Assembly: GCA_011032825.1 (NCBI GenBank)
Contig: JAADJZ010000031.1
Span: 248,001 to 312,000 of the forward strand
Direction of reading: 5' to 3'
Source: Massariosphaeria phaeospora
Lineage: Eukaryota > Ascomycota > Dothideomycetes > Pleosporales
DNA length: 64,000 nt
The stretch's first letter is position 1; each line of letters begins with the position of its first letter. The notes under the pieces were generated by a model. That model was not told where the DNA came from. It ran no database searches and saw only the letters and a list, made by a program, of their open reading frames with translations. Positions 1-64,000 of this stretch are shown piece after piece. The position numbers were made by a program, and so were the translations under genes.

Positions 1-1503
1 CAAGGTTACGTCTGTCGCCCTTATAGGAGTGATGTGCAACGTTTACGAGCTATATTCACCTGGGTCAGCGAACGCATAGCTTGGGAGGATGCTTTCGAAG
101 GTGAGATCGATACCCGACATGTTCTCCAGAGCAAGCGCGGGTGCTCCGAGGAGATTGCTATCGTGGTCGCTGAAATGTGTTGCGCCGTCGGACTACACGC
201 CGAAGTCGTGAGAGGCTACCTCAAGACTCCCGGAGAACCCCTGGACTTGGAGAGCGTAGCACGGCCGAACCACTTCTGGAATGCTGTCATTGTCGATGGA
301 GAATGGCGCATTATGGATTGCTCTCTAGCTGGACCTACGAACCCGAAGCGCGCGCAATACTCCGACGCAGGCTCCCAGGTTGCTGAAGGGTGGTACTTCC
401 TCGCCCGACCGATGGAGATTTGCTACACGCATGTTCCACTTCTCCCTGAACAACAGCACATCTGCCCACCACAGCCACACGAGGTCCTCATGGCGCTGCC
501 GTGCTCAACTCCGACGTACTTCAAGCACTGTCTGCAGATGGTTGATTTTGATACTAGTCTTCTCAACCTCGACAACCTGGAGCTGGCACACATCTACATC
601 AACGTTCCAGAGGAGGTAGAATGTGTCGCCGAAGTTGAAGCCCGAGCTTATTCTCGCGACGTGGATGGCGACTACTTCGAAAGCGGCGATATAGTCCGCA
701 AGCCAGCCCTAGCACAAGCAGAATGGGTTGCCGGCCAGAAGCGGTACACCGTCAAGGCGCTTCTGCCCAGCGATGAGGGCCAAGGCATGCTCAAGATCTA
801 TGCCGGCCCTCGCGGCCTACGGGTAAGTCAACCACCAACACCCCTTTCTTTCACAAACTATATGTATTTATGTACCACCTGCTAACCCCCCACCCAGCAC
901 TCCAACAAGATGAACCCGCACGCCCTCGCCCTCGGCCTCCCCATCTCCCACTCCGGCACCAACCCCCCCTACTCGTTCCTCACCCTGCACCCCACCCCGC
1001 ACGCCCAGCGCCACGACCTCTACGTCGCGCAGCCGCAATGCGCGAACCTCGCCCTCAACAACACCTTCGTCTTCACCGTGCGTCAGCACCCCTCGTCGCT
1101 GACAGCGCGGCCCGCCGACTCCAACCCGAACCGCGCCTCCTCGCCCGCGCCCTTTGCGCGCCCCGCGTCTGCTATGAGCGTCCAGAGCATCTCGGCTTCG
1201 GGCTCGAATTATACGAATCCGAGCCAGACGTCGTCGTCGTCGAACACGTCGTCGACGAATAATGGGCCGCCCGGGTCGCTCAAGCCGGCGAAACTGGCGG
1301 TGCAGACGCCGTCGGGGAAGATCATACGGCTGCTGAGGAAGAGCGAGCATATGGGTGGTGGGGGTGAGGCGGGCGATGGCGGTGGCAGTGGCAGTGTGTG
1401 GGAGACGGTGATTAAGATTGGGGAGAGGGGGACGTGGAGGGCGTTGGTGTTGGCGGATCGCAGTGCGAGGTGGTGTGTTTTTGCGCAGTGGGAGGGGGCG
1501 TGA
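1..1503 (+). CDS. CYK3: Cyk3-like cytokinesis protein, C-terminal part (5' end outside window)
   Basis: The reading frame is open from base 1, so the gene starts upstream. Exon A is 1-822, a 75-bp phase-0 intron (GTAAGT...CCCAG) is 823-897, and the last exon is 898-1503. The visible part holds a transglutaminase-like domain: a Cys in RGCSEE, a His in NHFWNAV and an Asp in IMDCS stand where the Cys-His-Asp triad of the fold lies. A Ser/Thr/Pro/Asn-rich linker follows, then a conserved end (SGKIIRLLRK, GTWRALVLADR, WCVFAQWE). In yeasts Cyk3 acts at the division ring and promotes septum formation, with an N-terminal SH3 domain that would lie off the window. The family call is from remembered motif pattern; a Kyphoscoliosis-peptidase-type relative is the main alternative. 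No disruption is seen. Confidence 0.72.
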
Positions 1504-2586
1504 GATCCATGATTTGGTGTTTGTTTGTACGTTGGTTGCTGAGGCGTGCTTGGAGTATGGAGTATGGAAAAGTTCTTGTGTGTGTTTTCTCTCTTGGGTT
1601 TTGCGTGTCGTGGCATGGGCTCGGTCCCATTTGATGTTTTGATGGCATGGCATGTCTGGCGCATAGTTTGGGCTGGGCCTTTCTATTGGCTTGAATTGCT
1701 CTATCTACATGCAAGGAACGCTTTAATGCTGCCGCCATGTCCCTGTCCTGTCCTGGAGTTTTTTTTCGTCTTGGTATCGTGTTGCATTTGCATTTGCAGG
1801 TGTTATTTCTTCATGTATGTCAAATCAATCAATACGTAATATGTAATACGTACTACTCGGGCAAAGTGCGCTTTTTTCTGGTTTTTTTTATCGAGAGGGT
1901 ATAATCAACTATCTTGTCTGTCTATTGAACTAAGTCCCTTCAGTCCAACTACATCCGTTCAGTTTAGTTTAGCCCAGTCCAAGTCAGTTCAGTGCTACTC
2001 AACGACTCCTCTCCAACACAACGAACGACATGGCCCTTCCCACTTCCTTCCGGTGTAATCCTTTGTGCAATCGCGTTATCGTGAATGCCAGTCCAGTCAG
2101 GTCATGTATGTATGTATGTATGTATGGTATGGTGGTAGGAGAGAGAGAGAGAGAGAGTAGAGCAGACGGCGATGTCTAGACTCTTGATAAGGGAGGGGTA
2201 AGTGAGAAGGTAAACCCACTACTACCTACCTATCTGATCTACTATGATTTTTCATCTCATCTTATCTCATCTACCAGTACGTACGTATATCTTATTTTTG
2301 CCATACATTCAATGCAATGTAATGCCATGCAATGCAATCCACTTCAATCATTTCTCGTTTCGGCAGCTATGTCTCCATTCATTCATTCGTTCATCTCAGT
2401 GAGTTTTTGATTCCACTGTTGCATTTCCCGCCACCTACTATGTAATGTATGCGGTTCGGTTCGAAAGAGGCGGTTCGGTTCGCTTCATTTCGGTTCAGCT
2501 CCGCTCAGTGCACTTCAGTCCAGTCCATGTAGCAGACAAACAACCAGCCCGACTCTCCCCCTACTACTGTAGTCCACGCACCTACT
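1504..2586. other. Convergent intergenic region with microsatellites
   Basis: This stretch lies between the convergent 3' ends of the Cyk3-like gene and the glutamyl-tRNA synthetase gene. It is T-rich just after the Cyk3 stop, as expected of a fungal 3' UTR. It holds a (TGTA)n tract at about 2104-2126, a (GA)n tract at about 2139-2157, and many scattered CAGTTCAGT/CAGTCCAGT-like repeats at 1936-2010 and 2470-2530. I see no credible coding sequence. Confidence 0.7.
2104..2158. repeat. TGTA and GA microsatellites
   Basis: About five to six TGTA units are followed 13 bp later by about nine GA units. These are ordinary simple repeats in a 3' intergenic region and are likely length-polymorphic. 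Confidence 0.9.
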
Positions 2587-4564
2587 CTACTTACTCTTCC
2601 CCGTGGGAATCTGAAACGCCACCACCGCCTCCCCATGCCTAAACGCGCGATCCACCCTAAAATACCCCTTCCGATCAAACTGAATCACATCATCGACCTG
2701 CAACTCCGCGACATTACAATCCGCCACCGCCAGCGTGCGCGTCTCCGTCTGCTTGTTCAAAAAGTCCCCGAGCTCATCATCAACATCGAGCTTGTCCTTT
2801 GTGATCAGGTAGTCGAAGTCGACGAGCTCGACGGGCACGAGCGCCTGGTCCGTCGACAGCCACGTGACCTTCTTGGCCGTCTTCTTGACGTCGCCTTGCA
2901 GGTGCAGTTCGAGCTCGACGGCTGTGACGGTTTTGAGGCCAGCGGGCTGCGCGAGCGGATTGATAGAGTGCGAGATGTGGCGCACGATGGCGTTGCCCCA
3001 GTTCATGAGGGTGATTTCCTCGTCGGCGGCGAAGGACGCGGCGTCGGCTTGCTCGAGCAGGATGGACGCGCTGAAGACGACTTTCTTCTTGCCGAGCGTC
3101 GTGTATTTGGCGTGCTTGTCTTTCTCCTCGGTGGTGACGCCGGCGCGGGCGCCGACGACGGTGACGGGCACTTGGGCGGCCGAAGCGAGCGCTGTGTAGC
3201 GCGCGGCGATGGGGTCGATGTGCTTCTTGTTGGTGGCCCAGAAGCTGTGCCAGTCGAGGTTGACGATGTTCTTGGACGGGCCTTGCTTGAGGATGAACTC
3301 GCGCAGCGCGGGGATGGTGACGCCGCGGCGGCGCACGCCGCGCACCGTGGGCATGCGCGGGTCGTCCCAGCCCCAGACATCGCCGTTCTCTACGATGAGC
3401 GTGAGCTTGCGCTTGGAGAGCACCGTGCGGACAAAGTTCAGGCGCGCAAAGGCCCAGTTGTAGACGTGGCGCAGCTTCAGCGTCTTGAGGAACCACTGGT
3501 ACTGGGCGTCGCGGTCGTTGTACTCGGTGGTGCGCAGCGCGTGGGTGACGCCCTCGAGCGAGTCGACGATCGGGCAGCAGAAGTCGTAGGTCGGGTAGAT
3601 CTTCCACGTGTCGCCCGTGCGGTGGTGCACCTGGGGGCTGCAGCGGTAGATGACGGGGTCGCGCATGGCCTTGTTCGGGTCGTCGACAGACATCTTGGCG
3701 CGTATGCACCACCGCAGGCCCTCCGCGCTGCCCGTCTTCATCTCCTCGAAGCGGGCGAGGTTGTCCTCGGGGCTCGACTCCCGGCGCTCGCTGGCGACGC
3801 CGTTCATGCGCTCCTCACGCATCTTCTCCTGCAGGGTGTCGTCGGCATAGGCGGTGCCCTCATTCAGCATCTGCACGCAGTAGTCGTACAGCTCCTGGAA
3901 GTAGTTGCTGGTGTAGGAGACCGTGTCCGCCTTGACGCCCATGAGCGCCAGGTCCTCGACGATCGAGTCCTGGAACTCTTGCTTCTCCTTGATCGGGTTG
4001 GTGTCGTCGAAGCGCAGGATCAGCTTGCCCTTGTACTTCTCGTGGGCGAAGTAGTCGTTGAGGAGGGCGGCCTTTGCGTGGCCGATGTGCAGGTAGCCCC
4101 TGATGTCGAGTTAGCAACAGGTTCTGTCTTGGAAGGCGCGCAACCACGTACGAAGGCTCCGGCGGGAATCGCGTCACAATGCCCGTCCCATCGCCCACCT
4201 CCTGCAATCCAATATCATAATTCGCCCCATCATCCTTCACCTTCTCGCCATCCTTGGCCTTCGCCTTGTCGCCCTTCGCCGGCCGCTCCGCCAGGCTTGT
4301 GTGCTGCGGGTACGCCTCCTCGATGTAGTGGAACCAGCGACACAGGTTCGGCATCAGGCTCTGCTTGATGTACGCGTGCGCCACCCGGTTCTCGCGCAGC
4401 GTCTTCCACACGGTGGTGTCGGCATCGGTCAGTCCGTAGCCGACGATGTGTGTGCGTAGCGTGAGGTGGGCGTCGAGCTCGGCGAGGGCGGGCTCGATTT
4501 GCTTGAGGTTGAGGGGCTGGAGGGCCGAGGCGCGGTCTTGCCACTCTTTGACGTGGGCATCCAT
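2587..4564 (-). CDS. GUS1: Glutamyl-tRNA synthetase, cytoplasmic
   Basis: Charges tRNA-Glu with glutamate in the cytosol (class I synthetase). There are two exons on the minus strand, 4564-4152 and 4099-2587; a 52-bp phase-2 intron (GTACGT...CATCAG, 4100-4151) splits the Ser codon just before the signature GYLHIGH. The joined CDS is 642 codons (641 aa). The N-terminal ~115 residues are the short helical GST-C-like region of eukaryotic GluRS; then come RFPPEPSGYLHIGHAKA (HIGH motif), the LSKRK form of the KMSKS loop within NFVRTVLSKRKLT, and the WDDPRMPTVRGVRRRG segment typical of the GlnRS/archaeal-type GluRS class, ending in the beta-barrel anticodon-binding domain. I know the yeast homologue well enough to align it by eye, so the call is firm. 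The start at 4564 is the first ATG of a frame that fits the family's N-terminus. A very long plus-strand ORF over this gene is only its GC-rich shadow. Confidence 0.96.
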
Positions 4565-4919
4565 TTTGTGATAGACGGATGGAGGCGTTTTGGGGTGGGA
4601 TGTTGGTTGAGTGATGAGTTATGAGTCCAACGTTTTTTGGTGGGGTACATGATGACTCGCTCAGCGCTTATCGATAAGAGCAGTGGGCGATACACGTGGA
4701 CTTTGGAACTTTCACCGATATCCCTCGAGGACTCATTTTGACATGTTCGTAAAGATGGTCGAATTTACCCCCGAATACTCGTTGAAAGCCACGTTCCTTT
4801 TCCCCACAAGAATATCTTGGAAGGCAAGTCAGTATATCATACACCCGAACACCCCATCCACCATTCCATCACCCTCCACCCCGTTATCTGTCTCTATATC
4901 AACATCCATCACCTCTACC
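4565..4919. other. Intergenic spacer, promoter side of GluRS
   Basis: This 355-bp gap lies between the start of the GluRS gene (minus strand) and the 3' end of the downstream-coordinate monooxygenase, also minus. It must carry the GluRS promoter and the monooxygenase terminator. I see no clear TATA box or other site. Confidence 0.6.
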
Positions 4920-6904
4920 CTACTTCTGCTTCTTGCATTCTGCTCTCCTATCCCCCCGCTCCCTCGCCCTCCCATCCCTCAGCTCCAAATACTCGTCCAC
5001 AATCCCACGATAGTCTTTCGGCCAGTACGGCGTAAACCGCTCCCCCCACCAAGACCCCTTCCTCCTATTCTGCACGCCCACATCCCGCAGCAGCAAGTCC
5101 ACATACGGCAGACAATCGAACCACAACTCGGGAAACCGTGCCCCGAAACCGCGGCTGTATCGCCATTTTCCGAACTGCGTGTGTAGCACCGTTTCGTACA
5201 AGATGCGGTTCGCCGGGTCGTTGAGATCCGTACTGGTCGTATTTCCGTCGGCGAGCGTGCCGTTTGTGGGTTTGGACATGTCGTTGGACGGGGGCTTGGT
5301 TGTGGCTGTGTGTAGTGCAGGTAGCTGATTGTCGAGGAACGCCGTGATCCAGAGTGCTTGCACTTGCGCGATGATAGTTGTAGCTGGACTCCGGTATGCA
5401 CCTGCGAAAGCGAGCGTCCGGCTAGCGATGAAAGCAGGCGGGACCATAAACCGATAGAGTCGATACGGCTCTTTGGCCAACTCTGTTGCATCGTCGGTCA
5501 TGGGCTTGACTTCTCTTGGCTCAGGCTGGTCTTTCAGCTTCGGGCATTTTTCGAGAATCTCGGCGTCGGCTTTGGCGATGAATCTGTTAGCGGAGGGTGA
5601 TGCGAAACCCGGTAGGCCCAGTTCTCTCTCAGTGACGAATCTGAGCTGCGGCGCGTCTTTCCAGCCTGTGCCGAATATCAGGACATCTGCGTCGAGTGAT
5701 TCGCCATTAGAGAGGTGCACGGTGTGTTCGGACAGCCGCGATATGTCTGCTATGTGGACTGAGATCGTGCCGTTGCGAACCAGCTCGAAGAAATCGAGGC
5801 CGTAGTTGAACAAGCCACGATTCGTTCCAATGAAGAACAGGTCATCCCATGGCTTGAGTTTGGCCGTCTCAGGATGGGCATCGTAATCGTTGTGTTCGAG
5901 GACGCTGTGCTGGATCTTTGCGAAAAAGCCATCTACAATCTTGCGGCCGAGCCAATGTCGTTGGAAGAAGCTCCTGATAGAGGTGAACCCATCAGAGTCC
6001 CAGATAGTGGGTGATAGCCAGGTAATGAGCCGCGTCGTTAGAAGCAGTTCGGGGATGACTTTGAGCGGCGTCAGACGGTTTGGCATCATCCAGCACGGTC
6101 CGTGGCCAGATTCCCGAATGATCCAGTCTACATGCACTCCCGCTGAAGCATACGCGCATGCGATATCCCAAGAAAACTTAGCGCCACTAAGAAGCACCAC
6201 CTTCTTGTACTGGCCGGGCCCATCCTCAGCTTTGGCGAATTCACTGCTGTGGTAGATTGGTGTTGAAAAGGTCTCCCTTCCTTCTAGACTTGGCATGAAC
6301 GGTTCCGCTGTCAGTCCGGTTGCAAGCACTAGTTTTCTTGCTCTGATCTTGACAATCTCCCGCTGTGGCCTCTTGGTGTCAGCGACTACTAGAGTCCATC
6401 CGGCATCTCCATTATCGATCGCTGACTCGACACTGCTGTTGAAGCGTATATGCCTGATTAAGTTGTATTTATTAACATAGTCGAGAAGATATTCATTGAC
6501 GTGTTCCCCTGGTATGTGATCATTCTGCGGGTCGTATCCTTCCGTGCTCATTGGTGAGTCCGAATACTACTACAAATTAGCATTTTCTTGTACTCGTGGC
6601 CAAGATCAGGTACCTCGAACCTGACGTAGATCAGTAATGAACGGATCTTGCGAGGGAACGAAATATATTTACGTTTTGAAATGATTATTCGTACGAAGCC
6701 CTGGGTATAGACGATCTCGCGCCCATACGCCACCCAAGAATGAACCCTTGTCGAGCACCAATTTGGTTGCACCGGGATTCGCATCTCCGTAGGTCTTCAG
6801 CATGGCAATCCCATGAATACCTATCAGAACGATTATTGTAAGACTCAAAAGCTCAAGTCCTTGCCCTTACCAGCACCGACAACAACAAGATCAAAAGACT
6901 CCAT
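4920..6904 (-). CDS. FAD-dependent monooxygenase, FMO-like
   Basis: A flavin monooxygenase (FAD and NADPH dependent) of the kind common in fungal secondary or xenobiotic metabolism; the substrate is unknown. I assembled four exons on the minus strand: 6904-6871, 6820-6673, a 7-nt exon 6620-6614, and 6566-4920. The introns are 50, 52 and 47 bp with CTRAY-like branch sites. The product is 611 aa. The FAD-binding GxGxxG (VVVGAGIHG, residues 7-15) is split by intron 1. Then come LGGVWARDRLYPGL, FEYSDSPM (formed across the 7-nt exon), HIPGEHV, ATGLTAEPF, the FMO-type segment FSTPIYHSSEF, an NADPH-site-like LLSGAKFSWDIACAYASAGV, and FGTGW. The reading frame only works and only matches the family if the 7-nt exon is included. 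The largest exon alone would lack the FAD motif. Acting on its own rather than in a cluster is likely, since its neighbours are housekeeping. Confidence 0.88.
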
Positions 6905-9314
6905 ATCGAGAGCCAATCGATGCGATAGTTTCGGTGGTCTGATATGTAAATGGAGAAACAAAGCACTATATAACTGGCGTATTTTAAACAGGCTTTCTAA
7001 TACGAGCAACAAGTGAACGGCACTGGTGTTTGCAAATTCTGTAGGATCAGAATTCGGCGCAACGATTCATGTGTAGAAAAACTGCTATGCGAGATCAAGC
7101 AAGAAGCTGACAAGGCGCCCCTCAGTCAGACATTCGCCGTGGATATTTGACAGCACGATTGTGGGGACAGCCTAAGTTTCAGCCGGACTCGAGCGAAATT
7201 TCGTAAACCGCCATCCTGACACGGGATGCGAGAACTCAATTGGCTGACGGTGGCTAAAGCCTGATGGCCGGGACGGGATTGGTCAGGCTGATGTAGAAAC
7301 CCGGTGAAAGGACTGCAGCACACGCAAGGTATAGATGCGCCCATGGTTGACGGCCTGCTTCCTTGCTTGTAGTGGCTACTTTTCGACTCCGCAGAGGCGC
7401 GCCTTGCTATCAGATATCTCATCACGGAAGGTCGTACAACGCCAGAGGGAGTTAATCGGATCTCGCCGAGCTAGGACCTCGGGATACTCTCGTAACCATA
7501 TAAGCACCGTTGTCTCTAGCGAAGTAGTCGAGTATAGGTATACCATAGGATTCGTAAGCATTTCTATAAACTGGCGTCAGCACAATCATCTTCCCCAGAG
7601 TATTCGAGTCCCTGGGTTCCGTGATGGCGCCATGCGGGCTGATCCCAGTGTGGATGTGGCGGAAATTGTGTACACCGCCACTCGCAGCGCCAAAGAGAAG
7701 GACAACGTTGTGATCTGCAACAACATACAAATTTGGCGAATTCGTCTAGTGGGCTCATTGCAATCTCCATACCACCTAAAATGATTGATGAAGGTCCGAC
7801 AGAAACCGTTGCAAAGTTGAAACGGCGTCGACCCCCGGTGCTACTGTTCGGTGTCCGGTATCCAACTGGTCGGGTCCTAGCGTACGTAGCAAGGCAGGAG
7901 TCTCTCAATATTGTCCGCGTAGATGCACCTTATTACTTCAGGAAAGTGCCTATTTCTTTGCTTTTTTCTAGGCTTGACTAAAAGACCTCTCTTGTCAAAT
8001 CATCAAATCCTAGGATGTGCGCTACTGCGAAAAATAAGTCGAGACCGTGACACTGAGAGAGAGAGGTTATTTCTGGATCCATTTACTCCGTATGCTGCAC
8101 TCGGTCGTTGTTTACACCGCAGGGAAGGTGTTTGTTTCCGCGACCTCTTTGCGACGATCATCATGGTACGGGTATTGCCGCTGGACTGCTGCCGGGATCG
8201 TGCTATGAGGTATAAAGACAGATATGACCGTGTAGCAACTAGTCGAGGATTGATTTTGCCGCTTGCACGTTATTCTGGTGGTGATTGAGGGGCGAGGGAG
8301 AGAGTCTGTAAAAGACAGAGACGGGGCCGGGGCACCTCGGCCCCAAGTTGGCGCTAGTCCTAGTACGGGCAAGCGTCGCCTCGTTTTTCTTCGTTCAATT
8401 ATACGGGCACGACGGCCATCCAACACCACCACCATCACAACCGCTTGTAGCAGAGTGTCGACTCTACCAAACCAGACTGAGCATCTTAGTGCGTTGCTGA
8501 AGTTGATTCGACTGGACTTGGTTGCTGGTCCAGGCTACACAGGTCATCTCTCCACATTATGGTAGCTCAGGCGGGAGCTCCGGTTCCGCGCCCCTTACCT
8601 AGCTTTGATGGCTTAACCTTTACACCTGGGTAATCAAATCAAGTGTTGCCCTGTATTGGCTAAATACACAACAAACGATAATCACTTTAGATTTCGTGTT
8701 ACATCCCCGTGACTCGATGCCTTGTTTGGCTATACCAAACAAACCAAGACAGGCAAATCTGTTTCAACAGCAGCCTCGTCTTTATCAAACTATTGTTCAT
8801 GAATAAATTTCCATTGATAAGATCACTTGACGCTTTCCTTACCTCTGTTCTCTGTCTGTTGAAACTTGATATATAATGCTAACTCTACATAGGTCAAATG
8901 CTTGCCTATCTATAACGTATATGACCTGGTCTGCTCTGGAAGTTTTCCGCAGCGCCTGCAACATGCACTATTTTCTCTAGCGTGCGCTGTATGAATCGTG
9001 CTTCAGTGGTGCTGAGTCATCTGAATCATGGTTCATCTGCGAGATGACTTCGCGACGCCATATATGACATATCATCTTCTCTTTACTCTCCGGTCTCTAT
9101 AATCTCTTCTTCGTTATCAGAAAGCCATGCCTTTGGGCTCAAGAAGATCATGGCACTACCTAGGTATGTTTAAGCCGTCTTCCGCTAAACCGCATTGTGC
9201 GTTATCAGCACAGTACGAGCCCAGAGCGTTTCACAATGTCTGTTAACCACAAGCATAGTGTATACACAAAGACAGTCGGCGCTAGCTACCATAAATACGC
9301 GTAGTTCTTCCATT
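6905..9314. other. Long gene-poor region
   Basis: 2.4 kb between the monooxygenase start (minus) and the first RING locus (plus). All frames hold only short ORFs; most look random. The one stretch with coding-like codon use is 7453-7908 on the minus strand, listed separately. The part near 8640-9180 is moderately AT-rich and looks non-coding. No tRNA or TIR-bearing transposon was recognised. Confidence 0.5.
7453..7908 (-). pseudogene. Possible gene remnant, unknown family
   Basis: On the minus strand two overlapping frames read in a protein-like way with GC-rich third positions. The first (from 7908) contains GPSSIILGGMEIAMSPLDEF. The second, shifted by one base at about 7740-7720, continues with VVLLFGAASGGVHNFRHIHT and runs to a stop at 7453. 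No acceptable intron joins them: the only GT...AG pair at the junction is about 14 bp. That suggests a frameshifted remnant, but I do not recognise the family and chance cannot be excluded. Confidence 0.22.
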
Positions 9315-10533
9315 ATGTCTATAGCAAAATCCTATCCACTATCGAAACTCTTCTACATATCCAGAAGAAACTCTAACATATCCGCGCTTCCCGAAACCTA
9401 CTTGCCGAAAAGCATCCATCAGATGGATCAAATCGTCAAGATGGAAGCAGAGAGTCTTTCGATAGACAGCGCTCTAATCCACATTGAAGCCCTCGTAAAT
9501 CCACTTTCGATTCAGTCGAGGAGGCCGCGAGCGTTGCAGAACTATTGGAAATGGCTAGGAATGGCGCCTTGGTCGCGTCTGGCTTTCCGATCCCAGCCAT
9601 CACTACCCGAAGATGATCGATACGATCCTACTCAAGAACAGGAATACGATCCCAGTCAACACTTTCTAGTTGAGCAGGGTCAGCAGTTCCTCTCCCGGTC
9701 ATTGGCTTTTGCTCTGAGAGCAAACGAACAAGACACTTACAATAGTAGTGTCCACCTGCTGACGCAACTAGACGCTGCAGCGTGTCTGCCATTTGAAGTT
9801 TTATCCACGTCCATCAATAAGTCCGTCAAATTGATTGATGAAAATTATACGGGAGCGTCGGCGACAGCCTGAGCTTCAGTTCGTCGAGGAATTTGACTTC
9901 GAAACACGAATGAGAAACATAACCACGATCTCATTCTTGTATCGCCTTGCTCTGTACCAATGCCGCAGCCGGGCCCATTCTTGGGGCATTGTCAAAAATA
10001 TCAAGGCGCAAACACTGGAGCTATTTGGCGCGCCAGAAGGCTGGATGTGTCTAACGGCAGCCGAGCAACTTGTCGCCGACATAGAAGCGAGGAAGGCTAC
10101 AATCGTCGCCCGCTTCTAGCAACCAGCCGATGTCGAGCACGAGAAAGTCCCGATGGACCAGATAGCGTCGACAATCGAAGACACGACCGACATGGACTGT
10201 CCTATCTGCAGGGACACAATGTCTTCCCGTGCCGGTGTTCGGACAAATGCATGCTACCACGCTTTTTGTCTCGAGTGCTTGGGCACCTGGGTGGTAGAAT
10301 CGCAGACCTGCCCGTACTGTCGCACTGAGCTGTTCCCTGACCAAGAGGTACGTGTTGCGGCGCTCTATGATGAGCTCATTGCGCAACACGGGTACATTGA
10401 CGGGTTGAGCGCGGACGCGGAGCAAGCACTGCTTTCAGTAAAGCTGCTCCGTGAAGAGTACAAGCTGCAGTTCGAATTCGACCAGTCGCTTACCCCTCAG
10501 GCTAAGGCGGTGGAGTTTGAGGAGACGTTCTAG
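9315..10533 (+). CDS. RING-finger protein, locus A (gene model uncertain, perhaps broken)
   Basis: The end of this locus, from ATG 10153 to the stop at 10533, encodes a clear C3HC4 RING: CPIC, then ACYHAFCLEC, then TCPYC, ending in FDQSLTPQAKAVEFEETF. RINGs of this kind bind two zinc ions and usually mark E3 ubiquitin ligases. Upstream, a frame from ATG 9315 runs to a stop at 9870-9872, and a second frame (9835-10119) continues into the RING frame but has one TAG at 10117-10119. A weak 70-bp intron (9798-9867, GTTTTA...GACAG, phase 0) would fuse frames one and two, and a weak 48-bp one ending at 10119 would remove the TAG. Without transcript data, a frameshifted and stopped pseudogene is equally possible, as is a short RING-only protein from 10153. 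It is the first of three RING loci in 8.5 kb on this strand. Confidence 0.5.
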
Positions 10534-11054
10534 ACAGCTGCGAGCAGTGGTCTGGAATCAGTTTCCGATATTGGGATGGGTACAGAAAGTACTGAATAAT
10601 ATTAATATTGTAATGCAAATTCAAACCAATCTGGGCCAATATATATGTAAGATCCCCTTTCGTGAACATGGGTGAAAAACATGGTAATGAAATTTCGAGC
10701 AAAGTGGCGAGTAAACCATGTAATTGAGTACAGACATCAAGCAACCACGTCATATTAGCTACGGCAACTTCCTATGGTCTTCACGAGGAAAGTCGAAAGT
10801 ATGCACTGAAAAACATCATTGCAACAACTAATCTGACTAGATCTAGGACTATCGCACAAGAAGAAAAGTAAAGACCGTCGTCGGAACCAGACCCTTTGCT
10901 TTTCAAGAGTCAAGAGCTCTCATAAAGGAAACACCTCAACACTAGCACCAACACCAAACCACCACAAAATCTAAAGCTCCGATCGTAGAAACAAAAGCTG
11001 CCTCAGCAAGATACACTCCCCAATCTCCATTACCTCCGTGAATACTGTGAATGC
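10534..11054. other. Convergent intergenic region
   Basis: 521 bp between the 3' ends of RING locus A and the AA9 gene. AT-rich with AATAATATTAAT-like tracts at about 10595-10610 that could serve in 3' end formation. No coding sequence is seen. Confidence 0.6.
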
Positions 11055-11858
11055 TCAAGCACCGGACCAGACAGCCGGGCCGGGGAACTGGTAGTCCCAG
11101 TGCATGTTTGTAGTGTGGATGTTGATAGCAAGGCCCGGTTCACTGCCCTTGTAGAGCGTCCTAGCATCCACGCCACCAGTAATGACTTTGGTACCCGTAC
11201 CGGGGACCTTGATGGTGACACACTGAGGATAGAATTCCGCACCATCAGCGGGGTAATCGCCCTGGCCGATAGCATTGTTCGCAACATGCAGCGCGATGAG
11301 CTCGTGACGGATGACATACTCGCCGGCCTTCAGGTTCGAGGGCACGCGGACGGGCCAGGTGCCGTTGTCGGCGATCATCTGGTTGGTGGCCCAGAAGCCC
11401 TGCGGGTACGTCGTGGGGTTGATCCAGCCGCGCTGCGCGATCTTGACGAACTTGAGGTCCGCCTTGTTGACGGTGGCGCACGGGCCGTTGCACGCGGCGA
11501 TGTAGTCGATGATGGGGCCCCAGTGCGCGTTGGGGAAGGGGATCCCCGCCTGCCACCATTTGACCGTCACGGTCTGGCCGGCGTTGATCGGCGCGGCGAA
11601 CTGCGCGGGGGTGGCGTTGAGCGCGCAGATGATGTCGTTGGTGTTGGCTTTGATGGGCTTCAGCGGGTTGCCGCCGACGTTGGTCGTGTACCAGGAAGGC
11701 GTGTTGCTTGGGTACGGAGTACCCTCGAAGCCTTCATTCGGGCTCCAGGCTTTATACTCGACGCCGCTGGCCCAGAGCTTCTCGAGGAAAGAGTGGCCTA
11801 GAACGGAGGGCACGAGGGTGGAGAGGAGAAGGAGGGAGGCAGAAGCTTTGGAAAACAT
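11055..11858 (-). CDS. AA9 lytic polysaccharide monooxygenase (formerly GH61), secreted
   Basis: Copper-dependent secreted enzyme that cleaves crystalline cellulose or related glucans oxidatively. Single exon, 267 aa. Residues 1-21 are a signal peptide ending in VLG, so the mature protein starts with His22 (HSFLEKLW), the N-terminal half of the copper histidine brace. The second brace His is in NAHWGPIIDYIAAC, the conserved HELIALH segment follows, and the axial Tyr is in EFYPQCVTIKV. Two NxT sites (NATP, NGTW) could be glycosylated. There is no carbohydrate-binding module; the catalytic domain ends at the C-terminus. The length and motif order are normal for the family. It points to a plant-degrading or plant-associated lifestyle. 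Confidence 0.95.
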   Translation of the reverse strand: MFSKASASLLLLSTLVPSVLGHSFLEKLWASGVEYKAWSPNEGFEGTPYPSNTPSWYTTNVGGNPLKPIKANTNDIICALNATPAQFAAPINAGQTVTVKWWQAGIPFPNAHWGPIIDYIAACNGPCATVNKADLKFVKIAQRGWINPTTYPQGFWATNQMIADNGTWPVRVPSNLKAGEYVIRHELIALHVANNAIGQGDYPADGAEFYPQCVTIKVPGTGTKVITGGVDARTLYKGSEPGLAINIHTTNMHWDYQFPGPAVWSGA

Positions 11859-14644
11859 GTTTGCTGATTGCGGTGGGAGTGGTACTAAAGAAGCTGGAAA
11901 CTGGAGTTGTGAAGCTGCTGGTGGGTGAGGGATACATTTGACGGATATCCTGTTGACTTATATACTTTTCTCTTCCTGATCTTTCGGCTGTCCTTCTCTT
12001 GTCTTTGTCTTCTTCCCGGCCCGTAGACTCCGTTACAACCACTTCATCGCCTCCTATCTTCACGTTCAAGTCGTTCCGGTCCGTTGATACCGGCATCAAC
12101 ATGGTATCAAGCACGCCCGTCACGCCAAGCCTGCTTGTGTATGTGTCAATATGTAGTCGAGCAATCAGCCACACATCCGTCCTAAGAAATAGGATAAGCC
12201 GCATGGTCAATGCTGCTTGACGCGGAGCACAGTCCGACCAACCACAACTCGAGCATACTGTTGAACCGTTCTCTTTAGCGGATACGAACTTGGTAGGATG
12301 CGGTGAAGGAAGCTAAAGGCCGTCAGCCACGTATGGACCACGACATCTCGGCCCTCCATAACTGTCGATGCTTCACGAGGGTGCGCAGGAAGCCACCAAC
12401 CGGCATACGGTCGCTCAAGACAGCCCTATTGGGATAGAAAACATTTTGAGCGCCTGCCTTGAGGAGTTGTCCGACACCCCCGAGTAACCACTCTTTCGGG
12501 ATTGAATTAATAGCTTTCGTACTCACAAGTGGTGTTGGAAGGCGGCCAATTCGCTGAGAACTAAGAATGAACCGAACAGCCATCAGCAGTTCGTTGTCAT
12601 GGCCTTGGTAGGAAAGACTGAACAGAAAAGAAATGTTCCTTGCGGCTGATGGTGCACTCGCTAATGTGCGTGACTGGGTAACACGAGCATTGCGGAGCAG
12701 AACAGGGGTCGAAGTTGCTTATGTCACCCAGGATGTAGCCTGTAAAATCCCGTCAAGGTACGTGTAGATGGTCTGTTAAGAGGAGTAGAGACAATCCGAA
12801 TTAGTGTGGATCTAGACATGCAGGGGCCAAGACTTTGCAGTGACCGCGGTGATCTCCACATTCTTTATGAGAAGATGCTACCAGTCGTAATAAGCTCCAG
12901 AAGGTTTCGATGTAAAGACAGGTCGTTGATGGAAGGTTGATGGCGTGGTGGCCGTCTGCGAGACCCAACCGATGACGGCTCCACTAGCGGCTCCGCTAGC
13001 GGCTCCGGCTCCGCCCGTTCAGATTAGCGCCCCCCATTTTTCCATCTGACACCAGACGGGACGACAAACTCCCGCGCCTAATGACCACCGCCCTTCAAGC
13101 TTCTAGAAGGATGATGGGATTCCAGATCTTGCATCGCTTCGGCCTGCCTGTCGAAGGATGGTCCCGGTACGATGCGCTGACTGTGAAGCTTCATGCCGGG
13201 GCCGACGCAGGGACGGGCATCCTCCACAAGCTTCTAGAAGCCACACCAGCAGGTATAATCACCCACAGCTTACGCTCACTACCCGCTATGATATGCAGAT
13301 ACAGACCAAGACACTGATGTGATTAGTGGAGCCGCAGTGAGCCTCTAGCGCTGATTATTTCAGCGCCACCAGCTCTACCGCATTGACGTGATCAAGCAGA
13401 GCTGGCGAGTATAAGGACGAGAGTCTGCCAATGTGATTGAATACGAAGTGCAATCTGAATACGATCTGGTCCTCCTGCTGACGTGGAACCCTAGGTTGAG
13501 TTCAAGTAAACGCCTCCCAAAATCAAGCTCCAATTGGTTCCATTACTCGACTTTTTTTCAACACCACACGATCTCTGTGCCGCGCCGCAACAGAGATTTC
13601 AACGCTCGCTCTTCTGCCAAGTATGGCGCATGGGCTTACTTACTGTATACGGAAAAGTTCTGCTTACTGGCTGGCAAACGTACATGTCTTGGGCAACGGC
13701 CCAGAAGTTTTACGAAGTGAGACTCCGGACCAGAGACACAGCAAAGAAGACATCAAACCAATCGAGGCACCAAGCTTACCTTGAGGCTAATCAGATTTGG
13801 CTCCATGATGATTACTTCTCTCAGAAGCTTACGGAGTGCAGGTCTACCCCGGACAGTGCATCTTCCAACAACCAACGTAAGGAGTCTATGTTCACCACCG
13901 TCAATCGATGTGTATAACAGTTATCGCTACATTTCGCAGCTATTGCAATGCATCACGCACAAACAAAAAGCATGACACAGCTTTTTGGATGTGTTTGTTG
14001 AATGTTCGTCTTCCTGTTGTTGAAGCGGTGTAAACCAAAAGATGTGCCATAGTACATACTCGCTTTCAAGATCGACTTACCGCTTTTCAGAATGACACTA
14101 GCAGTCCTACGCGACTAACGAACTAGTACGCGCTGATACCCCATAGAGTTTATGTGGCTCTGTCAGCTCTTGATGCTGAAAGAATAACCCTTCCCTTTAG
14201 TGTGTTGTCCAGTATCTGCAAAGTATGCTCGCCGCATGACTTTGTAAAAGAACTTCCATTAATGAACCTCAACCACCACTTGTACTGACAGAGAAATCTT
14301 TGTGCGCTCATAGCGACGGGAATCTTGTTGATTTCAGCGTGAGCTGAGTGGGTGGTTCGTTTTGTGGGGCCGCACTCTCAACCGCTACAAAAATGAAGTG
14401 TTCGTGCCAAGGCGGCGAGGCTGCACCAGGAAGTCGCTCACTACCATCACCAAATAGCAAACACCCTCGGTTTGTATGACGTACAGCCAGCTTCACTGCA
14501 ACGGGCTTCCTGTGAGTTGCACCGAAGCGGTTACGTGGTTGGCGGGCGACCGCATTCACCTCCGAAATCGATTTTTCTGAATACACGCCCAACTCAGCAA
14601 TTTTGAAGCTAAGCGCAACCCACAACACAACCTTGCCTTAAACT
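11859..14644. other. Gene-poor region between AA9 and RING gene B
   Basis: 2.8 kb that begins with the AA9 promoter and ends with the promoter of RING gene B. Only short ORFs without recognisable domains are present. It contains a small CTAGCGGCTCCG-type tandem at about 12976-13013 and two copies of AAGCTTCTAGAAG near 13097 and 13227. I found no gene I can support. Confidence 0.5.
11957..11965 (-). promoter_or_regulatory. TATA-box candidate of the AA9 gene
   Basis: Read on the minus strand the sequence is GTATATAAG, about 100 bp upstream of the AA9 ATG. Position and sequence fit a TATA box; no further evidence is available. Confidence 0.5.
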
Positions 14645-15879
14645 ATGGCAGATTCTATCGAAAACGACCTTGTGCGGGCGGCAGATGTACCAGCGACTGC
14701 AGCGGGTGAGTAACCGAGCCGAATAGCTCTCCTCAGAGGCACCATGAGCTCTGGTCAACTATGATCGCTAACTATATGGTAGTGTACAGAGTAGTCAGGC
14801 GCCGCTTCCGCACCTTGGACGGCATATATAAGCTCGTGCGCGAAGCAAAACATGCGTACACAACCCAAGACATTCACATGCTGGGCGACACATGGAAGCG
14901 CTACAAGCCCGATATCGGATTCCGCCTCCAATCCGCTCCTCTACAGGTTCAGCTCGACGAGATGCAGCAGGCACAGGCGTGGCTCTTCGCGGTTATTGCA
15001 TACCACGAGACGCTCGGCCGGGGATACTTCTTTCCTCTTTTCCGGTTCGCTATCGAGACCGATCGCGACAAATGGTCAGAGGTTCAAGAGCTATACATGG
15101 TGTTGACGGATGGTGAAGACGCGACGCAGCAGATTCGGGTGGCACTTGCTGTTATCGTTCACGGAAACCATGCTAGTAGGCTTCGCGATGTCCATGAGCG
15201 AGCAAACCAGCACATGGAGTGGCAAGCAAAACATACGATAACTCCGGATCTGGTGGAAGCGCGCGAGGCGGTGGCGAATAAATCACGAACTTCCAAAGTG
15301 GATGGTTTCACCTGCGCCGTCTCACTGAACACGCTCAAACGTGACGAAGACCGTTCCTGTCCTATATGTCAGAACTCGCACCTGGATTTCTCATCCTTCA
15401 CGCTTGAGGATCTGATTGCCGACTATCCTGTTCAGATCAAGTTCTGTGGTCACATAATCGGCAAATCCTGCCTTGAGCTATGGATCGATACACCGCTCAC
15501 AGACCCAGCAAGATATCCACACCGGACCTGCCCTATATGCCGAGTTCAAATCACTGGCAGAGACTTGGCCCCACCATCCCGCGAACTCCAAAACCATGTG
15601 CGGTTCAACGCGTCCTGTCATGAGCTCAAGAAGGCCGTTTGGATGAAGAACTCGGAATGCTGGCTTGCGATCAAGCGAATGATGAGCGAAGAGACAGCTC
15701 TCGAAGCTTTGCGTAAAGAACTCTTAGAACAGAAAGATGCGGAAGACTATAACACCAAGCAAGAAGAGTTGGATAACAAACTCAATGACCTGAAGCCGTT
15801 GAAGAAAGCGTTGGGGTTTGGAGAGCAGCTATGGAAGAAGTTGAGGGCTGAGTGGCAAGAGGCGGGCATGAAAACTTAG
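14645..15879 (+). CDS. RING-finger protein B
   Basis: Two exons: 14645-14705 (MADSIENDLVRAADVPATAA plus one base) and 14783-15879. The 77-bp intron 14706-14782 has a perfect GTGAGT donor, a GCTAAC branch site and a GGTAG acceptor, and joins in frame to 385 aa. Residues about 215-280 form a RING-like domain: CPIC, a long loop, FCGHIIGKSCLELW, then TCPIC. The usual fifth zinc ligand in the CxHx2Cx2C core is replaced (CGH-IIG-x2-C), a form I recall from other fungal RINGs. A charged, probably coiled-coil helix follows (ALRKELLEQKDAEDY to the end). It is probably a ubiquitin-ligase-type protein of unknown target. It is related in layout to RING gene C and less closely to locus A. Confidence 0.82.
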
Positions 15880-16497
15880 GTCTGCATTTGTGGAAGGACA
15901 TCTCTTTGAGACAATTGCTTCTGGCAACGCATGATCTATGCACCAATCTTCTCTTTTCGATCAACTTGCTCTGTACAACAACGAAATCGGGCTAAACGAG
16001 CATGGCTCTGCTGGAGGTTAGGAGCACCAACAAAGTATTTAGAATCAAGCTTGCAGGACCCTGAGGGCTATTAACGAGTCTACAAAAACGATTCTAGGTA
16101 CGAAAAATGTCAGGCGAGAAGAAAAACATGAATTACACAGGACGTATCTGTTATCGAATGTTCACTTTCTTAGGCCATTGTTTCTCATGGACAACTTGTC
16201 AGCTTACCGCACCTGAGAAACGGACAAGACATTTATTTCGACGATCACTTTGAAAAATCTATGAAAGACCGTACCTTCGACGAAGTTCACGAACAATGCT
16301 GTTATCGCGTATAACATGGCCTTTATTCACAATGTATGTTATTTGCTTGCGTCTACTATTTAACCTTCCTCATCCCACCGCATAGCATTAGTTCATACCC
16401 ATCAGACTCTCTACCACACACCAACAGCTCATACTTGTCAGACTCTCCACCATAGGCCAACACTTCACACTTGATACCTATCAGTCTCGCAAACAGC
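15880..16497. other. Intergenic region and leader of RING gene C
   Basis: 618 bp between two co-directional RING genes, AT-richer than the genes. The last 100 bp hold a three-copy imperfect tandem repeat (listed separately) that runs up to the RING C start codon. Confidence 0.6.
16391..16497 (+). repeat. 36-bp imperfect tandem repeat in the leader of RING gene C
   Basis: Three successive units begin GTTCATACCCATCAGACTCT (16391), GCTCATACTTGTCAGACTCT (16427) and CTTCACACTTGATACCTATC (16463). The spacing is 36 bp and the last unit ends at the ATG at 16498. Identity falls from unit to unit. It may simply be a low-complexity pyrimidine-rich leader. Confidence 0.6.
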
Positions 16498-17781
16498 ATG
16501 TCCACCAACGCTCCTTCTATACAGATTGAGGGCCTAGGGGACCTCGCATTGGCGGACCGTGCTCGAAGTCCCCTCGGAGATCTTCAAGACGAGGCACGTT
16601 CGATAGTCTACCGAGTCGCCACAGCCTTGGGCTTGCACGCGCCGATCCTAGATCATGATGATTGTGAACTCTTTAATTGGGCCGCATCTCAAGATCTAAC
16701 AACACTTGATGAAGAGAACGCGGTCAATTGCGTCAATTCCATGCGTCGAATCGTTGTACGTTCCAACACTGCAGTGCTCGCTGCTGAGTATCGCGAAGAA
16801 CCGGCAGTCATAAACGAGGCATTCAAAATGTGTAAAGCAATCGCAATGTTTACGCGGACTTTAGACTACCGCGCGCAAAAGGAACCTCTGATAAAGTTCC
16901 CGGACCCCTGTGATATGTACCAGAAACCGTACAAAAATTCTCGCATAGCTCAAAGCAGCCGTGTTATCGCAGCTCGGCTTTTGTGGCTAGAAAAAAAGAA
17001 AGCCAACGACGAAGAGCCATACCTTGAAGCGAACATCTTGACACGATATGACCCGCTAGAGTTGTTCAATCCTTTGAATGATGTCAATGGACAGCGGTAT
17101 CTAAACCTCGATGATACCTACACGCCTCTGGAGTGTGATATGTTCAAACGGTTGGTCAGTTCCACCACTCTTGCTCGGAAGGTTCATCAAGATCCTATAT
17201 CCTTGACGTATAGAATTCCCCAAGGTGTCATTGATTATTGCAGGTCACATGGATCTCGTACACATGAGCTCCGCGACTACGCGACTCCATGCACAGACGA
17301 AGCTCGGTCGCTTGCGAAGCCCGACTCGCGATGCTACGTCTGCCACTTCTCATACGGCGCTGAATACTCCGATGAGCTCATGACCGAGCCGGCTGTCAAA
17401 ACGGCCTGTGGACATATCATCGGAGAAGTATGCCTCGGCGAATGGGTGATGGATGGCAATAGCACCTGCCCCTACTGCCGTACAGTGTTGTTCTCGGAGG
17501 AGCAAGGCGGCAATCTAGCCAATTGGCCAGAACGGACCCGGCTCAAATGGACCGAGTACGTTAGTGCGTTTGAGGAATTCGGAGTCTATGATGCTCAGAT
17601 CGATTGGTATCTGCTTGAATACCAGCCGGCAATCACTCATGACAAAGAATTTCTGGATCTGCTGTACCATCTGTCCTCCTTGGCAAAGAGGTATGAAGAT
17701 GCTAAAGAGGCTCTGAGGGAAGAGCAATACTTTCTGCACGGAATGCCTCCACCCTCCTCATCCTATGTTTCGTTCAACTGA
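16498..17781 (+). CDS. RING-finger protein C
   Basis: Single exon of 427 aa from ATG 16498. An alternative start in the same frame upstream is a TTG and is not used here. Residues 1-275 have no recognised domain. The RING lies at about 285-335: CYVC, then ACGHIIGEVCLGEW, then TCPYC. As in gene B, the fifth zinc ligand is replaced (CGHIIG-x2-C). The C-terminus is helical and charged. The shared CGHIIG core, order and strand suggest B and C arose by local duplication followed by strong divergence. Expected role: ubiquitin ligase or adaptor with an unknown substrate. Confidence 0.82.
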   Translation: MSTNAPSIQIEGLGDLALADRARSPLGDLQDEARSIVYRVATALGLHAPILDHDDCELFNWAASQDLTTLDEENAVNCVNSMRRIVVRSNTAVLAAEYREEPAVINEAFKMCKAIAMFTRTLDYRAQKEPLIKFPDPCDMYQKPYKNSRIAQSSRVIAARLLWLEKKKANDEEPYLEANILTRYDPLELFNPLNDVNGQRYLNLDDTYTPLECDMFKRLVSSTTLARKVHQDPISLTYRIPQGVIDYCRSHGSRTHELRDYATPCTDEARSLAKPDSRCYVCHFSYGAEYSDELMTEPAVKTACGHIIGEVCLGEWVMDGNSTCPYCRTVLFSEEQGGNLANWPERTRLKWTEYVSAFEEFGVYDAQIDWYLLEYQPAITHDKEFLDLLYHLSSLAKRYEDAKEALREEQYFLHGMPPPSSSYVSFN

Positions 17782-19014
17782 ACTACAGCCTAATGGGCTA
17801 TAGTTCACTACCAGATACATCTAGACGAACATTGTAATTTTTTCGTCCGGCAAAAAAGGTGTGTGCGTTGCTTGATATTGAAGAATAATAATAGCACAAA
17901 TATAGACCTACGTTACACAGCGCGACTACTAACTGCTACTCATCTCTTAAATAAATGAGTTAACTCTGCTTACGCTTCTAAATGCACTACTATAGTACGA
18001 TCATGGCGCGCATATTCATACTTGATTGCCAATCTGGCCGGTACTTCGAATCACATGATGACTGTGGTGTAACGTTATTTTGTTTACGTCAAGCCACATG
18101 TGGCTTATGGCTGTGCTCGAGCGTCACCCCACCCACAAGTAAGGAGTTGCACTCTAAGATGCAGAAACCTGCAGACATTTGGCGCATACAATGTCTTACA
18201 CAGGCGCCCTGGTGTTATCAGTCTTTACGTTATTAGCGTTGCTACAGCCAATGCGCATAAGAGTATAAGATGGCTAACTTTGCTCATCTAACTTTTCTCG
18301 CGGACAGGTGGAGCAGAAACAATATCCATGACAGAAGTTAGCAGACTACTATCCCTCCATGTGTGGCGGAAAAACCTGCGTGGCGGCATGCCGGTCATGC
18401 TCCTCACTACAACAAAGTCCACCACTGCTGAGAGGCGTAGATAATCTCGGGATACAAACCTCGACCCTTAAGCTTTCCCTATACTTTATGTCGCCGCCAA
18501 AAGATTCCTGCGTGGCGAGCAATACCACAGTTCATCGCCGGCATGCACGCTAGCCTCGCCTCGAACAGCCTTGGTTGCACTAGAGGGTTAGTGCACATGT
18601 CTAAGAGTCTGTTAGGCTATATAGAGACGTACAAAGAGTGTATCTTAAGCAAGTTGCTATAGCATCTTAGGTTGTAGCGCTGTTGTGCAGGTCTGTGGCT
18701 CTACGAGCATGATCGACAGCGAAGGGCGCTAGCTGCAAGTCGTACAAAAAAGCCGCAAGTAGCTTAGCAATATCATGTCAGCGCTGATGTTAGGTCCCTG
18801 TACTGCCAGCCTAGCTTAGGTAGAGCTGCCCGGCTAGCGGCTCGGTCTAAGCATAACTCGCTCAAACTTTAATGCACGCACAACGCCGCACTACTTTCTA
18901 TGCACGCCTGTTTGTAGAGCAGATACAAGTAGAGATAGAGGCTTATATACAGTTTTGCAGCAACACAACACCTAGCTTAGAGTAGTTAGTATAAACACGC
19001 AGAACCTTTCGTCC
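17782..19014. other. Gene-poor flank of the first transposon nest
   Basis: 1.2 kb downstream of RING gene C and of the displaced NLR end. Only short, featureless ORFs. Base composition is still normal; the TAG/TAA-rich RIP-like composition begins only inside the transposon block after about 19.8 kb. Confidence 0.55.
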
Positions 19015-19222
19015 TCATCTTGCAGACGGCTTTGAGCTTCTAATGCCTATCTTTGCTAGTTCGCGCAGCAGCTTTGACTCTTTCCCTTTGCCTGTGCATG
19101 CACTTGAGCTGCCATCTACTGTCGTAGGAGAGATAACAGGCTGACCTTGCTCCTGCAATGCAAGCGCGTTGGCGTGATGCTGGCGACACGCACGAGTGGT
19201 GGGGTGATCCTTCTTAAGCATA
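19015..19222 (-). pseudogene. Displaced C-terminal end of the NLR gene (last 68 codons)
   Basis: Minus-strand sequence from the TA at 19221-19222 to a TGA at 19015-19017 encodes MLKKDHPTTRACRQHHANAL and a Ser/Lys-rich tail ending KPSAR. The HPTTRAC block is the usual last TPR of fungal NB-ARC-TPR proteins. It continues, after a single TA, the frame that breaks off at 32190: the upstream part ends ...SAGYEA and the spacing of the HP(x)T motif to the previous repeat stays 42 residues. It is thus the 3' end of the gene at 32190-34520, pushed 13 kb away by the insertion. Without its promoter or start it is not a gene by itself. Confidence 0.9.
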
Positions 19223-19250
19223 CCGTGTCCGTGCGCGCTACCGGTAGGTA

Positions 19251-21369
19251 CCGTGCTAACGCGCGTAATGCCCGGGTTCGCGTAATGCCCCACCAACCAA
19301 CATGCTCACCACCACAAACTTGAGCCTATAACAACACGTACAATAGCTATTATTACGAGATTTTTTAGTAGAGCGATTGCAATAAGGCTATTGTACAACT
19401 TGTTTTATCTATATTTAGATGGAACGTTGATGCTGCGGCCGCGGCGGTTCACCTTGGGTGGAGCAGCTGGTGCAGCTTCAGGTGACGCCGCGCGAGCTGC
19501 AGCAACGCGCATACGTTTCTAAGGCTTATCCTTAGATAAGGATACTCGTAAGGCCTTGCGCTTACTAAATTGGGCAGTCTGAAGCTCTTTTCTGGTGTTG
19601 AGTTCTGCTTTTTTGGCTGCCGCGATAGCTGCCTTTTCAGCCTTCTCACGATCGCGCTTAACTTTGAGCTTCTCTCGCGCTACACGCTTCTCCTCTGCGA
19701 TTTTTTTGTTGTACAAGGTAGCAGCTGCTTTAAGCTCTTTAGTGTTTGCTTTTTGCAACTTTAGCTCTTTCTTCGTACGCTGCTTGACTACTTTACGAGC
19801 CATTGCTTTTTAGATCTTCCGCAGCAACTACATAATAGCTCTACTATAATATTTCTTGCGCTGCTGGAAGTTAAAGACAGAGCCTTTTTTCTTGTGCTTC
19901 TTGTAAGTAGTAAGGGCAGTCTTTAAGCTCTAGTTTTTATAGTAAAGCAGCTTATTTTGTACATAAAGATAGTGTACTAATTGAGAGAGCTGCTTCGACT
20001 TTTTTGCGCTAGTGTTAGTAACTGCAGCTCGTACAAGGCGCTTTATATAGATCTAATTCTTATTAGTAAAAGCTAACGATCGTAAAGCTCTATCTAAAGC
20101 TTTATTAGTAAAGCGTTTGAGTATTTTCTCTCAATCTATAGGCCAAATACTAGTAGCTTCAAAAAACTTAAGTACGGTAGCCTTTTTGAACGAAGCACTT
20201 TAGGCTTTCTAAAATAGTAGAAAGAAGTTGCCTTTACGTATTAGAACTCGCTTAAGGCTTTGTTAGAAGTAGGTAGTAAAAGCTTTAGTATAGAAGCTTA
20301 ATAGAAGCTTAAATATTACTACATTAAGCAGTTAAAGCGTATAGGTACTATAAAGCAGCATAATACTAAAGAGTATTTAGTAGTTAAGACAGTAGTTGAG
20401 AAAGTTGTTAGTTAGGTAACTACTATAGCCGTTGACGATAAAGAAGCGGTATTTCTTTTTACAGCAAGCTTTTTTCTTTGTACAGCAGTTAAATACCTGC
20501 TCTAACTATGCCAAACCAACGTCGTTATTGCTTCAACCTAATAGTGTTAAGCTTACAAACACGTTGTGTTAACTAGCTTAAATGTTAGCTACCTATGTTA
20601 ATTGTAATGTGCTGTTAGCTAAAGCGTATAGCAGCTTAGGCGGTAACACTTTACTATTAGCACAAACTACTGCTAAAAGCGTTACCTACTTCTAGAAGCT
20701 ATCTTGAAAAGCTAACGTTACTTCTTTTTGCTTTTATTAGTGTCGTAAGAATACTTGTTTAGAGCGTTTAGTTATACCTATTATAAAGCTTTTTTTGTTT
20801 ATATTGTAGATGTTCTTAGGTAAAACGTTGTACTTCTCTATTTTACTATGCAGAAGCTCGAAATATAGGTTATATTTAAACTTTAAATTAGCGTAGTAAC
20901 GTACAGCGTCTATACTAGAAGTCTATTTAAAAATAAAATAGTTGCTGTTTTAGTTAATAAAGCGCGTTACCTAGGCGTTTGAAACACGCGTTTTCGCTAC
21001 TTTGCTAGCAAAATTTTGAATTATAGCTTGCGTAAAAAGTAGCTTTTGCTTTGTTAAGTCTTTAATATAAGCGCAAAGCTCTAACTCTTGTTGTAGGTTA
21101 AAGTGTTGTTGAGTAGCTGCTTTAACTTGTTTTGAGCGTGTTACACCTCGTACGCGCCGCTTTAGCGTCAATCGCTTAACACTATACTAATTAGAAATTG
21201 CCTGCAGAAAGAGTTTTGCATTAAAACTTTGCAATTTAAACGCTACAATTGCGTTATTAATTAGAGCTATAGTAGTTAAGATATCGCGTGTTGAAAGTAA
21301 GTAGTTGAAACGGTTTTTGAAAGTTAGTAAGGCATTACGCGAACCTAGGCATTACGCGCGTTAGCACGG
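19251..21369 (-). mobile_element. Fot1-like element 1 (2,119 bp, RIP-mutated)
   Basis: 39-bp inverted repeats starting CCGTGCTAACGCGCGTAATG (19251-19289; 21331-21369), flanked by TA at 19249-19250 and 21370-21371. On the minus strand the transposase N-terminus is visible near 21171-20971 (LTKQKLLFTQAIIQNFASKV) and the Lys/Ala-rich C-terminal tail at 19803-19519 (KAAATLYNKKIAEEKRVARE). The middle is full of TAG/TAA. It sits inside the left terminal repeat of the outer element. Same family and length as that host element. Confidence 0.92.
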
Positions 21370-21371
21370 TA

Positions 21372-23510
21372 TAGTGCTCGTGCGCTAGATAAGCTAGTAC
21401 AGCTAATAAGCTACTTTAACTAAAATTAGCAACTGCGAAAATGAAGCTGTACAGCTACATATTAATTTAACTATTATAAGATTTTCTAGTGTATTACTAT
21501 ATAGAGGCTTGCGCATCTTTTGCACTATTTGAATTTTTGTAGTACCTTGATTTGGCGGCCTCGCGTGGTGGTTTTAGGTAGAAGCTGCGGTAGCAGAAAT
21601 GCAGCATTAACACTACTTGCAGCACCTACAGCACGACGCTTTTTTGTAAATTTTGCTACAGCGCTGCGTAAAGCTGCTTGCTTGTTTTTGTTTAGTGTAT
21701 CGCAAGATTTTTGTAAAGTTGCAGCGTCGCGTTGCTGCTTTTTAAGCGCGCGCGCGGCGGCTAGCTTTGCAGCCTTCGCTTTCTGCTTTTTATTAGCACG
21801 CTCCTTTGCAATTTGTCGCAGCGCTTTTGCTTTTTTTGCTATCTGCTTTTTGTATAGTGTAGCTGCAGCTTTGAGCTCTTTTTAGTAAGTTTTCTAGAGT
21901 TTTCTCTGCTTCTCTTTGTGTTGTTTGACTATTTCGCGCACTTAAGCTTCTTAGATCTTGCGAGGACTCTATAGTACAGCGCTGCTATAGTACTCCTTGC
22001 GCTGCTGTAAGTCTAAGACTTTTACTCTTTTTTTTATGCTTTCGTTTAGTAGTAAGTGCCGCGCGGAGGCTATTGTTTTCGTAGTAAAGTAGCTTGTTTT
22101 AAACCTGTAGAGAGTGTAATGTACTAGCAAAGCGTTTAGCTTTATCTTTTGCTTTATTTAGAACCGCAGCGTCTAGAATTTTTCGTATATCATTTCAACT
22201 ATTTCTATTACTAAGCTCTTGCAGTTTTATATTCTTATTTTAATTTAAAGTAGCAGTGTTAAAGCGTTTAAGTATAACCTTTGCATCTATTAACTACACG
22301 CTTGTAGCTTTAAAACTTTTTTGTATAGTTTTTTTTCTTATTGTAGTGCTCTACGCTAACTAGAATATTAGAAAAAAGTTGCTTTTTTTAACGCTAATAA
22401 GCTTTTGCAATTGGTGTAAGTAGTAGTTAAGTTCTTGCAAGTAGTAATTTAAAAGAAAAAAGAACAATACTACATTAAGCAGCTGTAAAGTGTAAGTTAA
22501 ATAAAGAGAAAAAACAGCTAGTAGAATTTTATTAGCGTTGCAAAAGTTTATAAACTCGCGCGTAAAGTAGCTGCTATAGCTGTTAACAAGAAAGAAGCGC
22601 TATTGCTAGCGCGCTTTTTGCTTTGTGTAGCGCTCAAACAGCTGCTTAAGCTAAACTAATTCGATATTGTTATTTGTTTATCCTAAAGTTGAGTTGGCTA
22701 TAAATACTTAGTGTTTTCTAGCTTCAACGTCGTTAACCTAGCTTAATTGCAAGCTAGCTTTTCTTTCGTAGATAAAAGCAAGCGGCAGCGCTTTACTATT
22801 AGCGCAAACACAAGCTAAAAGCGTAATCTATTCTCTATTGCTATCTTGTATAGCTGCCGTACGCAGTTTTGCCTACTAAACTGCTTTAGAAAAAACGCGT
22901 TTTGAGCGTGTAGTAATGCTAACAAAGAAGCTTTTTTTATCTATATTATAGGTGTTGCGCGCTTTAACGTTGTACTCTTGCATTTTTTTATGCAGTAGTT
23001 GAAAGTATAGGTTGTATTTCTTATGTAAGTTAGCTTAGTAACGATTGCAATTAATTTTAGCGCTTTATTTGGTAGTAAGCTCGGCTTTATAGCAATGTAG
23101 AAAGCGCGAAACCTACGCATGTAAAGCTTTCTATTTTGCAACTGCGCTAGCGAAATTTTGTACTATTTCTTTTGTTAGTAGCAAGCTTTGCTTTGTGCAT
23201 CTTTTTATGTACTTTACAAGTTCTTGCTTTTGTTGTAGGTTAAGTAGTTGCCGTTGTTTTAATGCAGCTGTATAAAACTACGTTCTACTTTTATGCCGTC
23301 GCAATAGTGTAGTGCAATTAACACTAAACTATTGCGCAACTTTGCGGTAAAAGAAAAATGTACTAGCTTTACGCAATTCAATTGCTTCAATCGCAGCCTT
23401 AATTAAGTTCATGTTAGTAGAGATGCGACGCGTTAAAGTTGAGATAATGCATATGTTTTGATGCGAAGTAGCTTATTAGCTGTACCGGCTTATTCGGCGC
23501 ACGGGCACTG
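21372..23510 (-). mobile_element. Fot1-like element 2, second family (2,139 bp, RIP-mutated)
   Basis: Imperfect inverted repeats of about 45 bp (left TAGTGCTCGTGCGCTAGATA; right, complement starting CAGTGCCCGTGCGCCGAATA), flanked by TA at 21370-21371 and 23511-23512. The transposase is on the minus strand, N-terminus near 23.42 kb, basic tail near 21.55-21.88 kb. It abuts element 1, sharing a single TA. Its length equals that of the element at 51270-53408, and both have the same plus/minus tail sequence, so they are one family. Confidence 0.9.
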
Positions 23511-24667
23511 TATGCGCGGAAACGCCAAATGCGCGCCTAAACAACATAACTACCGTTTTACAAATAAAGTTATTAAATTACCTACAATAACTACTATTAC
23601 GAGATTTCGTAGAAAAGTAATAAAGTTATGCTTGCGATGAATTTGTACTATTTATATTTGTGCGAAAAGTTGATTATGCAGCTGCAACGACTAATTATAG
23701 GCGAAGCAGCTAGTGCAGCTTCTAGAGACGCTGCACGAGCTGCAGCACTACCAACGCGTCGCTAGCGCTTAGGCTTAGATAAAGTTACTTGTAAAATCTT
23801 GCGCTTGCTTAATTAAAACTGTTGTATAGCTTTTTTAGTGTTGTTGGCTTTAATTTTAGCAACGCGTTCGGCTGCCTTCGCAGCTCTCTTTTGCTTTTTT
23901 TGAACTTTAGCTTCTTCTCGCGCTACACGCTTTTTCTCTGCGATTTTTTCTTTGTATAGCTTTGCAGCCTATTTAAGAGCTTTAGTGTTAGCTTTTTAAA
24001 GTTGCTCTTTGCATTCTAACTACTGCTTTACGCTTTTTTAAAAGCGTGCTTCTCTTATCTTACGCAGTAAGTAAAAAACAGCGCTACCGTAATACTCTTC
24101 TTTTTGCTGCAAGTTAAGTACTTTGCTTTTTTTATTGTGCTTTTTTTTAACTTTAAGAGCGTTTTTAAGGTTCTTGTCGTTGTGTTTAAAAAGCTTGTTT
24201 TAAACTTGCATGTAATAAACTAGCTTAGCTAGCTTTTTTAACTTTTCTATAGTAGTATCTTTGATTGCAAAGCGTATAAAACGCTCTATCTAAAGCTAGC
24301 TAGTATTTTTAAAAGTTAAAAGTTGTTTACTTTTGTCTAAAGGCTTTAGAGTAAAGCGTTTGAGTATTACGTTCGCATCTATTGGCTAGACTCTAGTAGC
24401 TTCAAAGAACTTAAGTATAGTTTCTTTTTTAAACGAGATAAGCTAGGACCTCTAGAATAGTAGAAAAAAGTTGCTTTTTGTAACTAGTAACAGTTTTTGA
24501 AAGCGCTAGAAGTAAGTAGTAAGCTTAGTAGTGTAGGTAGTAAAAAGTAGCTTGAATATAACAACGTTAAGCGCTTAAAGCGTGTAAGTTGAATAAAGTA
24601 GAAATACTGCAAGTAGTATACAATAGGCCTCGCAGTAGTTAAAAAAATCCATTAAGAAGTAGCTGCC

Positions 24668-25140
24668 TATTACGATCAATAATCCGCTAAGCTGCTAAAA
24701 GAAAAAAATGCTTTTACTTTAGCGCTTAAAGTAACAAAGCACGGTTATACCTTAGGTAAGCTTAGCACGTAAGCTAAAAACTTTTCTCAACAACATAGCT
24801 TTTCTATATGCTTTCTTTAATTTTACGCTCTCTATAGCACCTCGAGAGTAAGAAATTAAAGTGCTTTTATTAATTTGCTAGCTTTGTAAGAGCAAGAAGA
24901 TTATACAAAGCACACTTACGTATATAGTTAAAACAATAAACTTTTATAGCTTATCGTCTTCAATTTTACAATCTACAAATTAACTTTTACTTTAACTTTT
25001 ATACTCTTTGCAAAACGAAGCTTGCTACTGCCTTAGTATTAAACGCTATACAACTTCTTTTAGTCTATTAAACTTACTTATTCTCTAAGAACTAACTTAA
25101 GCTTAATAAACAACTTTTTTAAGTTCGCTTAGCTTTTACA
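24668..25140 (+). repeat. 5' LTR of the gypsy element
   Basis: Begins TATTAC (from TGTTAC by a G-to-A change) and ends TTTACA. Aligns end to end with the 3' LTR; nearly all differences are transitions, with the 5' copy more strongly mutated. Confidence 0.93.
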
Positions 25141-28100
25141 TATTAAAAACTTTTAAAATAAATAATACTTTAATAACTACTTTTTTTTATACTCGCACTA
25201 GCAGTACGAAAGTAGCAAAGCTTAACTTTTACTATAAGAATCGCTTAAAGCTAGAGAACTAGTTACTCTAGTTCGACTTTTTCTTTAAATTTGAAAATAA
25301 CTATGTCAACGACGTTAACAAGGCATCTCTAATAGCTTTTTACATAAAAAGAATAGCTTTTAAGTAAGTTTAACTTTACTTAAAGAAGTACTTAAATAGT
25401 AACAACAACAAAGACATAATTACACGCATGTTTAAAAATCGCGCTGTGTTTAAAAACAAGCTGCAACAATTTTATGCAATTGCTAACAAACTTGCTATCG
25501 CAGAAAAAACTATTTAACAAATGCGCTAAACTAAGTTAGCTAGAAACTACGCTAACCTGTTTTAACAGTACTTTATCTAAACTAACTAGAACAACAAAGC
25601 ACTTATGCGCATGTACAAGCAAAGGCTAAAAAATAATGTTAAAACAAAACTAATGCGCTTTAGAGCAGCTACAGACACTTTAGACAACCTAATTAAAAAA
25701 TTAATCTGCTTTAACAATAAATTGTACAAACTTGCGATTAAAACGCGAGCCAAAGCAAAGTTCTACGTACTAAAGAGCAATAGAAGTTATATACTTAACA
25801 CTAGCTAGCGTTAAGTGCAAACTTAACACTTGCGCCTAGCAAGCGTATACAACTTAGCTTAAAAATACAAACTTATACACCTCAACAACTTTAACAAAAG
25901 CAAACTAATTAACAAACAATTAAAGTATAGCAAGAAAACAAGGACTTGCTATAATTGTAGCAAACTAGGCTACATCTCTAGCAACTGTTACTAAAAGAAC
26001 AAAGTTGTTCAACAGTTAAACGTACTATCTAATACTACGACTAGTATTAATAAAGAATAAAAAGTAATTACTTTTATAAATGTTAAGAATTAGAAAGAAT
26101 AGTTACCTAAAAGAATAGGTTTAGCTAAAGAAAAATTGCTTTGTAACAATACTAACTCTTTAATAAACGAAAAATATAAGTTACTAGATAAGCAACTAAA
26201 CCTACCAAATACTACAAAACATTAGAATTAGATTATTAGAAAAAAACGAGTACGAAGAATTTATTAATCTAACACTTTATTTTAAGACAATGTACTTAAT
26301 TACAACGAAGTAGTGTAAAAATATTTTAACAAGCTTAACTAATAGCTTACAAAGAAAAACAAACAAGGAATCTATTAAAAGCTTAAAAAAACAAAACGCT
26401 TTAAAGAAAACATTTTACTTTTAAATCTAAACAAATTGGCTACTAAAGAACACTAGCACGACAAAGTAGCAAAAGAATTTTAACAATGCTTTAAAAAGAA
26501 ACGCAACGACGCGAACTCTTACAAACTATAGTACTACTTAAACTACTAGAATCTAGAACACGCGAAAATGTTATAAATAGTGTGCTTTTACGACTACTGT
26601 TTTACTTATTACTCTAACAAGCAAGGCACAGAATAGTTTTCTAAAAGAAAAAGCTAATTCTGCTTTTAAAAGTAGTTTAACTGCAAAAACAACACTTGCA
26701 AATACTACTTATAAAACAAACGCGGCATATTGCACTTCTTTAGAAAAAATAACTTAGCAAAACTGCTTGCAATGCAAATGCTTGTAAACAACAACTGTAC
26801 TTAAGCTTAATAGCAAACCTGCTTACACTCTAACTGCGCACAGCATTAGACTTTTAAAAAAGCTAACAAATTTAGTACGAAGTTTTTTTTAGGCTAGCAA
26901 CGCTTAACTTTAAAGTTAGACATATTAACGTAATTAACCTAGCGAAATAGATTAAGCTCTTAGTAAAGCTTAATAGTTACTTGATAAAAGCTTTAATCGA
27001 CATAGAAGCATAGAATAACTTTGTTTTTACTTAAGCAGTATTTGTAGCCGGTTTATACCTACTAGAGAAACAACAGCTTTATCTACTTGCTAGTGCTAAT
27101 AAATAGCTTATACAAGCGCAACTAGTAGTTATACACAAAATAAGTAACGTACTATTGCACATTAAACAATACTAAAAGAAGTTAGCTTTTAACGTTTTTA
27201 GACTAGCTATCTACGACATTATTTTAAGACTTTTTTAGTTAAGAAAGCACAATCTCTAGATTAACTAGAAAAAAAACACGCTTTTGCTAGAGTGTTGTAA
27301 AACTAGCGCTTCTAACACTATGCTTGCGCATTAGCAAAGTTTAATAGTAAATAAAAAAACAATTAATATAATTGCATTAACAAAGAACAGCTTTAGAATG
27401 CAAAAGTCTAACTTAACAAATACTAACTTAAAGCTTTTAGATTAACAAGTTAGAGTAAAAAAAAAAATTAGCGCACTTTTAAAAATACCTTACGAGTATA
27501 AAAAGTTTAGACATTTTTTTTAAAAAGTAGTAGATGCAAAAGCATTACTAGAATACAAACTTTAAAACTACAAAATCGTTTTACAAAAAAGAAAGCAACT
27601 AACTTTTAGCTTAATATATAGACTATTAGAAAAAAAGTTAAGCACACTTCGCGATTACATTAAAAATAACTTAAAAAAAAGTTACATACGACTATTACAG
27701 TTACTTGCAAAATACTTAATTATTTTTGTACTAAAAAAAAAACAGCGTACTACGACTATGTGTTGACTATTAAAAACTTAACAACATTACAGTTAAAAAT
27801 TAATACTCTCTACTAAACATTATAGAATTATAGAATTGATTATTCTACGCAAAAGTCTTTACAGCGCTTAACCTACAGGATAGTTACTACTTTATTAAAA
27901 TTAAAAAAAGTAAAGAATAGAAAACAGCGTTTAAAACGAGATACAAATACTACAAATACACTGTTATGCTATTTAGGCTTACAAATGCTTTAGCAACTTT
28001 TTAAAAACTTATTAACAACGTGTTAAAAATGCATTTAGATATCTTTGTCGTTGCTTATCTAAACAACATTTTTATTTATTTTAAAACTTAAAAGAACTAT

Positions 28101-30765
28101 GTTGAACATGTCAAAACAGTGCTAAAGTACTTTAACAAGTTTAACTTTTAACTTAAACTAAAAAAGTGCGAATTTTACAAGCGCGAAGTTGTATTTTTTG
28201 AATATATAGTAGAAGCAAACAGAGTACGCATAAGCGAAAACAAAATCAAAGTAGTTAAAAAATAGCTGCAACTTAAGAACGTTAAGAAAATACAATTCTT
28301 TTTAGAGTTTCTAAACTTTAACTAACAGTTTATTAAAAATTACTTAAAAATTGCTATACTTTTAACAAAGCTTACGCGAAAAAATACAGCTTTCGCATAA
28401 AGCAAAAAAGCAGAAAAAGCTTTCTAATAGCTTAAAAACGCAAGCATTAGTTTACTATGCTTTTGAATATTTTAAGCAAAACAACTTTTACGCTTTAAAA
28501 CCAACGCGTTAGATTTTGCGCTAGAAAAATATGCTAGTTAATTGCACAAAGGCAAATAGCACTCTATTGCTTACTACTTACGTAAGTTTTTAGAACTTAA
28601 AGAACAATACAACGTGCATAACAAAGAGCTGCTAGCTATTGTTGCATACTTACAGCATTAGAGAATATACGCAGAAAGCTACTTAAAACTTACAATATTT
28701 ACGAATTATAAAAACTTAGTTAATTTTACAACTACTAAAGTACTTAACTGAAAATAAGTTAGATAGTTAGAAATGCTAGGCTAGTACAAGTTTAAAATTG
28801 TGTACACACTAAAAAAAAATAACAGCAAAGCTAACGCTCTTAGTTAACAACACAATATTGCTAAAACAAAGAAAATTATTAACACTGCGATACTTAAGGT
28901 TAACTAAAACGAATTACTAGAACTAGCGAGAACGCTAAACGTGCTTCTAAAAACTGCAATTATAGTTTTAAAAAAATTGCAAAAAGCAGTTATACAACAA
29001 TATTACGATAACCTAGTTTACAGTTACTTTAAAATTACAAGAACAATAAAACTTATCAAGCAAAACTACGAGTTTAGCAGAATAAAAAACAAAGTTACTG
29101 CAATTATCAAGAAATGTGCAAACTATTAAAAGAACAAACATAGTACCTACGCACTTTACGAAGAAATGCAAGCTTTAGAGCTACTAGATAAGCTTTAAAC
29201 TAATATCTTTATAAATTTCGTAACAGAATTGCTTTTGTTAAAGGACCTTGCTATAGGAATAGCCTACAACGCTATTATAGTTATAGTTAACTAATTTACT
29301 AAGTACGTAAAAATAATACTCTTTAAGAACACGTACACTGCGCAACAACTAAAATTCATTTTTTTAAATCAACTTATTCGATACTATAAAATACTTAAAT
29401 TGATTATTAGTAACAAAAACAAGCTCTTTACATTGAACTATTAAACAACTTTGTTAGCCGCAATTAAAACAAAACGCAAGCTATTAATAGCGTACTATCT
29501 ACAAACAAACGAGCAAATAAAAAGAACAAATTAAACTATAAAAACATATCTAAGAATATACAGCAACGAATAACAAACTAATTAAGTAAAGCTTCTACTA
29601 ATAGCACAATTAGCGTATAACAACAAGTTGTTTGAGTTTACAAAACAAATACTGTACTACGCGAATTACAAGAAACACTTACATTTCTTTAAAAAAACGC
29701 TTTTAAGCGCGAAAGCTAAGACTGCTACAAAAATAGTAAAAAAGCTTAAAAAAGTACATAAGTTACTACGAAGTAAACTTAAAATAGCGCAACGCTAAAG
29801 CATTTTATATGTTAACTAAAAACAAAAAATAGCACTTTAGCTAAAGAAAGAGAATAGAGTTTATCTTTTTACAAAGAATTTGCGCACAAAACAACTAAGC
29901 AAGAGTCTAGACAACGTCAAAGTTAAACTATTTTTAATATTAAAACAACGAAGTTTAGTTAATTACAAATTAAACTTGCTTAAAGACGCAAAGATCTACC
30001 TAGTATTTTACATATTCTTGTTAAAACTAGCTAACTTACAAACGCTACTCTAGCGAACCTTTCGCTATAAAACTAAAAAAAAAGACAAATTTAAAGTTAA
30101 AAAGATTATCGCACACTAAGTTGTAAACAACTAAGAAAAATACCTAGTTAAATAGTTAAGCTACCTAGATAGCGAGAATACATAGAAACTAAATACAAAC
30201 TTTACAAACTGCTACTAGATCTTAGCACAGTATTGTTAAAACTAGTTAAGTACAACAAAACGTTGCTTTTTTACACTTCGTTACTAAGGCTATCTAACGC
30301 ACTCTAGGTAAAAGAAAACATTGCTAGACTATTAGAAAAACTTGCAGTTGCTTTTTGCTATTCTAGCAACAAGATACTTGCTTTTTTAACTGCGATTGCT
30401 TTCGCTGCACGCTTTGCATTTTCGCGCAGCGCTTGCTTAACTTTTACTGCTTTTTTCTTTACTACTTCTAGCTAAGCCTAAAGACACTCGCGCTCTTAAC
30501 AAATAAGCACCTATTTATTTTTTAAAATCTAAATATTACAGTTTTTAAGACTTTAACAATTACATTTATTACACTGTCTTAAACAAACATGCACTTTGCA
30601 AACTAAGCTTGCAAAACAACAGCTTTAGCAAGCAACAGGCATAATGTTCTTAAACAAGTTAATAAATACTGCAAAGTTAAAACGTTGTGTGGTACTGTTA
30701 GAAAAAAAGGCTTTTAGCATAGCAAAAAAAAGCTTCAAAAACGAAGCATAAGAAGAAGAAAATAG

Positions 30766-31238
30766 TGTTACAATCAATAATCTGCTAAGCTGCTAAAAGA
30801 AAAAAATGCTTTTACTTTGGCGCTTAAGGTAATAGAGCACGGCTATACCTTAGGTAAGCTTAGCACGTAAGCTAAAGACTTTTCTCAACAACACAGCTTT
30901 TCTATATGCTCTTTTTAATCTTACGCTCTCTATAGCACCTTAAGAGCAAGAGATTAAAGTGCTTTTATTAATCTGCTAGCTCTGTAAGAGCAAGGAGATT
31001 ATACAAAGCACACCTACGTATATAGTCAAGACGATGAACCTTTATAGCTTATCGTTTTCAATTTTACAATCTACAAATTGACTTTTACTCTAACTTTTAT
31101 ACTCTTTGCAGAACGAAGCTTGCTACTGCCTTAGTATTGAACGCTATACAACTCCCTTCGGTCTATCGAACTCACTCATTCCCCGAGAACCAACCTAAGC
31201 CTGATAAACGACTCTTCCAAGTCCGCTCAGCCTTTACA
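30766..31238 (+). repeat. 3' LTR of the gypsy element
   Basis: Begins TGTTAC and ends TTTACA (TG...CA). 473 bp, the same length as the 5' LTR. Followed directly by the CTGCC target duplication at 31239-31243. Less mutated than the 5' LTR, especially in its last 100 bp. Confidence 0.94.
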
Positions 31239-32124
31239 CTGCCATGGCCGTCGACGATAAGAAAACGCTACGCTCGCTCGCGCCGCGCTTTCTTCTTTGT
31301 GCAGCAGTCAAACACCTGCTCTAGCCATGCCAAACTAACGTCGTTATTAGTCCAACCAGATAGAGATGAGGTAATAAAGACGTCGTGCTTTTCTGCTTCA
31401 ACGTTGGCTACCTATAATAACTGCAGTGTACTGTTTGACGACTAGAAGATAATGCTAGGCAGCAAAGCTGTCCTATTTTCGCAGACTGCTGCTAGAAGCG
31501 TCACCTACTCTCTAGAGCCATCCTAGAAGCTTGAAGTTACTTCTTTTTTATTCTATTAACGCTTACTAAAGACTCTTTTTGAGCGTCTTGTAACACTAAT
31601 TATAAAGCCTTTTTTCATCCATATTGTACGAGTTCTTGGGCAGAATATCGTACTCTTTTATCTTGCTATGCAGTAGGTTAAAATAAAGCTTATACTTCGT
31701 GTAGGAGTTGGCGAAGTAGCGGTTAGCGTCCATGCCAGCGCTCTATTTAGAGATAAGATAGTTACTGTTTCAGTTGATAAAGCGCGTAACCCACGCCTTG
31801 GAGACACGTGTTTTAGCAACACTAGAGGCGAAATTTTGTATTATAACTCTTGTTGGTGGTAGTCTATCCTTTGTTAAGCGCTTTATATAGAGCACGAGCT
31901 TATACTCCTGTAGTAGGCTGAGTGTTTGTTGTTCGGCTGCGAGCTGGTCTTGGGAGCGTGTCTGGGCCTTGTGCCTTCGCGTCAGCGTTGACCGCACAAC
32001 GCCATAGTGGCGGGCAATTTGCGTGTAGCAGATCTTTTCTTCTAGTTCTTGCGATTCGATTTCTGCAAGCGCGTCGTCAATTGGAGCCATAGTGGTAGAG
32101 TTATCGCGTGTTGAAGTATAGGTG

Positions 32125-34520
32125 TCAAAACAGTAGATTGGTGTTCGGCGCGCATTTGGCGTCTCCGCGCATAGCGCGCACGGACACGGTAGCTTCGTAC
32201 CCAGCGGATGCCCTATCGCACAGGACAAGGGACTCTTTATAGCGATGCCGAGGTGCAAGGAGGTGAGCAAGACAGTACACGCTCGTCAGCGTGTCTGGAT
32301 GCTCATGCCCGAGTACCTTCTCGCATATCGCTAGCTCTTGCTTGTGCATCGCCTCCGCCTCTTCGTGCTTGCCCTGGCTGTTGAGCACTTGCGCCAAGTT
32401 GTTCATGCTCCGTAGCGTGTCTGGATGCTCATGCCCAAGCACCTTCTTCCTCCGCGCCAGCGTCTGTCTGTGCATCGCCTCCGCCTCTTCGTGCTTGCCC
32501 TGCCTGTTGAGCACCAGCGCCAAGTTGTTCATGCTCGTCAGCGTGGATGGATGCTCATGCCCGAGCACCTTCTCCTTCTGCGCCAGCGTCTGTCTGTGTA
32601 TCGCCTCCGCCTCTTCGTGCTTGCCCTGCCTGTTGAGCACTTGCGCCAAGTTGTTCATGCTCCCCAGCGTGTCTGGATGCTCATGCCCAAGCACCTTCTC
32701 GTACCGCGCCAGCGTCTGTCTGTGCATCGCCTCCGCCTCTTCGTGCTTGCCCTGCCTGCCCAGCACTGCCGCCAAGTTGTTCATGCTCCCCAGCGTGGAT
32801 GGATGCTCATGCCCGAGCACTTTCTCGTACCGCGCCAGCGTCTGTCTGTGCATCGTCTCCGCCTCCCCGTACTTGCCCCCAAGCTCCCTCGCCAGCCCTA
32901 GCATGCCCATGCTGCTTAGCGTCTCCGCACTCTCTTCGCCGCATACCTCTTCCCTGACCTCCATCGACACCGTCGACATGTGCCCCGCCTCGCCTGCTCT
33001 TCCTTGTTGCCATGCGTACCACGCTGCCTTGTACAGTAGCAAGGCCCACTCCTTCAGCGACTTCTCGTCCTTAGGCCGCTGCGCCAATGCCGCCCTCGCG
33101 TGCGGAAACAGCGCCTGGCACTTCGCCCAGTTTTCGTGCTGTCCGTAAGGCAGCTCTGCGCAAAGGCTGGCAATGAAGCGCTCCCGCCATTTGTCCACTT
33201 GACCCTGGCTCTTAAGCCACGTGCGCGTAGCCAGCTGTACCAGGCTGTGCATCTCAAACGTGCTTGCATCCCTTGTGACCGTGATGAACGAGTAGTCTCG
33301 AAGTGTAATGACACTGTCCTCAAAGCTGTCGTCGTTCGCTGTGCTGCTCGGGCGGCGCAGCAGAGCTTCCTGTATCCCCTGGCGGTCGAAGAAGCTCATC
33401 AGTGACAGCAGGTCTGCTGCTGACTCCCTTGTGTTCCGTATGTAATCGAACGAGATCTGCCATGTTATCAGGACAGAGTTGCTAGCTGTTTCGTCCCGGC
33501 GAAGCTGACCCGCCTCTCGGTTCAGCAGGCTTGTCTTTCTGCTGTCGCTCTGCCGGTACTCCTCTAGGTACTGCAACACCGAGCATCGCGGCGCTCGCTC
33601 TCGAATGTATGCCGCTGCCTGCACAAGAGCAAGCGGCATGTGATCGAGCGTCGTCGCTAGCGTAGCGATGCAGTCGTTCTCTTCTCTAATGCCTCTTAGC
33701 TTCTTGCGGAGCAGAGCGTGTGCGGCCGCATCGTGCATTGGCGGGATGGGTACAGTGTCGCTGTCCTCCACGACCTGCATCGCTGCGCGCCTTGTCCGGC
33801 TCGTCACCAGCACTGAGCTGTGCCTGCTTGAGGGCAGATACCGCGATAGATGCTGCTGGAGAGCGCTGCCACCGCCGCTGCTGATCTTACTACCGTCGCC
33901 TGTCGGAGAAAGAACGGCAGCATCGTCAGCGTTATCCAGAACCAACAGCCACCGTCCGTTCTTCGCGTCGCGCAGCCAGTCGTGCACCAGCCTGAACACA
34001 TCCACCTGCGGGTCCTGGCGGCCACGGACCTTAACCTGGTCAGCGATCTCCCAGAAGCTCTGCTCTAGTCGCGCAGTGTTGCTGGCATGCACCCAGAACA
34101 CCCACGTCTCTGGCGACTGCTTGGCGGTGCGGTAGCAGTGCTCGATGGCTAGCTGCGACTTCCTACATCTCGTGTTAGATGCGAGCACTAAACTCAGGCG
34201 CCCTCCGCTGGACTTACCCTACCCCGCCGAGGCCCACCAGCGCGACGCGAGAGGCTGGCGCAGCGCATCGCTCGCGGATCTGGTCGAGCAGCGTCCCGCG
34301 GTCGACAAAGTCGGGGTCGCGGCGGAACGGCACGAAGCACGAGGGCTGCGGTGGTGTCTCAGGACGTTCTGTGTAAGGAGCGCGATTAGCGCAGCGCTAG
34401 TCAGAGCGGAAGCAGGCACTTGCCGGGTGCAGCAACGTGGATAGCGCCAGAGTTGTGGCCTACTTGCAGCCCAAGGTTGCCGTCTCCTGCGAACGTGATG
34501 TTGGTGCTAGTTTGGGCCAT
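32125..34520 (-). CDS. NLR-type receptor: sigma-like amyloid motif + NB-ARC + TPR, 3' end interrupted by transposon
   Basis: STAND-type receptor in fungal programmed cell death. Exon 1 is 34520-34424, exon 2 34368-34218, exon 3 from 34162; introns are 55 bp each, the first with a GC donor (GCAAGT). Residues 9-28 hold the motif FAGDGNLGLQVGHNSGAIHV. NB-ARC: Walker A GLGGVGKSQLA (split by intron 2), Walker B WLLVLDNADD (residues ~154-163), VLVTSRTRR, MPLAL, and an MHD-like MHSLVQLATR near 387. TPRs of 42 residues (VLGHEHPDTLxSMNNLA) fill about 455-740. At 32190-32191 the frame enters the transposon and stops at 32125. The uninterrupted gene, adding 19015-19220, would be 809 codons. All recognised domains lie before the break, so a truncated product could still act. 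The open, unmutated frame shows RIP has not hit the gene. Transcribed divergently from the HeLo gene. Confidence 0.9.
32290..32920 (-). repeat. 126-bp tandem repeats encoding TPRs
   Basis: The string GCTCATGCCC (plus strand) recurs at 32301, 32427, 32553, 32679 and 32805, a strict 126-bp (42-codon) period. The inner four units are almost identical and the outer ones have diverged. Such near-identical units are prone to gain or loss by recombination. Confidence 0.93.
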
Positions 34521-34815
34521 CCTACCTGGCAGCGACCCGGTTCATGTAGGATGAAGAGAGCCTCGCGCAGACAGATAAATGCTCTGGCGCGCGAGGCTGA
34601 ACTGTCACGGGTGGGCGGTCGAGGCGGGCTGGGCTGGCGCTTCAGCTGAGCGGCTGGCTTGTTTTGCGCGCCTCCAAAAGAAGAACCACAGCCTGCCGTC
34701 ACTACCGCTCTCACTTGTACATCAAGAGTCGTAAGCAAGTGCGAAGCACAAGCGCATCTGCTGCATCTTCTTTTCTCTCTCGCGTTTCCACCGTCATCAT
34801 TGTCTCTACCCCAAC
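34521..34815. promoter_or_regulatory. Shared divergent promoter of the NLR and HeLo genes
   Basis: 295 bp separate the two start codons (34520 minus, 34816 plus). No other gene fits here. The HeLo side has a pyrimidine-rich leader (CATTGTCTCTACCCCAAC before the ATG). No clear TATA box. Divergent sharing would let effector and receptor be expressed together. Confidence 0.6.
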
Positions 34816-35610
34816 ATGGCAGAGGCAGCCGGCCTTGTTGTCGGTGTTGTTGGCCTCGCTGGCCTACTTAACAACACAGTCGAGTGCTTTGAATTCGTCC
34901 AGCTCGGCCGCGCCTTCGGAAAGAACTTTCAAACTAGCCAGCTCAAACTAGACAACGCAAGACTCCGCTTGTCGCGGTGGGGCAAGTCTCTAGGTCTAGA
35001 CGGTAATGTCCGAGACACGGTATCGCTTCAAGAGCGTTTTGGGTCGGAGGCAAACGTTAAGCACGCTGAAGCCTTGCTGGGCCAGATTGTAGAACTGTTT
35101 GCGGAAGCTGAAGGCGTATCGGACAAATACAAGAGCCGGACAGAGCCTCAGGACGGCAGCCTCGTGGTATACGATCTGCAGACAGACCTAGATCCGGCGA
35201 TAGCGAAGCTCCATCAGAAAATGCGCCAGCTAGCTATCGAACGGCAGAACCGGTCTGGTGTACGGCAAAAGGCCAAGTGGGCACTGTACCAAGAGAAGCA
35301 GTTTAGACGGCTGATCGAGGACATTACCGAGTTGGTCAGCGATTTGGACAACCTTTTCCCCGCCGCTCAGCAGTCCCAGCGTGAGCTTTGCGACATCGAA
35401 GTGTCTACCATTGGGGAAGGTCAAGGCCTCTCTGTGTTACAAGAAATTGCCGCAGCCCAAGACAAATTGCTAGAGCAGGCTATCACGAAGGCTACAGAGA
35501 GTGCTGGAAAGTCGCACCACATCGTCTTTTCAGGCAGTGGTAACACTGGTCTTCAAGTGGGCCACAACTCTGGTACGATGTCAGGATTTACATTTGGGAG
35601 GGGCAGCTGA
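34816..35610 (+). CDS. HeLo-domain cell-death effector with C-terminal sigma-like amyloid motif
   Basis: Single exon, 264 aa. The N-terminus MAEAAGLVVGVVGLAGLLNN followed by CFEFVQLGRAFGKNFQTSQL and LRLSRWGKSLGL is a typical HeLo domain (residues ~1-215), the helical domain of HET-S-type proteins whose hydrophobic N-terminal helix inserts in membranes. A short linker leads to the last 31 residues, HHIVFSGSGNTGLQVGHNSG and beyond. The core GN-T-GLQVGHNSG (35539-35574) matches 11 of 12 positions of the NLR N-terminal motif next door. In known systems such motifs form a beta-arch amyloid: the NLR nucleates it on ligand sensing and converts the HeLo protein into a membrane-disrupting form. Function here is inferred from that architecture; no toxicity is shown. 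The frame is intact and free of RIP-type stops. Confidence 0.88.
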   Translation: MAEAAGLVVGVVGLAGLLNNTVECFEFVQLGRAFGKNFQTSQLKLDNARLRLSRWGKSLGLDGNVRDTVSLQERFGSEANVKHAEALLGQIVELFAEAEGVSDKYKSRTEPQDGSLVVYDLQTDLDPAIAKLHQKMRQLAIERQNRSGVRQKAKWALYQEKQFRRLIEDITELVSDLDNLFPAAQQSQRELCDIEVSTIGEGQGLSVLQEIAAAQDKLLEQAITKATESAGKSHHIVFSGSGNTGLQVGHNSGTMSGFTFGRGS

Positions 35611-35765
35611 AGCTGGTAAGGAGAGGCACAGGATGATAATCGGGTGATATGGGGTTTGAAAGCTATAGAAGAATGACACTCTATGCTTGCTAATCAGAAA
35701 CAATGGACAACACACTCTTGATGTTCATGACAGCGAGCAGTTGTATCTCAGCACGAGGTTCTCTA

Positions 35766-35991
35766 CACTGCAGGCCTAAGGAATCAAGGCTGCGGGTTGG
35801 ACACAACTCCGGCTCCATCGAGACCCACATCTATGCTGCTGGTAATTGCCCGACGCTGCGCTAATCATCCGTGCTCTGCAAAACGACCTGAGACTCTACC
35901 ACAACTCCTGCTCCGTGCCGTGCCGCTGCGATGCAGATCTTGTCGACCGCGGAGCGCCGCTTGAGAAGGCCAGCTTAGCGAGCTTTACCTA
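35766..35991 (+). pseudogene. 5' remnant of a second sigma-motif NLR gene
   Basis: Plus strand. Bases 35787-35837 read RLRVGHNSGSIETHIYA, close to the NLR motif. A GTAATT donor at 35842 and a GCTAATC branch site follow at the same place as intron 1 of the intact NLR, then (35883 on) CCTGAGACTCTACCACAA matches the NLR exon 2 start, and VPCRCDADLVDRG matches its VPFRRDPDFVDRG. The acceptor is damaged (CTGCAAA). No start codon is evident and the sequence ends at the TA (35990-35991) where nest 2 begins. It is a truncated paralogue lying tail-to-head behind the HeLo gene. Confidence 0.78.
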
Positions 35992-36755
35992 CCGTGCCGA
36001 CGCGCTAGGCGAGCCGGGTCGCACGACGAGCCACGAACACCAAAATACCAAACTAGGCCCAAACTTCAACACCTCATAGCTCTACCACTATGGCACCAAT
36101 TGACGATGCAATTGCAGCAATCGAATCGCGCGAACTAGGAGAGAACTTCTTGTACTAGAAAATTGCTAACTAGTTTAGTGTGAACAGAACTACACTGTCG
36201 CGAAGACACTAAGGCTGTTAGACGAGCTAGCAAGCCTAGCACGCTGCCCAACTTAACCTTAACCTACAACAAGAAGCGCAACTTGTACGGCATATTAAAG
36301 ACCTTACAAAGAGAGCCTTGCCTCTAACGAGAGCTATAGTCAAAAATTTTGCGTCGCAATTGGCTAGCAAGGACGTTAGCCTCACCTGGGTGAACCGCTT
36401 CATCCAGCGAAACGGCACTTATCTGATCTCAAAATTTACCTCTAGAATCGATTCTTAGCGCTACAACGCTAACTTAGGCTTTAAGTACAAGCAATATTTT
36501 GAGCTTTTGCACTTAAAAATTATTTAGTATGACGTACAGCCTCACAATTCTTACAATATAGACGAAAAAGGCTTCATAATTAGTGTTACAACGCGCTCAA
36601 AACGAGTCTTTAGCCGACGGCAATGGGAGAGCAAGGAGGTTAGAGCAGCACTGCAGGATGAATTACGTAAGTAGATAACACTGCTAGCAGCTATTTGTGC
36701 AGATAGAAGTACTCTGCTGCCCGGCCTTATCTACTAGTCGGCGCAGCGCTTCCAA

Positions 36756-39700
36756 CAGTGCGTACTACGTCGTAGTACGGTACGCTAGTACGGCGTAGTG
36801 AGCCGTACGTACTTGGCGAGTGAATTGGGTAGTAGCGTAGCGTAGTGGTGACTGTTTGGGAGCCGTACTACTGCAAGAGTACAGCGCTAAGAGACTAACT
36901 CTTGGCTCAGATTTGTTAGCTCTCCCATAGTAATCTGCGACGCGACGCGTCGCCCGGCCGCCAAGGGGTAGCTGGGAGGGGGCTGGGTGAATGTTCCGGG
37001 TATATAACAGCAGCTGTACGCACCTAAACAGTCACCACTTGTCCATCTCTTCTGCCTATTATGAGTTACAGTCAACGCTCCCAGCTGCCTGTTATTGCTC
37101 CCATTCCATCCATTTTTCACGCAGGTTCGTCCAAAAGACTCGGCAAAGCTCGTGCCACGACTCCCATCTCGCCAGCTTTATCAAGTACGTCATCTGGTGT
37201 TGTACATGAGCTGCCGGAGAGTGACTTTACGGTGCTCGGCGAGCGGTTTGAGGTCAACTTCGAGCGCGTTTCTCGCCGTGAGGGTCGCCTCGTGGCGTTG
37301 CGATTGGGGTATCGGGTGAGGCACAAGAGCTACCTAAAAGGCAACTGCTGCTTGGCTCCTATCTAGGCCTATAGTGTTGAGTTAGTGTACGTTGAGAATA
37401 ATAGAACTTACTCAAAGTTGTAGCTTTGCAAGCAATGCTATTAATCTCGCAGCTTTAACGACGCTAAGTTAGTTAACGGCACCGCCTATATTACTTAACA
37501 CTTTTAGAAAGCTTACCGAATTGATCCTGTAACCAGGCTGCTGCTAGAAACGCTATCTAAATCTCGATTCTTGTTGCTCTTTGAAGCTGCGAAGGTTGCT
37601 AGTACTAGTACAATAATAGCTTACTTTCTCTAGCAAGAGAAAGCCCTCTAGAGCGCGCTAGTTGACTAGGTAATTATAAAAAACGTTAGCTTTGCTGTAG
37701 CTGTGTTTACAGCTACGAAGAAGTTGCTAACGTAGAACTAGTTGCTGCTGCTGCTAGCGCTGCCAAACTTAGCGTTGACTTTTCAAAGGTATGTGCTTAC
37801 GGCGCTAGCGAAGCGGAAAGTCGAAGTAAGAAAGTTGTTACAAGCGTCTAAGAGCAAGATTAGTATTAGTATAAACGTGTAAACGTTAAGTAACTACCTA
37901 AGCTTTCTTAGTGTTGTAGCCTACTTTGTCGGTAAGTTCTTTGAAGTGCGAGATTTCTTCTACTTAGCGCGCGAAAGAACAGCTGCTAGACGTTTAGCGC
38001 TTGCTCTTACTAGCCTAAACAGCTTTACGCGAGTTTTTATATAGCGCTAGTAGCAAACTCTAAAGAACACTACAATTGCTAACGAGCTTGCAAATGCTAA
38101 TTTCAAACAACAAGACACTATTATCGCTTTTCGAAACTTCTTTGGAGACTATACTAGCGCTGCCCAAGCATCTATCGTACGCGCTGTCTTTAATAACTAC
38201 GAAATATCCCAAAAGTTCTACTGCTTTGTAGGTAATAACGCAACTAGCAACGACTTAAAGCTTATTAAAAAACTTAACCTATATCTAAACGTTAACATTA
38301 ACGCTTTACATTGTATACGCTGCGCTAGCTACATTATCAACCTCGTCGTAAAGGCAACAATATACGGGAACGAAGTTAGTAAATAAAAAGAAAAGCTTGC
38401 AGCTGCTGCTTTCAAGAAGCAGTTTAGACTATTCTAGAAGCTTAGTGTCGTTGGTAGGCTAGCGAATAGGTAGAGGTTAAGTTAAAGTTGAGTTGCTTTT
38501 TTTATAACTCTAACTCAACTCTACTTATATACTTAATCTTTCAACGCTAGTATAAAGTTATAGTTGAGTTAAGTTGCATAGATTTTAGATTAAAGTTAAG
38601 TTATCTCGCACAGGCTCTAGGTTATAGTTAGGTTATAGTTAAGTTGTTATATTTAGAGTTTACATATTGTATTTTAACGTTAGCAAAGTACAAGTTGCTT
38701 AAGTTTATTACAGATTGTTATTACAGCGTAGAATTAGTTGCATTTTAATAGCTAAGTACAAAGCAACGTCTACGCTAGGTATTGCTAAAAAATTTAAAAT
38801 TATTATAGCTTTATACTGCTAAAACAAGTAGCAACTAGACTTTAGCTTTTACATTTGCTGCAAACTTTCTTTGTACTTTTTGTAGTATTTTTGTGCTAGA
38901 TTTATGTTTCTTGTGTTAATTGTTACTTGTTTCGCGTGTATAGCGTTAATATTGGTATCTATTAAAGTTAGCTTTGCACTTAGCAACAAGTAGAAAGCTA
39001 TACCTTTAAAGATGCTAATTAAAAAAGCCTTTGTTACTTCTTGTATAGCTTTAATTGCACTAGCTTAAAAGCGTAGATTAGGCTTAAACTTTTGCGCAAT
39101 TTTGCGAACTAGCTAACTAAATAGCAGTTTGCGCATAAAGAGCTTAGTTGATTTTTAGTATTGTTAAATTTCGCGCAACGCAACAGCTGCATGTTGTTAA
39201 AAACAAAGCTGCAATTAACTGCTGTAATAACTTACTTTTTTGCTTTTAGCAATAAAGCTTTTTTACACTACTTATTGTTAGTTTTTTCTTGTTCTTGTAT
39301 AGATTGCTAGATTTGCGAGTTACTTTTGCTGCGAAAAGCTTTTGCGAAACCTTGCCGCTAGTAGCAAAGTAGTAGCAGTTAGTTTGCTTAGTGCGGGCTA
39401 TTGCAGAAAAATTAATGCGTAATAAGTGTAGTGTAGAGAGTAGAAAGTCGTAATAATTATTTGTAATAATTACGGCAGGTAAGAAAGCTGCAGAAGCTGT
39501 AGCAAAAGTGCGTGTTTTAAGTAGCTAGCAGCAAAGTGCTAGCTAAAGCTGCAGCTTTTGCAGCAGCGCATAAGCTACTCTACACAGAATTTAGCTTGTA
39601 AATCTGCTACTTAACTTTTTGCTACTTTACTTTCTGCTTTTACCTACGTACGTACTACAACTAGCTTTATTATTACCTACATTTATTACAAATACAATAG

Positions 39701-42700
39701 CTGCAATTAAGCAGAAGCTTAACGACAAAATAAACTACGAGCTTGATAATAAATTGCTTTTGCTTTACGAGATTAAGGTTTTGACTAAGTTTAAGCTAGC
39801 AGAGTAAAAGGCGCTTACAAATGTAATTATTACAAAAGTTTATTACAGCATCTGCTAATAGATTTAAAGCTTTGAATTTAAAAAGCACAAAGTCCTTAGC
39901 GTACTAGCAAATCGCGGTTGCGTTGAATTACAAAAAAAGCGCTCTACACATTACAAGCTACTGTTTAAGAGTTAATTAAGTAATACTGCCTACGCGACTG
40001 CTTAAAGAGATTAAACAGCTTACTTAAGTGCTAAAAAAAAAGCTATTGCAAATGCTAGTGCAAAAGATTAGTAAGCAAAATACTAGCTTAAGAAAAAGCT
40101 TAAGGCGAAAAAAAAGTTTACTGCGTTGTTTACGCACGACTAGAAAAAGTAGTTAGCAACTAAACTTAAGCTTTTAGATAAGCAACGCTACTGCGCACAG
40201 AAAAGTAGTAAGTTATTATATTAGTTTATTACGTTATTGTACTTACAATACGCAGTTGAGTAGCTTTAAGCAAAACTTAGCCTTGCCTATAAAAAGTAAG
40301 CTTGTATTTATTACAATGTTAACTTTTAACAGTATAGAAACATTTTTGAACAAATTGCCAAAGCACTAAAAGACAAAAAAAAGATTAAGAATTAGCTAAT
40401 GTCGCGAATATTTGGCGCTAGCGAGGCTACTAATAGAATTATGCAACGTATCTACTTAGACAAATTAGCTAAGTTAAAGAATAATTCGTTTAAAAACGAG
40501 AAAGCTAAAATAGATTAGCAAAAGTTTGTAAAGACGTTGACTCTAGAGAATCTAACACTAGTAACTGCTAAAAACTAAAAGTAAGTTATTATAGTAGTTT
40601 ATTACATACTTATACTAACTGCACTAGCTTACGCGAGCCTACGCTTTCTTTTAAACTGCGCGTTAATAGCGACAATGCTTATAAAAATATCAACAGCTCG
40701 TATATTCTAGCGCTTACAATTAATAAGTGTAAAAAAAAAGCAAGTAGCAACTTAAAAATTAATGCGTTCTACAATAAGTGTAAAGACGAATATAAAATAG
40801 AAAATTAGTAAAAGAAAGCGTTAGCAGAAGCAAACAAGTCTTTTAGTAAAAATAAAGAAAAAGTTAAAAATAAAAATAAAAATAAGAAGTAGAATAAGGT
40901 AGTAGATGAGGCAGTAGAGCAAACTAAAGTAGTAGAGCAAACTAAGTTAGTAGAGTATTTAAATTAAAAAAGTTTTTTTAACAATAGTAACGCTTATAAG
41001 AAAGCGCAAACCTAAGGCTCTCTACTTTTTATGTAAATTAAAACGTTGCTAGCATAAACATAGCTAGTATCTACTATTTATAACGCAGCCTAAAACGTGC
41101 ATAACATTGCAATTAACAAATTAGCAAGTATAACTTAATTAGAACTGTAAGATTAAAGCGCTACTACTGCAGCTTTAATTTTAGCTTTAATCTTAGTTGC
41201 ATTACTGCTTTAGTCTTTGCGCTTAAACGTTAGCAATATTTCGCAAGCAGAAAAGCATGTTTTGTTTTTCTTTAACAATCTGCGTGTTTTTCTTTGGCAA
41301 TGTATTTATTCTCTATTTTTAGTTTACTCTAACACTAATTATTACAGTTTATTATTACAGTACCTGCGCTTTTGTACTATACCTTTTGTTATAAACATAG
41401 CAAAACTTTTACTACTTATTTGTTTATTTAAATTCAACGCTAAGCAATTTGTCTAAGAAAAAGAAAAAAATAAACTACATCTAGTAAAATATTCTTTTAC
41501 GCATATTAAAAATAATACAGAACAAGAAGTAGTAGTAACTGCGTAAAAAATGTAGTAGAGTTCTACTAAGTAGGCTTTAGACTTAAAAATAGCAAATTTG
41601 CGATAGAACTTTGCTGTACGCACTAGTTAGGTATAGCTATAGTTTAAAGAAGCTGCTAATTCTAGTAATAGCTACTTCTACGTATTCTGCTATAATTGCA
41701 GCTTTACTCTTTAGCACCTAGCAGTTAAAACTATTAAAACTAAACACTTACTTAACTACTTTGAATCTAAGACTTGCTAAAGAACGCTTGCTTTTATTTA
41801 CTTTTAACCTCGTTTACAGCTAGCACTACGTTAACTTTAATTTACTACTATTGTACTACTATATTTAACTTAAGCTTTTAAATAGAAACTAGTACGAGTA
41901 GTTATATATAGCAACTAGTTTTTTCAAACAATTAAGCGGCCTTTATTTTAGCAATTTCTTTAATTTCTTTAACCTAATATTCTAAGTATTAGCTAATTTA
42001 AATTCTAAAGAATGTTCTATAAACGATTTAAAAAAGCTAAAGCATTACTTTTTAATAACATTAGCTAGTTAACTAAAATCTCAATTGCGATAGATAAGTA
42101 GTTTGCTTCTAATTATTTTAGTTTTTTTGTAGTTAAAAGATACTACGTTAACTGCAACTAGCAGCTTTAAAAAAAGTTGCTAGATTTCGTTTCTCTACGC
42201 GGAAAACATACTAGTGCTGCTGCAGCTGCTAATATACTGCAAGTACTCTTAAACACTAGCATTAAATTACGCTTTTTAGCAATTACTACAGATAATGCTA
42301 AAAAAAACAAAACGCTTAGTTGTGTTATTAAATAGCAACTAAAAGCAAAGAACATACTTTAGAGCTTATTAAAAAACTTAATTTTGTGTCTTGCTTACAT
42401 TATTAACTTTGTTGTTTAAAATATTATTTTACACTTTAAGCTTGCAGCATTAGCAAGTGCTAACGTTAAACTAAAAGAAATACTACAAAGACGCTATTTA
42501 AGCGACGTGCAAGCAAATATCTTTGTTTTAAACTTTTTTTGCAAAGTACACAGTGCGTTATTATATACTTTTATTACAGCTTAACATACACCTAGCTTTG
42601 AGCTATCTGCATAGCAATTAATTTGTTGTTTTAACAATACAAGCGGTTTATCGCTACGCAACTATACTTGCTACTAAAACAACAAATGTCTGTTATTCGC

Positions 42701-45700
42701 AACGTTAAAATACAATAGAATTTAACTTACAATATGTGCAAGCGCGCACTTAAAATTTAAAAATTTATTAACAAATAGCTAGTAAAAGAAATCGCACTTA
42801 AGATAACAATTAGTGTAAGTAGTATTCTAAATAATAAAAATATAGCAAAAGTAAACTTCTGCGACTTTAAGCAACTAAAATTAACACTAAACAAATAGCA
42901 CTACTTAAAGTTAATTACTAATATGCTTAAAAACTTTAAAGACGCAACAAACTTTTTAAGTAAAAACTATAAGCTACAAGTCTAGTATATCTAGCTTATG
43001 TACAACTGTTTTTTTAACTTTTTAAATAGTATGCAAAACGAACTTAACGACGACATAAAAAATTAAAATACTTTTAAGTAGCTTACAGTTGTACAAGCTG
43101 CTGCAGATAAAAAAAAAGCTAAACTTAGCAAGTATTATAAAAAAACTAGTAATAAACAAAACTTTTTATTTAATTGTGCTACTATTTTAGACTTTAGCTA
43201 AAAGCTTACGGCGTACAAAGTATAGTTATTATAGTTACTTATTACAGTTATATGCTAACTGCGCGTTTAAAACGAAACTTAAAATAATCAAAACAAGCAC
43301 ACCTACTGCAAAGAGTTTTTTAATTACTTTAATTGCTATAACAACAATACTTGCTTTGCTTTTACTTTTATTTCTTTGTTCTATACAACTAGACTCTAAA
43401 GTAGTAAATAGTTTTAAAAACTAAAGCTTTTGCTTTAGTTGCTGCCAAGCAGTTTTTTATCTATTAACTTAAACAAAATAAAAGAAAAAAAGAGCTTAAC
43501 TCGCTAAAAAAAAAAGGCTTATCTAAGCATTGCCTGCGTACGCGCTAGTGCTTCTTTTAATATTCTTAAATAGTAGTAAGTAAATAAAGAAATGTATCTA
43601 CGCTTATTACAAGTTGCAAAAGATGTACTTGCAGTACAAATTGCCTAAGTTAAAGTTAAGCGCGAATTTAACGTTGCTAAAAATGTTATTAGCAATAAAA
43701 AGCACCAACTTGCTGCCTAGACAATTTGGCAAATTATAATATTAAAAAACTATATTGCTTAAGAAAAAGAATAGAACAGCGTTTCTTAGTTTGCAAAAGC
43801 AGATAATAAAGAACTACTATGTAACAAAGTTAAGAACTTACTTAACTTTTAAGCGTAGTATGTAAACTTTACTTTTAAGCTTACATCTACGCTTATACTT
43901 AGCTCGTTATCTAAGTTAACACTTAGGCTAATATCTAAGCTTATACCTAGCTTATTATCTAAGCTTACATCTAGGCTTACATCTAGGCTTTTACAATTAA
44001 GAATAACTCTGTTAGATAATAATTTAAGAGAAAAGAATTCGCTACTTCTGCTACGAAAGCGCGCTCGACTTCTACGCTACTGTAATTAATATTTGTAGTA
44101 ATACAACTTTTTTTACTCTACTTGTGTTCTTGTACGTGAATAGTAGCTGTAATAATAAAACTTTGTAAATACAATTTGCGCGTTCTTAAATGTAATAACT
44201 AGCTGTAATAACTTTTTAAACTTTAGCAACTCTTTAAGCTAACACATAACTCTATAACCTAAATGTAACTTTTAACCTAACTCTAACTCTAAGCTTTAAT
44301 TACTCTAACTAAACTATAACTTAACGCTTTAATAACTCTAACTTAACTTCTACCTACGCTAGAGTAACTATAACTTAACTTTAACCTAAAGTCTGTGCGA
44401 CTTATAACCTAACTTATACCTATTAATAAGTACTCTCTACTTATTCGCTAGCGTAGTTGTTAGCTGCTTTTACAACTTCGTAAATGCTGTCTGCGTGTCT
44501 TATAAGCGCTAAGAGCTTTTCAATAAAATGCAAAGTAAAGTATACAACGAGCTTCTGCTGTTTTTTGCTACTTTCGAGCTTCGTTAAAATAGTAGCGTTC
44601 GCTAGAACAGCGTTTATTTTATGCTCTTTCGCTGCTTCAAGCTTAAGAATCCTATCAAGCGCTTTATCTAGCGTTTTCGAAAGGAAGCTAAGGCTAACAA
44701 CGACGACAACGACTTCAAGAACAACCTCAACTACTTTCTACTTACCAACTAGATTTTGGACGACGACTAGAACGACGTTAAAAAGCTCGTCGACTTTCTC
44801 CAAGCGCTATATAAGATAACAAAGCGCTTCGAAAGTAACAATAGTTAAAGCAGCTTCAGCTTACTTTAGCAAACTCTTTTCAACTTTTAAGCACTTTGGA
44901 CTTACTATACTAACGCCAAGAAGCGTACGCTAAGCTAGTACATAGCGTTAGCAGTGTCTTTTGAGTAGAAAAAGCTTAACTTTTACTTTTACACTCTTAT
45001 TATAGCGCCTAACGTTAGCTACTACTTCGTTGCTACTCTTTTCTACTCGCGCTTTCGCTTCAACTAGTTTCAATCGCAGTAGAAAAACTACCTAGAGTAA
45101 TACCGCAAAGCGCGCAAATTGCTTGAGAAAGTTTTCAAAGACTACCTCGCTGCTAAGGCTAAAGCTAATAGTAGCTAAAACTTACTACTCGAGCTTCTAT
45201 CTTAGCGAAAGCTTTTATCTAATAGTAACAGTAGTAACCTCTACAAGCGTACGATAACTGTTAACCTACACTTTCTTACCAACGCTAAGAACAAGCGCTA
45301 GCGGCAAGCTAGGCAAGTAGAGAAGTACTTCGAGTTACTTGTAACAAACTTTACTACTAGCAGCAATCGCGATCGTAAGCTGCTTGACGACCTATAGCAG
45401 TAGTAGCTTTAAGTTAGCCGTAACCGCTACTTTATTCTCTTCAAAGTTGCTACCGACTTTCTCTTAATTCTATCTACGAGCTGCGACTGCGAGCGCGCCT
45501 TTAGCTTCGCCCGACGAACAATTACGTGCGACCGCAATTTACTTTATAGCAATACAATTAAGGCAATACAGCTACAGAAAGAGTAGTTGAAGCGCGAAGT
45601 AGTAAAGAGCTCGCTCCGAGAGGTCGAGAAATACGTGCAAAACCTCGATAAAACGCGAGATCTAGAAGCAGCTACTTTACTAGCGAGCTTTTTCTTTTTC

Positions 45701-45895
45701 TCTACTAGCTTCTTCGCTCTATAGAAGTCTATCTTGGTAGTATTTAGCTTGTGCTACCGTACTACGGCGTTTGTACTACTGTACTACTGCTACAAGCAGC
45801 ACTTTATACTTTTATTATTACTACCGTACGTAGTTTACTGCTAAATAGGCCGTACCGTAGCGCTAACGAGCTACTAGTAGTAGTAGTACTAACTG
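36756..45895 (+). mobile_element. hAT transposon 1, itself interrupted; right end approximate
   Basis: Left end CAGTGCGTACTACGTCGTAG at 36756. The plus-strand transposase begins near ATG 37061 (MSYSQRSQLPVIAPIPSIFH), shows a BED-type zinc-finger segment around 37370-37500 (LCKQCY), and the SISINV/SNYLSFLSVVAYFVGKFFE block near 37.86-37.95 kb. After the inner insertion it resumes at 44455 and ends with the hAT dimerisation domain near 45.43-45.57 kb (FKVATDFLLILSTSCDCERA). The right end near 45.9 kb is uncertain: the expected 8-bp target duplication (GCTTCCAA at 36748-36755) is not found intact. TAG/TAA stops throughout. Confidence 0.8.
38466..44446 (+). mobile_element. hAT transposon 2 (about 6 kb) inside hAT 1
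   Basis: Flanked by GCTAGCGA (38458-38465) and GCTAGCGT (44447-44454), an 8-bp duplication of the host hAT. Both ends carry arrays of GTTAAGTTAAAGTT-like units in inverted orientation (38470-38680; 44226-44430). A decayed plus-strand hAT transposase lies at about 41.6-43.2 kb: zinc-finger CYNCSFTL, then ITTDNAKKNKTLS, LAYIINFVV and NNTSGLSLRNY. A second decayed ORF region at 39.6-40.6 kb (with IEQ/KLNDKINYELD and FGASKATNRIMQRIYLDKL) is not recognised and may be an accessory gene or another insertion. All heavily RIP-mutated. Confidence 0.75.
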
Positions 45896-47199
45896 TTGAA
45901 AGCGCTAAGTTAGCGAACAGCTTACTGCAAGCGCTATAGGTAGCCGATATTAAAGCTAGAAAGCACGCTTGCTTTATTTTATTATTACTCTTAGGCTAGA
46001 CGAACAACGACATTAGATTAGCTTAGTTAAAGCAAGTTTTTAATCGCTGCACGAAGTAGAAAGCGCGCTAAAAAAAAAACTAAAAGCTTTTTATTCTTAA
46101 TAGCTATAGCAATTACTTTACTTTTGACTTTCTAGAGTACTGCAACGCTTACAGAATACTAGTAATTGTATTTCTACTTTACTTAACTTATACGCTTTAG
46201 CTACTTAATGTTGTTTACTTTAAACTTTTTAGCAGCGCTTATACTACCTAGCTTACTACTTTTCTCTACCGCAGCCAAAGGCTTGTTCTACTAAAAAAAA
46301 AAAACTTTTTTTTATTGTTTTAAAGTGCCTAGGAGTTTTCTTTTACTAATAAACTTGTTTTTAGAGCTTTCAAAGCTACTAGTATATAGCCTATAAACAG
46401 CGAGGTTATACTTAAAAAATTTAAAGATAAAAAGCCTAAGAAGCAGCTAGCAGGTAAAGCAACTTACTTAGCACTTACTAAGAGCAACTAGCGTTTAATA
46501 AAGCGTTTTGTACGCTTTGCAGTAGCTAATCGTATCGTAGATAAGTTAAAAAAGCTTTCTAAAACAGTGCACGCACTTGCTACTCAAAACACTTTACTTT
46601 GCAATAAAAACAGCAGCTTACAAAAAGCTTTTTAAGCTAAAAAAAAGTACAAAAAGCGTAGCAAACGTTTTAACTTGCAGCAGCGTAAAAAGTACTATAG
46701 TAGCGCTATTTTCTAGTTGCCGCGCAAGCTGCGTAAAGCACGTGCTCAAAAAGCAGTAAAAAAAAAAAAAAAAAAAAAGAAAAAAAAGCTGCTAGAGCTA
46801 CTAGAAAGAAGCTTTAAACTGCTGCAAAGCTACTCTAAAAACAAAAAAAAAAAAAAAACAAGTAGCGCAAGAGAAAGCTAAAAAGATAAAAAATTAAAAA
46901 AAAGCTAGGCAGCAGATTGCGCAAGCTGCTTAAATTGCTACTTAAAACACTAAAAAACCTATACAAAACGTTTTTTCTATTAAACAAAAAGTTTTAAAAG
47001 CACTTTTGTTAAAGCGTAAGTTAAAGGCATTTAAAAGCAACACTGCAGTAGTTACAGCGTTTTTAGAAGCTATACTAGCTGCTTTACTCAAAGTTAACTT
47101 CTATAGTTGCACTATTTACTTTCTAGGCAAATATAGATAGTACAAAGTAATTGCAAGCATATACAAAGTAATAACAATAAAAAATCTTGCGATAACGTA

Positions 47200-49055
47200 T
47201 TGAATTACTAAGCTAGCTAGATTACCGAGCTAGCTAAATTACCGAGCTAGCTACTTTTCCTTAGCACTACTAACTCTATTATTGGCCTACGATGCTTCAA
47301 CCAAGCAACCTAATACTTACTAAACAAGAAAGTAGAATTAATATCGCGATCTAAGCTTATAAAGCTAGCTAATTCTAAAGTCTACGACGCGCTGCTGCAT
47401 TGTTTAACGTCAATTACTAGAAACTCTCTAATTAGCTTAACGAAATTGTATTTCAACTTTAAACACAACTTAATTGCTAGAAGCTTACTGCGACTAAAGA
47501 GCAAACAATTGTTCAACATATTCTCGACTTTAATTCGCAAGAATTTGCTTTCTAGCTGTCTAAGGTAAAAGATATAAGAGATAAACTAATAGCTGCGCAA
47601 AGTAAAAAGCTAGTAGGCAAAAAATAGGCTACAAGATTTGTATCGCGTTTAGGCGAGCTTAAGATAGCTTTCAATTAAGCAAAGAACTAGCAGAGAATAC
47701 AACAAGAAAATTCTAAAGTAATTAGCGCGTAGTTCAAGCTTGTTGGGAATACTAAAGCTAAGTACAGCATCTACAAGAATAACGTGCACAACTTTAATAA
47801 AACTAGCTTCTAAATAGGCGTAATTGAGTTTATGAAAGTCGTTACAAGCTTTTAAAAACGTACTCAACCTAATCTAATCCAGCTAGGCAATTGAGAGTAG
47901 GTAATAGTTATTCAAAGCATCTGCGCCGCAAAGTACGCAATTCTGCTATTTATTATTTACAAAAAGCGCGTTTACATCTTAGCATAGTACGAGAAGAATT
48001 TTATACTTAGCAATTAAAAGCTCTTAGTCTCTAAAAACAGCTAGACAAACAACGCTTTTAGTTTTAAATAGTTAAAGCATTTTAACGCGCATACAAAAGC
48101 GCGTTAGGTAGAGAAGTATTAGCTACTTATTCTAGACAACTATAAGAGCTACCAATTTTAAAATTTCAAAAACTATTGCTTTAAGAACAAGATTTTTACG
48201 CTTTGCATGCTAGCTTATTTATTCTATATTCTTTAGCTGCTAGATGTAGTTTGCTTCTTGCTGCTAAAGCTAAAGTACTCTCAACGCGTTTGAGACTTAG
48301 CGCGCTAGCGCGTTTTTTATATTAACAAAGAAAGCTTCTTGCTAGCCTTTAGAAACGCGTTTTTTGAAGTGTTTACAACAAAGAACTGTAAAAAAGCCTT
48401 TAAAGCTTTAAAGCTAGTTTTTATCAATGCGCAAGTAGTACTTAATCGCTTTAAAGTACGGCTACGTACTTTGCTACTACTTTTCGCACTAGAAACGCCG
48501 TAGCAGTTAAAGACTCTAAGCAATACGCTTGAATTTGAATCGCAATTAAAGCTTATTACTACTAAGCTTGGTTCTTTTCTATTATTTCTAAAGAATAAAG
48601 TTAACTAGCTTGTCAAAGAGTTCTACTAGATAGCCTATTAGGTTGAGCTAATGCGCGATCGAATCTCTAGCTTTAAAAAAACTATTAAAGAAGCAACAAA
48701 AAGAAAATTACAAAAACAAAAGCGGATTTAGACAGGTAGCACAATAGAGTATAGTAATAGATTAGCGCAAGTAGCTGCTAAAGCGTCTACAGCACTTTAG
48801 CTATTAAAGAAAGCGCGTAGTAGAAAGAGTTAAAAAAGAGCACAACTAGCTCTACGGCGCTGTAAAAACTGTAGTAATACAAGGCACAATACTCAAACCT
48901 GCTAAAAGAATACAAAAGAAGCTTTTAAATCTAGAGCTAGCACGACGTACGCAGGTTCCTTGTTTGATAGCAATTAGTTTAATGTTCTTTGAGATAAGTT
49001 GGTTGTGCTAAGGAAAAGTAGCCGGCTCGGTAATCTAGCCGGCTTGGTGTTTTAA
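47200..49055 (+). mobile_element. Pogo-like DNA transposon with C-terminal zinc knuckle (1,856 bp)
   Basis: Inverted repeats sharing GGCTAGATTACCGAGCCGGC and CTACTTTTCCTTAGCAC (RIP-altered on the left, where part of the repeat is also duplicated), flanked by TA at 47198-47199 and 49056-49057. The plus-strand transposase is of the DDE_1 type: VHNFNKTGFQIGVIEFMKVV (D changed to N), VIQSICAAKYA, LLILDNYKSYQ (from DGHxSH), and RNAFFEVFTTKNCKKAFKA. Near 48.86-48.92 kb a CCHC knuckle CKNCSNTRHNTQTC ends the protein. Stops throughout; inactive. Confidence 0.86.
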
Positions 49056-49174
49056 TACGTTAATAGTTTTTGTTAGTGTTGCAATAGCTTTATCTTTGAG
49101 GTAGTAAGCATGTTGTTCGTAGCTCGTTGCGCAACTCGGCTTGCCTACGAGGAGCTCGTTTTTAGTGAAGCATA

Positions 49175-51267
49175 ACGTGTTCGTGCGCGTAATGCACGGA
49201 TTCGCGTAATGCACGCGGAACACTAAAACATAACAAACTCTATTGTTTTCAACACGCGACAACTCTACCAATATGGACCCAATACAAGCTGCGATTGAAA
49301 AAATCGAATTGCAAAAACCAAAAGAAAATTTCTTATATACAGAAATTGCTACTAAACATAGTGTTGTGCGCTCTACTTTAAGCTAAAAACACTAAAGCCT
49401 AACACGCTCTAGAACCTCTAAGAACTTTAACTAACAGAAACTTAGCTTACAACAAGAGCAGAAGCTTGTATAGTATATTAAAAAATTATTAAAAAAACAT
49501 ATACCTCCTACAAGAGAGATAATACGAAATTTCGCATTAACGATAGCTTAGAAGCTAGTTAGTAAAAGCTAGGTTACGCGCTTTATCAACTAGCACAGCA
49601 TTTATTTTATATTACAATAAATAGTTAGCATAGACAGCAATTGCTACAAAGCTAATTTAAAAAACAAATATTGCTTCTATTTTCAGCTCTTACATAGCAA
49701 GATTGATTAATATTAGATAAATTCTCGTTATACGTACAATATAGATAAGAAAAGCTTTATAATTAGTATTGTAAGTAGATTAAAAAAAATATTTAGCTAA
49801 CGAATGTAGAAGAAAAAGAAAGTTAGAGCATTGCTTTAGAATAGAAGCTGCGCATGAATTACACTTCTAGCATGTATATGCGCTAATAAAACTGCTTTGC
49901 TTCTAAGCCTTATCTATAAAGCTGCTAACAAAAGCATTTAATTAAGCTAGGTAAACGATATCTAAGTAGAAGAACACCTAGTTTTTATTACCTTATTACT
50001 CTTTAGCTAGACGAACAACGATATTGAACTTGCCTAGCTTAAGCAGGTGTTTAATCGCTGTACAAAAAAAAAAACTCAACGATTCTATTAACTTTTAATT
50101 CTAGATAGCTACGGATCCTATATTACTATAGATTTTATCAACTACTATAATTAGAACAAGATTCTTTTTGCTATTCTACTTTTTTATTCGACTTATACGC
50201 TTTAGCTACTTGATGTAGCAATATTTAAGCTTCTATTAACAGCTTACTTAGCAAAGCTATTAAAATACTTTTATAGAAGCTAGAGCCTAGCTTCTATTAC
50301 TAAAGGCAACTTCTTTTCTCTATTCTAGAATGCGTAGAAAGCTTCTTTTAAAGAATTAACTATTTTTAGCTTTTTTAGAGCTACAGGCATATTACTACCT
50401 AATTCTAAGCCTATTCTTAATAGGTTTACGCAGAATAAAGAATTAGGCAATAGCTTTTTATTAGGGCTTAGCGATTATAACTAGAGAAAGATAAATAGGC
50501 TTGTACAATTAGTAGTAAAGAATTAGAGTAGTTAAGATATACAAAAGCTTCGCTAATCGCTCTACTACCTATTTGTTTAGAATAAGCTACTTAAGCATAA
50601 AATAGATAAAATTAAGCAAGCGCTATCTACTAAAGAGAAGCGTAAAAAAAAAAGCAAAGCTTTAGATTTCTAACAGCGCTAGGAATATCATAGTAAAGCG
50701 GTTTTCTAGTTACTAAGGAAAATAAAGAAAGCACGTGTTCGTTAATTTATTAGAGAGCAAAAGAAAAAAAAGTAGTAGCTTTAAAAAGCAGAGACAGCAG
50801 AGCTAAAGAAAGCAGCTAAGCTATACAAAGAGAAAATTGCAAAGAAAAAGCGTATAGCGCGGAAAGCAGCTAAGGTAGCTAGAGAGAAAAAGAAAGTAGA
50901 AAAGGCAGCAAAGCGAGCTTGCTAGAAAGAAGCTTGCGACGCTACAAAAGCTCTACAATTTTTTTAAAAAAGTAAAAGAAAAGCTTTGCAGCTATTTCTA
51001 CAGAGCAAAAAGCGTTACAAACGTAGCGTTGATACTAGAAATGCTGCGAAGGCCTTAGAAAGCGTATTTGCTATTCTAGCTATTCTAACGCGTTGCAGCC
51101 GCAGCGTCAAGTTTCTAGATAGATATAAGTAGCGCAAATTAATCGCAAGTATCAATATAGTACTTTGCTAAAAATTCTTATAATAATATTAATTGTAGCT
51201 AGCTCTATTGCTTTATTGCTAGTAGAACGTTTATAGTATTTCGCGTGCATTACGCGCACGAACACGT
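49175..51267 (+). mobile_element. Fot1-like element A (2,093 bp, RIP-mutated)
   Basis: Ends ACGTGTTCGTGCGCGTAATG and its complement, flanked by TA at 49173-49174 and 51268-51269. Plus-strand transposase from ATG 49273 (MDPIQAAIEKIELQKPKENF) through YNIDKKSF, TNNDIELA and a decayed LLILDSYGSY to a Lys/Ala-rich tail at 50.75-50.95 kb. Similar in layout to elements 1 and the two outer Fot1-like elements. Sits within the left terminal repeat of the mariner-like element. Confidence 0.9.
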
Positions 51268-51269
51268 TA

Positions 51270-53408
51270 GAGTGCTTGTGCGCTACGCAAGCTATTATAG
51301 TACACAAGCTACTTCAACTTTAAAACATATAATCTATTTCAACTTTAACACGTCGTTACTCTACTAATATAGATCTAATTAACGCTGCAATTAAAGTAAT
51401 TAACTTGCGCAAACCTAGCGCATCTTTTTTGTACTACTAAGTTGCTAAACAGTTTAGCGTTAATTGCACGACGCTGTTGCAAAGACACTAAAGCACATTG
51501 CAGTCTTAGACAAAGTACTACAAACACTAGCAATTACTTAACTTACAATAAAAAGCAAAACTTGTTATATACATAAAAAAATGCACTAAGCGAAGCTTGC
51601 TACCTACACAAAAGATAGTACAAAATTTCGCAAGTGCAGTTGCAAAATAAAAAGCTTTAGATACGTAGGTTTCGCGCTTCTTGCATTAACACAAAAATAA
51701 GCTTATAGTTAAATAAAGCGCTAGGCTTAATTGCAATCGTTACTAAGCTAATTTATATAAAAAATACAACTTATACTTTCAACTACTTTATAAGAAAATA
51801 CGAAAGTACGATGTAAAGCTAGGCAATACTTACAATATAAATAAAAAAAGCTTTTTCGTTAGCATAACTACACGCACCAAACGCGTTTTTTCTAAAGCAA
51901 TCTAGCTAGCAAAACTGCGTACGGCGGCTATACAAGATGGCAATAGAGAATAGATTACGCTTCTAGCTTGCGTTTGTAGCAATAAGAGCTTACTGCCGCT
52001 TGCTTTTATCTACGAAAGAAAAGCTAGGTTGCAATCGAGCTAGGTTAACTCTATTAAAGCTAAAAAACACAAGGTTTTTGTTACTAACTCAACTTTAAGA
52101 TAGACAAATAACAATATTAGATTAGCATAGCTTAAGCAGTTGTTTGAGCGCTATACTGCAACAAAAGCGCGTTGGCAATAGCGCTTTTTTATTGTTAACA
52201 GCTACAGCAGCTACATTACGCGCAAGTTTATCAACTACTGCAACGCTAAAAAGATTCTCTTTGCTATTTTTTTTCTTTATTTAACTTACACTTTACAGCT
52301 GCTTGATGTAGTAATATTCTCGCTGCTTTTAAAGCACTATACTTAAGAACTCAACTGCTATCTACACCAATCGCAAGAGCTTATTAGCGTCAAAAAAAGC
52401 GACTTTTTTTTGATATTTTGGTTAGCGTGGGGTAGTACAATGAGGCCGAAGCTTATTTTAAAAAGTTTTCAAGCTACAAGCGTGTAGCCGATAGATGCGA
52501 AAGTTATACTAAAACGCTTTAACACTACTACCTCTAATTAAGATAAAAATACAAAACTGCAGAAGCTAGGTAAGAAGAATAGTTAGAGAGACTTGCAAAA
52601 AAATTTAGACGCTGCAGTTGCAGATAAAGAAAAAGCTAAAAGCAAACGCGTCGCTGCTGCATTACACTCTCTACAGGTTCAAAACAAGCTTCTCTACTAC
52701 GAAAACGAAGGCCTGCGCGCCGCGATCACTACCAAATAAAAGCATAAAAAAAAGAGTAAAGTTCTTGACCTGCAGCAGCGCAAAGAGTTTTACAGCAGTG
52801 CTATACTATAGAGTCCTCGCAAGGTTTGAGAAGCTTGTGCGCGCAAGACGGTCAGACAGCGCGAAGAAAAGCAAGAAAAACTCTAAAAAACTCACAATCG
52901 CGAGCTTAAAGCTGCAGCTACACTATACAAGAAAAAGATAGCAAAGAAAGCAAAGGCGCTGCAGCAAATCGCGAGGGAGCGCGCAGCAGAGAAGCGTAAA
53001 GCAAGGGCTGCAAAACTAGCCGCAGCGCGCGCGCTCAAAAAGCAGCAACGCAACGCTGCAACCTCACAAAAATCTCGCAATACACTAAACAAGAGCAAGC
53101 GAAAAGCTTTACAAAGCGCTGCTTTAAAATTTACAAAAAAGCGTCGTGTTGTAGGTGCTAAAAGTAGTGTTAATGCTGCACCTCTGCCGCTATCGCTTCC
53201 ACCTAAAACCACCACGCGCGGCCGCCAAATTAAGGTACTACAAAAATTTAAGTAGTACAAAAGCTGCGCAAGGCTCTATATAGTACTACACTAAAAAATC
53301 TCATAATAATACAATTTGTATGTGGCTCTACAGCTTCATTTTTGCGCGCGCTGATTTTAGAAGGGGTGGCTCGTGTACTGTAATGGCTCGTGTAGCGCAC
53401 GGGCACTC
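51270..53408 (+). mobile_element. Fot1-like element B, second family (2,139 bp)
   Basis: Ends GAGTGCTTGTGCGCTACGCA and a complementary right end (GAGTGCCCGTGCGCTACACG on the minus strand), TA at 51268-51269 and 53409-53410. Plus-strand transposase near 51.37 kb onward; the basic C-terminal tail (52.6-53.2 kb) is less mutated than the rest. Same length as element 2 at 21372-23510 and a near-identical tail, so the same family. Shares one TA with element A. Confidence 0.9.
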
Positions 53409-55118
53409 TAAGCGAGAACTTGGCATTCCATTCGAACTCCGTTTTTATCAACACCACCTTTTCATCACGACACAACTTTGTCAATATAGCTCCAAAATAC
53501 GTGATTTATGGCTCGAATTAATCGCAGAAAGCCGTTCGAGTATTCTACCGTGAAACAACAGCACAATAAGACCCAACGGAGGGAGCTTGATCCAGTGCAG
53601 CGTGCCTTTGTTGCCGGCGCAGTACTCCACGGCAATGCCTCAGTCAATTCATGTGCCAAATTACTTGGTGTTGATCAAGGCAACCTATCAAGGATGCTCA
53701 AGAAGGTGAAGAGCAGGGCAGAAGAGTCAGGGCTTCCTGTTACAGACCCAATTCACTACCAAAATGAGGTTGGCCGTGGAAGGCCAGATCTCCTTACACC
53801 GGAACAGAAACAATCCATCATCCACATCGCTACCCAGGATCGTGAGCACCGTGAGAGAGAGCCCTGGCAGGCAATAAAAGACGGAGATTTCAGCCATATA
53901 CCGAAAATCTCCATTACTACGTTCGAAAACGTTATGTATGAAGCTGGGTACGCACGCAGAGCCCCCGGTTTTAGGCCTACGTTGAATGACGATCAACGTA
54001 AAACTCGCTATGAGTAGGCTCTGGCACACAATCCCGATAGATATGAGAGAGGAGATAGCAAGGGGTTCAACTTTTAGCGCGTAGTCTACACTGATGAGAC
54101 CTCTGCTCGTATTGGTGAGCAGAGAGGCATAAAAAGAGCTTGGTGTAAACAAAGAGAAGAGTATCACAAGAACTTCAAGAGGCCAAAGCTTCGTAATACC
54201 TGTACTCTGCAGTTCTACGGCGCATTTACGTACGAAGAGAAAGGACCTTGCCATATATACGCCAAAGAGACCAAGGAGGAGAAAGCTGCGGCTGCCAAAG
54301 CTCTCCAAAAAGAGAACCAGGAGAACCAGGCTCAACGAGAGAAGCTAGTCCCACTTGCTCGGCGGGCATTACGCTCTATGGGAGACTCAGAAATCAACAC
54401 CCGTAAACACGCCTGGATTAAAGATATGGAGTACAACCGCAGAGACCGTACACGAGGCGGGATAGATGGATATAGGCATCGAGAGAAGGTGCTCAAACCA
54501 CTCTTAGTGCCTTAGATCAAACAGCTACAAAAGAAAGGCAAGGCTGACGTCGTACTCCTTAAAGACAATGCCCCAGCCCACACCTCGAAGATAGCAGAGG
54601 AGTTTCTAGAGGTCTCTCACATCTCTAAGTTGCCTTGGCCTGGCCATTCACCTGACGTCAACGCCGAGGAGCATGCCTGGCCATGGATAAGGCTTCATAT
54701 AACCAAAGATTACTCTCCGTCAACCTGCGAAAACGAGTGCCGTACTTAGTGGCAACAAGAGTAGCAAAATCTGCCTATAGAGGCAATCAACAAGTGGATT
54801 GATCACGTACCTGAGATTGTACGTCGAATCATCGATCATGGAGGCGACAACGACTTTCATGGATGAAGATGGGGGGGGTAGTCAGGGGTAACTAGTATAC
54901 AGCCGAGAGAGCTCCCAAAACACCAAAACTTGGCCTCATCTTTTCCCAATTAGGCCATATAACCCAGATCAACGAGATCTCGCAGAATTATCATGAATAA
55001 ATGTGTATTTGACCGATTTTGTATGTAAATTTGTATGATGGGGGGGTTTTGGCTGCATTGCCAAGATCTCGCTTATGCCTCACTAAAAACGAGCTCCTCG
55101 TAGTGCGTCGGCACGGTA

Positions 55119-55560
55119 GCGCACGGGCACTCTAGAGGGACGTGCTGACTTTTACCAAATCGCTCGATTACCAACAGATTCAGAAGTTGAGGTATATATA
55201 GTAGGTGCACGTGGTATCATTTTTGCTATGGGAGCCTTCCATGACACGTCTGTTTCAAATGCTGCCTTAACTTTACTTATTCGTGCCACTTTGCTCTTTA
55301 GCACCGATGAACCTGCTTCTAGTGCAGTAGTCTTGCGCTACCGACCACGTTTCTCTTTACTCTTTGGCACTGATGGACCAGCCACATCTAGCGCATTTGC
55401 CTCTGCTTCCAATGCAGTAGTCTTGCGCTTCTGATCACGTTTCTCTTTAATAGCCTCTTTGGCAGCATCCTTTTCAGCACGCATCGCCCGTGCCTCCACT
55501 ACAAAACCAAATTCCTTAATTAGGTGTACAGGAACACACCCCTAATTAGTAGCAGAATTT
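55119..55560 (-). mobile_element. Transposase C-terminal remnant beside nest 2
   Basis: Minus strand reads LIKEFGFVVEARAMRAEKDA and RKTTALEAEANALDVAGPSV with one TAG, a basic tail like those of Fot1-type transposases but of another family. The first bases (55119-55132, GCGCACGGGCACTC) equal the terminal 14 bp of the family-2 Fot1-like elements and are followed by TA (55133-55134). Only the tail is preserved. Confidence 0.5.
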
Positions 55561-55726
55561 GGGTGTTTTAAGAGGTATATATACCCCTAATTTAGGAATA
55601 AACAATAGCTATAGATTTATTATTCATTATTAGAGCGCTATAGAGCTATGAATGTGGAGATTCTAGAGGTCTGAACTGCAAGTGTCTTCAGCCAATCGAG
55701 GAGATTCTCCAATTTTAGTGAGTGTG

Positions 55727-55818
55727 AAATAAATATACATTGAAAACACTAGATAAAGCTGAAGCTGACACTAGATAAATAAATACACATTGAAAACACT
55801 AGATAAAGCTGAAGCTGA
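55727..55818. repeat. 50-bp direct tandem duplication
   Basis: A 42-bp unit starting AAATAAATATACATTGAAAA at 55727 recurs at 55777 with one change, separated by 8 bp. It lies in the 3' flank of F-box gene 1 (about 50 bp beyond its stop). Confidence 0.85.
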
Positions 55819-55870
55819 TATGAATCATAGTCGCAAAAGTGTGCGCATGCACAGAGGGTTCTCTCACGCA

Positions 55871-56890
55871 CTATGGACCATGTATCAAATTTTCCAAATC
55901 CCGAATTGTGTTATCCAGAAGCTGTGCAGCGCTTCTTGAAGTTTTGGCATAATCGTCCCATTCACCTTCCGTCTCCCATAGTAATCTCTCCGTCGGAATG
56001 GCAAAGGATATTTCCTCCCACGTCCATTGGAAGAAGATATGCTGATCATGCATCGAATCGCGTTCGGACCGCAGATGTCTGCAAACGGCTCTGGCTATCA
56101 CTGCTACGGCTTCGTGCAATGTAATACCGTTTTCGTTCCGAGTCTCCAGTATCTCTTCTCGGAAGAATGCCACCAAGCGAGTGCACATCGGGCGGGTAAA
56201 TAAGTCGCGTTCTAAGTGGCAAGTCCGGGCAATTTCCGATGTGTTCTTCAGCAAAGAACACAGACTGGATACCTTGGAGCCCAAAACCGGGACAGTTCGA
56301 TACGAAGAGAACCCCGGTTCTACTCTGCCAGCCCACAGTCCGAGGTTGATGTAGATCTCGGAGCCATGACCTTGCATGCAGATATCCAAGTCCCTTAAAC
56401 CTATCAGTAGTGGATGGATGTTCTCGAATCGAAAGCCCAGATGGAGAATGCAACACTGTCCGCAGTTCACATTCTTTGAGTCTCCTGATAGGGCCATTAC
56501 ACGGCTGAATACCGGTGGGTTGTGCATGTAGATCGAACTAGCTCGATGTTTGTATTCGGACCAATCTTTTTCAGTCGAGTTACTATTAAGCAGCCGTAGA
56601 AAAGCTCGTTTATGAAATGCTAGTAATGGCTCTCCGTTTGTCGACGTGTAGCGTTGTTGCTCAATTGTTGGCGGAGTGGAGTGCGGATGGGATTCTTTCG
56701 ATGTTTGAGCTCGCTTCCACAAGGTTCTTTGTATGCTATGTGTTTGTTCGATGTTGATGTACCAGATCTTGCACACGCACTTGCAACGTAATAGATCTGA
56801 GAAACCTAAGTGGCTAAGAATCATTTCCATGAGCTCGGGGATGTTGGAGAGCTGAGCTCCTGCTGAAAAGCTCTGAGTTTGCGAACTCAT
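55871..56890 (-). CDS. F-box protein 1
   Basis: Single exon, 339 aa. Residues ~14-55 form an F-box (LSNIPELMEMILSHLGFSDL, CKCVCKIWYINI), the part that binds Skp1 in SCF ubiquitin ligases. The rest has no repeats of WD40 or LRR type but shares several blocks with F-box protein 2: RFENIHPLL versus RYEKLHPLL, and LERDLFTRPMCT versus LQEDLFTSPQCT, with a CMQGHGSEIYINLGLW versus CTKGYGTELLVNFKCW block. The shared C-terminal domain is a lineage-restricted fungal type I cannot name. Intact frame. Confidence 0.85.
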   Translation of the reverse strand: MSSQTQSFSAGAQLSNIPELMEMILSHLGFSDLLRCKCVCKIWYINIEQTHSIQRTLWKRAQTSKESHPHSTPPTIEQQRYTSTNGEPLLAFHKRAFLRLLNSNSTEKDWSEYKHRASSIYMHNPPVFSRVMALSGDSKNVNCGQCCILHLGFRFENIHPLLIGLRDLDICMQGHGSEIYINLGLWAGRVEPGFSSYRTVPVLGSKVSSLCSLLKNTSEIARTCHLERDLFTRPMCTRLVAFFREEILETRNENGITLHEAVAVIARAVCRHLRSERDSMHDQHIFFQWTWEEISFAIPTERLLWETEGEWDDYAKTSRSAAQLLDNTIRDLENLIHGP

Positions 56891-57494
56891 AATTCGATTT
56901 AAATGTGCTGAGGGACTCGAGGTATAGATTGTCGGTTTTGTTCGAGTAGGTCAAATTTACACAACACAAGGTAATATGCCTTTTGCATTCATCCAGGGCC
57001 AGCGATTGAGAGTTACATCGATGGTTGACTGAGTGTAGAACTTACACGTGGCACGTTGTACATGTCGTCTATACGTGGCTAATGATACACCACAGACAAA
57101 CGCATTGCGAAGTAAAAATTTGATTTAACTGTAGATCTGCCAATCTGTTAGGGAGAGATAAATTTCCTAATACCACTGCTAATTATGAAGAGCAGCACTT
57201 ACGCGCGACGTTTTAGTTGATAATTAACAATTTTATGTTTATAAAAAACACACCAGAGCAGGTTTTCCGGAGATCGGTATATCCAAAAAACCCACTCTAC
57301 ATGAGCAATAGGCGAGACGCCCAATCTCTTGAAATGACATACATTACTAATGGTCGCAATAATTGGTACTATCTGGTTTAACACTCTCAAGCCTTTAAAT
57401 CAGGTACTCGTAACACAAGCCTTCGGCGTACCCAGAGGTCTGTACATGTTTCATACACCATGGCTTCCATCGCGTCCCTTTTGGGTCTACGAAA
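56891..57494. other. Intergenic spacer between the two F-box genes
   Basis: 604 bp, moderately AT-rich. It holds the promoter of F-box gene 1 and the terminator of F-box gene 2, both on the minus strand. Nothing else is recognised. Confidence 0.6.
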
Positions 57495-58544
57495 TCATTC
57501 TTCGTTGCCTTGACTTCCTCCAGAGAAACGTCGGCTCCGCTCGGTCCACATATAGTGTGCCGACAGACTCAGATTATCATACGCCTGAACGAGCCTCGTA
57601 AGATCTCCCTGATCCATCCAGTCCTGCTCCCAAGCGTCGTCACTTGACGGTCGAACCCGATGCAGCGGGGAAAATACAAGATGGTCTTCAATCTTTCTAT
57701 GTAACATGCTAATGGTGGCGTCGACACAGCAGCGGTATGCATTGGTGATAATTTTTAGGGCTTCACCGAGACGCACACCAGTCACGTTGCGCACGCTCAA
57801 AGAGGGACACACGTTTGTGACTGCTAAGAAGGTGCACTGTGGGCTGGTGAAAAGGTCTTCTTGAAGGTTGTAAGCCTGTACAACCTTCATTGCCTGACGG
57901 AGGCGCCCGAGCCTGGCAACCAGTAGTTTGAGATTCTTCAGCTCCAAGTTCACGGGCCACGGGCCTTCTTTTGAATTCGAGTGATTCCAATCGACCATCC
58001 AACATTTGAAATTAACAAGAAGTTCAGTTCCGTAGCCTTTTGTGCAAACTTCCATGGTGGGGAAAAAGGAAAGCAGAGGGTGAAGTTTCTCGTACCGAAA
58101 TTGAGCGTGCCAACTTCGGCATATCAGACAACACACTTCAGCAGGCTCTAGTCGATCGATGGAAAATCCGAATGTTTCTTCGGTATTTTTAACTATCTTA
58201 CAGCTTTGGTTATCATAGTGGTTACGGTCGCGCGAGGCCTGGTCGCTTCCCAGGTACGCAATTGTCAGGTGTTGAAGGCTTTCTAGAGGAGAGGAACCAT
58301 TTTGGGATAAGAGGTTCCGCGCAGCAGCAGAAGGTTCATGGAAGAGGGGATTTTGCTCGGCGGAGTTCGTCTCGGGTCGCTTCCAAAGCAGCTTCTGGGT
58401 GCTTGAGGTTTCGTTGATGCATGTTCTCCAGGTCCTACACACCAACTGCGCATCTAGTAGGCTCTTGAAATCGAGGTTGGAGAATATTATTTCGAGAAGC
58501 TCATTGATGTGGGCGACGCGCTCTCCGGCGGTTTCGGGTCGCAT
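57495..58544 (-). CDS. F-box protein 2, paralogue of F-box protein 1
   Basis: Single exon, 349 aa. The F-box is at residues ~10-55 (HINELLEIIFSNLDFKSLLD, QLVCRTWRTCI). A middle Cys-containing segment (EVCCLICRSW) precedes the RYEKLHPLL block shared with F-box protein 1, and the order of shared blocks is the same in both proteins. Same strand and 600 bp apart, so a tandem duplication that has diverged widely. Likely substrate adaptor of an SCF ligase; target unknown. Confidence 0.85.
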   Translation of the reverse strand: MRPETAGERVAHINELLEIIFSNLDFKSLLDAQLVCRTWRTCINETSSTQKLLWKRPETNSAEQNPLFHEPSAAARNLLSQNGSSPLESLQHLTIAYLGSDQASRDRNHYDNQSCKIVKNTEETFGFSIDRLEPAEVCCLICRSWHAQFRYEKLHPLLSFFPTMEVCTKGYGTELLVNFKCWMVDWNHSNSKEGPWPVNLELKNLKLLVARLGRLRQAMKVVQAYNLQEDLFTSPQCTFLAVTNVCPSLSVRNVTGVRLGEALKIITNAYRCCVDATISMLHRKIEDHLVFSPLHRVRPSSDDAWEQDWMDQGDLTRLVQAYDNLSLSAHYMWTERSRRFSGGSQGNEE

Positions 58545-59052
58545 CCTGCGAGGAAACGGGGCGTAAGTATTGGAAACGGGGCGTAATTATTTAGTCTGGC
58601 CAAACGAGGCTGTGTTGGGAGATGTTGTTGGGTCGTAGACAGCTGAGGCGTGGTTATTTGATTTGTTGGCTTAACTTGAGGAGCGAGAATGTACTTATAT
58701 GTTGAAGGTGACTTCGTTCGGCAGTAAGTCTTTACGGACATTGAATACGGAGTCCTGTCACCGAGTAACCGAGTATCCGGGGAATTAAAAAAGTCACTAT
58801 GCATGGAATTTAGTAAATGAACGAAGATAATGAAAAACACAACCATACTGTAGTTGGTGGCGCGCAGGGCAAAGTGATGGCGAATCCATGATGTAGGTTA
58901 CTCAGATCAAAGCAGGTGATAAGTGGTATGCACGGAGCATAACACAAGCCCCTGCTAGTGCCACGCAAGTACGGGTACCGTGTTAGCGTAATCCCGCAAT
59001 AAATAGTCCGGACATCCCGAGCTCATAGGTCTTGCATCTTCCACGACCAGCT
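58545..59052. other. Divergent intergenic region, F-box 2 and P450
   Basis: 508 bp between divergent start codons, so it carries both promoters. No TATA box stands out. A GTACGGGTACCGTG string near 58970 is palindromic in part but has no known role. Confidence 0.5.
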
Positions 59053-61079
59053 ATGGACACCCAAGAACACGGATATGTATGGGGAGTGTACCTCAACACT
59101 ACATCATTAGCCTTGACCTTTATTCTGCTTTGCATTAGCACTCTTGTTTTCAGGACAAATGCCAAATCCAACAGACAGTCAAAACTAGGAGCCCGCGCGT
59201 TTCCGCTCGGTACGAGACAGCCCACCATCATGTTTTCTTCAAATGCTCTCAAATGCTAAAACATGTATGTGTAGGCTTCGGTGTCACTCTTCAACTAGTC
59301 CGTCAGCTTCGCGCCAACACGGTCCTTGAATGGACTCAGAAGGTCCTAAACGTCCCAGGACGGACCGTAGAAGTCCCCATTGGGGGGATCGTTATGACCG
59401 ACAATACCGAGAACATACGGGCTATCATGTCGACGCAGGTATGTTCGGTATCCGACGAAATTGATGAAATTGTGCTAAAGTCATACAGTCCGACTGTTTT
59501 GGGAAAGGCGAGACGTACCACAAGATTTGGAGTAGTCTGATGCGAGATTCCATCTTGACAAGTATAGTCCCCTTCTTACTATCTCGATATGACGACTAAC
59601 GGACGAATGACAAGCCGACGGACACGCCTGGCAAGTAAATCGGAACCATCTCGTCGCACATGTAGGCAACTCCGTTTTCCCACATTCTTTCCTCACTAAC
59701 GTGATGCCAGACGGCCAAGATTCGCCCTACTGACTATGCCGTAACGGACCGGCACGCTCAGAATCTGATCCGCGTTCTTTCTGATGGGATGCCTCATGAC
59801 ACTCTGGATCAACTCAATCGATTTGCAATCGACGTGGTCTCAGACATATTTTACGGCTCTTCCACCAACACATTGCTCACTAACGACCAGAGCTTACGAG
59901 ATGCAATACAACGACACAAAAATGTGAACACCTGGAGGCTGTTGTTTGGGTGAGCACCGTGGTGCGTCGTCTTTAGTCTGGCGCAAAGCTAATTGGGAAT
60001 AAGGAAAATCGGAACACTGATGCCGCCCGATCGAGAAGCGTGTGATGTCATCGAGAAGTATTTAGACCACGTTGTTGACACCTTTTCACTGGAAGATTCG
60101 GAAAGCCAGGAGGAGCATGATCGAAAGGCTCAAACGCTCTTGGGTGTCTTGTCCGCGCAGGGTGTGTCCAAGAAAGTGCTGAAAGATCAGCTTGTCGCGG
60201 TCCTCGTTGGTGGAAGAGTACGTATCGGTGACGCGCTGAAATTGGTGAAAACTAATAGCCAGATACAGGACTCAGTAGCTATCGCTGTAACGTGGGCGCT
60301 TTACGAGCTGGTCCGTCACCCGGAGACACTGCGCGAATTACGTGCTGAGCTCTCTAAAATGTGAGCAGCTCCCTTCACACATTCGACCCTAGTCAAGCTT
60401 ACATTAAAAAATAGTGTCGGTCCTTCGGATCCGCCGAGTTCATCGCAACTCGAAGGATTGGAATTCTTGAATAGTGTGGTACAAGAAACCATGCGTGTTC
60501 ACTCGTCCGGTATGGCAATGCATCTGACCAGGAGGTCATGCAAAGCTCGACTAACAGCTTAACTTTTAGTCGGTATGAATGTCCGTTCCGCGCTCAAAGA
60601 TACTTCACTCCCCACTGGGGGTGGTTTGACAGGCACTTCTCCCGTTGGTATCCTAGCAGGCACGTCCGTCGGTAAGTCAAGCGTCGTCACCACTCTCGCT
60701 CTTTAATGACCGATGTTGTATTGAATACTGATGTTTGACAGTGCTGGGCCTAGACAGCTTGCACCATCGCACCGATATATTCGGCCCTGACGCCGACGTG
60801 TACAGACCGCATCGGTGGGACAACCACTGGAAGCCAGATACATGGACATATTTTCCATTCAATCGTGGGGCACGACCATGTTTGGGGAAAAACCTGGCTT
60901 TGATGGAAGTCAAATTTGTGCTATGCAGATTACTGCAGGCTTTTGGAAGCATTGAAATGGTAGAGAAGATTGGTGATGAGGTAGTGACTGTAAACATCGA
61001 CAAGAGAGAGAAGATACGGACCAAGATGGCCTTCAATACCAAGCCTGCGGAGCCTGTGTGGCTGAGGTTCAGGAGGTAG
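59053..61079 (+). CDS. Cytochrome P450 (CYP52-like clan, E-class)
   Basis: Haem monooxygenase anchored in the ER. Ten exons: 59053-59209, 59275-59438, 59489-59561, 59615-59634, 59711-59949, 60004-60217, 60269-60360, 60415-60509, 60570-60671, 60742-61079; nine introns of 50-76 bp, all GT-AG. They join to 498 codons (497 aa). Residues ~20-35 form the N-terminal membrane helix. The helix-I region reads VGGRDSVAIAVTWALYE, ExxR is ETMR, and the haem loop is FPFNRGARPCLG. Blocks such as DSILTTDGHAWQ, NVRSALKDTSLPTGGG and DIFGPDADVYRPHRW resemble fungal alkane/fatty-acid hydroxylases. The 20-nt exon 4 restores TTDGHAWQ, without which the gene would look broken. Neighbours: SDR and a PTR2-like transporter. 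Confidence 0.9.
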
Positions 61080-61475
61080 ATCTTGTACTGCTGTGGCTGC
61101 CGAATCCGGGAAAAGCGTCTGTAGCTCAGATATAGCGAATCAACAGAATCGCTTAGTACCGACGATTCGCGAAATACCAGTATCAGATAATCATGTTCGG
61201 CATACATATGTTCTATCTGGCCGACTGAGTGGGGATAAGACAACGGTGGCCCGCTTCATGTCTTAATTCCGAAATAAGGCACACCTCTGGGTACGCGTGG
61301 ATTTGTGTGGAGCACGTGACTATCACCACTTGTCAGCTTACAGTAAGTATATAAAGTAAGAACTTTCTGTTTTTACTTAGAAGGGCAGAATACGTTGCTA
61401 AAAGTTCCTGCGTCGTGCATCAGATCAGTATCTGGACGAAACCTCGCCTATTTACACGACCTCAGATTCAACACA
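61080..61475. other. Intergenic region with SDR promoter
   Basis: 396 bp between the P450 stop and the SDR start. Contains a TATA candidate (listed separately). Otherwise nothing recognisable. Confidence 0.6.
61348..61356 (+). promoter_or_regulatory. TATA-box candidate of the SDR gene
   Basis: TATATAAAG, 120 bp upstream of the ATG at 61476. Sequence and distance fit a TATA box. Confidence 0.55.
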
Positions 61476-62320
61476 ATGGCGACCAAGATTGTGCTTGTGA
61501 CCGGCGCTAATAGCGGTATTGGCTACGAAACTGCCAAGGTCTTCCTCCAATCTTCGAACCGTTACCACGTCTATCTTGGAAGCAGATCGGTAGAAAAGGG
61601 CATTGAGGCACTCGAAAAGATCCGAGCCGGATGCCCCAATGCAACCAACACCGTGGAACTGCTTCAAATCGACCTAGGAAGTGACGAGTCTATACAGGAG
61701 GCTTTCGGGGTGGTGTAAAAGGGCCCGGGTCGTCTCGACGTGCTCATCAATAATGCTGGTAAGCAGATTGTCTCGAGCGTTGACTGCTCAATTGCTGAAA
61801 TTCCCTAGGCGGCGGCTTCGATGGCGATTTCCTTCAGGGCAAAATTTCCCTGCGAGAGTGCTTCAACAAGGCTTACGACTTGAATGTATCCGGCACCAAC
61901 GTCGTGACCTGGACGTTCATTCCCCTATTGCTCAAGTCCGCCGAACCACGCCTCATTTTCCTGGCTGGCCTCTCGCAGATGACGCAAGCAGCGGAGGCCT
62001 ATTTTCCCACACCCCCGCAGCCGGCTGGCTGGCCCAAGAAGATCGACTTTGAGACCATCGGGTATCGCTGCAGCAAGACAGCGATGAGTATGCTGATGCT
62101 AGACTGGAACCACAAATTGAAGGAAGATGGGGTGAAAGTCTTCAGTGTCAGTCCTGGCTTCTGCGCCACAGGACTGGGCGGCTTGGGGGAAGACTTGATG
62201 ACGGCGATGGGAGCAGGGCATCCCAGTGAAGGCGGCCAGAGACTGATCGCCGTAGCTGAGGGCAAGAGAGATGCAGATGCTGGAAAGATTGTGGATAAGG
62301 TCGGTTTGCTCCCGTGGTAG
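61476..62320 (+). pseudogene. Short-chain dehydrogenase/reductase with one internal stop codon
   Basis: NAD(P)-dependent oxidoreductase of the classical SDR family. Exons 61476-61758 and 61809-62320 (50-bp intron, GTAAGC...CCCTAG) give 265 codons. The cofactor motif TGANSGIG (residues ~9-16), GRLDVLINNAG and the catalytic Y-x3-K (YRCSK) are all present. A TAA at 61716-61718 lies between EAFGVV and KGPGRLDVLINNAG, in the middle of the Rossmann fold. It would be CAA by a single C-to-T change in CpA context, the RIP signature. As read, the protein would end after 80 residues. A sequencing error or stop readthrough is possible. The reduced copy sits beside a P450 and a transporter. Confidence 0.85.
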
Positions 62321-62704
62321 AAGACTCTACGTTTGGGATGACTTCTGTAAGTTTTATATGGGTTTGTGGTGGAGTGATTGTAGGGTATTCGTCCTGCCGT
62401 CCCAAGTAGTTAAAACAGACTTCGATATATTGTACACAGAACATCGTCTAACGTCCTTTGGAGGCACCTGAGCTTTCTTCTGTTGAATGGGGTTGACATA
62501 GATTTCAGTCCAAGAACCATGATTTCTAATGCGCGATGCGCCCAGTGAGTAATCCAATCCGTTCCTTTGATAACGAGCAAGGATGTGTCGCCTAGTCTCC
62601 GAGAGCCTTGAGTGAGCTCCATCTTCCGAGTAACACCGCAGACTTTACTGCTGTTGACGTGTAATGCCCAGACAAAGTTGTTGGATTGATCCACGTCGAA
62701 TTAC
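62321..62704. other. Convergent intergenic region, SDR and PTR2-like transporter
   Basis: 384 bp between two convergent 3' ends. Only antisense and random short frames; nothing to annotate. Confidence 0.6.
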
Positions 62705-64000
62705 TCATAGCGGAACTGATGCAACCCCAACCCCGGCCAGAAGGCAGCCAACTCCGAGGGTCAGATACATCCAGACCAATTTTGGATCCTTCGTCAAGGG
62801 TGACACAGCCATTGCTAATAGTACGCCAACTGACACAGTCGACAGATATATGGCCATAACCAATGATTTCATTGACTTCGGGGCCTTCGTATACGCATAT
62901 TCCGGTCCAGCGACCCCAGCGAAAATCTCAGAGAGTGCCATCAATACGTAGGCCGGTACTTGAAGGAACACGGAAACTTGATTCGGAACTCTCCCTCCTT
63001 CACAATCCGACGCTCGTGGATGATTGTAGCAGGGAGGAGCTAGGTAAATCCGATGTTGGAGATATGCCGCATACAGCATTGAGATGCCACAAAACACAAA
63101 TGCAACTAGAATACGATCCAGGAGTCGTACAGGAAGGCCGAGTCGTCGAAGAAAAGGTAAAATGACGCGATCCAGCATTGGGAGGATGATTAGTACGGTG
63201 CCAGTATCAACGTTGCCCATGATATCGTTTGGAATCCCATGAGTCTCCATGGTAGCTGCTTGAGATACAAAATTGTTTAGAAGTTGTGAAAGAGCGGCCC
63301 AATAGAAAGGAAAAAGAAGGAAGATCTTGCACCCACTCAGTGCGCTTATTACGTCGTCGACAAATGAATTGTCCCACGGAAGGGCTTCTGCGACATTGTC
63401 ACCGTCCTGATTTCTTGGTCGGGCGGGATTGAAATCTCCCTTGTGTCGTATAGCTATCCAGAGTACGCGGGCAGAATCTGAAAGCACAGAGCTGTTTGGC
63501 GGCGACTGCACATATCGATGTTGAGTTGCGAGAATGGTTACAACTCCACCAACAAAGACCGCAGCAGGCAGCCCAAACGCAGCGGGAAAGCCATACCTCT
63601 GTTCGATTGTCGTCGTAGCTAACGGAGCAAAAGAACCAACGTTGATGTACATGAAAAACATTGTGAAAATCCTGCTCGTACATTAGCGCTCAGATCAATC
63701 TTTTCATACTAGGCGCAGTACCTTTGGAGAGTCAGATCCCTATCCACTATCACCTTTTCGCCAGTTCCCAGTACCCGGACTGCTTCTTTGGGACCGGTGT
63801 ACTGTTCAGCAATCAGTGAACCCACGTTTGACTTGATCCCACCAGTGCCAATGCCAATCCAAAACAAGGCAAATAGTAAACCGGGAAGTGGTAGCCCAAT
63901 TCCGTGGGAAGCTAGTACTGAAGAGATGACAAGCAGAACCAAGCCGCAAAGGTACATCATAGATGAATAGACAATGGTTTTGACTCTGCCCAAGTACTGA
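62705..64000 (-). CDS. PTR2/POT-family peptide transporter (5' end outside window)
   Basis: Proton-coupled oligopeptide transporter of the plasma membrane, MFS fold. Two exons are visible on the minus strand: 64000-63722 (open at the window edge) and 63671-62705, joined by a 50-bp phase-2 intron (GTACTG...GAGCAG). The family signature is clear: YLGRVKTIVYSS, then GIGTGGIKSNVGSLIAEQY, then IFTMFFMYINVGSF, and LSEIFAGVAGPEYAYTKAPK near the end with the last two membrane helices. Many hydrophobic segments are present. The N-terminal helices are off the window. No break is seen. It could serve peptide uptake, or export/import linked to the nearby P450/SDR. Confidence 0.9.

Follow-up and report, generated by a model that had tools for sequence, protein, structure and literature searches.

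The window analysed here, a 64,000-nt stretch of the Massariosphaeria phaeospora genome, contains a HeLo effector gene on the plus strand (34816–35610) and a divergent receptor gene on the minus strand (34520–32125), whose start codons at 34816 and 34520 are 295 bp apart, as previously annotated.

Gene structure and domain architecture

The effector is encoded by a single exon (264 aa; stop codon included in the coordinates). PF14479 HeLo covers residues 6–208 with 185.8 bits and is the only HeLo-type family among the four Pfam families listed for this protein; no HET-s repeat model is among them. A phmmer comparison of the domain with solved chains returned E-values from 1.8e-36 (2wvn) to 9.6e-33, and an AlphaFold model of the effector was too poor for use (mean pLDDT 54.4, pTM 0.48). 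At its C-terminus, residues 232–257 (35509–35586, plus strand) match the motif family PF17046 at 33.7 bits, with the core NxGxQxGxN at 35542–35568.

The receptor gene, read on the minus strand, falls into three exons, with both introns deduced from reading frames, not from RNA. Exon 1 (34424–34520, the first 32 codons) encodes almost nothing but the same motif (PF17046, 28.0 bits, residues 3–28; core at 34452–34478) and would be followed by a 55-bp, phase 1 GC-AG intron (34369–34423) with the donor GCAAGT. In most homologs compared, the motif continues to (E)RPET without this intron. Exon 2 (34218–34368) runs to the P-loop, with GLGGVG at its end, and a second putative 55-bp intron (34163–34217, GT-AG) lies within the P-loop codons. 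The remainder of an NB-ARC/NACHT-type NTPase and then TPRs, stop codon included, make up exon 3 (32125–34162), as seen when the whole protein was searched against Pfam. That search scored the 761-aa product at 23.8 bits for NB-ARC, just above the cut-off of 23.5, at 24.2 bits for NACHT, below the cut-off of 26.7, and at 255.7 bits for TPR_12. The TPR array itself (32275–32904, minus strand) consists of 126-bp (42-aa) units about 78–89% alike, recognised as a repeat family with a spacing of 126 and by self matches. In the list of receptor families, which gives 25 out of 27, the sensor part is represented by TPRs and not by WD40 repeats, in line with the initial annotation.

Both proteins have low dN/dS. 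Comparing the effector with its paralog at a second locus, C31, gave dN/dS values of 0.159/1.014 (NG86) and 0.178/0.707 (YN00), that is, ratios of 0.157 and 0.25. The NTPase region of the receptor yielded 0.166 and 0.181. With dS near 1, all these ratios are rough.

Identity and class of the shared motif

The core GN-T/L-GLQVGHNSG had been proposed as the only similarity between the two proteins, and both parts of that proposal hold. The core is present in each protein, with one of 12 positions differing, 11 residues following it in the effector and 13 preceding it in the receptor. Smith–Waterman alignment of effector and receptor scored 82 over 26 residues, 16 of them identical—a score reached by none of 2000 shuffled effectors (maximum 78, mean 38)—and dropped to 36, the shuffle level, once the last 32 effector residues were removed. 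Translating the window in all six frames yields two occurrences of the strict core NxGxQxGxN, against 0.007 expected from residue frequencies. PF17046 is above cut-off in both proteins and, when the two terminal pieces were scanned alone, was the sole amyloid-motif model to match; a profile of the motif found no match among solved structures at E ≤ 10.

The label 'sigma-like', by contrast with these claims, did not survive. What defines the sigma class is a repetition of GxGxQFNxx and GGTQNINT (PMC3321046), and both GxGxQF and GGTQN are absent from the two proteins, which carry the PP (pseudopalindrome) core instead. This core fits the definition in PMC9815663 exactly, while the PP consensus printed in PMC3321046 has one extra residue between Q and G. 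Judged by this signature, the shared motif is a PP motif and not a sigma motif. That the pair should nevertheless be of sigma class, akin to het-eN/sesA/sesB of Nectria, is a reading to which we give very little credence: the matching Pfam model is named Ses_B, and sesB is part of the sigma locus (PMC3321046), but GxGxQF/GGTQN is absent from every sequence compared, namely the two proteins of the pair, the last 60 aa of the 120 listed effectors and the first 80 aa of the 131 listed receptors. We rejected it on the sequence signature. Some sesB homologs bear a PP extension (PMC3321046), which may explain the Pfam name; Ses_B can thus be a misleading name for PF17046.

We consider it just as improbable that the motif does no more than provide a sticky segment common to both proteins, or that it stems from gene conversion, with no part in amyloid signalling. 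The motifs are nearly invariant, and a comparison of motif matches within and between pairs gave no sign of pair-specific co-evolution (102 of 132 identities, shuffle mean 100.2, P = 0.22) over 11 pairs with the core on both sides, namely the window and 10 of 24 contigs presumed to be shared by effector and receptor homologs; co-evolution was dropped as a line of argument. Against this reading, relatives conserve the motif in two unrelated proteins, at opposite ends, and the same motif class has a functional precedent in PNT1/HELLP (PMC7885112). The two copies also differ synonymously: in the 18-residue stretch IxFxGxGNxGLQVGHNSG, 14 residues are identical, encoded by 7 identical and 7 synonymous codons, a pattern more in keeping with conservation of the protein than with a recent copying event.

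With NxGxQxGxN at the effector C-terminus and the receptor N-terminus, and with an adjoining receptor that has NB-ARC and TPRs and, on the gene model with its deduced introns, no effector domain of its own, the two genes very probably constitute a PP-class fungal amyloid signalosome. The pair type proposed at the outset, an NLR receptor and a HeLo effector linked by amyloid signalling, is backed by family evidence from Pfam profiles: HeLo and NB-ARC lie above cut-off, and each motif falls into an amyloid-motif family. By analogy to PNT1/HELLP and HET-S/NWD2, the activated receptor would oligomerise, its motif would template the amyloid fold of the effector motif, and the effector would then kill at the membrane.

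Paralogous loci, relatives and the motif exon

In this genome, at least three of at least seven HeLo places carry a PF17046 motif, and each of the three—the window, C31 and C1—adjoins a receptor with a PP core. At C31, a HeLo protein 74% identical to the window effector is paired with a divergent NB-ARC-TPR receptor; at C1, the receptor is of NACHT-ankyrin type, with a putative N-terminal motif (PF17046 17.8 bits, below the cut-off of 23.2). A further candidate, a receptor near an alpha/beta-hydrolase fragment (C49), was discarded as no PP core was found there. One receptor of this genome, 76% identical to the window receptor, is preceded by a SesA domain at the place expected for the PP exon.

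The PP family recurs in many Pleosporales. NxGxQxGxN was present in the last 60 aa of 102 of the 120 listed effector homologs and, in the strict form, in the first 80 aa of 27 of the 131 listed receptors, many of which are fragments or lack exon 1; all 27 are among the 79 that start with M. Recurrence of the pairing in relatives was assessed by proxy, through 24 contigs presumed common to the 120 effector and 120 receptor rows listed. Two of these come from the window genome, some comprise only 5733, 7996, 12595 and 15966 bases, and the core is found in both listed proteins on just 10.

Receptor proteins of relatives suggest that the motif exon may have been swapped between bodies. In Alternaria, two receptor bodies 98% identical to each other bear different motif segments (66%), and the same motif segment (35/35) sits on a receptor body only 76% identical. 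We also considered whether the receptors fall cleanly into two ancient lineages distinguished by the tail of the motif ('AIHLAAP' or 'SIQTHIHA'). In a tree of 32 receptor bodies, read without support values, the two tails are intermingled and SesA-type receptors appear in two separate places, and we therefore abandoned this reading for exon exchange. In its full form, the proposal would make the PP motif a stand-alone first exon that moves like a cassette from one receptor body to another, with two differently sensing receptors acting on a single HeLo executioner; it is tentative and, to us, somewhat less likely than not. The effectors listed for both two-receptor contigs of Alternaria weigh against it, as their annotated sequences have no complete PP core. 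If true, exon exchange would reprogramme signalling output independently of sensing. In two reading frames (P0166 and P0027), a receptor is fused to HeLo, which could be gene-prediction read-through.

Locus decay and comparison with known systems

The 5' part of a Tc5/pogo-like DNA transposon (31239–32191, minus strand; 93% over 935 bp to a copy at C45; HTH_Tnp_Tc5 27.0 bits, cut-off 22.2) ends inside the receptor 3' end, where 32139–32191 matches another end of the C45 copy at 96%. It encodes the last 21 receptor residues and the stop codon, and receptor homology ends at GYEA; in five relatives compared, some 21 to 70 further residues follow at this point, with a GxD[HD]PxTRxC stretch. From these alignments, the transposon end has replaced the receptor C-terminus. 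Downstream of the effector lies a decayed second PP receptor (35788–36031, plus strand; alignment score to the receptor gene 132, with a 116-bp match at 73%), in which a frameshifted motif with R for the central Q precedes an ERPET-FVDRG segment (translation LRVGHNSGSIETHI). Beside it is a second, diverged transposon copy of the same family (36063–36740, plus strand), inverted and 67% alike to the left one.

These features make it conceivable, though we would not favour it, that this strain retains the module as a decaying relic, with a transposon-damaged receptor, a pseudogene for its partner receptor and only the effector intact; a different PP receptor, for example that of C31, might then serve the effector. 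AT-rich, RIP-like stretches flanking both genes (TA/AT 2.11 and 2.15, versus 0.79 and 1.15 in the genes) point the same way, but the genes themselves lack the RIP-like shift, the TPR-array frame is intact and dN/dS is low, although this ratio averages over all the time elapsed since the paralogs diverged. Decay would in any case be compatible with a PP-signalosome ancestry of the pair.

Arthroderma belongs to another order of fungi than M. phaeospora. A 2012 study described, in Arthroderma otae and A. gypseum, a HeLo protein with a PP motif next to a receptor of NB-ARC/TPR type (PMC3321046), so that TPRs in place of WD40 repeats are an already published architecture. Compared by description, those pairs share with ours the HeLo domain, the C-terminal PP motif and an adjoining receptor that combines a PP motif at its N-terminus with NB-ARC and TPRs; the window differs in its PP receptor remnant on the effector's other side and its transposon-truncated receptor. 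In Podospora, amyloid templating operates between the PP motif of an NB-ARC/TPR receptor and that of a HeLo-like effector: PNT1(1-31) and the HELLP C-terminus form prions that convert each other, and HELLP is relocated to the membrane (PMC7885112). PNT1/HELLP of Podospora anserina and PNT1/HELLP/SBP of Chaetomium globosum resemble the window pair in PP class, NB-ARC-TPR receptor and adjoining cell-death effector (PMC7885112). Yet HELLP has a HeLo-like (HELL) domain where the window effector has PF14479 HeLo, which sets the latter outside the HELLP family, and C. globosum has an additional lipase effector (PMC7885112), of which a six-frame Pfam scan around our pair found none. NWD2/HET-S of P. 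anserina shares the HeLo domain (solved chains matched at E about 1e-36) and the receptor-to-effector logic but combines HET-s repeats with NACHT/WD40, as opposed to one PP motif with NB-ARC/TPR, so the pair does not belong to that class. With the sigma locus het-eN/sesA/sesB of Nectria haematococca it has in common a terminal motif shared by receptor and effectors, and it differs in motif signature and effector domains (PMC3321046).

The pair thus looks like a further case of an already known fungal amyloid cell-death switch, and as an individual locus it is ordinary for the field. It adds to the known picture the recurrence at three loci, the decayed second receptor, the transposon-replaced C-terminus and the motif as an exon of its own. 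Because PP motifs are similar to the RHIM of mammalian necroptosis (PMC7885112, PMC5485727), each well-defined PP pair can serve to probe how amyloid-triggered cell death originated. The family's natural variants—apparently swapped motif exons, a two-receptor locus, a transposon-replaced receptor end—together with a HeLo domain that has solved relatives open receptor–effector specificity to study.

The motif shared by the effector and its divergent receptor

The effector gene, a single exon at 34816-35610 on the plus strand (264 aa), and the divergent receptor gene on the minus strand (761 aa) are separated by 295 bp between their start codons, as the initial annotation had stated. The receptor was assembled from three exons (34520-34424, 34368-34218 and 34162-32125), the first of which encodes little beyond an amyloid motif of the pseudopalindrome (PP) type. 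A probable GC-AG intron (34369-34423, minus strand, donor GCAAGT) directly follows this motif, and a second intron, between 34218 and 34162, splits the P-loop codons between GLGGVG and KSQ. The NCBI model of this receptor (P0165; 456 aa, partial) begins past the motif exon, and the motif is therefore absent from the public receptor annotation.

Comparing the two proteins revealed a single shared block of 26 residues, 16 of them identical, with a score of 82 as compared to a maximum of 78 among 2000 shuffles. Without the motif, the score was 36 and thus at shuffle level, bearing out the earlier claim that the motif is their only similarity. Within the inner 18 residues, 14 were identical, with synonymous codons at seven of these 14. 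The strict core NxGxQxGxN occurred twice across the six frames of the window (expected: 0.007), and the Pfam model PF17046 (Ses_B) matched both ends, scoring 33.7 bits for the full effector and 28.0 bits for the full receptor against a cut-off of 23.2.

The initial annotation had labeled the motif ‘sigma-like’. The sigma class is defined by GxGxQFNxx and GGTQNINT units (PMC3321046), yet neither GxGxQF nor GGTQN was present in the effector or receptor of the window, and we rejected this class for the pair. The same signatures were missing from the relevant end of all homologs among the matches listed (0/120 effectors, 0/131 receptors). In contrast, the reported PP core, NxGxQxGxN, fits the window motif exactly (PMC9815663), which makes the sigma label wrong. 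A pseudopalindrome centered on Q is described on HeLo, Goodbye-HeLo, sesB-homolog and STAND proteins (PMC3321046), although the consensus printed there has one residue more between Q and G than the window motif. Judged by its sequence, the motif of both proteins is of the PP class, despite the Pfam name Ses_B.

Pfam profile searches upheld the domains proposed earlier, namely HeLo in the effector (PF14479, 185.8 bits, aa 6-208) and NB-ARC in the receptor (23.8 bits, cut-off 23.5). The receptor further matched DUF7779 (35.8 bits) and TPR_12 (255.7 bits), with NACHT remaining below its cut-off (24.2 versus 26.7 bits). Its TPR units repeat with a period of 126 bp and ~78-89% identity, in line with the published finding that repeats within a fungal NLR are highly alike (PMC5485727). 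Using phmmer, the effector aligned to three chains of known structure named ‘small s protein’ (2wvn, 2wvo and 2wvq; E=1.8e-36 to 9.6e-33), starting at residue 1 in two of them, so that its N-terminal hydrophobic stretch is covered.

Relatives and paralogs of the pair

The effector search returned 329 proteins at E<=0.001; of the best 120, 102 carry the strict core within their 60 C-terminal residues. The receptor search (query residues 1-420) returned 3116 proteins, and the best 120, or 131 with a second listing added, included 27 of 131 with the core in the first 80 aa. Using contigs matched by size as a proxy for linkage, effector and receptor (120 versus 120 listed) co-occurred on at least 24 contigs, two of which belong to the window genome itself. 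Some were small (5733, 7996, 12595 and 15966 bases), organism names agreed wherever both rows had an NCBI name, and one further contig (12450 bases) was shared with the second receptor listing. Both listed proteins contained the core on 10 of the 24; on the remainder, the receptor was mostly a fragment or began past exon 1, and on three (19857, 66664 and 68160) the effector as annotated had no complete strict core. In two reading frames, P0166 (889 aa) and P0027 (421 aa), the TPRs of a receptor continue straight into a HeLo-PP effector; they may be fusion genes or read-through predictions.

The window, C25:248001-312000, belongs to a genome of 42 Mb in 51 contigs, which harbors HeLo loci at no fewer than seven places by PF14479 (nine rows), with the PF17046 motif in three of them, both counts being lower bounds. 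All three (window, C31 and C1) adjoin a receptor bearing a PP core. The C31 locus has the divergent layout of the window, with an effector 74% and a receptor body 70% identical to the window’s, and carries the motifs GNSGLQLGHNSG and GNQGMQLGYNSG. On C1 (C1:794500-804400, 2119-9900), a NACHT-ankyrin PP receptor, a HeLo-PP effector split across two frames and a second NACHT-ankyrin receptor follow one another on one strand. The first of these receptors has the core NRGSQVGYN (PF17046 17.8 bits, under the cut-off) and a putative motif-NACHT join. The C9 receptor (C9:822000-831900, 3965-7254), 76% identical to the window’s, has a SesA domain ahead (76.1 bits), and no PP core was found at its locus; it is probably an all-in-one form with SesA instead of the motif exon. 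A related NB-ARC-TPR receptor at C49:1397500-1405500, where no PP core was found, has an alpha/beta-hydrolase fragment nearby on the opposite strand.

Against C31, dN/dS was 0.159/1.014 (NG86) or 0.178/0.707 (YN00) for the effector and 0.190/1.048 (NG86) for the receptor NTPase part, the latter giving 0.139/0.836 against C9 (NG86); as dS is near 1, these values are rough.

A second receptor remnant, the motif exon and the transposon

Just 3’ of the effector, at 35788-36031 on the plus strand, a second PP receptor has left a decayed N-terminal remnant, with a frameshifted motif whose central Q is replaced by R, then a segment up to FVDRG. It is followed by a diverged, inverted transposon copy (36063-36740, 67%). 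The C1 effector is likewise flanked by a receptor on each side, with no PP core found in the second. Two Alternaria contigs matched by size (19857 and 68160) each have one effector row and two PP-core receptor rows, the effectors as annotated lacking a complete core (P0037 is cut within the motif, P0087 has a different C-terminus). One potential benefit mentioned for two-gene systems is that different NLRs could activate one effector (PMC5485727).

The motif exon was compared with the receptor body in 19 receptors with a recognizable junction (three of 22 were dropped for want of one). The bodies of P0135 and P0136 were 98% identical, but their N-terminal segments only 66%; between P0136 and P0151, the N-terminal segments agreed at 35/35 residues and the bodies at 76%. 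Motif tails and SesA forms were intermixed in the receptor body tree. The P0135/P0136/P0151 pattern could reflect exchange of the motif exon between receptor bodies, but may also stem from alternative first exons, from the choice of gene model or from a faulty assembly. Over all 171 pairs, motif-segment and body identities still correlated (0.45), and exchange of the motif exon is thus not the rule. Exon shuffling is mentioned for brown algae and sensor-domain recombination for fungi (PMC10197012); in a narrow search of the open-access literature, no title or abstract opening found named exchange of an amyloid-motif exon.

At its 3’ end, the receptor runs into a Tc5/pogo-like element (31239-32191, reading left; 93% identical to a C45 copy over 935 bp), of which 32139-32191 matches another end of the C45 copy at 96%, like an inverted terminal repeat. 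Homology to relatives ends at GYEA, the next 21 residues being transposon-encoded, and the receptor C-terminus and stop codon (32125-32191) come from the terminal repeat. Five relatives (C9, C31, P0121, P0122 and P0123) extend ~21-70 residues with a GxD[HD]PxTRxC stretch. AT-rich, RIP-like stretches at 20001-31200 and 37300-52000 enclose the GC-rich pair (TA/AT 2.11 and 2.15 in the outer flanks, 0.79 and 1.15 in the two genes).

A proposed amyloid signalosome

In Podospora anserina PNT1/HELLP, the first 31 residues of the receptor behave as a prion and trigger the effector (PMC7885112). By analogy with this pair and with HET-S/NWD2, a ligand would bind the receptor TPRs and the NTPase would drive oligomerization, upon which the N-terminal PP motif would nucleate an amyloid and template the motif of the effector, whose HeLo domain would insert into the membrane, leading to cell death. 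Several points count against this mechanism: in 11 pairs, motif variants did not follow the pairing (P=0.22), the truncated receptor may be inactive in this strain, and the structure model was of too poor a quality to add support. The anatomy, motif class and conservation of the pair were observed directly, the functional steps being drawn from the Podospora systems. The locus has the same architecture as the PP-type HeLo/NB-ARC-TPR systems described in 2012 (PMC3321046); its reading as an amyloid signalosome of this type is well supported, and the NLR-to-HeLo amyloid mechanism put forward in the initial annotation is, by analogy, likely to apply.
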